In this document: in pieces, positions 1 through 30,744 of the stretch
Layout of the letters: the number at the start of each line of letters is the position of its first letter
Numbering within the stretch: the stretch's first letter is position 1
Virus record (IMG/VR): IMGVR_UViG_3300031951_006890
Coordinates: 1 to 30,744 of that record
DNA: 30,744 nt
Reading direction: 5' to 3' (one strand)
From: a virus
Translations under genes and position numbers: made by a program
Notes under the pieces: generated by a model
The model's database searches: none
Told to the model about the DNA's origin: nothing
What the model saw: only the letters and a program-made list of their open reading frames with translations

Positions 1-1
1 T

Positions 2-1078
2 GCCCGCACAGGAGCGTTCTTCGATCTTACTGCGACTGGCGGTGAAAACTGGATTATTGACTCTACAAACACAACAGGGAGTACTGATGTTCTCGGCATT
101 TATGCCAACGGAGCTACCGGTTTGTATCTCCAAGATAATGGCAACGTGGGGATTGGTACGACTTCGCCTAGCACTTATGGAAAGTTTGTAACCTATTCTA
201 GTGGTGGTTACTGCGCTATTGATGGTAATGGTTTTGTAAACTCATACCAACTATTAGATGTTACAACAGCAGGGGGAAGACTTAACGGTGGCTCAAGCCA
301 AGGTCTTCTTGGTTCGATAGGAATTGAACAAGCAGCTACAGGCGCAAAAGGTGGCTACATAAGTTTTAGAACTTGCCCATCAGGTTCTAATTCTGATACC
401 GAACGCGCTCGTATCACCAGCGATGGGTATTCTCGTTTTGCAGACAATGGAACGTACAGCTACGCAGGTACGGCTCATACTATTAACAATAGTGCTTCCA
501 ATGACATTGTTCGTTTCTTCAATAGTAATGCAACTCCTTACGGGATATTTGTTAAATATACCGCTGCTGACCCAAATAACACTACATCGTATGTTTTTGC
601 AGCCGAGCAAAATACAGGCGTAAACATCTACAAAATTTGGTCGAATGGCACAGTCACAGCACGTTCAGATGCCAAGTGGAAAAAAAACATTGAAACAGCC
701 CGTGATGGCTATGCTGAAGATTTGGCAAAGCTGCGCGTAGTCAAATACAACTGGTACAACCACGACGATGGAACGCCTAAAGAGCTTGGTTTAATTGCTC
801 AAGAAGTCGAGCAAGTATTCCCCGGTCTTGTGATTACTGACGAGCAAACGAGGGATGAGGTAAATACCCGTGAAGTACCTGCGGTGCTTGATGAAGAGGG
901 TAATGAAGTTGAGCCAGCAAGAACAGAGGAATACACAGAGAAAGTTGGCACAGGCGAATACAGCAAGTCAATCAAGTTCTCCGTGTTACCGATAATGCTG
1001 CTGAAAGCCATCCAAGAACAGCAAGCCATGATTGACGAGATGAAAGCAGAAATCGCAGCATTGAAAGGCAACGCATGA
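2..1078 (+). CDS. Tail fibre/spike C-terminus with S74 self-cleaving chaperone (5' end outside window)
   Basis: The frame is open from base 2, so the gene starts before the window; the first in-frame start-like codon (TTG at 122) is not the real start. The visible 358 residues begin with Gly/Asn/Thr-rich beta-type sequence including GNVGIGTTSP, a motif common in phage fibres that end in S74 domains. From about residue 220 comes the peptidase S74 (intramolecular chaperone) signature: ARSDAKWKKNI, then KELGLIAQEVEQVFPGLV. In this family the domain trimerises the fibre and then cuts itself off at a Ser-Asp bond; here that would be Ser222-Asp223 (codons at 665-670). The last 25 residues (EQQAMIDEMKAEIAALKG) look like a coiled coil. 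The gene appears more AT-rich than the genes at 2.4-7.9 kb, as expected of a fast-exchanging receptor-binding module. It overlaps the next small gene by ATGA. Confidence 0.9.
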   Translation, partial: ARTGAFFDLTATGGENWIIDSTNTTGSTDVLGIYANGATGLYLQDNGNVGIGTTSPSTYGKFVTYSSGGYCAIDGNGFVNSYQLLDVTTAGGRLNGGSSQGLLGSIGIEQAATGAKGGYISFRTCPSGSNSDTERARITSDGYSRFADNGTYSYAGTAHTINNSASNDIVRFFNSNATPYGIFVKYTAADPNNTTSYVFAAEQNTGVNIYKIWSNGTVTARSDAKWKKNIETARDGYAEDLAKLRVVKYNWYNHDDGTPKELGLIAQEVEQVFPGLVITDEQTRDEVNTREVPAVLDEEGNEVEPARTEEYTEKVGTGEYSKSIKFSVLPIMLLKAIQEQQAMIDEMKAEIAALKGNA

Positions 1079-1212
1079 AATTCTAACTAGACCAAAACGA
1101 AGCGCAGTTTATCGTACAGGTAATCGGCAACCTGCCAACGCAGTCAGGAGCGCATCCTCTGTGGCAGAAGCTGGTAGCACAGTTTAACGAGCAAGTACCC
1201 AAGCCTGTTTAA
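1075..1212 (+). pseudogene. Small phage protein, paralogue of 1883-2038, interrupted by TAA at codon 4
   Basis: ATG at 1075 overlaps the fibre stop codon (ATGA). The frame reads Met-Lys-Phe, then TAA at 1084-1086, then continues without a stop to TAA at 1210-1212. The downstream part (LDQNEAQFIVQVIGNLPTQ and onward to EQVPKP) aligns without gaps over about 41 residues with the intact 51-aa protein at 1883-2038 (VEEINVVLQIIGDLPTK to EQLPKP), with roughly 19 identities. The TAA lines up with a Lys codon there. A single base change (GAA or AAA to TAA) would explain it. No ATG, GTG or TTG follows the stop early enough to rescue the protein. It may be a true nonsense mutation, a readthrough site or an assembly error. 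Function unknown; such small proteins are common beside phage fibre and lysis genes. Confidence 0.7.
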
Positions 1213-1250
1213 GTCCTTCCTTATCTTAAACACTTCAAAAGGAGAGAATG

Positions 1251-1415
1251 ATGAAACAATATATTCTTGATCGTGCAAAAGAACCCTCGACATGGCGTGG
1301 GATTTTGCTGTTCTTGACGGCTGTCGGGGTACCGGTGGCTCCAGAATTAGCAAATAATATAGTGACCGTCGGCCTTGGCCTAGCAGGCATTGTTGGGATG
1401 GCAACTAAGGGATGA
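1251..1415 (+). CDS. Holin-like small membrane protein
   Basis: This 54-aa protein is preceded by a good ribosome binding site (AAAGGAGAGAATG before the ATG). It starts with a polar segment containing AKEPSTWRG and then has two short hydrophobic segments, about residues 16-30 and 35-50, separated by the turn PVAPELANN; it ends in TKG. The RAKEPSTWRG start followed by two helices is a recurrent pattern in small putative holins of proteobacterial phages. Holins form lesions in the inner membrane and release the endolysin. Its stop overlaps the start of the endolysin gene (ATGA at 1412), which supports a lysis role. The family call comes from pattern and context only. Confidence 0.75.
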   Translation: MKQYILDRAKEPSTWRGILLFLTAVGVPVAPELANNIVTVGLGLAGIVGMATKG

Positions 1416-1831
1416 TCAATAGCCGTAAGCTAGAAGACTTACTACCACAAGTCAAAAGTCGTGTTGAGGCGTTTATCAAAGCAGCAGATGACGAAGGCAT
1501 TGACTTGTTAGTGACTAGCACTTATCGAGACAATGCGAGTCAGGACGCTTTGTATGCCCAAGGCAGGACTGCGCCTGGGAGGATTGTCACTAATGCCAAA
1601 GCCGGTCAGTCTTTTCATAATTATAGGTGTGCTGTGGATGTGGTTCCTGTGCGTAACGGGAAGCCGGTCTGGGACTCCAAAGACCCCGTATGGCAAGCTG
1701 TTGGCAGGCTCGGCAAAGCAGCCGGACTAGAGTGGGCAGGAGATTGGAAAAGGTTTCGTGAATTTCCGCACTTTCAGTACACCGGGGGTCTAACCCTGGC
1801 ACAATTGCAGCAAGGATCTAAGATTGTTTAA
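1412..1831 (+). CDS. M15-type peptidase endolysin (VanY / L-Ala-D-Glu peptidase-like)
   Basis: A 139-aa single-domain protein without a visible signal peptide, so it would need the holin-like protein upstream to reach the cell wall. It has the M15 metallopeptidase layout known from T5 endolysin and Ply500. The zinc ligands are likely His69 (GQSFHNY), Asp76 (CAVDVV) and His120 (EFPHFQY). Glu117, three residues before His120, sits where the catalytic acid is found in the family. STYRDNASQDALYAQGRT near residues 36-53 is the typical substrate-side segment. The expected reaction is cleavage of the peptide stem of peptidoglycan, probably L-Ala-D-Glu; the exact bond cannot be told from sequence. 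The N-terminal LEDLLPQVKSRVEAFI helix is usual for phage members. Confidence 0.9.
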   Translation: MINSRKLEDLLPQVKSRVEAFIKAADDEGIDLLVTSTYRDNASQDALYAQGRTAPGRIVTNAKAGQSFHNYRCAVDVVPVRNGKPVWDSKDPVWQAVGRLGKAAGLEWAGDWKRFREFPHFQYTGGLTLAQLQQGSKIV

Positions 1832-1833
1832 TT

Positions 1834-1866
1834 AAGGGCAAAGTCTCTCAGCCCTTGATGAGAGAC
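1834..1866 (+). promoter_or_regulatory. Two mutually exclusive hairpins in the gap after the endolysin gene
   Basis: Stem A pairs AAGGGC (1834-1839) with GCCCTT (1851-1856). Stem B pairs GTCTCTCA (1843-1850) with TGAGAGAC (1859-1866), a perfect 8-bp stem with an 8-nt loop, followed by AAATTTTGG. The two stems use overlapping sequence and cannot form together. Stem B could be a weak terminator or an RNA-processing stem that separates the lysis genes from the next genes. The T-run is short and displaced, so strong termination is doubtful. Confidence 0.4.
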
Positions 1867-1882
1867 AAATTTTGGAGAAAAC

Positions 1883-2038
1883 ATGGAACTGACACTTAAA
1901 CTGACAGTTGAAGAAATCAACGTTGTATTGCAAATCATTGGAGACCTTCCCACTAAAGCGGGAGTGTATCCCTTAGTGATGAAGATTAAAGCCCAAGCAG
2001 AAGAACAGCTACCAAAACCGGAAAATAAGGAAGAGTAA
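1883..2038 (+). CDS. Small conserved phage protein, intact paralogue of 1075-1212
   Basis: A 51-aa protein with TTTTGGAGAAAAC as ribosome binding region just upstream. The sequence is amphipathic: a beta-type start (MELTLKLT), a helix (VEEINVVLQIIGDLPTK), and a second charged helix ending KAQAEEQLPKPENKEE. No membrane segment is seen. It is related over most of its length to the interrupted copy at 1075-1212, so the holin and endolysin genes lie between two copies of one small gene. No function is known to me; position suggests a lysis or virion-accessory role. Confidence 0.75.
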   Translation: MELTLKLTVEEINVVLQIIGDLPTKAGVYPLVMKIKAQAEEQLPKPENKEE

Positions 2039-2040
2039 GA

Positions 2041-2355
2041 ATGACTGAAGAGGGAGTGCATCTCGCAAAAAGCGACAATGCGCATATTGATAGACGTTTT
2101 GATGAGATCCTTGCGGAGCTCCGCAAGCTCAATGGTGCATTCCCTCGCAATGATGACGGCAGCGTTGACTTTGAGGGGCATAAAAGATGTCATGACGAGA
2201 TGATTCAAGCCGCCAAAGCACAAACAGAATTCTGGAGAGAACTCCGCCTTGACATAGCTAAAAAAGGCGTTTGGGGATTGCTGATCATTATCTGCGGCCT
2301 GACAATCATCGGCATCACCGCTAAGCTTGGCATAACAACCCCTAGTGGTCGGTGA
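2041..2355 (+). CDS. Membrane-anchored phage protein in the lysis region
   Basis: A 104-aa protein starting 3 nt after the previous stop, with GGAAGAGTAAGA upstream as ribosome binding site. Residues 1-70 are hydrophilic and helical (HIDRRFDEILAELRKLNG; then EGHKRCHDEMIQAAKAQ). Residues about 76-93 (GVWGLLIIICGLTIIGIT) form one transmembrane segment, followed by a short polar tail. This layout, a long soluble N-terminal part with a C-terminal anchor, occurs in phage holin-accessory, antiholin or spanin-like proteins, but no lipobox or Rz-like heptad pattern is seen. Its place after the endolysin gene supports a membrane role in lysis. I recognise the type as a conserved phage hypothetical only. 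Confidence 0.7.
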   Translation: MTEEGVHLAKSDNAHIDRRFDEILAELRKLNGAFPRNDDGSVDFEGHKRCHDEMIQAAKAQTEFWRELRLDIAKKGVWGLLIIICGLTIIGITAKLGITTPSGR

Positions 2356-2380
2356 CGCTTTATTTTGAGAGGAATGCGTA

Positions 2381-3034
2381 ATGCCAGCAGCAATGACCTT
2401 CACAACGCTGAAGAACGATGTTCGAAGCTATCTAGAACGTGGAGGTTCTGCCTCGACAGATCCTCTGGTCTATGCGCAGATTCCAAATTTAATCACGTTA
2501 GCAGAGCGCAGGATCAGTCGCGATCTGAAGATCCAGGGTTTTCAGACGGTCGTCGTCACTACTTTGCAAAGTGGTGTAGCTGTCTTAGCAAAACCAGATC
2601 GCTGGCGTGAGACCATCAGCATGAACGTGGGGACTGGTAACCAAAATAATACCAGAAGCCAAGTGTATCCACGGGCTTATGAGTACTGCCGGATGTATTG
2701 GCCTGACCAAACAGAGGTTGGGACCCCGGAATTTTATGCTGACTACAACTATACAAACTGGCTGCTCGTGCCGACTCCTGATGAGAACTATCCCATCGAG
2801 ATCTTGTATTATGAGCTGCCTGCACTACTTGATGACAACAACCAGATGAACTGGCTCACCGAATACGCCCCGAACTTGCTGTTGTATGCAACTCTTCTTG
2901 AGGCGACCCCATTCTTGAAGAATGATGAGCGGATTCCGATCTGGCAAAACATGTATGCCATGGCAGCACAAGCTTTGAATGGTGAAGACCTGAAGAAGAT
3001 CTTAGACCGTGGCGCCATAAGAAACGAGGCCTGA
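2381..3034 (+). CDS. Head-tail / tail adaptor-like protein
   Basis: A 217-aa soluble protein with GAGAGGAATGCGTA upstream as ribosome binding region. It begins with a helical part (TFTTLKNDVRSYLERGG, then PNLITLAERRISRDLKIQG) and has a central beta-rich part. The C-terminal half carries EILYYELPALLDDNNQMNWL and APNLLLYATLLEATPFLK followed by a helical end. This combination is widespread in podovirus-like genomes and is usually annotated as an adaptor protein of the SU10 type, which joins the portal to the short tail. The genes that follow (fibre-like protein and stabilisation protein) agree with a neck position. The family assignment is from remembered motif pattern and could be wrong in detail; a structural virion role is likely. 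Confidence 0.6.
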   Translation: MPAAMTFTTLKNDVRSYLERGGSASTDPLVYAQIPNLITLAERRISRDLKIQGFQTVVVTTLQSGVAVLAKPDRWRETISMNVGTGNQNNTRSQVYPRAYEYCRMYWPDQTEVGTPEFYADYNYTNWLLVPTPDENYPIEILYYELPALLDDNNQMNWLTEYAPNLLLYATLLEATPFLKNDERIPIWQNMYAMAAQALNGEDLKKILDRGAIRNEA

Positions 3035-3035
3035 T

Positions 3036-4226
3036 ATGACTGTCTACACCAACATCTTTGGCGGATCTAATATCAGTCCGTCGACTGTAAGTTATTCGGC
3101 CGTAACGTTAAATGCAAATACGTCATTTGATTGGCCACTAGAGACGGCCCCATCGTCTAACTTGATGGCCATCATCATGGACGTTACGGCGACGACTCCT
3201 AATCTGATCATGACGCTTCCAGATGCCACTGAGGCATCAAATGGCCAAACGGTCTTGATCAATAACGTGGGTTCAGAAACCTTTATAGTCCAGGACTATC
3301 AGGGAAACCAAGTCATCGCCCCGGTTAGCGGATCGGTTTGGCAAATCTACCTGACCGATAACACCACAACTGGTGGTACTTGGGAGGCGTTTTTATATGG
3401 CGCCCAAGTGTCTACGGCAAATGCGGCGACCTTAGCAGGAACCGGTCTTGTGGCAATAGGCTCATTGCTGTCTCTTGCCATGCCAGTCACCTCATTTAGT
3501 TCCACGTATACCGCAGGGGTTGCTGACAGAGCAAAGACCTTTATTTGGGTTGGGGGAGCCGGTGTCTTAAACCTGACTAATGCAGGAACCGTTGGAGACA
3601 ACTGGTTTATCAATTTAAGAAATGAGGGAACTGGTGCCCTAATTGTGGATCCTGCAGGATCACAACAGATCAATGGATCATCTGGCTTGACGTTCCAGCC
3701 GGGGGATTCTGCAACCATCTTTACCGACGGTGTTGCGTTCTACACGATCGGTTACGGGCAAGCACCTGTCTTTGCATTTGACTATACGTCGATCAATATC
3801 GCGGGTTCGGGTGCCTATACATTGACAGGCTCTGAACTTAACCGGATCTCATACAACTTTACAGGTGCCTTGACAGGTAATCGCAGCGTCATTGTGCCTC
3901 CAACGGTTCAGCAATACTGGGTGGCCAACAATACTACCGGCCCTTATACCCTGACCATCAAGACGGCAGCAGCCACTGGTTCTACAGTTAACCAGGGATC
4001 TAGAACCATCATGTATTGTGATGGCACGAATGTTGTCATTGCAGATACAGGAGGGATCTCCGTTCCAATTGCCATTAGTCAAGGTGGAACAGGGGCCACG
4101 ACTGCCGGCAACGCCTTAATCAATTTAGGAGGCACAGCAACAGGTATTGGTATCTTTACTGCAGCTTCTCAAGCTGCTGCCCAAGTGGCCATTGGCCTTG
4201 ATCCTATCAATGGTGGAACATACTGA
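3036..4226 (+). CDS. Fibre-like or decoration structural protein
   Basis: A 396-aa protein dominated by Thr, Ser, Gly, Asn and Ala with alternating beta-strand sequence and no membrane segment. Near the C-terminus it has PIAISQGGTGATTAGNALIN, the QGGTGATTA(G/A) repeat-linker motif often found in tail fibres before an attachment or tip region. Repeated sub-blocks such as NLIMTLPDATEASNGQTVLI, LNLTNAGTVGDNWFINLR and YTLTIKTAAATGSTVNQGSR look like stacked beta-prism or beta-sandwich units. It sits 1 nt after the adaptor-like gene, and its stop overlaps the next start (TGATG at 4224). It is most likely a fibre or spike near the neck or tail; whether it binds a receptor cannot be told. Confidence 0.6.
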   Translation: MTVYTNIFGGSNISPSTVSYSAVTLNANTSFDWPLETAPSSNLMAIIMDVTATTPNLIMTLPDATEASNGQTVLINNVGSETFIVQDYQGNQVIAPVSGSVWQIYLTDNTTTGGTWEAFLYGAQVSTANAATLAGTGLVAIGSLLSLAMPVTSFSSTYTAGVADRAKTFIWVGGAGVLNLTNAGTVGDNWFINLRNEGTGALIVDPAGSQQINGSSGLTFQPGDSATIFTDGVAFYTIGYGQAPVFAFDYTSINIAGSGAYTLTGSELNRISYNFTGALTGNRSVIVPPTVQQYWVANNTTGPYTLTIKTAAATGSTVNQGSRTIMYCDGTNVVIADTGGISVPIAISQGGTGATTAGNALINLGGTATGIGIFTAASQAAAQVAIGLDPINGGTY

Positions 4227-5875
4227 TGGAAGCTACCCCGGTCATTCTTAAGTCATTACCGGGTATCAAGCGAGACGGTACCAAGTATGAGGGAGATTTT
4301 TATGTTGACGGACAGTGGGTCCGATTTCAACGGGGCTTGCCTCGTAAGATCGGCGGCTATACTGCCATCAACCGCTACTTGTCTGAGATCAGCCGAGGCA
4401 TCAAGACCTACACGGAGAATGGGGGTACGTACTTCCATTCGGGCTCTGCAGGATTTATTGAGCGGTTTGTCATCGATTCCCAAGGGGCTACTAGCCTAAT
4501 CATTAACCGTACACCGCTTACCCTGGCTGTCAATGATGCCAATAAGTGGCAGTTTGACGTGATGTATGACAGCACAGGTCTTCCGCCTGTCAATATGTTA
4601 GTTGCCCAGGTAGCTCCTAACGGTAACTGCATCTGCAACAATGTCGGCGGTCAGTTGTTCGTTGGGGGACTCACAGGTACCGCAGCTCTTCAAGAAGTGA
4701 CTATCTTTCCGGCAGGGGCTAATGTTAACGGCGGCGTTTGCGTCTTGCATCCTTACTTGACCTACTTTGGATCTGACGGCTTCCTTGGATGGTCAGTTGC
4801 TGGGGAACCGACAAACTTGACAGGCATCGGTTCAGGAAATGCTCGTATTGCTGCCCAAAAGATCGTTCGTGGTCTCCCCTTACGTGGGGGTCCTGGTAAT
4901 GCGCCGGCCGGCCTTTACTGGTCTGCTGATGCCGTCATTCGTTGTTCTTTTGTGGGTGGTACTTCTGTCTTCCAGTTTGACACAATTAGCAGCAATTCCA
5001 GTATCTTGAGTCCTAACTCGGTCATTGAGTATGACGGCCAGTATTTTTGGTGCGGCACAGATCGATTTTTGATGTTTAACGGCGTGGTCCGAGAGGTCCC
5101 CAACAACTTAAACATCAACTACTTCTTTGATGGTCTAAATAGGCAAGCTACTCAAAAAGTCTTCTCATTCAAGGTACCTCGCTTTGGTGAGATCTGGTGG
5201 TGTTATCCAAGAGGGGATGCTACTGAATGCACACATGCCGTCATCTTTAACATCAAGGAAAATACCTGGTATGACACAGAACTTCCTAATGGAGGCCGTT
5301 CTGCAGGCGAATTTTCACCGGTGTACGCGGCGCCTTTGCTAACGGGAGTTAGCCAGTCTAGCTTTAGACCTAATAACCGGATCACCGAAAACGACGACTT
5401 GCGGATCACTCAAGAAGGGGATCAAAGGATTATTGAGGCAGAAGAAGGTTATCTGGTCTGGCAGCACGATAGGGGCCGAGATGAAGTTGATGGCCAATTT
5501 ATCACGGCAATCCCGTCCTGGTTTGAGACGGCTGACATGAGCATGCTTGTTGGTGGTAATCCACAAAACAAGTGGATCCGGGTCGAGATGATTGAACCCG
5601 ACTTTGTGCAGTCAGAAAATATGACAGTTCAGTTGACCGGACGGGCAAATGCCAAGGCCAAAGAGGTCCCCGGACCTGAGCGGATCGTCTATGCCAATCC
5701 GTCAACCCCGTATGAGCAAGTTGTCTGGTTCAAAGAAGAACGTCGTGAACTGCGGTTTAAGTTTACCTCAAACACGCTGAATGGTGACTATCAGATGGGC
5801 CAGATCATTGCCCACGTAGCACCTGCAGATGGTAATGTTTTGGGGGCAGTTAATGATGAAAGTGGTTCCACGTGA
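4226..5875 (+). CDS. P22 gp10-like DNA stabilisation / tail-hub protein
   Basis: A 549-aa protein starting MEATPVILKSLPGIKRDGTK, followed by GDFYVDGQWVRFQRGLPRKIGGY. This N-terminus is typical of a large phage family annotated as packaged-DNA stabilisation protein, named after P22 gp10, which closes the portal after packaging and forms part of the short tail. The remainder is beta-rich with repeated blade-like blocks (GQYFWCGTDRFLMFNGVVRE, FGEIWWCYPRGDATECTHAV), consistent with a propeller. It overlaps the upstream gene by TGATG and the downstream gene by GTGA. The structural role is fairly sure; the gp10 equivalence is less so. Confidence 0.6.
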   Translation: MEATPVILKSLPGIKRDGTKYEGDFYVDGQWVRFQRGLPRKIGGYTAINRYLSEISRGIKTYTENGGTYFHSGSAGFIERFVIDSQGATSLIINRTPLTLAVNDANKWQFDVMYDSTGLPPVNMLVAQVAPNGNCICNNVGGQLFVGGLTGTAALQEVTIFPAGANVNGGVCVLHPYLTYFGSDGFLGWSVAGEPTNLTGIGSGNARIAAQKIVRGLPLRGGPGNAPAGLYWSADAVIRCSFVGGTSVFQFDTISSNSSILSPNSVIEYDGQYFWCGTDRFLMFNGVVREVPNNLNINYFFDGLNRQATQKVFSFKVPRFGEIWWCYPRGDATECTHAVIFNIKENTWYDTELPNGGRSAGEFSPVYAAPLLTGVSQSSFRPNNRITENDDLRITQEGDQRIIEAEEGYLVWQHDRGRDEVDGQFITAIPSWFETADMSMLVGGNPQNKWIRVEMIEPDFVQSENMTVQLTGRANAKAKEVPGPERIVYANPSTPYEQVVWFKEERRELRFKFTSNTLNGDYQMGQIIAHVAPADGNVLGAVNDESGST

Positions 5876-6099
5876 TTACGCAGCCCGTTATAATCGGCCT
5901 CAGGGATTGGGCAGACCAGGTGATATTGGACTTGGACAATTACAGTCCCCTTAGGAGGCTAGACGATGAAACACAATGGCAAGAGTGGGGCCTGCAGTTC
6001 TGCGTAATCTCGGGGCTGAGTCAAAAGAATCCACCTAACCCTTATGATTTCACCGACTGGCGAACATGGGCGGAGCGTTTCGTACAGGTGGTTTCATGA
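5872..6099 (+). CDS. Small Trp-rich virion-cluster protein, unknown function
   Basis: A 75-aa protein using a GTG start that overlaps the previous stop (GTGA at 5872). No other start fits. It has five Trp residues in two clusters (DDETQWQEWGLQF and YDFTDWRTWAERFVQ) and no membrane helix. Small proteins with a PxPYxFxDWrxWA ending occur next to neck genes in many podovirus-like genomes, with no known function. Its stop overlaps the start of the acyl carrier protein gene (ATGA at 6096), so its expression is probably coupled to it. Confidence 0.65.
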   Translation: MITQPVIIGLRDWADQVILDLDNYSPLRRLDDETQWQEWGLQFCVISGLSQKNPPNPYDFTDWRTWAERFVQVVS

Positions 6100-6386
6100 C
6101 AGACCAAGATTTTCTCATGCTACTGAAAGAAGTAGCTAAAAAAGCAAAACCGTTTCACGACGAACTATCTCCCATCGAAGATCTTGATCAAGATCTTTCT
6201 GAGACAGGCCTTGATAGCCTAGACATGCTCATGTGCACCGTTTATCTATGTGAGGTCTTTGACATAGAAGACGAAAAAAGCCAGGAGATGCAAGTCAAGA
6301 CTCCTCGCGAATGCATGGATTTTTTGAAACAGTGGGGTCGTAGACAACCTCAAAGCTTTGAAGAAGCAGTCAGGATGTTCCGATGA
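6096..6386 (+). CDS. Acyl carrier protein
   Basis: A 96-aa acidic protein. The start is ATG 6096, which overlaps the previous stop; the open frame runs further upstream, but that stretch lies inside the neighbour gene. The phosphopantetheine attachment motif is clear: LSETGLDSLDMLMCTVYLCE, with Ser41 in the GLDSLDM core. The helix pattern before and after (LLKEVAKKAK; CEVFDIEDEKSQEM; TPRECMDFLKQWGR) matches the four-helix ACP fold. It must be converted to the holo form by a 4'-phosphopantetheinyl transferase, which is not in this window and would come from the host or another part of the genome. It is followed by a ketoacyl synthase gene with an ATGA overlap, so the two probably act together. 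The C-terminal extension after residue 80 (QPQSFEEAVRMFR) is longer than in a typical fatty-acid ACP of about 80 residues. Confidence 0.9.
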   Translation: MTDQDFLMLLKEVAKKAKPFHDELSPIEDLDQDLSETGLDSLDMLMCTVYLCEVFDIEDEKSQEMQVKTPRECMDFLKQWGRRQPQSFEEAVRMFR

Positions 6387-7504
6387 GAATCTTTCTGACC
6401 CTAGAGCGCACCGTGTGTACGGAAGATGCTCAACTCTTTGAAGACCATCCTTTTCCGCAAAAGCTGCACTGGTTTCCTGATACCTATTCCAGGGTCAAGA
6501 CAGGCCTTGTCTGCCCGCCCCATGCAGTTGCCGAAAAGATATTGACCCCTGATTTGTTTTCATTGTTGAAACAAACCCAGCCGGGTAAGACGGCCTTCAT
6601 CCTAGCCTCTGGTAACAGCAACTTTGCTGCCGAGGGTCACAAGATGAAGATCGACAACCAGATGAGCTACAACTATAAGATCCTCCCGTTGTCCCTGACC
6701 CAGATCTACGCAGGCCGGGTTGCTGCGCAGTGCGGGGAGATTGATCACACGGCAACTGACGCCACGGCTTGTACCTCTGGCCTGAAGGTCTTGATGGATG
6801 TACAGACCTTGATCAAGTTTTACGGGTTTGACCGGGTCATTGTCCTAGCTGTTGAAGATCAGGTCAACAATATGACCCTTCAGTTCTTTGGGGAAGCTAA
6901 GGCTACCCTGACAGAAAGCATGGCCAAGACCCATCAAGTCGTTCCTAGCGCCTTTGATGAGAAGAACTTCGGGTTCTATATAGGGCAAGGAGCTGCCTTA
7001 GCAGTTTTCGAGTCTGAGGAAGCCGTACGCCGTTCTGGCTTAGAGATCACGGCTGAACTGGTCTCGGCTTACACGGCTACGGAAGTCTTGACGAACACGA
7101 TCGGCCAACGAGAAGACGGTCAGGGGTTTGTCAGGGCCATTAAAGGAACACTTGAATTTTGTCAAATTAACCCAGAACAAATTAAAATCGTGAAGACTCA
7201 TGGAACTGGGACCAAGTCTAATAATGCGGCCGAAAAAACGGCCCTAGATTCCACCTTGAGTGGGTTTGTAGCGACATCGTATAAGCAGCGAATCGGCCAT
7301 ACGATGGGAGCGAGCGGACTCTTAGAGACCCTCTTGCTGTTCAAAGATTTGGAGAAGGGCATTGTGCCTGAGATCCTCAACCGAACAGAGAGGGACGATC
7401 GATACCTCTCACATCCAGTTGAGGCTCCTGACGGCATGGTGCTCAGTTTGAGTGCTGGCATGGGGAACGTCTTCAGCGCCGCACTGTTTAACGTGAGGAT
7501 CTGA
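6383..7504 (+). CDS. Beta-ketoacyl-ACP synthase (KAS, FabF/FabB-like condensing enzyme)
   Basis: A 373-aa protein, shorter than the usual 410 of FabF. The catalytic triad of decarboxylating condensing enzymes is present: Cys130 in DATACTSGLKVL, His273 in KTHGTGTKSNNAAEKTAL, and His306 in KQRIGHTMGASGLLE, with Lys301 five residues before it as in FabF. Such enzymes condense acyl-Cys with malonyl-ACP to a 3-ketoacyl-ACP. Two departures stand out. The N-terminus lacks the usual FabF opening (MxxRRVVVTG type). The C-terminal GFGGTN loop is replaced by LSAGMGN (residues 356-362), putting Ala358 where FabF has the gating Phe400. It overlaps the ACP gene by ATGA and is followed by a virion-cluster gene after 2 nt, so it is expressed with structural genes. 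Bases look like those of its neighbours, so it is not an obvious recent import. Substrate and product are unknown. Confidence 0.88.
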   Translation: MRIFLTLERTVCTEDAQLFEDHPFPQKLHWFPDTYSRVKTGLVCPPHAVAEKILTPDLFSLLKQTQPGKTAFILASGNSNFAAEGHKMKIDNQMSYNYKILPLSLTQIYAGRVAAQCGEIDHTATDATACTSGLKVLMDVQTLIKFYGFDRVIVLAVEDQVNNMTLQFFGEAKATLTESMAKTHQVVPSAFDEKNFGFYIGQGAALAVFESEEAVRRSGLEITAELVSAYTATEVLTNTIGQREDGQGFVRAIKGTLEFCQINPEQIKIVKTHGTGTKSNNAAEKTALDSTLSGFVATSYKQRIGHTMGASGLLETLLLFKDLEKGIVPEILNRTERDDRYLSHPVEAPDGMVLSLSAGMGNVFSAALFNVRI

Positions 7505-7506
7505 TC

Positions 7507-7965
7507 ATGCCTGTTGTCGATAGCAAACAAGAGATGCTGCCCGTTGGGGACGTTCTGAGGATTGCCGCAGAAAATACCCAAAGCGAGTACGCCGTAGAGT
7601 TCGTCTACGCGACCTTCGTCAAAGAAGTCCAGATGCCAGGGAGCAAGTTTTTTCGCTACGGCAACACCATCTATGTGATTCATGCTTCTGAAAAAGAACC
7701 TCGCAAGGGGATGTTCAGGGCATTGAATGCTGACACCGCCCAGAACTTCATGGCCTCCGGTTTCCAGTTTGTTATTGATGCTTACAAGGCTGGCTTTGAC
7801 ACCCTGGTCACTCAATTCAAAGATCAGAGTCTGATCAATATCTTCCGAAATGTTGCAAAGAACCCGCCAAACCCTGGTATGGGATACAACGTCCAGATGA
7901 TGGACAACGGCGACTATCAGGTTGCTTTGCAGCTAGGAACCCCTCGTGGAGGAGCTGAACAATGA
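7507..7965 (+). CDS. Phage protein of unknown function, possibly with a GNAT-like fold
   Basis: A 152-aa soluble protein without membrane segments. Conserved-looking blocks are FFRYGNTIYVIHASEK (about residues 48-63), GMFRALNADTAQNFMASG, DAYKAGFDTLVTQFKDQS and PGMGYNVQMMDNGDYQVALQ. I recognise the general pattern from other phage genomes, where it sits near internal virion protein genes and carries no firm function. The beta-alpha-beta order and the closing strand recall the GNAT acyltransferase fold, seen also in T7 gp13-type proteins, but no acetyl-CoA binding motif is obvious. It lies between the ketoacyl synthase and the internal proteins and its stop overlaps the next start (ATGA at 7962). 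An acyl-transfer role would fit the neighbours but is only a guess. Confidence 0.6.
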   Translation: MPVVDSKQEMLPVGDVLRIAAENTQSEYAVEFVYATFVKEVQMPGSKFFRYGNTIYVIHASEKEPRKGMFRALNADTAQNFMASGFQFVIDAYKAGFDTLVTQFKDQSLINIFRNVAKNPPNPGMGYNVQMMDNGDYQVALQLGTPRGGAEQ

Positions 7966-10043
7966 CAGCCGTCGTCGAATTTGTTGGGGACGTTATTGGC
8001 GGGGCTGTTGAAGCCGTCGGTAGCGTCGTTGAGGGGGTTGTTGACGTTGTCAAGGACGTGGGTCAAGCCGTCGACAAATACGTCATTCAACCTATCTTAG
8101 ATGATCCACTGACTGCCATAGCTACGATGGCAGGGGCTGCTATCTTAGGACCCATGATTGCTCCCTCACTGGGAGCTTTGGGAACGGCAGGAACCTATGT
8201 AGCAACTGGGGCAGGAGCAGCTGCCGGTAACACGGCAGCAGGCCTTGCTCAAGGTGAAGATTTTGATGAGGCTATCAAAGGCGGCGTGATGGCCGGTATC
8301 ACGTCTGGTGCTGGAGCAGCAGGCTTTGATTATTTAACAGGTGGTGGCGCGTTCTCGCCCGCCGCTGCAGCGGCCACTCCTGATGAGGCCTTGTTAGCTT
8401 CTGCAGCTACCCCTGATACATACTACACTTCACCAAAGCTTTCTAGTCAGCCGGCTAATACGTTGATGCCGGAAACTTATTATCCAACACCAGGGGCTTC
8501 ATCCCTTGTTGATGACCCCATTGAAAACATCATTAGAAATGCAGCGACTCCTGATGATGCATTTTTTACTAGAGATCCTAGTTTATCTAGTCCTGATATA
8601 AGTGGTGAAATAGATAATCTATTTGTTAGAGATCCTTCTTTAACAGATGAGGCAGGCGAAGCTTTTCTTAAAAACCGGCCAGGTTCAGGATCTGCTGCGA
8701 CTAACCTGAATCAACCTTCTCCGCTAAAACCGGAAGTTCCTCAAAATTATTTGCTAGAAGGAGTTAATCTTCCTAGCGAAGGCTTGAAGATTCCGACAAT
8801 TACAAAAGATACTCCACTCAGCTATAAGGGCGGGACAAGCAGCGCTTACGGTTTAGCACCTAACCAAGTTGACTATGACTTACTTGCCGGGATCCCTAAC
8901 ACATCCGTTGGTATCCAGCCTGGTGTCGGTCAGGCCGGCATGAAGGTAGGAGTCGGTGCCCTAGACGACTTTGCTTATGCTGATGGCACACCGGACGTCT
9001 GGACGGGTACAGGTGGTAAGACCTATGGTATGGGGACACCTGAGGGTACCGTGTCGGCTTCGGGATTTGCTCCAAATGTCCCACCTGTTGCGCCATCAAT
9101 GACAGCAGCTACTGAGGGAGCAGGCAAGAGCCTAGGTGATAAGCTGAAGAATTTTGAGTTCAGCGATATCAATATGTCTGACATCGGTAAGGCAGCAATG
9201 AATTATGCTGTCGAGAATCCGCTGACTACCTTAGCCGCTGTAGCCCTTGCCGGTGGCGCCTTGTCAGGTGGCGATCAACCTCCGGGTGGTGGAGCCCCAT
9301 CTCCAGGTGGTACGAGAGATGAAAACTTTGATCGTCCTCTAGACTACTACAATTACCTTCGTGACCAGCAAGCTTATGGCGGTGACTTGACTTCTTACGG
9401 TGAACGCCCAGGTGAGCACAGGTTCTTCTTAAACACGAGGTTTGAGCCGGTTCCTGTCCAGTCTAAGACAGGTGGCCTGATTCAATACAAGCAGCGTTAT
9501 GCCGATGGTGGCATAGCTGGCCCACAAATCGGTATGCCACAGACTCCACAAAACGCTATGAGCCAAAGAGAAGCCGTAATGGCTGCCATGCAACAGCGGG
9601 CTGCCATGGCCAAGCGTCAGGGTGCCTTAGCCCAGATGCAAGGTGGCATGCCAATGGCAGCTCCCCAAGGCATGTCTGGAATGATGCCTCAACAGCCACA
9701 ACCTGCTCGTCAGGGTCCGATCAATCGAAATCCTAAGACGGCCTACTACCAATACGGGACCCCTCCTGGTATGGCAGCAGGTGGTCTGAACATGGTCAGG
9801 AGCATGAATGTTGGTGGCGGTGCTGATGGTAGGTCTGATGACGTTGACGCCTTACTCAGTGACGGCGAATACGTGATCGATGCCGAGACAGTCGCCATGC
9901 TTGGTAATGGATCATCTGAGGCAGGTGCTAGCCGCCTAGATCAGATGAGATCTAGCATCCGCAAACATAAGGGAAAAAACTTGTCACAAGGCAAGATTAG
10001 TCCCGACGCAAAAAGCCCGTTGGCTTATCTGAAGGGAGCTTGA
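7962..10043 (+). CDS. Large internal/ejected virion protein, Gly/Ala-rich
   Basis: A 693-aa protein. The N-terminus has a valine-rich amphipathic region (VVEFVGDVIGGAVEAVGSVV) and a long weakly hydrophobic Gly/Ala stretch (about residues 45-130), both typical of phage proteins that insert into or cross membranes. The middle (about 130-310) is Pro/Thr/Ser-rich with repeats of AATPD and RDPSL. Pro/Gly/Met/Gln-rich linkers lead to a C-terminal block DDVDALLSDGEYVIDAETVA, then GASRLDQMRSSIRKHKGK, a combination found in many podovirus structural proteins. Bases 8400-8830 look more AT-rich than their surroundings. No enzyme motif was found. A role as core or ejection protein is inferred from composition and from the three large genes that follow. 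Confidence 0.6.
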   Translation: MTAVVEFVGDVIGGAVEAVGSVVEGVVDVVKDVGQAVDKYVIQPILDDPLTAIATMAGAAILGPMIAPSLGALGTAGTYVATGAGAAAGNTAAGLAQGEDFDEAIKGGVMAGITSGAGAAGFDYLTGGGAFSPAAAAATPDEALLASAATPDTYYTSPKLSSQPANTLMPETYYPTPGASSLVDDPIENIIRNAATPDDAFFTRDPSLSSPDISGEIDNLFVRDPSLTDEAGEAFLKNRPGSGSAATNLNQPSPLKPEVPQNYLLEGVNLPSEGLKIPTITKDTPLSYKGGTSSAYGLAPNQVDYDLLAGIPNTSVGIQPGVGQAGMKVGVGALDDFAYADGTPDVWTGTGGKTYGMGTPEGTVSASGFAPNVPPVAPSMTAATEGAGKSLGDKLKNFEFSDINMSDIGKAAMNYAVENPLTTLAAVALAGGALSGGDQPPGGGAPSPGGTRDENFDRPLDYYNYLRDQQAYGGDLTSYGERPGEHRFFLNTRFEPVPVQSKTGGLIQYKQRYADGGIAGPQIGMPQTPQNAMSQREAVMAAMQQRAAMAKRQGALAQMQGGMPMAAPQGMSGMMPQQPQPARQGPINRNPKTAYYQYGTPPGMAAGGLNMVRSMNVGGGADGRSDDVDALLSDGEYVIDAETVAMLGNGSSEAGASRLDQMRSSIRKHKGKNLSQGKISPDAKSPLAYLKGA

Positions 10044-10044
10044 T

Positions 10045-11604
10045 ATGGGAGTCCTTGATTTCCTGTTCCAAGGAAGTCCTCCTCCATCCGTTACGACGTA
10101 TGGCGAGACGACAACCGATCTTCCTGCCTGGTACAGTGACTACACACAAGGCCTGATCAGCCGCGCCAACGCGATTGCAGCAGAGCCTTATCGTGCCTAC
10201 GGTGATCAAAGGATCGCTAGCTTGGATCCTGGGCAGACAGCAGCTTATAACAAGACCTTTGATCTTGAGGGGACCTACGCCCCCACAATGACTTCGGCCA
10301 TCTCTTCTGCAACCCAAGGTGGCCAGGGTAGTGCCTTAAATCAAGCATTGCCGTATCTTCAGCAAGCCCAGGGCTACAACCCATATGCCGCATCAGCCCC
10401 TGTATTGGGTGAAGCCAGTAACCTATTGCGCCAGCAAGTCGGCAATACTGCAGGTCTTGCGCAGCCCTACTTTAATCAGGCTTCTGCCTTGACAGGTATC
10501 GGAACCCAAGGGACCGCGGCTCTTGCCAGCCCATACATGCAGCAAGCTAGTCTAGGTACTGCAATTTCTGGCGCTGCAGACACTGCAGGTCTTGCCAATC
10601 CATATATGCAGCAAGCTAGTCAATTAGCTAACCGTGGTGCCGAAACCGGGGTTGGTGGCATTGAGGAATACTTAAACCCGTATCAAGAACAAGTCATTGA
10701 GCGGATCGGTAAGCTAGGTCAACGAAATCTTCGTGAAAATTTGCTTCCAGAGATCCAAGATAGGGCAATAGCAGCAGGCCAATTTGGTGGCAGCCGCCAA
10801 GGCGAAGCTATGGGCCGTGCTATGCGAGACATTCAGGAATCTACCCTGGCTGCCCAATCACAGGCTTTGCAACAGGGCTATGGTCAAGCTGCGCAAAGGC
10901 AAGCAGAAGATCGGGCCCGTCAATTGCAGGCTGCTCAACAACAAGCCCAGTTTGGTCAGCAAGCTGCTCAACTGTCTTCTGCCGATTACCAGCGGCTTCT
11001 GTCAGCAGCAGGTCAGCAAGCGGCTATCGGCCAATCAATGGCAGGTTTGACTTCTGCAGATTATCAGCGTATGTTAGCTGGTGCCCAACAGCAAGCAGCA
11101 ATGGGTCAGGCAGCTTCAGGTTTAGCAGGGGCAGACCTAGCAAGATACGGTCAGGCAGGCGCCCAACTAGGGGCCCTTGGCCAAGTCTATGGAAACATGG
11201 CAGGAGCCACAGCCCAGCAGCTAGCTAACCTTGGTCAGCAAGCCGGCACATTCGCAGGTCAAGACTACACCCGTCAACTGCAAGCTGCCCAACAACTTGG
11301 GACCTTGGGCCAGATGCAACAAGCCATGGGCCTACAGAACATCGGAGCCCTTGAGGCAGCAGGTCAAATGCAACAGCAGCAACAGCAGCGCAATCTTGAT
11401 CAAGCCTACGCCGACTTCTTGTCTCAGCGTGACTACGACCGCAACAACATTGCGTTCCTTAATGCAGCAATTCGTGGTCTTGAGATTCCGACCAGTACGT
11501 CAACGACTTCTACAGGTCCTGGCAGCGTGTATCAACCTTCGCCGCTGTCTCAGCTGGCTCAAGGTGCTGCGACGTACTACGGCTTTAAGAACATGTTTAA
11601 GTGA
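10045..11604 (+). CDS. Gln/Ala-rich internal virion protein with repeats
   Basis: A 519-aa protein, predicted almost wholly helical after residue 60. Residues 207-300 carry a block typical of podovirus virion proteins: EEYLNPYQEQVIERIGKLG, RNLRENLLPEIQDRAIAAGQ, FGGSRQGEAMGRAMRDIQES. Residues 135-195 contain three copies of a PY(M/F)xQAS unit, and residues 309-383 contain about three copies of a 25-residue LxSADYQRxLxxAxQQAAxGQ unit. The C-terminal part has a poly-Gln run (QMQQQQQQRN) and ends YYGFKNMFK. This extended helical repeat protein probably lies inside the capsid or tail, possibly as a DNA-ejection protein. It starts 1 nt after the previous stop. Confidence 0.65.
   Translation: MGVLDFLFQGSPPPSVTTYGETTTDLPAWYSDYTQGLISRANAIAAEPYRAYGDQRIASLDPGQTAAYNKTFDLEGTYAPTMTSAISSATQGGQGSALNQALPYLQQAQGYNPYAASAPVLGEASNLLRQQVGNTAGLAQPYFNQASALTGIGTQGTAALASPYMQQASLGTAISGAADTAGLANPYMQQASQLANRGAETGVGGIEEYLNPYQEQVIERIGKLGQRNLRENLLPEIQDRAIAAGQFGGSRQGEAMGRAMRDIQESTLAAQSQALQQGYGQAAQRQAEDRARQLQAAQQQAQFGQQAAQLSSADYQRLLSAAGQQAAIGQSMAGLTSADYQRMLAGAQQQAAMGQAASGLAGADLARYGQAGAQLGALGQVYGNMAGATAQQLANLGQQAGTFAGQDYTRQLQAAQQLGTLGQMQQAMGLQNIGALEAAGQMQQQQQQRNLDQAYADFLSQRDYDRNNIAFLNAAIRGLEIPTSTSTTSTGPGSVYQPSPLSQLAQGAATYYGFKNMFK
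10969..11193 (+). repeat. Three degenerate 25-codon tandem repeats inside the Gln-rich virion gene
   Basis: The encoded units run from residue 309 to 383 of the host protein. Units 1 and 2 share SADYQRxL and QQAAxGQ; unit 3 is more diverged (LAGADLARYGQAGAQLGALG). A second repeat set lies upstream, where bases 10532-10552 and 10600-10620 are nearly identical and encode PYMQQAS. These are protein-coding repeats, not a non-coding array. Confidence 0.6.
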
Positions 11605-11617
11605 TGAGGGGTAGCAC

Positions 11618-14600
11618 ATGGCGCTGATGAATGAACAAGACGATGATCTCGACACCGGTGGCGTGTCTGATGGACCCAGCGCCGTTGCTGACACCGCAGG
11701 CTACATCTCTCGTTCTGCCCAAAATCCTTACACCAAGGATCTCAATGACCTGTTGAAAAAATACCTTCAGCAGACAGATCGTCAAGCAACAGAAAAAGAA
11801 CGCCTTCTTGACGAGGCACGTGATCGAATCTTAAAAAGATCTTTGGGTCCTAGCGACTCTGAGGTCGCTTTTAGGATTGCTGCCGCCTTAGGTAAGCCAA
11901 CTAGGACAGGCCACTTTTCTGAGGGCCTTGCTAACGTCTCAGAGGCTACCGCAGGGATCTTAGGCGAGCGCCGCAAGTCTCAACAAGAACTAGAAGACCT
12001 TGACCTGAAATATCGGATGGCTGGTTTAGATACCAAGTCTGAAGGTATGAAGACCAAGATCAGTGCCCTGTCTACCCTTGCTAGGTCAGTACCAAAGGAA
12101 AGGGTGCCTGAAGTCATGGCTATGCAAGAGATCATTGATGATCCCAATGCAACAGCTGAAGCTAAAAAGACAGCAAAAGCCCGGATTGACTATCTGACCA
12201 CAAGGGGAGGAGCCCAAAAGGGTACTGAGATAGATCAGCTGATTGCTAAGATCAATGATCCAAATACGCCTCCTGAAGCCAAGCGCATGTACAAGCGTCG
12301 GTATGACAAGCTGGTTCACATACCTCCAAGCGGTGCTGAGGGTGTATCGACTAAGCCGCAATCACCGCAAGGGAAGATTGCCGCAGATGAGGGCTTTGTT
12401 CCAGGTACCACGGACTACAACAGTCGGGTAAAAGATCTAGTCCGTCAAGGTCAAGATAAGCTAAATCCTACAGAACTCAAGATGCAAGACGAGTTAAAGG
12501 ATCGCGTTACTGCCGGTAAAGAAGTCATCTTGACACTTGAAAAGGCCCTGAAGCTAAATGAGGTGGCCTATGAAGGATCAACGGCAGGTGCCCGTGAAGT
12601 TGCCGGACGCCTGGTGCCTTTGGTCCGTAGCAGTGAAGCCCAGACGGCCACTGCAGAGCTGGAGAACCTGATTCTCAGCAATGCGTTGAGCCAACTGAAG
12701 GTGATCTTTGGAGCAGCCCCAACTGAAGGTGAACGCAAGATCTTGGTTGACTTACAAGGCTCAATCAACAAGCCCGCTAAGACTCGTGAGACCATCTGGA
12801 AAAATGCCCAGGCAGCAGCTACTCGTCGCCTTACTGACAACCAGAAGCGGCTGCAAGACTTGGTCAGTGGCGCCTCTGCAAGGAGAGCATCAGACACCCC
12901 TGAAGGTATGGCTGATGGCGGTCCCGTCAAGATGCAAAAGGGTGGTGAACTTAGCGCTGCAAACATTGGTCGGGCAGTAGGCCAGGGACTTGGTTTTGGC
13001 TTTGGTGACGAAGCCGTTGCCAGGGTCCGTGCCAAGATGGAAGGCCGTCCTTATGAAGATGTGCTTCGTGAGGAGCGTGAGTCTTATCAAAAGTTTGCTG
13101 AGAGATACCCAATTACTGCTATCGGTACCGAACTGGTCTCTGGTGCCGTCCCTACAGTGGCTGCCATGTTTGTGCCGGGTACCCAAGTGGCTTCTGCTGT
13201 TGGTGGAGCCCGTATGGCACAAGCTGCCCAAAAGCTAGGCCAAGTCTTGCCTAGATTCATGACAGGCCAGATGGGTAAGGCAACTGCCGTTGGGGCAGGT
13301 ACTGGGGCCATCTCAGGGGCAGGTACTGCGACAGAGGGTGAACGTGGCATGGGTGCCGTGACTGGCGGTGCAACAGGTGCCGTAGCAGGCCCTGTCGTTG
13401 CTAAGGGAGTTGACCTTGGGGTCCGTGGCGCTAAGGCACTAAAGAATGTCGTGTCACCATCGACCCAGAGTGTTGAAGACCGTGCCACCATGAAAGTTTT
13501 GGAGGCCATGAGTCGTGATGAGATGACTCCGGCAGATGTGAGAGCTAAGATGATTGCCGACCAGAAGATGGGAGTCAAACCCATGTTGATGGACGTGACC
13601 CCTTCCACCAAGACACTAGGTGAAGCCGTTGTCACGTTACCAGGTAAAGGCAGGAAGACCCTGGGAACCCCACTAGAGGAACGGCTAGAACAAGGTCGTG
13701 ATTTGGTTGGCGAAAGAACTAGCCGGACCCTGGCCAAGGGCCAAGACTTTACGGCAACCGAAGATTCGTTAGTAGGACGCTTGCGTGCTAATGCCAACAA
13801 CATGTATGACCGCGCCTATGCCCATGGGTCGGTTGACGATACCCGACTTCTGAAAGTCTTGGAAGATGAGACCTTCAAGGATGCATTTAGAGAGGCCCAG
13901 AGAATCGCTAATAAGGAAGCAAGGGCTGCCGAACTCCGTGGCGAGGATCCAAGCAAGTACGTCTTGAATGACATCTATAACCTAGATGCCGATGGTAACA
14001 TGGTCTCAGTTGGCAAGATTCCAGATGTCCGGACCCTTGACTACATCAAGCGAGGCATTGATGCCCTGATTGACAAAGGCTATCAAGGTAAGGGCATGGC
14101 AAAGGCAGAAGCCAACGCACTTAAGGATCTTCGCAAGGCGTACATCGGAGTCATTGACGAGAACGTGCCTGAGTACGCCGCTGCCCGTGCCAAGTATGCC
14201 GGTGACATGGAGGTTCTCGATGCCCTTCGTCTTGGCAAAGATGACTACCTGACACCTAAGATGCTGCCTGAGCAAGCCCGCAAGCTGGTTAGTGGGATGT
14301 CTGATGCCGAGAAAGATGCATTGAGAATTGGAGCCGCCCAGTCGATCTTGACTAAGATCATGGATGCTCCCCAGCAGATCAATGCTGCCCAGCGTGTCAT
14401 TGGTGCCCCTGCTACTCGTAAGCGTCTTGAGGCCTTGTTTGACAACCCAGCCGAATACAAGGTATTTGAGGCAGCTCTCCAGCGTGAAGCCGAACTGTTT
14501 AGGAACGCCCAAGAGGTCATTCGAAATAGTAGGACGGCTAACAAGAAGGAAGCCATTGAAGACTTGAAGAGATCTGCTAATGTCCTAGACGTGGCAGGAG

Positions 14601-14947
14601 AAGCCGTCAATGTAGCCACAGGATCCCCTGGTACCGTGGTGGGTCGTGTTCTTAAGTATCTGCAGGCGAGGTCGACATTAGATGAGCAGACAGCAGGTGA
14701 AGTAGCAACGATGCTGAAGTCGAGCAACTTGCCTGAAGTTGATAGTGTCTTGAGCCGTCTTGAGAAGAGTGCTGGCGAATTTACAAAGCAGCAAGAGAGA
14801 GCAGCTAACCGCATGAAGGCCATCTCAGGGGCTGTAGGAACAGCGTACCCTGAAGGCACCCCTGTCAAGCCTGCAACCGTTCCTGAACCCGCTACCGAGG
14901 AAGACGATGAAGCCACAATTCAACGAATTCTCCGGGAGAATCAGTGA
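11618..14947 (+). CDS. Large multidomain internal/ejected virion protein
   Basis: A 1109-aa protein with GATGAGGGGTAGCAC before ATG 11618. Residues 1-200 are polar and helical with coiled-coil character (RQATEKERLLDEARDRILKR; GERRKSQQELEDLDLKYRMA). Around residues 430-445 a DGG-type junction occurs (GMADGGPVKMQKGGEL). Next comes a Gly/Ala-rich membrane-interacting region starting GRAVGQGLGFGFGDEAVARV (about residues 448-620), a pattern shared by many phage internal proteins. The C-terminal half is helical, with PDVRTLDYIKRGIDALIDKG and VPEYAAARAKYAGDMEVLDA, also common in podovirus ejection proteins. No peptidoglycan hydrolase motif was seen. Its end overlaps the next gene (TGATG). A role in DNA ejection is inferred. 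Confidence 0.65.
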   Translation: MALMNEQDDDLDTGGVSDGPSAVADTAGYISRSAQNPYTKDLNDLLKKYLQQTDRQATEKERLLDEARDRILKRSLGPSDSEVAFRIAAALGKPTRTGHFSEGLANVSEATAGILGERRKSQQELEDLDLKYRMAGLDTKSEGMKTKISALSTLARSVPKERVPEVMAMQEIIDDPNATAEAKKTAKARIDYLTTRGGAQKGTEIDQLIAKINDPNTPPEAKRMYKRRYDKLVHIPPSGAEGVSTKPQSPQGKIAADEGFVPGTTDYNSRVKDLVRQGQDKLNPTELKMQDELKDRVTAGKEVILTLEKALKLNEVAYEGSTAGAREVAGRLVPLVRSSEAQTATAELENLILSNALSQLKVIFGAAPTEGERKILVDLQGSINKPAKTRETIWKNAQAAATRRLTDNQKRLQDLVSGASARRASDTPEGMADGGPVKMQKGGELSAANIGRAVGQGLGFGFGDEAVARVRAKMEGRPYEDVLREERESYQKFAERYPITAIGTELVSGAVPTVAAMFVPGTQVASAVGGARMAQAAQKLGQVLPRFMTGQMGKATAVGAGTGAISGAGTATEGERGMGAVTGGATGAVAGPVVAKGVDLGVRGAKALKNVVSPSTQSVEDRATMKVLEAMSRDEMTPADVRAKMIADQKMGVKPMLMDVTPSTKTLGEAVVTLPGKGRKTLGTPLEERLEQGRDLVGERTSRTLAKGQDFTATEDSLVGRLRANANNMYDRAYAHGSVDDTRLLKVLEDETFKDAFREAQRIANKEARAAELRGEDPSKYVLNDIYNLDADGNMVSVGKIPDVRTLDYIKRGIDALIDKGYQGKGMAKAEANALKDLRKAYIGVIDENVPEYAAARAKYAGDMEVLDALRLGKDDYLTPKMLPEQARKLVSGMSDAEKDALRIGAAQSILTKIMDAPQQINAAQRVIGAPATRKRLEALFDNPAEYKVFEAALQREAELFRNAQEVIRNSRTANKKEAIEDLKRSANVLDVAGEAVNVATGSPGTVVGRVLKYLQARSTLDEQTAGEVATMLKSSNLPEVDSVLSRLEKSAGEFTKQQERAANRMKAISGAVGTAYPEGTPVKPATVPEPATEEDDEATIQRILRENQ

Positions 14948-17900
14948 TGGATGATCTCAAGCGCAAATATGAGGATGGCGGTAAGGCCGAGAAGATCAAG
15001 AACCTGACGGCTTCCTTAAAGGAAGAAAAGAAAAAAGCATCTTCTGCCTTAGACCAGGCCATTGCTGGCTTCAGAAGCCAGTGGGCCGGCATCAATGAGA
15101 AGGGTGAAGTTGGGGTTGGCAAAGGAACCCCTGGCATCTACTACAACACGGCTGCCATCCCATCGCTGCTTGGTTTGGTAGATGAAAAGTACGCCCCCGA
15201 ATTCTCTGTTGAGGCTGATAAGCAAGCAGGGCGAATCAAGGAGGGCGTGCGTAAGCAGATGGGAATTGACGAGCCTAGAGGGGCTCTTCAACACTTTGCT
15301 TATGCCGGTGGCGAGATGTTAGGCCAGATACCTGTGCCAGGAGCCTTATTAAACAAGGCCCTTGGTACCGTCAAGAAGGCAGGCGTAGCAGGTAAGGTAG
15401 CAGCGGCTCCTGTGGAATACCTGTCTCCTATTGTGGATCCTAAGGCCATCAATTACGGGATTGGAACCGGTTTTGGTGGGACCATCGGCGTCATTGGCGA
15501 AGCCCTTGAGGACCCAGTAAAGAAAGAACTGGGTGGCCTGATTCAGAAGTATGAAAAGGGTGGCAAGGTCGGCCGATTCTTTTCAGCCATTGACAAGGCC
15601 ATCGAGACCCTGAAACAAAAGAAGGGTACCGGCGAACAGATCCTTAAGCAACTTGAGACGACTCCCGGTGTCAAGAAAGAAGAACTTGAGACCCGTGGTA
15701 TCCGTCAAAAGCTGCAGACTGCACCTAAGATCACTCAGGAAGAGCTACGGCAAGCTGCTCAGCGTAACAAGGCCCCCATTCCCCAACGGACCATCTTGGG
15801 AGCCGGGGTTCCTGAGGACTATGAGTTTAAGCTGACCGATAAAAATAAAAACATCTTGCAGAAATATGAAATTGAACCCATTGTCAATCCTGAAGACAGG
15901 ACGAACATGGGGTTTTTTGATGAAAGAACGGGTGACGTCATTGATCCTGAGACCATCTTAAGGATGGGACCAGAAGATATTGATGTTAGGTCTCCTCAAG
16001 ATTATCAAGACTTGATGGTAGCTTTTAGGGCTGCCAACAAACGTTTCCAAATAGATCTTGATAAGTACGAGACCAAGTACAAACAATGGAGCCAACCAGG
16101 TGGTGAGAACTACAGGGAAGTCATGGTTCACTTGCCTGAATCTGCATCTGCAGGCCTTAGCACAAAGCGAAACCGTTTAGCAGAGTTATTAGGCGGCAAG
16201 AACGTGTATGAGCTAGATCCTGAGTCTAGATTCGAGGCCATGACCTTAATGGATGACTTGATGGTTCCTGCAGAAGAATTTGTAGCCGGACATTACGACA
16301 CGCCTAATATCTTGACGCACTTCAGGATCAGTGACCGTGTTGGCCCTAATGACGAGAAAGTCTTATATGTCGACGAGATCCAATCTGACTGGCATCAAAA
16401 GGCCCGGGATGCTCGTAAAAAGTATATTCAGACCGTCATCAATAAAGAGCGGGATGCTATACATCAGAAGACAATAGAACAACTTAGAGCTTCTGGAAAA
16501 CTTGATGTTACTCCTGAAAATGAACGTGAACTTATAAAAATCAAAAATCGTTTGACAAGGGAACGTATGGCAGAACTTGAAAAAGAACTGCCTAAAGACT
16601 TTGGTTATCGTAAACCTGGAGATGAAAAAATTCTATCGGGTCTTAAAGAAGAGTTAAGTCGTATTCGTAGAGATGGATTGACCATAGACGAGATTGCGGA
16701 ACACTACAAGCCCGGATCGGTAGTCAAGAGTGACATGGGATATGAAAAAGTCTTGTCATTTAACACCGGAGAAAACTCGCCTGCATATCAACGGGAATAC
16801 GACAGGGCTTTAGAGAGGGCCTTGAGCATCGGCAATGTTGACGAAGAAACGGCTAAGCAGTACGCTAGGAACAAGGCCCTTGAAGCTTCAAAGTACGATT
16901 GGTCCGTCAACGTGATTTCTTTTGATCCTGTAGCTGGAAAGCCTATTCGTGGGGCTATGGAAAGGCAGCACTCTACGTCTCCTCATCGTGAAATTATGTT
17001 TGATTTAGCTGCAAAAATAGACTCTTTTGATATTAAGAAACCAGATGCCCCTTTCAAAGATACCTGGCATGAGCTGGCCGTTAAGGAGATCTTTGACATA
17101 GCTGCCAAAGAAGGCTATGACAAGGTTGCCTTTAGCCCAGGCATTGAACAAATCAAGCGGTACAGCAATGAGATGCGTAAGGCCATTGATGAGATCAAGG
17201 TCAATCCTTATAACGACGGAAGAATAATCGTCTCTGCCTTAAAAGATGGTAACACCGTATTTATGGGAGAAGCTGCTGAAGGCATCTTTACTACGGGTCC
17301 TGCCAAAGGCAAGACAGTATCGGAAGTCTTTGGGTCAAACATCGCAAAGCAAATTGAAGAACCTTCTGAAAATATTTCTAGTGCCCAAGCTATACCCATG
17401 CCTGGGATGTCAGCTGACGAGCTTTTGGCCACTCACGGTGATCAGATGACAAGAGAGCAACGTTCTTGGTTAAACCAGTTTATTAAAGACTGGGAAAAAA
17501 ATGTAAATTCGGATGACGTTGAAAAAATAGACGAATTGACAAATTCCTATAATCAATGGCTTAGTACCCAAACGTTAGGGCCTGAAACCCCTTCTGGTCA
17601 GATGAGAACCATCACTGGCGAAGACTTAGCCGTTGGTGGTGAAGGCATGAAGTCGTTCTATGACAAGCGGGTTCCCGACTTCGTGAGAAGCTACGCCGGT
17701 AAGGAGTTTGACGCTAAGACCGGGTATGAAGACATCGTCATGACCGGAGGAAGACAAGGGGCTCCAACCTGGCAAGAGATAGAGGACATGATCGATACCC
17801 TAAGTCTTGACGACGAAGATGTCAGTCGGACAATAGGCTACCACATGAATGAGGAAGTTGAGAACGTCTTGTCAAGGAGAGGCATCACTGATGCCGATCC

Positions 17901-18861
17901 AAACTATGACAGCATGTACAACGATACGTACAACAATTTGCCTTTTTCTACGGTAGACCGCATCAATGAAATAGGTCTACGAGAAGCTGCCGAAGGACGT
18001 TTGAAGAAACAAGAAGGCAAGACACTGCGCGCCTTCACGGTTGACGTGACCCCAAAGATGAGAGAGCGGATCCAGGCAGAAGGCCAACGGCTCTTTGCCG
18101 CGGCCCCTGTCGTAGGACTGGGAGTTGCACAAACGGAACAACCGGCCTTTGACCCAGAAGGATCTGACTACGACTACGAGACCGCAAAGTCTGCTGGCAT
18201 GGCCCCTGAGGAGTCTGGTGAGAACCAAGGCCATTGGGGATCCGTAACCCAGACAAGGCCAGAAGACCGCCAGAAGTACGGCTTGCCAGAGGACAGCTAC
18301 ATGCTGTTAAAAGGTCGGCAACATGAGACCTGGAACCTGGCAGAAGAGGCCGAAAAAGAACGCGGTGCGGAGATCATCAAGCGAGGAAATAGGTACTTCT
18401 CTGTGCCTAAGGGATCCATTGCCCCTGAACCATCCCAGGAACCCCTAGGAGGTCCCCAGGGCTTTCAGGATGGTGGGAAAGTAGGGATGGTTAGGAAAGC
18501 TGCTGAAAAGTTCTCTGAGGCCCTCAGGGGAGCCCAAGAGCAAAAAATGCTGCAGGGCGTCTACCGGGGTTACGCCGGAGACTACGACACAGCCAAGGCG
18601 TCTGAGGCGTCTGGTCTGATTTATGCCAGCCCGCAAAGAAGGGCTGCCGAAGTCTACGCTAACCGTCGTGCCCAGCAAATGCAATCCGACCCTCACATCG
18701 AGATGTTGATGGTCGATCCGTTTGGCCGTGGAAAGTATGGCCACTCTGTCATGACCAAGGCCAGTGAGGAACCAATCATCACTCAGGCCAGGGAATTGCG
18801 GCCAGAAGATGTTAAGTCGGTAACAAAGCTTAAGAAGCGCGGGGGATTGGCTCAAAATTAG
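14947..18861 (+). CDS. Giant polyvalent-type virion protein (predicted to be injected)
   Basis: About 1304 aa. I chose ATG 14947, which overlaps the previous stop as TGATG; GTG 14944 would add one residue. Domains in order: charged start with KYEDGGKAEK; Gly-rich hydrophobic segment near residues 110-190; a block starting KKGTGEQILKQLETTPGVKK and continuing EELETRGIRQKLQT (about 226-265); EIQSDWHQKARD (about 478-489); FDIAAKEGYDKVAFSPGIEQ (about 715-735) followed by IKRYS; and DYDYETAKSAGMAPEESGEN with GHWGSV (about 1074-1100). The EIQSDWHQ and GYDKVAF-type blocks are hallmarks of phage polyvalent proteins, large multidomain proteins carried in virions and injected with DNA. AT-rich islands at about 16430-16690, 16920-17060 and 17460-17570 interrupt these blocks. 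A hairpin spans the stop codon. Biochemical activity is unknown. Confidence 0.7.
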   Translation: MDDLKRKYEDGGKAEKIKNLTASLKEEKKKASSALDQAIAGFRSQWAGINEKGEVGVGKGTPGIYYNTAAIPSLLGLVDEKYAPEFSVEADKQAGRIKEGVRKQMGIDEPRGALQHFAYAGGEMLGQIPVPGALLNKALGTVKKAGVAGKVAAAPVEYLSPIVDPKAINYGIGTGFGGTIGVIGEALEDPVKKELGGLIQKYEKGGKVGRFFSAIDKAIETLKQKKGTGEQILKQLETTPGVKKEELETRGIRQKLQTAPKITQEELRQAAQRNKAPIPQRTILGAGVPEDYEFKLTDKNKNILQKYEIEPIVNPEDRTNMGFFDERTGDVIDPETILRMGPEDIDVRSPQDYQDLMVAFRAANKRFQIDLDKYETKYKQWSQPGGENYREVMVHLPESASAGLSTKRNRLAELLGGKNVYELDPESRFEAMTLMDDLMVPAEEFVAGHYDTPNILTHFRISDRVGPNDEKVLYVDEIQSDWHQKARDARKKYIQTVINKERDAIHQKTIEQLRASGKLDVTPENERELIKIKNRLTRERMAELEKELPKDFGYRKPGDEKILSGLKEELSRIRRDGLTIDEIAEHYKPGSVVKSDMGYEKVLSFNTGENSPAYQREYDRALERALSIGNVDEETAKQYARNKALEASKYDWSVNVISFDPVAGKPIRGAMERQHSTSPHREIMFDLAAKIDSFDIKKPDAPFKDTWHELAVKEIFDIAAKEGYDKVAFSPGIEQIKRYSNEMRKAIDEIKVNPYNDGRIIVSALKDGNTVFMGEAAEGIFTTGPAKGKTVSEVFGSNIAKQIEEPSENISSAQAIPMPGMSADELLATHGDQMTREQRSWLNQFIKDWEKNVNSDDVEKIDELTNSYNQWLSTQTLGPETPSGQMRTITGEDLAVGGEGMKSFYDKRVPDFVRSYAGKEFDAKTGYEDIVMTGGRQGAPTWQEIEDMIDTLSLDDEDVSRTIGYHMNEEVENVLSRRGITDADPNYDSMYNDTYNNLPFSTVDRINEIGLREAAEGRLKKQEGKTLRAFTVDVTPKMRERIQAEGQRLFAAAPVVGLGVAQTEQPAFDPEGSDYDYETAKSAGMAPEESGENQGHWGSVTQTRPEDRQKYGLPEDSYMLLKGRQHETWNLAEEAEKERGAEIIKRGNRYFSVPKGSIAPEPSQEPLGGPQGFQDGGKVGMVRKAAEKFSEALRGAQEQKMLQGVYRGYAGDYDTAKASEASGLIYASPQRRAAEVYANRRAQQMQSDPHIEMLMVDPFGRGKYGHSVMTKASEEPIITQARELRPEDVKSVTKLKKRGGLAQN

Positions 18862-18871
18862 CCAAAATCCC
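18843..18871 (+). terminator. Hairpin spanning the stop codon of the polyvalent-type gene (possible terminator)
   Basis: GGGA-TTGGCT (18843-18852) pairs with AGCCAA (18860-18865) and, after a 2-nt bulge, TCCC (18868-18871). The loop is CAAAATT, and the TAG stop (18859-18861) lies at the loop-stem border. No T-run follows directly, so it is not a classic intrinsic terminator; it may slow ribosomes or protect the 3' end of the long virion mRNA. Confidence 0.4.
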
Positions 18872-19014
18872 TATAAGAGATTTCTAGAGCCAAAACAGAG
18901 TGTATTAAGACAGCCTTTTTTGAGCACGCGCAGTCTAGAGACGAGCGAACGATAGAAGAAAAGTTAATTGCACACACTGATCCAACCAGTTATGGCTCTA
19001 GAATTACTCTATAG
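18871..19014. repeat. Long imperfect inverted repeat, 28-nt arms, 88-nt spacer
   Basis: The left arm is 18871-18898 and the right arm 18987-19014. The core TTCTAGAGCCA (18882-18892) pairs perfectly with TGGCTCTAGAA (18993-19003). The pairing continues inward with two mismatches (AAAACAG against CAGTTAT) and outward, with one bulge on each side, to CTATA/TATAG. The right arm runs directly into CTTTTTT (19015-19021), so on RNA it would be a long stem followed by a T-run. It could act as a terminator for the virion operon, as a structured RNA, or as a binding or replication site. Confidence 0.6.
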
Positions 19015-19108
19015 CTTTTTTGGAGATATCTGATATGAAAAAGGCAATAAAATGACCCCAGATTGCCATAAAAATGTCATAATGAAAATTATCTAGTAAA
19101 AGTCCCAG

Positions 19109-19122
19109 CTAAAAATTTTTAG
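19109..19122. repeat. Perfect 14-bp AT-rich palindrome
   Basis: CTAAAAATTTTTAG reads the same on both strands. It lies about 30 bp upstream of the possible -10 box of the replication module and could be a repressor site or a melting element. An AT-rich palindrome of this length can also arise by chance. Confidence 0.4.
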
Positions 19123-19129
19123 TAATAAG

Positions 19130-19160
19130 TCGCGCGGTACGTGATTTTGGCCTATAATTG
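19130..19160 (+). promoter_or_regulatory. Possible sigma-70-type promoter for the replication operon
   Basis: A perfect TATAAT lies at 19153-19158, flanked by two TTGGCC copies (19147-19152 and 19158-19163). The place for a -35 box (19130-19135, TCGCGC) does not match consensus and there is no extended -10 TG, so this would need an activator or be weak. Its position 42 nt upstream of the first gene of the replication block is the main support. Confidence 0.3.
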
Positions 19161-19165
19161 GCCCA

Positions 19166-19180
19166 CGCACGACTGGTGCG
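19166..19180 (+). promoter_or_regulatory. 5'-UTR hairpin before the DUF932 gene
   Basis: CGCAC, a GACTG loop and GTGCG form a perfect 5-bp stem 19 nt upstream of the start codon. It leaves the ribosome binding site AAAGGAG (19188-19194) free and may stabilise the leader of the mRNA. Confidence 0.3.
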
Positions 19181-19199
19181 GTTCAGAAAGGAGAAAGTT

Positions 19200-20186
19200 A
19201 TGTCGCACAATGTTGAGACAATGGCGTACGCCAATGAAGTGCCTTGGCATGGTCTGGGTGTCCAGGTTTCTGATAACTTGACGCCTGCCGAGATGTTAGG
19301 GGCAGCTGGCCTGGATTGGAAAGTCGACCGAAAGGCTTTGTGGATTGATGGCCATGAGAATCCAGTAGGCAGTCACTTCGCTCTGGTCCGGGATTTGGAC
19401 GACAAGGTCCTTGGTATCTGCGGCCAAGACTATCAGCCTACGCAAAACGCGGAAGTCTTTGACTTCTTTGACAAGTTCTGCAAGGCCGGTGACATGAAGA
19501 TGGAGACTGCTGGCTCACTTTCAGGTGGCAAGCGTGTCTGGGGTCTGGCCAAGATCAACGGCGGCTTTATGCTGGGCGGCAAGGACGAAGTCGAAGGTTA
19601 CATCTTGCTAGACAACCCGCACATCTGGGGCCGTAGTCTGCAGATCTTGTTCACGCCAATCCGAGTAGTCTGCAACAATACCCTGACCGCAGCCCTTCGG
19701 AATAACACGAACCAAGAGAACACCTTCAGAATGTCGCATGATCGCGCCTTTGACGACGAGATCAAGCAGCAAGCTGCAGAAAAAGTGGGTCTTGCTATGA
19801 AGGCCCTTGACGTCTTCAAGGACAAGGCAGAATTCTTGGCCAAAAAGCGCGCCAAGGATCAGCAAGTCTTGGAGTTCTTCAGCAAACTAGTCAATCCTGA
19901 CCTGTACAAGGCAGCTCAAGACTTGAGCGAAGACGGTACCGTCAGCCGTGCAGATCTTGGCCGTACGGTCAATCGCCTGTTTGACTTAGTTGCCACCCAA
20001 CCTGGTGCCGACCTCAAGACATCCCAAGGTACTTGGTGGGGTGCCTTCAATGCCGTGACGTACTACTACGATCACGTCGCAGGTACAGATCAAGACAAGC
20101 GGCTCACGTCTGCTTGGTTTGGTTCTGCTGCCACTCGCAAGCGTCAAGCCCTCGACCTAGCTGTCGAGTTCGCCGAAGCTGCGTAA
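19200..20186 (+). CDS. DUF932 family phage/plasmid protein
   Basis: A 328-aa protein. The start is ATG 19200 with AAAGGAGAAAGTT directly upstream; an upstream TTG at 19158 in the same frame falls in the promoter region and is unlikely. The protein shows the DUF932 / TIGR03299 pattern: HNVETMAYANEVPWHGLG at the start, DYQPTQNAEVFDFFDKF (about 80-96), TPIRVVCNNTLTAAL (about 153-167), and a helical C-terminal half ending in GSAATRKRQALDLAVEFA. This family is spread among phages, plasmids and integrative elements, usually near replication genes; its molecular role is not established to my knowledge. Here it opens the replication module and is followed by a hairpin terminator, so it may also be expressed alone at high level. 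Confidence 0.88.
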   Translation: MSHNVETMAYANEVPWHGLGVQVSDNLTPAEMLGAAGLDWKVDRKALWIDGHENPVGSHFALVRDLDDKVLGICGQDYQPTQNAEVFDFFDKFCKAGDMKMETAGSLSGGKRVWGLAKINGGFMLGGKDEVEGYILLDNPHIWGRSLQILFTPIRVVCNNTLTAALRNNTNQENTFRMSHDRAFDDEIKQQAAEKVGLAMKALDVFKDKAEFLAKKRAKDQQVLEFFSKLVNPDLYKAAQDLSEDGTVSRADLGRTVNRLFDLVATQPGADLKTSQGTWWGAFNAVTYYYDHVAGTDQDKRLTSAWFGSAATRKRQALDLAVEFAEAA

Positions 20187-20196
20187 TTCTGGAGGG

Positions 20197-20214
20197 GCCC
20201 CTCCGGGGGCTTCT
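20197..20214 (+). terminator. Hairpin terminator after the DUF932 gene
   Basis: GCCCC (20197-20201) pairs with GGGGC (20206-20210) around a 4-nt loop and is followed by TTCTTCATT. The same place also holds a perfect 14-bp palindrome GGAGGGGCCCCTCC (20191-20204). The T-tract is interrupted, so termination is probably partial, giving more DUF932 transcript than downstream transcript. Confidence 0.6.
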
Positions 20215-20242
20215 TCATTCCCTTTGTAGACAGGAGAAGACT

Positions 20243-21100
20243 ATGGCAAATGCCAGAGGTAAACATATTGACAACACTCACCTGAGTATTGATCAAGCCG
20301 AAGAACGCGGCTTCATCCACCGAGACTACATTGCCCACTGCCTTCGGTGGACCCACGTAGCTAAGTGGATGGGAAAACCAGATAACCGCCGAGACTGCAA
20401 GCTACTTGACATCGGTTGCGGCAAGGACGTACCACTGGCCAAGATGCTGATGACTAGCCGCATGGCATCTGATGGGTTAGTCTATATCGGCATCGACTAC
20501 AACAAGCTAGAGATGCCTAAGGCCTTTGAGAACACGAAGTTCAAGCCTACCTTAATTGGCAATGTTGCCTTTCCCGATGTCGAACTGCCCATTGAGAAGT
20601 TTGACGTCATCACGTGCTTTGAGGTGTTAGAACACGTCGAGCCGCTGCACGCCTACAAGATGATCGAGGGGATCCGTGACCGCTTGGCTGAAGATGGCAT
20701 GGCCTTTATCAGCACTCCGGTCTATGACCCCAAGGTAGGGGCTGCAGACAACCACGTCAATGAGATGACTTACCAGGTCATGCAAGTCTTGCTGCACAAG
20801 GCAGGTCTTGAAGTTGACGCCCACTATGGCACTTTTGCCAGCATCAAAGATTACAAGGAGATGATTGAAAGAGATGATTTGGACGCAGTGTTCAATCGCC
20901 TACGTGATTACTACGACAGCAATTACTTGGCGACTATCTTTGCCCCCCTCTATCCACACCGCGCTCGCAACGTGCTGTGGCGAGTCAAGTTGCCCAGGAC
21001 AAACCAGATGTTCGAGGCTCAAAGACTTAGTGACTGCAGCCAGCCACTTTCCAGCAGTGACCAGTGGCAGCCCTTGTTCGACTACCTCGGAGAAGCCTGA
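20243..21100 (+). CDS. SAM-dependent methyltransferase (class I)
   Basis: A 285-aa protein. ATG 20243 follows a strong ribosome binding site (CAGGAGAAGACT); the open frame extends upstream through the terminator and the previous gene, which is not coding in this frame. Rossmann-type methyltransferase motifs are clear: motif I LLDIGCG (54-60), the acidic end of strand 2 in YIGIDYN (81-87, Asp85), and motif IV with the next helix FDVITCFEVLEHVEP (120-134). The best general match is the UbiG/Methyltransf_11-like group acting on small molecules or varied targets. It lacks the NPPY/DPPY motif of DNA N6-adenine or N4-cytosine methylases and the PC motif of C5-cytosine methylases. Its start of a cluster with nucleotide-metabolism genes suggests action on DNA bases or nucleotides, but this is not shown. 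Confidence 0.85.
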   Translation: MANARGKHIDNTHLSIDQAEERGFIHRDYIAHCLRWTHVAKWMGKPDNRRDCKLLDIGCGKDVPLAKMLMTSRMASDGLVYIGIDYNKLEMPKAFENTKFKPTLIGNVAFPDVELPIEKFDVITCFEVLEHVEPLHAYKMIEGIRDRLAEDGMAFISTPVYDPKVGAADNHVNEMTYQVMQVLLHKAGLEVDAHYGTFASIKDYKEMIERDDLDAVFNRLRDYYDSNYLATIFAPLYPHRARNVLWRVKLPRTNQMFEAQRLSDCSQPLSSSDQWQPLFDYLGEA

Positions 21101-21495
21101 TGAGAAACGACCTGTTCAACATGGTGGCCGAGTTTCATCAAAAGTTCGAACTGGCTCCTACCGAAAAGCCTAGTTTTCCGGTTGATGAGATCTGGCAACT
21201 CAAGAATCGGCACATGCAAGAAGAGCTAGACGAGATCAGGGCATCAGCCATCAACGGGGACCTAGAGGAATACTTTGACGGCTTGATCGATCTAGTCTAC
21301 GTGGCTTTGGGAGCTGCCTATCTTTCTGGCTTGCCGTTTGACGAAGGCTTTCGCAGGGTACATGAAGCCAACATGAAAAAAGTTCGCGCTTTATCTGCCA
21401 TGGATAGCAAACGCGGATCGACCTATGATATAGTGAAGCCTCCAGGTTGGACTGCTCCTGAGCTTGCAGACCTGGTCAGAAAGGAGAAAGCATGA
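21100..21495 (+). CDS. MazG-like all-alpha NTP pyrophosphohydrolase
   Basis: A 131-aa protein; ATG 21100 overlaps the previous stop (TGATG). It has the metal-binding pattern of the all-alpha NTP-PPase superfamily (MazG, HisE, dimeric dUTPase): EELDEI with Glu41, Glu42 and Glu45, then the second helix EEYFDGLIDLVYVALGAAYL with Asp60 and Asp64, and later HEANMKKVRA (88-97) with the conserved Asn and Lys. Enzymes of this type split NTPs or dNTPs to the monophosphate and pyrophosphate. The neighbours (nucleotide kinase, ThyA homologue, dCMP deaminase) suggest a dNTP substrate such as dCTP or dUTP, which would feed the ThyA-like and deaminase steps. The T4 dCTPase-dUTPase (gp56) belongs to the same superfamily. 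Substrate cannot be read from sequence. The stop overlaps the next start (ATGA at 21492). Confidence 0.8.
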   Translation: MRNDLFNMVAEFHQKFELAPTEKPSFPVDEIWQLKNRHMQEELDEIRASAINGDLEEYFDGLIDLVYVALGAAYLSGLPFDEGFRRVHEANMKKVRALSAMDSKRGSTYDIVKPPGWTAPELADLVRKEKA

Positions 21496-22502
21496 AAGGT
21501 TTGATCGTCATTGATGGCTGTGATGGGACTGGCAAGACGACTCTTGCTGAAGCCATCTGCAACCGTTTTGATGGCATCTACATGCACAACACGTATCGCT
21601 GGCCTAAGAAGATGCCCTTGTACCACACGGCATCACTTCACCGGGCACTTAAGCTATCTCGTGAAAGGCTTGTAGTCGTCGATCGTTTGTGGATGAGTGA
21701 GGCTATCTACGCCGACGTGTACCGTGGCGGTAGCCCTTGGCCTCACATGGGACGGACCATGGACCGTATCATTCGCCGTTTTTGTGGTTTGTACATCATC
21801 ACGCAATCGCCAGAAGGTCATGACGAGAAGTTTGAGGAATTAAAAAAGAGTCGCAATGAGATGTATGACAACGTCAAGCAGGTCAGGCAAAAATTTGATC
21901 AGCTGTTTCAAGGTGGCTACGAGGGCCACGATCGTGACTATGCCCAGCAACTCTCTGTTCATGGCATGAAGTACAGAAACGACGTCTTGGCTTATCGCTA
22001 TGACGTAGAAGGTCGTGACATGAATTTGTTTTGCGACATGGCAGCTTCTGTCCTTGCCCAGCGCCAGATGCGTCAACTGCCAGAAGCCTTGTCAATGAAG
22101 CATGAAAACTTTGCAGGCTATCTTGCTGAGGCCAAGATCATCTTTGTCGGTGACCAGACGAACAGCAAGCTTCGTGCTATCAATTGGCCTTGGTATGACT
22201 TCGGCAACAGTAGCGAGTTCTTTGCGTCTTGTTTACATGAGATGCTGTTTGATGAACAACAAGCCATCTATGTCAATGCCAATAGTCCTTCTGGTGGGTT
22301 GTACATCAATGATTCATTACGTGCTCAACCGTTCTTAAAGGTCATTGCTTTAGGTGAAGCTGCTTGCAAGACATTGACTCATTATTGCCTTGTGAAGCAC
22401 CAGACGATCATGCATCCGTCGTATGCAAAGAGGTTTAACAAGCGAGATGAGTTTCAATCCCAACTCAAAGGAGCCGTCAATGCAGCGCTCAAACTCAACT
22501 AA
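21492..22502 (+). CDS. P-loop nucleotide kinase fused to a uracil-DNA-glycosylase-like domain
   Basis: A 336-aa two-domain protein. Residues 1-195 form a thymidylate-kinase-like domain with Walker A GCDGTGKTT (9-17) and DRLWMSEAIY (64-73), matching the DR-x3-S nucleotide-binding motif of deoxynucleotide kinases. Residues 212-336 resemble the uracil-DNA glycosylase superfamily: KIIFVGDQTN (215-224) at motif 1, KVIALGEAACKTL (283-295) as the central strand-helix, and TIMHPSYAKRF (305-315) at the HPS motif 2. The usual GExPG motif 1 is changed to VGDQTN, so glycosylase activity is uncertain. Such a fusion could link phosphorylation of a (modified) dNMP with recognition of a base. It starts by an ATGA overlap, and its 3' end overlaps the ThyA-like gene by 23 nt. 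Confidence 0.75.
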   Translation: MKGLIVIDGCDGTGKTTLAEAICNRFDGIYMHNTYRWPKKMPLYHTASLHRALKLSRERLVVVDRLWMSEAIYADVYRGGSPWPHMGRTMDRIIRRFCGLYIITQSPEGHDEKFEELKKSRNEMYDNVKQVRQKFDQLFQGGYEGHDRDYAQQLSVHGMKYRNDVLAYRYDVEGRDMNLFCDMAASVLAQRQMRQLPEALSMKHENFAGYLAEAKIIFVGDQTNSKLRAINWPWYDFGNSSEFFASCLHEMLFDEQQAIYVNANSPSGGLYINDSLRAQPFLKVIALGEAACKTLTHYCLVKHQTIMHPSYAKRFNKRDEFQSQLKGAVNAALKLN

Positions 22503-23280
22503 CCTAGCATGGATCAGCTTGCTCGACATGGTCATGAATGTCGGCGTGGAGTCAAGCCCAAGGGGTAAGAAGACAAAGGAACTGCTTGGCATCAAATCTT
22601 TGATTGACATGACTCAGCCTGTCATCACCATCAAGGAACGAAAGTTAGGCTATAGGTTCATGGCAGCAGAGGCAGCTTGGATCATGTCAGGAGATAACCG
22701 TGTCAATACGATCTCGCCTTACAGCAAGGCCATCAGCAACTTCAGTGATGACGGCATCTTATTCTTTGGGGCTTATGGACCCCCGATACGTGATCAACTG
22801 GGCCATGTGGTCAAGGCGTTATGCGACGATAGAGACTCACGTCAAGCAGTCATCACTATCTGGCGCCCTAACCCACGCCAATCAAAAGATATACCTTGCA
22901 CAATAAGCTGCCAGTTCATGATTCGCAATGACTTGCTGTATTGCTTCATGAACATGAGATCTTCTGATGCCTGGTTAGGTGTTCCGTACGACTGGTTTAA
23001 TTTCAGCATGTTGTCCTACGGCGTGTGCCTGTTGCTAAGAGACAAGGGCATCAATGTGAGGCCCGGACTCTTACATTTTTATGCAGCCAGCCAACACTTG
23101 TACGAGCAAAATTTTGAGCAAGCCTATCACTGTACTGAAGGCGAGATCTTAGGAAACGTCAAGCCAGTGGACCTTGATCAGTTTGTGGGCTATGACGATC
23201 TTGTGTTGCATCTATGGGCAGTGGCAAACGACAAGCAGGTAACAGGCTTCTTAGAGGAGCTGCAAACATGGAAAGGATGA
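22480..23280 (+). CDS. Thymidylate synthase family protein, dCMP-type (hydroxymethylase-like)
   Basis: A 266-aa protein. ATG 22480 has AAAGGAG 7 nt upstream, so I prefer it over earlier in-frame starts. The ThyA fold is clear: Glu64 in AAEAAWIMSGDN, catalytic Cys140 in KDIPCTISCQF, RSSDAWLGVPYDW (160-172), and HLY (206-208) for the sugar. The decisive residue is Asp171 in GVPYDW: true thymidylate synthases have Asn (LGLPFN, Asn177 in E. coli), whereas T4 dCMP hydroxymethylase has Asp179, which accepts cytosine. PCT replaces the usual PCH. So it probably acts on dCMP, making 5-hydroxymethyl-dCMP or a related product from methylenetetrahydrofolate. It lies between the kinase and the dCMP deaminase. 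Ordinary dUMP methylation is not excluded, since the family is diverse. Confidence 0.82.
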   Translation: MQRSNSTNLAWISLLDMVMNVGVESSPRGKKTKELLGIKSLIDMTQPVITIKERKLGYRFMAAEAAWIMSGDNRVNTISPYSKAISNFSDDGILFFGAYGPPIRDQLGHVVKALCDDRDSRQAVITIWRPNPRQSKDIPCTISCQFMIRNDLLYCFMNMRSSDAWLGVPYDWFNFSMLSYGVCLLLRDKGINVRPGLLHFYAASQHLYEQNFEQAYHCTEGEILGNVKPVDLDQFVGYDDLVLHLWAVANDKQVTGFLEELQTWKG

Positions 23281-23717
23281 GCAAAGATGAATATTTTACG
23301 AAAATGGGTCAACTCGTCAGTCGACGGGCTACGTGCGCGAGGCGGTCTGTTGGCTGCGTACTTGTATCTAGTCGTGGGCATGTGCTCGCTACTGGCTATA
23401 ACGGCACTCCTAGCGGCAGTGATCATTGCATCGATTCTCCTTGCCCCGGCGCATCTTATCCGTCAGGCACTGGACTCGAGAGATGCGAAGCGGTACATGC
23501 AGAACAGAATGCCTTACTCCAATGTCGAAACGTCTTCGAAATCGAAACCGCCTATGTAACTGCCATGCCTTGCATGACGTGCATAAAACTCTTACTTAAC
23601 ACTAGCTGCAAGCGGATCATCTACATTGAAGACTATCCGCATGCTGAAGCTAAAGATCTTTGGATACGAAATGGACGAGAACTCCTACAAGCCCCCGCAA
23701 CATTTTCCAGATCTTAG
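23268..23717 (+). CDS. dCMP deaminase
   Basis: A 149-aa protein. ATG 23268 has AGAGGAG about 9 nt upstream; ATG 23277 (overlapping the previous stop as ATGA) is the alternative, three residues shorter. The zinc-dependent deaminase signature is complete: HAE at 77-79 (CEAVHAEQNALLQC) and PCMTC at 101-105, with the proton-carrying Glu79. ATGYNGTPSG (41-50) and CIDSPCP (54-60) match deoxycytidylate deaminases, which often hold a second zinc. The enzyme turns dCMP into dUMP and feeds dTMP synthesis. That it stands next to a ThyA homologue with a dCMP-type active site is notable, since both would draw on dCMP. The 3' end overlaps the polymerase gene by about 47 nt if the polymerase starts at 23671. 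Confidence 0.92.
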   Translation: MERMSKDEYFTKMGQLVSRRATCARRSVGCVLVSSRGHVLATGYNGTPSGSDHCIDSPCPGASYPSGTGLERCEAVHAEQNALLQCRNVFEIETAYVTAMPCMTCIKLLLNTSCKRIIYIEDYPHAEAKDLWIRNGRELLQAPATFSRS

Positions 23718-25533
23718 TCGGGCCAAGAGGATCGCCGTCGATTGCGAGACTAGGGATCCCAACCTGATGACAAAGGGTCCTGGCGGTGTTCGCAAAGACG
23801 GTTACATCGTTGGCGTTTCCGTGGCCACTGACGATGGCTTTGCTGAGTATTACCCGGTGCGCCATGAGGCCGGCGGTAACTTGAATCCTGAGAATGTCTT
23901 TGCATGGCTAAAAGACCAGATGAAGACCGACATCCCAAAACTAGGGGCCAACATGCCATACGACATGGAATGGCTGCTGACAGAAGGAGTCGTCTTAAAT
24001 GGGCCTAAGTACGACATTCAGGTTGCTGAGCCGTTGCTTGATGAAGATCGTGTGACCTATAAGTTAGACGCCTTAGCCGAGTCGTATCTTGGTGAACACA
24101 AAGACGAGAGTCAGATGATCGAGGCTGGTGTCCGTCGTGGCATCAAGCCATCAGACATCAAGGGAAGTCTTTGGCGACTGCATGCCGGCGAAGTTGCAAC
24201 TTACGGCCGTAAGGATGCAGATCTGCCGATCCGGATCTTCGCCCAGCAAGAGGTCTTGCTTCACGACGAGAAGCTATGGGACCTGTTCATGCTAGAAAGC
24301 GAGATCATCGATGTCTTAGTTGCCATGCGCCAGAAGGGCGTGAGGGTCGATGTCGACCTTGCCCACAGGATCAAGGCTCAACTACTTGACGAGCAAGAGC
24401 AGCTGATGGATAAGCTGAAGAAGGTTGCAGACAGGACCATAGACATCTGGTCTGGTGATGATATACAAGCAGCCTGTGATGCTTTGAAGCTGGATTACCC
24501 AAAGACTGAAAAGGGGAATGCAAGTTTTGCGGCTGAGTTTCTTGAAAGTGCTGATCATGAATTTTTCTCCTTAATTTCGAAGGCCAGGAAGCTTGACCGG
24601 GCCGGTGGAGTATTTATCGACAGCAAGATCATTCAGATGGAAAGTGGTGGGCGGATTTACCCGGAATGGCGGCAAGTCCGTGGGGACCGTGGGGGTACTA
24701 AGTCAGGCCGTTTTGCGTCAGCAAACCCAAACATGCAGCAAGTCCCTGCTAGAGACCCGGTCTTGGCTCCAATGATTCGGTCAATCTTCATCCCTGAAGA
24801 TGGCCATCAGTGGGGTGTCTTTGACTACTCGCAGCAAGAACCTCGGGTCACGGTGCACTACGCGTATCTACGAGGGTTTCCTGGGGCAGATACTGCAAGA
24901 AGCAGGTATATCGACAACCCAGATACCGACTACCATCAGTTGGTAGCTGACATGGCAGGTATCAGTCGTAAGAACGCTAAGACGTTAAATCTTGGCCTTG
25001 CCTACGGTATGGGGGCAGCTAAGGCAGCAAGCCAACTTGGACTGGCACCTGCCGAAGCAAAGAAGGTCTACGAGCAGTACCATGAGAACGTGCCCTTCAT
25101 CAAGGCGTTAGGTGAGGAGTGTATGCGAATTGCTACAAACCGCGGCTACGTCAAGACGTTATTGGGGAGGCGGAGGAGGTTCCAGTTATTTGGACCCCCT
25201 AAGTACAGTGCCGGTTTGATACCGCTAAAGAAAGATCAGGCTGAAGATAAGTATGGCTTGCCATTGAAGCGGTACTTTGTTCATAAGGCCATGAATGCCG
25301 TGATCCAAGGGTCATCAGCAGACATGATCAAGCGGGCCATGGTGAACTTATATAAAAAGGGAGAAGTTCCTCATCTGACCATCCATGATGAATTGGATTT
25401 CAGCATTAGGGACCTTGATCATGCAAGGATGATACGGCAGGAGATGTTGACATGCGTGGACTTAGAAGTGCCATTGAAAGTAGACTGCGAACTTGGAGCC
25501 AACTGGGGGACAGCCGTCGAGGTGCAACTATGA
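23671..25533 (+). CDS. Family A DNA polymerase with 3'-5' exonuclease domain
   Basis: About 620 aa from ATG 23671, chosen because phage homologues usually start just before a YxPPxxFPDL segment; ATG 23641 and TTG 23626 are possible. No ribosome binding site clearly decides. The 3'-5' exonuclease is intact: RIAVDCETRDP (Asp24, Glu26), NMPYDMEW (94-101), TYGRKDADL (177-185). Polymerase motif A is FDYSQQEPR (384-392), motif B RKNAKTLNLGLAYGMG (433-448), motif C TIHDELD (570-576). The O-helix residue that is Phe762 in E. coli Pol I is Leu441 here. No 5'-nuclease domain is present, as usual in phages. It is the likely replicative polymerase, and its end overlaps the nuclease gene by ATGA. Confidence 0.95.
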   Translation: MDENSYKPPQHFPDLSRAKRIAVDCETRDPNLMTKGPGGVRKDGYIVGVSVATDDGFAEYYPVRHEAGGNLNPENVFAWLKDQMKTDIPKLGANMPYDMEWLLTEGVVLNGPKYDIQVAEPLLDEDRVTYKLDALAESYLGEHKDESQMIEAGVRRGIKPSDIKGSLWRLHAGEVATYGRKDADLPIRIFAQQEVLLHDEKLWDLFMLESEIIDVLVAMRQKGVRVDVDLAHRIKAQLLDEQEQLMDKLKKVADRTIDIWSGDDIQAACDALKLDYPKTEKGNASFAAEFLESADHEFFSLISKARKLDRAGGVFIDSKIIQMESGGRIYPEWRQVRGDRGGTKSGRFASANPNMQQVPARDPVLAPMIRSIFIPEDGHQWGVFDYSQQEPRVTVHYAYLRGFPGADTARSRYIDNPDTDYHQLVADMAGISRKNAKTLNLGLAYGMGAAKAASQLGLAPAEAKKVYEQYHENVPFIKALGEECMRIATNRGYVKTLLGRRRRFQLFGPPKYSAGLIPLKKDQAEDKYGLPLKRYFVHKAMNAVIQGSSADMIKRAMVNLYKKGEVPHLTIHDELDFSIRDLDHARMIRQEMLTCVDLEVPLKVDCELGANWGTAVEVQL

Positions 25534-25931
25534 AAGAGAGTCAGTTTTGGGCGCTCGTCAAGGACAAGCTGCTTGGAGATGTCGAACGTGTTGAGAACGC
25601 CTTGACACGAGGAACCCCTGATGTCAACGGCTGCTTTGAGTCTAATGAGTACTGGCTTGAGCTGAAGGTGCTTGATGACAAGGGCCGTTGTGAATTGAGG
25701 CCTGAACAAACCTTGTGGCATCGGAGGCGCCAAGAAAACGGTGGCCGTGTCTTTGTGTTGGCAAGGAACGACAACGTGTTGAAGCTGTATCAGGTCCAAC
25801 GTAACATGGAGATGTTTGAGATCTGGCAATGCACGAAGCCTTTTGAGTGGAACAGCATGAACCAACTGATCTTTACAGTGCCACCGTTTTGTACAGAGTT
25901 GCAAGTTATTTATCGTGGGGAGGTGCAATGA
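25530..25931 (+). CDS. VRR-NUC type (PD-D/ExK) nuclease
   Basis: A 133-aa protein starting at ATG 25530, which overlaps the polymerase stop. The PD-(D/E)xK core is visible: ENALTRGTPDV (22-32) with Asp31, YWLELKV (41-47) with Glu44 and Lys46, then LRPEQTLWHRRRQENGGRVF (57-76), the Q-x2-W helix and strand typical of the stand-alone VRR-NUC family. Members are predicted structure-specific nucleases acting on branched or flapped DNA and may resolve replication or recombination intermediates. Coupling to the polymerase gene fits such a role. The stop overlaps the next start (ATGA at 25928). Confidence 0.82.
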   Translation: MKESQFWALVKDKLLGDVERVENALTRGTPDVNGCFESNEYWLELKVLDDKGRCELRPEQTLWHRRRQENGGRVFVLARNDNVLKLYQVQRNMEMFEIWQCTKPFEWNSMNQLIFTVPPFCTELQVIYRGEVQ

Positions 25932-26248
25932 CTGTCTATGTCGTTCAGGAAAGTCCTAAGTTCAACATCTTGCCTGCTGCTGAGTACGGTGACTTGAGGA
26001 CTCTATTACCGCCTGGCCAGGTAACCCTGTCCACGGCTCCAACAATTCGGGCGTTGCGTGACAAGCTACGCTCATTTTCGGACAGCGATTTTCTGTTAGC
26101 TATTGGAGATCCAATAGCCATCGGATTGTCCGTAGCGGTTGCTGCCAATTTTAACGGCGGCAAGATCAAGATGCTTAAGTGGGATCGCCAAGAGCATCGT
26201 TACTACGCCATTGAGGCGGATTTGAATGGAGTCAGAGCAAATGCTTGA
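25928..26248 (+). CDS. Conserved phage protein of the replication cluster, unknown function
   Basis: A 106-aa soluble protein; ATG 25928 overlaps the nuclease stop. The visible pattern is VYVVQESPKFNILPAAEYGD, a middle helix (TIRALRDKLRSFSDSD), DFLLAIGDPIAIGLSVAVAA and NFNGGKIKMLKWDRQEHRYY. I know this pattern as a small protein repeatedly found beside VRR-NUC nucleases and polymerases in phages, without assigned function. It has no catalytic motif that I can name. It could be a cofactor of the nuclease or replisome. It overlaps the next gene by 23 nt, or 8 nt if that gene starts at 26241. Confidence 0.7.
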   Translation: MTVYVVQESPKFNILPAAEYGDLRTLLPPGQVTLSTAPTIRALRDKLRSFSDSDFLLAIGDPIAIGLSVAVAANFNGGKIKMLKWDRQEHRYYAIEADLNGVRANA

Positions 26249-26792
26249 AGACATGTTGGCCGACAGTCAATCAACGCTAAGCAATGACGGTCTTAAAAAG
26301 ATCAGTCGTTTAGCCGAAGCCTTGATTGAGAAGGAAGAGGAGATTAAGGAAGCGGAAACGCGACTGAAGATCTTAAAGGAGCAACTTAGAGACATTGCAG
26401 AAAAGCAACTGCCAGATGCAATGGCCGAAGTTGGAATGGCTAAGTTTACGTTGACCGATGGCAGTGAAATTACGGTCAAGCCGTATTACTCAGCTAAGAT
26501 AGGTGATGACAAGCGAGAAGAGTGCTTTGGGTGGTTGGAAGACCACGGTCATGTAGCGCTGATAAAAGACGAGGTGTCGATCACATTTAACCGCGGTGAA
26601 CACCAGAAAGCCGAACAGTTTAAGGCCAAGCTAGAACAGCAGGGCATTGATTATTCTGGCAAGATGGGAGTGCATCCGCAGACTTTGACAGCATTTGTCA
26701 GGGAGCAAGTGGAGAGTGGTGCCGAATTTCCACTAGAGCTTTTCAACGTGTACATCGGCCAAATCGCTAAAGTTAAAAGGAGCAAAGCATGA
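26226..26792 (+). CDS. Coiled-coil phage protein of the replication cluster, unknown function
   Basis: A 188-aa acidic protein. Two starts are possible: ATG 26226 (GAGG about 9 nt upstream) and ATG 26241 (GGAG about 9 nt upstream). Residues about 22-62 form a long charged helix (LAEALIEKEEEIKEAETRLK and onward), likely coiled coil. A beta segment follows (KFTLTDGSEITVKPYYSAKI), then a helical half with FGWLEDHGHVALIKDEVSIT and LEQQGIDYSGKMGVHPQTLT. No enzyme motif is seen. Similar proteins accompany predicted ssDNA-binding genes in phage genomes. The stop overlaps the next start (ATGA at 26789), so the two products may work together. Confidence 0.7.
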   Translation: MESEQMLEDMLADSQSTLSNDGLKKISRLAEALIEKEEEIKEAETRLKILKEQLRDIAEKQLPDAMAEVGMAKFTLTDGSEITVKPYYSAKIGDDKREECFGWLEDHGHVALIKDEVSITFNRGEHQKAEQFKAKLEQQGIDYSGKMGVHPQTLTAFVREQVESGAEFPLELFNVYIGQIAKVKRSKA

Positions 26793-27559
26793 GCAAGAAA
26801 AATGAGGTGGCTGTGAAACAGTCTGACCTGCCAGTAGTTGCCTTCGCAGACGACATGATGGCTGACGCAGGTATGGGCTTTGAAAACGTCACGGCAAATG
26901 ACGTCGCCATTCCGTACCTGAAGATCCTTCAGGCGCTGTCCCCTGAACTCCGTGGCACCACTAAGGTACCGGGCGCTGAGGAAGGCCTGATTATCAACAC
27001 CGTGACGCAGCAGCTGATGAAGGAGTTCCGTGTCATTCCTTGTGCCTTCAAGAAGAGCTACGTTGAGTGGACTCCTCGGGAAGCCGGTGGCGGCCTCGTC
27101 AAGGAACACATGGACGAGAAGATCCTTGAGAAGACTAAGAAGAACGAACGCAATCAAGACGTTCTTTCTAACGGCAACCTGATCGTCACGACGTCGTATC
27201 ACTACGTGCTTGTCTTGACCGAAGGCGGTTATGAGCGGGCTGTCATGGCCATGAGCTCAACCCAACTGAAGAAGAGCCGTCGCTGGTTGGGCCAGATGAT
27301 GAGTCTGCAAGTCAAGATTGGCGACAAGTCGTTTACGCCTCCGCCGTTTAGCCATAGCTACCATGTGGGCACAGGCATGGAGACAAAGGACACAAACAGC
27401 TGGTTTGGCTGGATCATTAACGATCCGACGATGATCAACGACAAGGGTCTGTACGAGACGGCTAAGAAGTTTGGCCAAGATGTCTCCGCTGGTCTAGTCA
27501 AGGTCTCGGAGCCACCGGTTGATGGTGTTGCATCAGACTCTGCTGAAGTACCCTACTAG
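26789..27559 (+). CDS. Conserved phage protein, candidate ssDNA-binding protein
   Basis: A 256-aa protein with AAAAGGAGCAAAGC before the ATG, suggesting strong translation. The body begins NDVAIPYLKILQALSPELRG, then EEGLIINTVTQQLMKEFRVI and KKSYVEWTPREAGGG, a pattern common to phage proteins near polymerase and primase genes. The C-terminus is short, acidic and ends with an aromatic residue (SDSAEVPY), as in ssDNA-binding proteins such as T7 gp2.5 and bacterial SSB, where the tail recruits partners. Strong translation and position between nuclease and primase genes fit an SSB-like role. No OB-fold motif can be proven by eye, so this is a candidate only. Confidence 0.65.
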   Translation: MSKKNEVAVKQSDLPVVAFADDMMADAGMGFENVTANDVAIPYLKILQALSPELRGTTKVPGAEEGLIINTVTQQLMKEFRVIPCAFKKSYVEWTPREAGGGLVKEHMDEKILEKTKKNERNQDVLSNGNLIVTTSYHYVLVLTEGGYERAVMAMSSTQLKKSRRWLGQMMSLQVKIGDKSFTPPPFSHSYHVGTGMETKDTNSWFGWIINDPTMINDKGLYETAKKFGQDVSAGLVKVSEPPVDGVASDSAEVPY

Positions 27560-27567
27560 GAAACAGT

Positions 27568-27798
27568 ATGGACATCAGGCAATTGTTTCCTACATTAGGA
27601 GCTGGCGCTTCTACTTCAGACGGCAAGAGTCCCAGTGCCACTAAAAAAGGCCCTGGGAGGAAGGCTGCTCATGGACACAAGAAGATCAAACGCAAGGGTC
27701 CTAAGCGGTACGTGAAGAAGGTTGCCACAAAGGTAGGTCAGTCTCAGACTGATAACGTCACAAATAAACCTTTGAAGGCAGCCACAAGAGGCAGTTGA
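27568..27798 (+). CDS. Small basic protein, unknown function
   Basis: A 76-aa protein with TAGGAAACAGT before the ATG, 8 nt after the previous stop. After a short start (MDIRQLFPTLG) it is very rich in Lys, Arg, Gly and Ser (KKGPGRKAAHGHKKIKRKGP), with no predicted fold. Such tails bind nucleic acid non-specifically, so a DNA- or RNA-binding role is possible. It is the last gene before a strong terminator. Codon pattern and clean spacing support a real gene. Confidence 0.65.
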   Translation: MDIRQLFPTLGAGASTSDGKSPSATKKGPGRKAAHGHKKIKRKGPKRYVKKVATKVGQSQTDNVTNKPLKAATRGS

Positions 27799-27804
27799 CG
27801 ACCT

Positions 27805-27828
27805 CCGGGGGTTCCGGCCCCCGGTTTT
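27805..27828 (+). terminator. Strong intrinsic terminator
   Basis: CCGGGGG (27805-27811) pairs perfectly with CCCCCGG (27818-27824) around a TTCCGG loop and is followed by TTTTCT. This is a textbook Rho-independent terminator placed 6 nt after the stop of the small basic protein gene, dividing the replication block into two transcription units. Confidence 0.88.
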
Positions 27829-27848
27829 CTACTACAAGAAAGAAAGCT

Positions 27849-29372
27849 ATGCTTGCACAACGATTCATGGCCTTGTTTGCTGGGCACTCTGGAGCCTATG
27901 GTACTTATGACATTGATGGCAAGAATACCGGTCTAAAGGTTCAGGGAACAGCCGTCACCAAACGTGCCCCTGTCACCGAGGAACTGTGGGAATCTCATCT
28001 CTCAGGAGCCAAGGGAATCGGTATTGTGCCCATCAGGGAGGACAACACATGCCTCTTTGGTGCGATTGACATTGACGAATACAAGAACTACGACTTGAAA
28101 GAAGCCGTTGAAGCCTGTAAGAAAGCCAAGGCTCCGGTAGTCGTCTGCCGCAGCAAGTCGGGCGGTGCCCACATCTATATGTTCTTCTCAGAACCCGTGC
28201 CAGCTGCCGACGTCAAGCGTAAGCTAGCCGAGTTGGCATCGGTCTTGGGGCATGCAACCAGTGAGATCTTCCCGAAGCAAGACACCGTCTTGACAGAACG
28301 AGGAGATGTTGGTAACTGGATCAACATGCCGTACTTTGAAGGCACGTCCACAAGCCGGTATGGCGTTGCCGAGTCAGGGGCTCCAATGACTCCCGAGCAG
28401 TTTTTAGATTTTGCAGAACCCTTGAAGATGACAAGGGCTCAGTTCATTAAGCTGAAGTTTAATGAATCAAAGACTAGACGTAAGCAATTTAAGGATGCTC
28501 CCCCATGCCTTGAGAAGCTGTCGCAGACCGGCTTTCCAGAAGGTACCCGCAACAACGGCTTGTTCAATCTATGTGTCCTTGCAAAGAAGATGCGGCCAGA
28601 CGATTGGCAGCCCTTGGTCATGCAGATGAACATCGACGTCATGGATCCGCCGCTGCCAGAGTCTGAGGTGATGGGGGTCATGAACTCTATGCAGACCAGT
28701 GACTATCAGTACACGTGCAGTAGGCCTCCAATCCGCCAGCACTGCAACGCTGGTATGTGCCGCATGAGAAAGTACGGGGTCGGTATCCAGCAAGGGGCTC
28801 CAAGGCTTTCAAGTCTTAGCAAGTACAACACGGATCCTCCCATCTGGTTTCTTGACATGGACAATGGCATGCGGCTTTCCTTGTCTACCGAAGACCTGCA
28901 AAATCAATCGGGCTTCCAGAAGAGATGCATGGAGACCATGAACTACATGCCACAGAAGATGAACCTGACACAGTGGAGTCAGATGATTCAGGCCTTGCTG
29001 CAAGACGTAGTCATCATCGAGGCACCTGAAGACTCGACACCGAAGGGTCAGTTCATTGAGCTGCTAGAGCGGTTCTGTACTGGTAAGGCACAAGCCAAGC
29101 ATCTTGACGAGATCTTGCTAGGTAAACCATTCCATGACCAGGATGAGAACCGCCATCTGTTTAGGTTGGCAGACTTCATGAACTTCCTTGACAAGCAGAA
29201 GTTCAAGGAGTTCAAGCTGAACCAGATCAGTAGTGCCATCAGAGACTACGGTGGAGAGACGCATACATACCGCCTGAATGGTAAGCGGGCCACGGTGTGG
29301 TCAATCCCGGCATTCGCCTTCCAAGACAAGGGTCATCAGACTCCTGACTTTGGTGGGGGCAGCTTGATATGA
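27849..29372 (+). CDS. Archaeo-eukaryotic primase superfamily protein (TOTE-type AEP)
   Basis: A 507-aa protein. I chose ATG 27849; a TTG at 27795 would place its leader across the terminator. The AEP core shows CLFGAIDIDEY with catalytic Asp74 and Asp76, CRSKSGGAHIYMFFSEPV (100-117) with His108, and SEIFPKQ (138-144) with GNWINMPYF (155-163). This matches the AEP primase domain found in TOTE conflict systems and many phages. After it come PCLEKLSQTGFPEGTRNNGL (219-238) and a Cys set C290, C299, C304 (YTCSRPPIRQHCNAGMCRM), a likely zinc-binding module. The C-terminal 190 residues are helical without a helicase motif. It probably makes primers for the family A polymerase. The next gene overlaps by ATGA. 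Confidence 0.85.
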   Translation: MLAQRFMALFAGHSGAYGTYDIDGKNTGLKVQGTAVTKRAPVTEELWESHLSGAKGIGIVPIREDNTCLFGAIDIDEYKNYDLKEAVEACKKAKAPVVVCRSKSGGAHIYMFFSEPVPAADVKRKLAELASVLGHATSEIFPKQDTVLTERGDVGNWINMPYFEGTSTSRYGVAESGAPMTPEQFLDFAEPLKMTRAQFIKLKFNESKTRRKQFKDAPPCLEKLSQTGFPEGTRNNGLFNLCVLAKKMRPDDWQPLVMQMNIDVMDPPLPESEVMGVMNSMQTSDYQYTCSRPPIRQHCNAGMCRMRKYGVGIQQGAPRLSSLSKYNTDPPIWFLDMDNGMRLSLSTEDLQNQSGFQKRCMETMNYMPQKMNLTQWSQMIQALLQDVVIIEAPEDSTPKGQFIELLERFCTGKAQAKHLDEILLGKPFHDQDENRHLFRLADFMNFLDKQKFKEFKLNQISSAIRDYGGETHTYRLNGKRATVWSIPAFAFQDKGHQTPDFGGGSLI

Positions 29373-30744
29373 AGCCTGAATTAATCTTAGGCCCTCCAGG
29401 TACAGGCAAGACGACAACGCTGATGAACATTGTGGAGTCCTTGTTAGAGAAGGGAGTCAAGCCAGATCAGATCGGCTTCATCAGCTTCACAAAGAAGGCA
29501 ACTGCAGAGGCTCGTGACAAGGCAAGGAAACGGTTTGGCTTTTCCATCGATGACATGCCGTTCTTCAGGACAATTCATAGCCTGGCTTTTAGGCAGTTGG
29601 GACTTAGTCGGCAGCAGGTGATGCAGTCAAGCCACTATCAGGAGTTGGCAGACTTAATCGGCGTTGAGATGACAGGTAAGGTCAGCGCGGAAGATGGCAC
29701 CATGACAGGCATGGCAAAGGGTGACAAGCTGAAGTTCCTCGAAGGGTTAGCTAGGATTCGTTGCATACCCCTGAAGCAACAGTGGGAGGAGGCCTCTGAG
29801 GACGACGTGGGCTGGTATGAGCTAGACCACTTTGCAAGGAGCCTGATGGAATACAAGAATGAGATGGGCTTGATCGACTACACTGACATGTTAGACCAGA
29901 TGCGGACTTCTGGCTTTTGTCCGAAGCTTAAGGCGTTGCTAGTTGATGAGGCGCAAGACTTAAGCCAACTGCAGTGGAAGGTGGTAGAACGGATGATGCA
30001 GCACGCCGAGCAAGTCTACATTGCAGGTGATGATGACCAAGCCATCTTCAGGTGGGCAGGGGCTGACGTCGATCACTTCATTGGACTTGATGCCAAGGTC
30101 AGGATCCTTGACCAGTCGTACCGGATCCCGGCAGTCGTTCACCAGTTTTCTGGCGGCATCATTAGCCGGGTCAGTAAGCGGCGTGAGAAGCAATTCAATC
30201 CGGCAGCCCATCAAGGCACCATCAACTACCACAATGACATCGATCACATCGACATGGGTAGTGGTTCATGGCTCTTGCTTGCTAGGAATGTCTACATGCT
30301 AAGAGAATTGATTGACCTATGTCATCGTGAGGGCTACTCCTACGAATGCCAGGGGGTATCTCCTCGTAAGTCTGAGGCATTGTTTGCCATCAGGGCTTGG
30401 GAACGACTTCGTAAAGGCGAGACGGTCACGGCTGACATGGCCAAGATCATCTACAGTCACATGAGTAAGCGGATGATCGAACACGGTTACAAGGAACTGA
30501 AACAACTGACCGAAGACGTCGTGAGCCTTGAGACGCTAGTCCAGAAGTACGGACTGAAGACCAGGGCCATCTGGCATCAGGCCTTGGACAAGATCAGCGA
30601 CGAGGAGAAGGAGTACTTCCTAGCGGCTCTTAGGCAAGGGGAATCCTTGTCTGGCGAATCTAGGATCCACATCAGCACGATCCATGGCAGTAAGGGTGGG
30701 GAAGCGGACAATGTCTTGCTATTGACCGACATCAGTCCAAAGAC
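29369..30744 (+). CDS. UvrD/Rep-like superfamily 1 DNA helicase (3' end outside window)
   Basis: The frame starts at ATG 29369, overlapping the primase stop, and stays open to the last base, giving 458 codons of an incomplete gene. SF1A motifs follow in order: Walker A LGPPGTGKTTT (about residues 7-17), motif Ia ISFTKKATAEA, Walker B LLVDEAQD, motif III AGDDDQAIFRWAGA, motif IV LDQSYRIP, and motif V STIHGSKGGEADNVLL near the window end. TIHGSKG is the UvrD-type motif that couples ATP and ssDNA binding. The protein should unwind DNA 3' to 5', in replication or recombination. Its 2A domain and motif VI lie beyond the window. Confidence 0.95.
   Translation, partial: MKPELILGPPGTGKTTTLMNIVESLLEKGVKPDQIGFISFTKKATAEARDKARKRFGFSIDDMPFFRTIHSLAFRQLGLSRQQVMQSSHYQELADLIGVEMTGKVSAEDGTMTGMAKGDKLKFLEGLARIRCIPLKQQWEEASEDDVGWYELDHFARSLMEYKNEMGLIDYTDMLDQMRTSGFCPKLKALLVDEAQDLSQLQWKVVERMMQHAEQVYIAGDDDQAIFRWAGADVDHFIGLDAKVRILDQSYRIPAVVHQFSGGIISRVSKRREKQFNPAAHQGTINYHNDIDHIDMGSGSWLLLARNVYMLRELIDLCHREGYSYECQGVSPRKSEALFAIRAWERLRKGETVTADMAKIIYSHMSKRMIEHGYKELKQLTEDVVSLETLVQKYGLKTRAIWHQALDKISDEEKEYFLAALRQGESLSGESRIHISTIHGSKGGEADNVLLLTDISPK

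What the first reader, a model, noticed from the sequence alone, without database searches (positions are those of the whole stretch)
6096..7504. Acyl carrier protein and ketoacyl synthase embedded in the virion operon
Two fatty-acid/polyketide-type genes with intact key residues (Ser41 of the ACP; Cys130, His273, His306 of the KAS) lie between neck genes and internal virion genes, all joined by 4-nt overlaps or gaps of a few bases. Phage genomes do carry metabolic genes, including ACPs, but usually in early or metabolic regions. Late-operon placement suggests a role in virion assembly, acylation of a virion or host-surface component, or membrane change at lysis, rather than early take-over of lipid synthesis.
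Basis: partly seen in the sequence, partly recalled or inferred. Interest (0 to 1): 0.8.

Follow-up and report, generated by a model that had tools for sequence, protein, structure and literature searches.

The report
Phage acylation genes beside ejection protein
A large group of uncultured phages carries three linked genes that look like a kit for loading, building and transferring a fatty-acid-like chain, always just before a virion protein that starts with a membrane-seeking helix, which suggests the phage lipid-tags its own DNA-injection protein.

Summary
In detail: an acyl carrier protein (ACP, 6096-6386) and a FabF-like ketoacyl synthase (KAS, 6383-7504) with intact key residues sit in the virion operon. 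They are two thirds of a unit. The next gene (7507-7965) has a GNAT acyltransferase fold without a recognisable CoA-binding motif. Across 124 distinct KAS proteins, ACP lies directly upstream in 121 of 121 and the GNAT gene directly downstream in 108 of 109. Related phages show nested states: none; GNAT alone; ACP+GNAT (KAS deleted, ACP and GNAT still under purifying selection); all three. The gene after GNAT (7962-10043) starts M-[S/G]-A-V with an amphipathic helix in cassette phages. In 64 GNAT-less relatives with the same C-terminal domain, 63 start differently; the one exception has a divergent GNAT-like gene in the same slot. Best reading: the GNAT protein moves an acyl group from the phage ACP onto the N-terminus of this internal virion (ejection) protein, and KAS tunes the chain. 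It would work like acyl-ACP-dependent toxin acyltransferases, but no sequence kinship was found. Acylation itself is not shown. The papers searched describe only lone phage ACPs and prophage fabG-acpP-fabF sets.

The parts
5872..6099 (+). 75-aa conserved gene directly upstream (the fixed left neighbour; also present in phages without the cassette)
   Evidence: tblastn and HMM synteny; present in Caulobacter phage GB2A/RLK, which lack the cassette
6096..6386 (+). acyl carrier protein (Ser41 in DSLD)
   Evidence: Pfam PP-binding 19.5 bits, just under cut-off; Ser invariant in 58 divergent relatives; helical-bundle model pLDDT 92.3; top PDB matches ACPs at weak E
6383..7504 (+). FabF-like beta-ketoacyl-ACP synthase (Cys130, His273, Lys301, His306)
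   Evidence: Pfam PF00109/PF02801 over cut-off; catalytic residues kept in 148 of 148 distinct relatives; mapping to E. coli FabF
7507..7965 (+). GNAT-fold protein, third gene of the cassette, putative acyl-ACP-dependent N-acyltransferase
   Evidence: AlphaFold model pLDDT 91.3, pTM 0.84; Foldseek E 3e-5 to GNAT; VIA Z 11.4 to RimI; directly downstream of KAS in 108 of 109
7962..8300 (+). N-terminal domain of the internal virion/ejection protein (7962-10043): M-[S/G/T]-A-V-V amphipathic helix followed by an Ala/Gly-rich hydrophobic stretch; proposed acylation target
   Evidence: Residue 2 S/G in 143 of 156; hydrophobic moment 0.46 against 0.18 shuffled; replaced in GNAT-less relatives
8301..10043 (+). 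rest of the same protein; C-terminal DGRSDDV...GEYV domain shared with phages lacking the cassette

Best explanation
The genes at 6096-7965 form a dedicated acylation cassette for an internal virion protein. The phage ACP is charged with phosphopantetheine by the host (no phage PPTase was found) and receives an acyl chain from host fatty acid synthesis. The phage KAS extends or selects that chain; it is useful but dispensable. The GNAT-fold protein transfers the acyl group from ACP to an amine on the protein made from the next gene (7962), most likely the alpha-amine of its Ser/Gly N-terminus exposed after Met removal. The acylated amphipathic helix would help this ejection protein enter the host membrane during DNA entry. 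Shown by sequence or model: the three families, their fixed order, the nested presence/absence, purifying selection after KAS loss, and the tie between GNAT and the 7962 N-terminus. Inferred: catalysis, acyl-ACP as donor, the N-terminus as acceptor, and the role in entry.
For: (1) Fixed cassette: ACP upstream of KAS in 121/121 and GNAT downstream in 108/109 distinct loci with room. (2) Nested states at the same site: none (L103, L412, L446, L447), GNAT only (L265, L305, L430, L443, L445), ACP+GNAT (L245, L250-L252, L254, L264, L425), all three. No full-length ACP or KAS was found without GNAT at this site where the contig had room. This order fits KAS serving ACP and ACP serving GNAT. (3) After KAS loss, ACP keeps Ser and dN/dS is 0.04-0.16 for ACP and 0.04-0.09 for GNAT. 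(4) GNAT fold; best VIA match is RimI, a protein N-alpha-acetyltransferase (Z 11.4, tied with others). The [RQ]xxGx[GA] CoA motif occurs in only 15 of 172 distinct members. (5) Next gene: residue 2 S/G in 143/156 and S/G/A/T in 152/156; amphipathic from the first residue; no Lys in the first 30 residues in 112/152, against a conserved lysine target. (6) 63 of 64 GNAT-less loci with the same C-terminal domain lack this N-terminus. The exception, L510, has a 154-aa gene in the GNAT slot with weak profile similarity (hhalign E 1.5e-4, probability 51%). Searching with the N-terminal domain instead, 41/41 loci have GNAT. On a tree, 6 independent GNAT differences: the N-terminus goes the same way in 4.9 on average, the other way in 0. 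(7) Precedent: RtxC/ApxIC are GNAT-fold, lack CoA elements and use acyl-ACP to fatty-acylate a membrane-acting protein (PMC8339906).
Against: No acylation, expression or virion proteome data. GNAT, its partners and the 7962 N-terminus are adjacent, so shared inheritance by recombination could produce the association without functional contact; the independent-pairs test is borderline (median p 0.06). A small residue 2 is also common in the next virion gene (111/120 A/G/S/T), so residue 2 alone is not specific. Eight of 51 GNAT-bearing tree rows fail the strict hydropathy/residue-2 criterion. GNAT-only phages exist, so a phage ACP is not always needed. L188 has ACP-KAS behind a helicase-like gene with no GNAT next to it. 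No sequence homology to any characterised acyltransferase. A shared fold does not show function.
Confidence: 0.48

Rival explanations
1. Linkage only: ACP, KAS, GNAT and the 7962 N-terminal domain travel as one recombination block; the enzymes act together but on something else (a small molecule such as an N-acyl amino acid, or another virion or host protein).
For: The association is between adjacent sequences. N-acyl amino acid synthases also use acyl-ACP (PMC8762209); TofI, an AHL synthase, is among the Foldseek hits.
Against: The block boundary falls inside the 7962 gene, between a swapped N-terminus and a kept C-terminus, so the unit reaches into the virion protein. M-[SG]-A-V is held across very divergent phages. 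Late virion-operon placement is odd for a secreted metabolite.
Confidence: 0.17
2. The GNAT protein is a non-catalytic assembly factor for the ejection protein, comparable in position to T7 gp13, or a plain N-terminal acetyltransferase; ACP and KAS have a structural or regulatory part.
For: T7 gene 13 lies at the same place between tail and internal virion genes; a BFVD 'internal virion protein A' shares the fold. Some relatives carry GNAT alone.
Against: ACP Ser and all four KAS catalytic residues are kept in every relative examined, which a structural role would not require. No sequence link to T7 gp13 (hhalign probability 0.5%).
Confidence: 0.15
3. Auxiliary metabolic genes: the pair boosts or redirects host fatty acid synthesis (membrane fluidity, lysis or envelope change).
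For: Lone phage ACPs and prophage fabG-acpP-fabF sets are interpreted this way in the literature (PMC11705849, PMC8224337). L188 has the pair near a helicase-like gene.
Against: Fixed place in the virion operon and strict coupling to GNAT and the 7962 N-terminus. No FabG-type reductase or PPTase in 20 cassette records (some are fragments). KAS is dispensable while ACP+GNAT stay.
Confidence: 0.12
4. Acylation of lysine side chains of the 7962 protein or another ejection protein, as RtxC does on RTX toxins.
For: RtxC precedent for GNAT fold with acyl-ACP and lysine targets (PMC8339906).
Against: No lysine position in the first 45 residues exceeds 15% occupancy, and 39 of 152 proteins have no Lys in the first 60 residues. 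Lysines further on were not examined.
Confidence: 0.08

Closest known systems
RtxC / HlyC / ApxIC toxin-activating acyltransferases with host acyl-ACP
   Same: GNAT fold, no usual CoA-binding elements, acyl-ACP donor (here inferred), acceptor is a membrane-acting protein encoded next to it (PMC8339906)
   Different: No detectable sequence kinship; dedicated phage ACP and KAS; proposed acceptor is an N-terminus, not internal lysines; acts on a virion protein, not a toxin
FeeM N-acyl amino acid synthase and LuxI-type AHL synthases
   Same: Acyl-ACP-dependent N-acyltransferases (PMC8762209; GNAT kinship from my own knowledge); TofI among Foldseek hits
   Different: Acceptor is a small molecule; not known from phage virion operons
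E. coli FabF and AcpP
   Same: Catalytic Cys-His-His and Lys of FabF; DSLD serine of AcpP
   Different: 24% identity to FabF, shortened N-terminal half, gate residues Phe398/Phe400 are Ala358/Met360; far under the NCBIfam fabF cut-off (123 against 494 bits)
Roseobacter prophage fabG-acpP-fabF sets and lone phage ACPs (Erythrobacter R6L, Alteromonas R22Y, Vibrio R16F)
   Same: Phage-encoded ACP, in the prophages together with FabF
   Different: No report there of a virion-operon cassette or a GNAT partner; prophage sets have the bacterial fab order with fabG
N-myristoylated capsid proteins of animal viruses (own knowledge)
   Same: N-terminal lipid on a virion protein that acts on membranes, in the proposed model
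   Different: Those use the host N-myristoyltransferase and acyl-CoA; here the phage would bring its own carrier and transferase
T7 gp13 internal virion protein
   Same: Same relative gene position between tail and internal virion genes
   Different: No profile similarity

Membership tests
beta-ketoacyl-ACP synthase (thiolase-fold elongating KAS) | Pfam PF00109 and PF02801 over curated cut-offs | tested here: met
   33.2 and 60.8 bits against 20.8
beta-ketoacyl-ACP synthase (thiolase-fold elongating KAS) | Cys-His-His triad and catalytic Lys | tested here: met
   148/148 distinct relatives; mapping to FabF
FabF proper (NCBIfam equivalog) | score over curated cut-off | tested here: not met
   123.4 against 493.75 bits
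FabF proper (NCBIfam equivalog) | Phe gate in the GFGG loop | tested here: not met
   FabF Phe398/Phe400 align with Ala358/Met360; GMGN in 144 of 148 relatives
acyl carrier protein | phosphopantetheine Ser in the DSL motif | tested here: met
   invariant D40, S41 and D43 in 58 relatives
acyl carrier protein | Pfam PP-binding over cut-off | tested here: inconclusive
   19.5 against 20.8 bits; three divergent relatives have no hit
acyl carrier protein | four-helix fold | tested here: inconclusive
   confident helical model; best-ranked PDB matches are ACPs, prob about 0.97, but best E is 0.1
acyl carrier protein | loaded with phosphopantetheine | not testable with these tools
   needs expression and mass spectrometry
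GNAT superfamily (fold) | GNAT topology in a confident model | tested here: met
   pLDDT 91.3; Foldseek E 3e-5; VIA Z 11.4, rmsd 3.1, 124 aligned to RimI
CoA-dependent GNAT acetyltransferases | [RQ]xxGx[GA] pyrophosphate-binding motif | tested here: not met
   pattern absent between beta4 and alpha3 of the window protein and anywhere in 157 of 172 members
CoA-dependent GNAT acetyltransferases | match to a Pfam acetyltransferase model | tested here: not met
   no acetyltransferase model hit for 37 members
RtxC toxin-activating acyltransferases | sequence kinship to RtxC | tested here: inconclusive
   no RtxC model among Pfam hits of 37 members; not listed in the fold search, which does not exclude it
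RtxC toxin-activating acyltransferases | acyl-ACP donor and protein acceptor | not testable with these tools
   biochemistry needed
T7 gp13 (PF11090) | profile similarity | tested here: not met
   hhalign probability 0.5%; no PF11090 hit
auxiliary metabolic gene of fatty acid synthesis | accompanying fab genes (FabG-type SDR) in the phage genome | tested here: not met
   0 of 20 records, some of them fragments

The most novel reading that the evidence does not exclude
Tailed phages encode their own protein-lipidation machinery (carrier, chain-setting synthase, N-acyltransferase) that fatty-acylates the N-terminus of a DNA-ejection protein: a phage counterpart of capsid N-myristoylation in animal viruses, and a virus-encoded acyl-ACP-dependent acylation of a virion protein.
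Probability: 0.42. Interest if true: 0.95.

Novelty: new variant of a known kind. Interest (0 to 1): 0.83.

Why it matters
How short-tailed phages push an ejection channel through the host envelope is only partly understood. If an ejection protein is lipidated by phage-made enzymes, that gives a concrete membrane-anchoring step that can be tested by mass spectrometry and by single-residue changes (ACP Ser41, KAS Cys130, residue 2 of the 7962 protein). It would also show a new use of acyl carrier proteins in viruses, one that 'auxiliary metabolic gene' labels hide, in a group with hundreds of environmental members.

Tried and rejected
A host fatty-acid take-over reading was tested by looking for FabG-type SDR and PPTase genes in 20 cassette records; none was found. 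Kinship of the GNAT protein to T7 gp13 was tested by profile and not found. The idea that residue 2 alone marks an acylation site was weakened by a control gene (10045) with mostly small residues there; the claim now rests on residue 2 plus amphipathicity plus GNAT co-occurrence. A first tree gave a spurious 'KAS+GNAT without ACP' state caused by over-long ORF starts; corrected. L522 looked like an exception, but its GNAT is followed by a separate gene starting MGAVASFV. KAS hits in 'Listeria/Enterococcus/Staphylococcus phage' records are unannotated records with bacterial-like KAS at 25-29% identity and were not used. No single-gene PDB sequence match for the GNAT protein. RtxC did not appear among listed fold hits, which is no evidence either way. 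A paper search for phage virion protein fatty acylation gave nothing relevant. The host of the window's phage was not determined.

Full report
What is there. The window is a 30,744-base IMG/VR virus contig; a 55.6-kb contig, IMGVR_UViG_3300031963_000186, carries the same cassette genes at 100% protein identity. Genes from 2381 to 18861 run on one strand with overlaps or short gaps. In order: SU10-type adaptor, tail-fibre-like protein, P22-type structural protein (4226), a 75-aa gene (5872), ACP (6096), KAS (6383), a 152-aa gene (7507), a 693-aa virion protein (7962), an ejection-protein-like gene (10045) and two large internal proteins. The 6096, 6383 and 7962 starts are ATGA overlaps; 7507 starts 2 nt after the KAS stop.

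The pair is real and intact. KAS scores over both Pfam cut-offs and aligns with E. coli FabF at 24% identity, with Cys130, His273, Lys301 and His306 in the catalytic places. The FabF gate residues Phe398/Phe400 are Ala/Met. All four catalytic positions are kept in 148 of 148 distinct relatives. The ACP falls just short of the Pfam cut-off. Its serine is invariant in 58 divergent relatives, its model is a confident helical bundle and its best-ranked PDB neighbours are ACPs, at weak E-values.

The unit is three genes. Hundreds of viral contigs encode a KAS relative; the best were fetched. Among 124 distinct KAS proteins, ACP lies immediately upstream in 121 of 121 with room, and a relative of 7507 immediately downstream in 108 of 109. 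The 7507 product has no useful Pfam, NCBIfam or PDB sequence match. Its AlphaFold model (pLDDT 91.3) has GNAT topology; Foldseek gives GNAT enzymes at E 3e-5 and up, and VIA-align gives RimI first (Z 11.4, 3.1 A over 124 residues, tied with several others). The CoA pyrophosphate motif is absent from 157 of 172 members.

Nested presence and absence. Searching by GNAT and by the left-hand 75-aa neighbour turned up other states at the same site. Caulobacter phages GB2A and RLK (records L103, L104; RW and KcrB are the same species) and contigs L412, L446 and L447 have none of the three. L265, L305, L430, L443 and L445 have GNAT alone, in the last three with the otherwise conserved FRALNADT motif altered. 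L245, L250-L252, L254, L264 and L425 have ACP+GNAT; several of these keep only a KAS remnant of about 30 codons. Where the contig had room, no KAS or ACP without GNAT was seen at this site. ACP and GNAT remain under purifying selection after KAS loss (dN/dS 0.04-0.16 and 0.04-0.09). The simple reading is that KAS serves ACP and ACP serves GNAT.

The link to the next gene. In cassette phages the gene after GNAT begins M-[S/G]-A-V-V: S/G at residue 2 in 143 of 156, S/G/A/T in 152 of 156, Val at residue 4 in 137. The N-terminal stretch is hydrophobic (mean GRAVY +0.80 over 60 residues against -0.27 for the part after residue 120) and strongly amphipathic as a helix (moment 0.46, shuffled 0.18; GNAT-less proteins 0.13-0.21). 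112 of 152 have no lysine in the first 30 residues. When relatives are found by the C-terminal domain of the same protein, 64 loci with room lack GNAT and 63 of them have an unrelated, hydrophilic N-terminus. The one exception, L510, has a 154-aa gene in the GNAT slot with weak profile similarity to the family. When relatives are found by the N-terminal domain, 41 of 41 have GNAT; many of these contigs were already in the set. L412 lies inside the window's clade and has lost all three genes and exchanged the N-terminus together. On a tree of the 4226 protein, six independent GNAT differences gave an average of 4.9 in which the N-terminus changed the same way and none the other way (median p 0.06; L510 was counted as GNAT-bearing).

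Interpretation. The most economical mechanism is that GNAT transfers an acyl group from the phage ACP to the N-terminal amine of the 7962 protein, with KAS adjusting the chain. Phosphopantetheine loading and the remaining fatty acid steps would come from the host, as no PPTase or FabG-type gene was found in 20 cassette records. GNAT-fold enzymes that lack CoA elements and take acyl groups from ACP to activate a membrane-acting protein are known (RtxC/ApxIC, PMC8339906), as are acyl-ACP-dependent N-acyl amino acid synthases (PMC8762209). The analogy is functional; no sequence kinship was found. The acylated helix would aid membrane insertion when the phage injects its DNA. That last step is inference.

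Limits. Everything here is sequence and model evidence. Co-inheritance of adjacent segments could mimic functional linkage, and the tree test is borderline. A small residue 2 is also common in the control gene 10045. GNAT-only phages show that GNAT can persist without phage ACP. L188 shows ACP-KAS after a helicase-like gene without adjacent GNAT.

Known and new. Phage ACPs have been reported singly (PMC5463345, PMC11705849, PMC10152775), and roseobacter prophages carry fabG-acpP-fabF (PMC8224337). One database record, MW202545, annotates the KAS of a related phage and leaves ACP and GNAT as hypothetical. PHROGs holds the KAS and ACP families as 'unknown function'. No paper found describes the cassette or its link to a virion protein; the library lacks most subscription journals.

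Noticed in passing
L188:1223-2592: ACP-KAS pair placed after a helicase-like (SNF2-type by eye) gene, followed by small non-virion genes, with no adjacent GNAT: the only relocated copy seen.
   Followed up: partly
window 10045-11604 and relatives: The next virion gene also has a conserved N-terminus, M-[A/G]-x-x-DFLFQG, which persists in L412, a relative without the cassette.
   Followed up: partly
L510:3160-3624: 154-aa gene in the GNAT slot with weak profile similarity to the GNAT family, followed by an amphipathic-start virion gene; a possible distant version of the same transferase.
   Followed up: partly
L105: ACP-KAS-GNAT phage-like contig binned in a Balneolaceae MAG (JAGYJQ010000016); possible host hint, or a binning error.
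   Followed up: no
phages records MT83xxxx, OR84xxxx: Unannotated 'phage' records of Listeria, Enterococcus and Staphylococcus carry bacterial-like KAS genes at 25-29% identity; may be host DNA in the deposits.
   Followed up: no
L430, L443, L445: GNAT-only relatives have changes in the FRALNADT motif that is otherwise nearly invariant, as if the site is relaxing once ACP is gone.
   Followed up: no
OQ594354, OL906435, PP438419: Three cyanophage records of identical length share the C-terminal domain of the 7962 protein under unrelated names such as 'calcium-binding protein'.
   Followed up: no

Follow-up and report, generated by a model that had tools for sequence, protein, structure and literature searches.

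A five-gene phage cassette with a predicted dCMP 5-hydroxymethylase and a methyltransferase that may act on 5-hydroxymethylcytosine

Position 177 (E. coli ThyA numbering, used throughout) is an Asn/Asp switch in phage synthases, and in phage metagenomes it has been tied to modified cytosine (Yang et al. 2021, PMC8670742). According to work cited in that article, D177 alone turns synthases of the E. coli type towards dCMP methylation. In the dCMP hydroxymethylase of phage T4 (gp42), the Asp that precedes the catalytic Cys by three residues activates the water for the hydroxymethyl group; changing it to Asn abolishes activity, and a Ser94 to Ala variant retains about a quarter (PMC6400193). In the CMP hydroxymethylase MilA, Ala replaces the Ser that accompanies deoxyribose substrates (PMC5175136). 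Phage AXL1 has been tied by its authors to the 5-methylcytosine (5mC) phage Xp12 (PMC9206674), and Stenotrophomonas phage DLP4 belongs to the same group. The DNA of Stenotrophomonas phage AXL3 resists all 35 of the restriction enzymes with G/C in their sites, and is cut by 2 of the 37, those with A/T-only sites, a pattern compatible with modification of either G or C. In the article on AXL3 the synthase gp28 is taken to make dTMP, and no explanation of the modification is offered (PMC7504290).

The DNA analysed here, which we call the window, is a stretch of 30,744 nucleotides from a virus. It contains a cassette of five genes, the fourth of which is the D177 enzyme, with a DNA polymerase gene immediately after:

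20243-21100, forward strand: SAM-dependent methyltransferase, HEN1/UbiG-like, cassette gene 1 (PF13489, E 4.8e-13)
21100-21495, forward strand: MazG-like NTP pyrophosphohydrolase with a predicted dCTPase role (PF01503, E 5.8e-14; phrog_671)
21492-22502, forward strand: dNMP-kinase-like protein with a C-terminal uracil-DNA-glycosylase-fold domain (thymidylate kinase models)
22480-23280, forward strand: predicted dCMP 5-hydroxymethylase of the thymidylate-synthase fold, 266 residues (PF00303, E 2.3e-20)
23268-23717, forward strand: dCMP deaminase (PF00383, E 2.2e-20; phrog_174, E 1.8e-36)
23626-25533, forward strand: family A DNA polymerase, directly 3' of the cassette, start codon provisional (PF00476, E 9.2e-58)

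The gene of the window enzyme (22480-23280) has a ribosome-binding-like AAAGGAG 5' of its ATG, and overlaps its neighbours on both sides, upstream the kinase gene and downstream the deaminase gene. The kinase-like protein was modelled by AF2 with a pLDDT of 90.5, and Foldseek matches it to thymidylate kinases and, through its C-terminal domain, to uracil-DNA glycosylases such as UdgX.

Most of the related viral contigs have these five genes in an identical order, as has the cultured phage AXL3 (gp31-gp27), where the D177 enzyme is 44% and the methyltransferase 33% identical to that of the window. AXL3 differs in belonging to another phage family, in having its own ThyX (gp50), and in that its polymerase gene is distant. 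The annotation of the cultured phage PW916 gives four of the five cassette genes, the kinase being unlisted, and Pelagibacter phage HTVC119P has the D177 enzyme and a short kinase without the remaining cassette genes. The synthases found in phages by MetaGPA (PMC8670742) share with the window enzyme Asp177, a change at position 147, and the co-occurring PF01503 pyrophosphohydrolase and PF00383 deaminase. The window cassette differs in being headed by a SAM methyltransferase, which the main text of that article does not mention.

Some variation in gene arrangement was also seen. The Manatee Spring phage MW202510 has a short kinase, with a G:T/U glycosylase-like protein encoded by a gene of its own. 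In four loci (L186, L188, L189 and L180) the order is altered, the D177 synthase preceding the methyltransferase by about 2.4 kb rather than following it. Three others (L067, L068 and L070) have a C5-cytosine-DNA-methylase-like protein (PF00145) upstream of the pyrophosphohydrolase, and in L068 this protein continues in-frame into the SAM methyltransferase.

The window enzyme is a member of the thymidylate synthase superfamily, both by its profile match (73.3 bits against PF00303, Thymidylat_synt, for which the curated cut-off is 24.3) and by its catalytic Cys, Glu and HxY. The residues that bear on its substrate and product are as follows:

22888-22890, forward strand: Asp137, equivalent to ThyA Leu143 and to Asp145 of T4 dCMP hydroxymethylase, the water-activating residue
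22897-22902, forward strand: catalytic Cys140 (22897-22899) and Thr141, equivalent to ThyA Cys146-His147
22990-22992, forward strand, codon GAC: Asp171, equivalent to ThyA position 177, the cytosine-reading residue

An earlier note on this DNA had placed Asp171 at the position of the ThyA Asn177, and had equated it with Asp179 of the T4 enzyme. Both assignments hold: in the motif MRSSD163AWLGVPYD171WFNF the residue lies eight places past the Asp163 of RSSD, and the alignments with E. coli ThyA and with T4 agree. The catalytic residues, said there to be kept, are indeed all present, as Cys140, Glu64 (22669-22671) and His206/Tyr208 (HLY). The note had not remarked on two further changes of the hydroxymethylase kind, Leu143 to Asp137 and His147 to Thr141. 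The window enzyme thus has Asp, Asp and Thr at positions 177, 143 and 147 and is without the C-terminal tail of thymidylate synthases, where a dUMP-specific ThyA would have Asn177, Leu143, His147 and the tail.

All of these features are shared with T4 gp42: Asp177, Asp143, Thr147, the catalytic Cys, Glu and HxY, and the missing TS-type C-terminal end. The two are very distant, however, and the window enzyme has Gly at the Ser94 position. The gp42 signature at this point is Ser94-x-Tyr96, with Ser or Thr two residues before the Tyr, whereas the window enzyme and nearly all of its relatives have Gly-Ala-Tyr; we therefore liken it to gp42 in its working, but do not file it in the same family. The best relatives with a solved structure, by sequence, are those of the CMP hydroxymethylase MilA (PDB 5b6d; E 5e-24), which has Asp, Asp and Thr at the same three positions. 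The window enzyme differs from MilA in keeping the Ser (MRSSD), and therefore fits dCMP rather than CMP as substrate. The gene probably encodes an enzyme of the thymidylate-synthase fold that hydroxymethylates dCMP at C5.

Asp at 177 and Asp at 143 occur in all the relatives found (viral contigs, AXL3, HTVC119P and two Manatee Spring phages), and position 147 is Thr in nearly all and Ser in a few. Since the Asp is present in every relative found for the clade, Asp171 is not a matter of chance. The relatives were searched with six seed patterns, one of which contained Asp171 itself, and the cleaner count is therefore that from a search with the neighbouring methyltransferase as its sole seed, in which all 65 readable thymidylate-synthase homologues have Asp177. 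In a maximum-likelihood tree the window enzyme falls inside a clade of 37 rows, all D177, with branch support of 96/91. Canonical ThyA is separate from this clade (support 100/100), and the N177 enzymes of the dUMP-hydroxymethylase type, from Bacillus phage SP8, Rhodoferax phage P26218 and Glutamicibacter phage Montesquieu, also lie outside it. Some of the long branches, among them T4 gp42 and MilA, are of unsure placement, and the tree is therefore silent on a single origin of D177. The earlier note had proposed an enzyme of cytosine nucleotides, a reading that would have failed had the protein grouped with dUMP-specific synthases sharing the Asp; its position in a D177 clade of its own, apart from ThyA, and the published Asn/Asp switch support that reading. 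In this respect the D177 synthase itself is a further case of the published rule that links Asp177 to modified cytosine (PMC8670742).

The gene could be read as an ordinary dUMP-specific thymidylate synthase in which the Asp is incidental. Both PF00303 and PHROGs annotate it as thymidylate synthase, and the neighbouring dCMP deaminase could supply dUMP, as the AXL3 authors have it. We consider this very unlikely. D177, D143 and T147 are conserved together across a clade that stands apart from ThyA, and the best solved relatives are CMP hydroxymethylases. Moreover, two of the phage contigs (G028 and G033, loci L037 and L045) carry a canonical ThyA in addition to the D177 gene, with Asn177, His147 and a C-terminus of VSV or VAV, and G035 has ThyX beside the D177 gene, as does AXL3. 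In these phages the D177 gene is therefore not needed for thymidylate. The window is contained in full, at 100% identity, in a contig of 55.6 kb, and no ThyX, second ThyA or dihydrofolate reductase (DHFR) was found there.

With a dCMP enzyme preferred to a thymidylate synthase, the product has next to be considered. Reductive methylation consumes tetrahydrofolate and hence needs DHFR, while hydroxymethylation has no such need. A dCMP 5-methylase of the Xp12 kind would use the hydride of tetrahydrofolate to reduce the exocyclic methylene, giving 5-methyl-dCMP and fully 5mC DNA. In favour of such an enzyme, D177 alone shifts E. coli-type synthases to dCMP methylation in the work cited by PMC8670742, and the Xp12 kin DLP4 and AXL1 have D177, a pyrophosphohydrolase and a dCMP deaminase in similar order. 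Their synthases differ, however, in having Asn at 143, Pro at 147 and an adjoining DHFR gene. The marks of the Xp12 type, as defined from DLP4, are a residue other than Asp at 143 and an adjacent DHFR, and the window enzyme shows neither: it keeps the water-activating Asp of the T4 hydroxymethylase as Asp137, and DHFR was found in none of the 50 records of its group. The carbamoyltransferase partners of the clade, described next, also argue against a methylase, which we regard as unlikely.

In two members of the clade, from loci L056 and L057, the partner is a carbamoyltransferase, assigned here by family match; a 5hmC carbamoyltransferase of the same family has been proven (PMC8670742). A carbamoyltransferase needs a hydroxyl, and its partnership with D177 enzymes therefore favours 5-hydroxymethyl-dCMP. 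Of the two products that the earlier note had entertained, 5-hydroxymethyl- and 5-methyl-dCMP, the sequence evidence thus favours the former as the likely product, on the basis of Asp137, the lack of DHFR and the carbamoyltransferase partners. Among phage genes that are all annotated as thymidylate synthase, this suggests a sequence rule by which hydroxymethylases would be told from methylases: Asp against Asn three residues before the Cys, and DHFR absent against present.

In L056 and L057 the carbamoyltransferase is at the head of the cassette, exactly in the slot of the methyltransferase and directly before the pyrophosphohydrolase, as a further likeness to the MetaGPA phages and their 5hmC carbamoyltransferase. 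A scan seeded with the carbamoyltransferase gave 23 loci, with Asp177 in 19 of the 21 that have a synthase homologue and a methyltransferase in none of the 23, and many of these synthase homologues share the order of the cassette. Over all the loci fetched, some of which come from the same contigs and are not independent, the methyltransferase was found in 143, the carbamoyltransferase in 25 and both together in 0. The carbamoyltransferase was not found in the window phage; it is present in 2 of the 50 records of the group, neither of which has the methyltransferase.

The methyltransferase is in turn closely linked to the D177 enzyme. The cassette head gene (METHYLTRANSFERASE) is matched by only 5 of 50,697 phage records, and all five have the D177 gene. 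An early cluster count, by which 63 of 77 loci had the methyltransferase, was set aside: L056, L067 and L070 proved to be false joins, and for this reason co-occurrence was recounted by tblastn. On the recount, a synthase is nearby in 65 of 83 methyltransferase loci. Of the 18 without, 16 extend no more than about 1.6 kb downstream; L178 and L026, the latter with the synthase, belong to opposite ends of one contig; and in L086 the methyltransferase is apparently without a partner, but the same genome has the D177 enzyme elsewhere. The two are therefore linked in every resolvable case. L086 is a contig from a Methylococcaceae MAG, and many of its small ORFs near the methyltransferase relative start in near-identical leaders of the MKHLRQYIRQ or MKITKRQLKRIIREE kind; it may be a large virus whose proteins have an N-terminal tag in common.

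The profile matches of the methyltransferase are to HEN1 and UbiG, both O-methyltransferases. In an alignment of 20 relatives E128, E131, H132, H172 and E175 are invariant (numbering counts from base 20240, with Met as 2), and hhalign places Glu128, Glu131, His132 and His172 on the four metal ligands of HEN1, as named in PMC10781085. The quartet ExxEH...H of HEN1 is thus present in the cassette enzyme, but the ExxEH part is common in such methyltransferases and formed part of the scan seed, so that it does not discriminate; its use as stand-alone proof of metal-dependent O-methylation was dropped. The NHxxE part is absent from 62 remote relatives. The AF2 model (pLDDT 86) has the fold of class I SAM methyltransferases in general, and fold comparison does not separate substrates, since Z is 15-18 for each of CmoM, ChlM, UbiG and HEN1.

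A class I SAM enzyme within a DNA-modification cassette might be a conventional N6-adenine, N4-cytosine or C5-cytosine DNA methyltransferase. This is quite unlikely here: the alignment has FEVLEH at the motif IV position, and neither (D/N/S)PP(Y/F) nor PC, and none of the Pfam DNA-methylase models matches the protein. A more serious alternative is that 5hmC is the final base, and that the methyltransferase acts elsewhere, on an RNA 3'-end, a tRNA or a small molecule. HEN1 and several of the top fold matches are RNA methyltransferases, and the fold is blind to substrate. Against such a role, the cassette has no neighbouring gene for the RNA-repair partner Pnkp, whereas of the four plasmid HEN1 genes that were fetched three have one alongside; the methyltransferase is linked to D177 in all resolvable cases; and it shares a slot with the carbamoyltransferase, the two never occurring together. 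We hold it to be plausible, if somewhat doubtful.

On the basis of the slot exchange, the strict linkage and the kinship with O-methyltransferases, we tentatively suggest that the methyltransferase may O-methylate 5hmC, in DNA or as the nucleotide, to give 5-methoxymethylcytosine. The cassette would then work as follows. The pyrophosphohydrolase would empty the dCTP pool to dCMP. Asp171 would hold the cytosine ring while Cys140 attacks C6, with methylene-tetrahydrofolate as the carbon donor, and Asp137 would bring in water to give 5-hydroxymethyl-dCMP. This would be raised to the triphosphate by the kinase together with host enzymes, and the adjacent DNA polymerase would insert the hydroxymethylated nucleotide in place of cytosine. 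The deaminase would supply dUMP for thymidylate. Finally, the hydroxymethyl group would be tailored by the SAM methyltransferase, for which O-methylation is the simplest route. By analogy with its relatives, we infer that the window phage would have modified cytosine in its DNA. Among ten proteins scanned in the other half of the 55.6 kb contig there is no T4-like glycosyltransferase.

Two other regions of the window may be noted. At 6066-7504, amid structural genes, a beta-ketoacyl synthase (PF02801, E 1.6e-16; PF00109, E 5.5e-08) comes after a probable acyl carrier protein (weak match to PF00550, E 0.0015); such genes of the fatty-acid or polyketide type are unusual for a phage. The region 27795-29372 encodes a primase whose archaeo-eukaryotic primase domain is of the TOTE type (PF22548, E 3.6e-22).

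In the open-licence articles searched, we found no report of 5-methoxymethylcytosine in a phage, nor of a methyltransferase-headed cassette, of the mutual exclusion between it and the version with a carbamoyltransferase, or of a link to the resistance of AXL3, and it is these last three that are new here. The full proposal is that the cassette makes 5-methoxymethylcytosine by way of a HEN1-like, metal-dependent O-methyltransferase, that its head gene is exchangeable, and that AXL3 and PW916 carry the base; as a whole this is possible, and is put forward tentatively. If true, the head gene, in its methyltransferase or its carbamoyltransferase branch, would set the final decoration of a 5hmC operon. 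The cassette is a mobile one that occurs in many environmental phages, and has a second, unstudied predicted tailoring enzyme in the place of the carbamoyltransferase. This provides a concrete prediction as to why the DNA of AXL3 resists restriction, and methyltransferase decoration of cytosine may shield the phage DNA. The base, if real, would be an addition to the known phage DNA modifications, and an enzyme that acts on 5hmC would be useful in sequencing chemistry.
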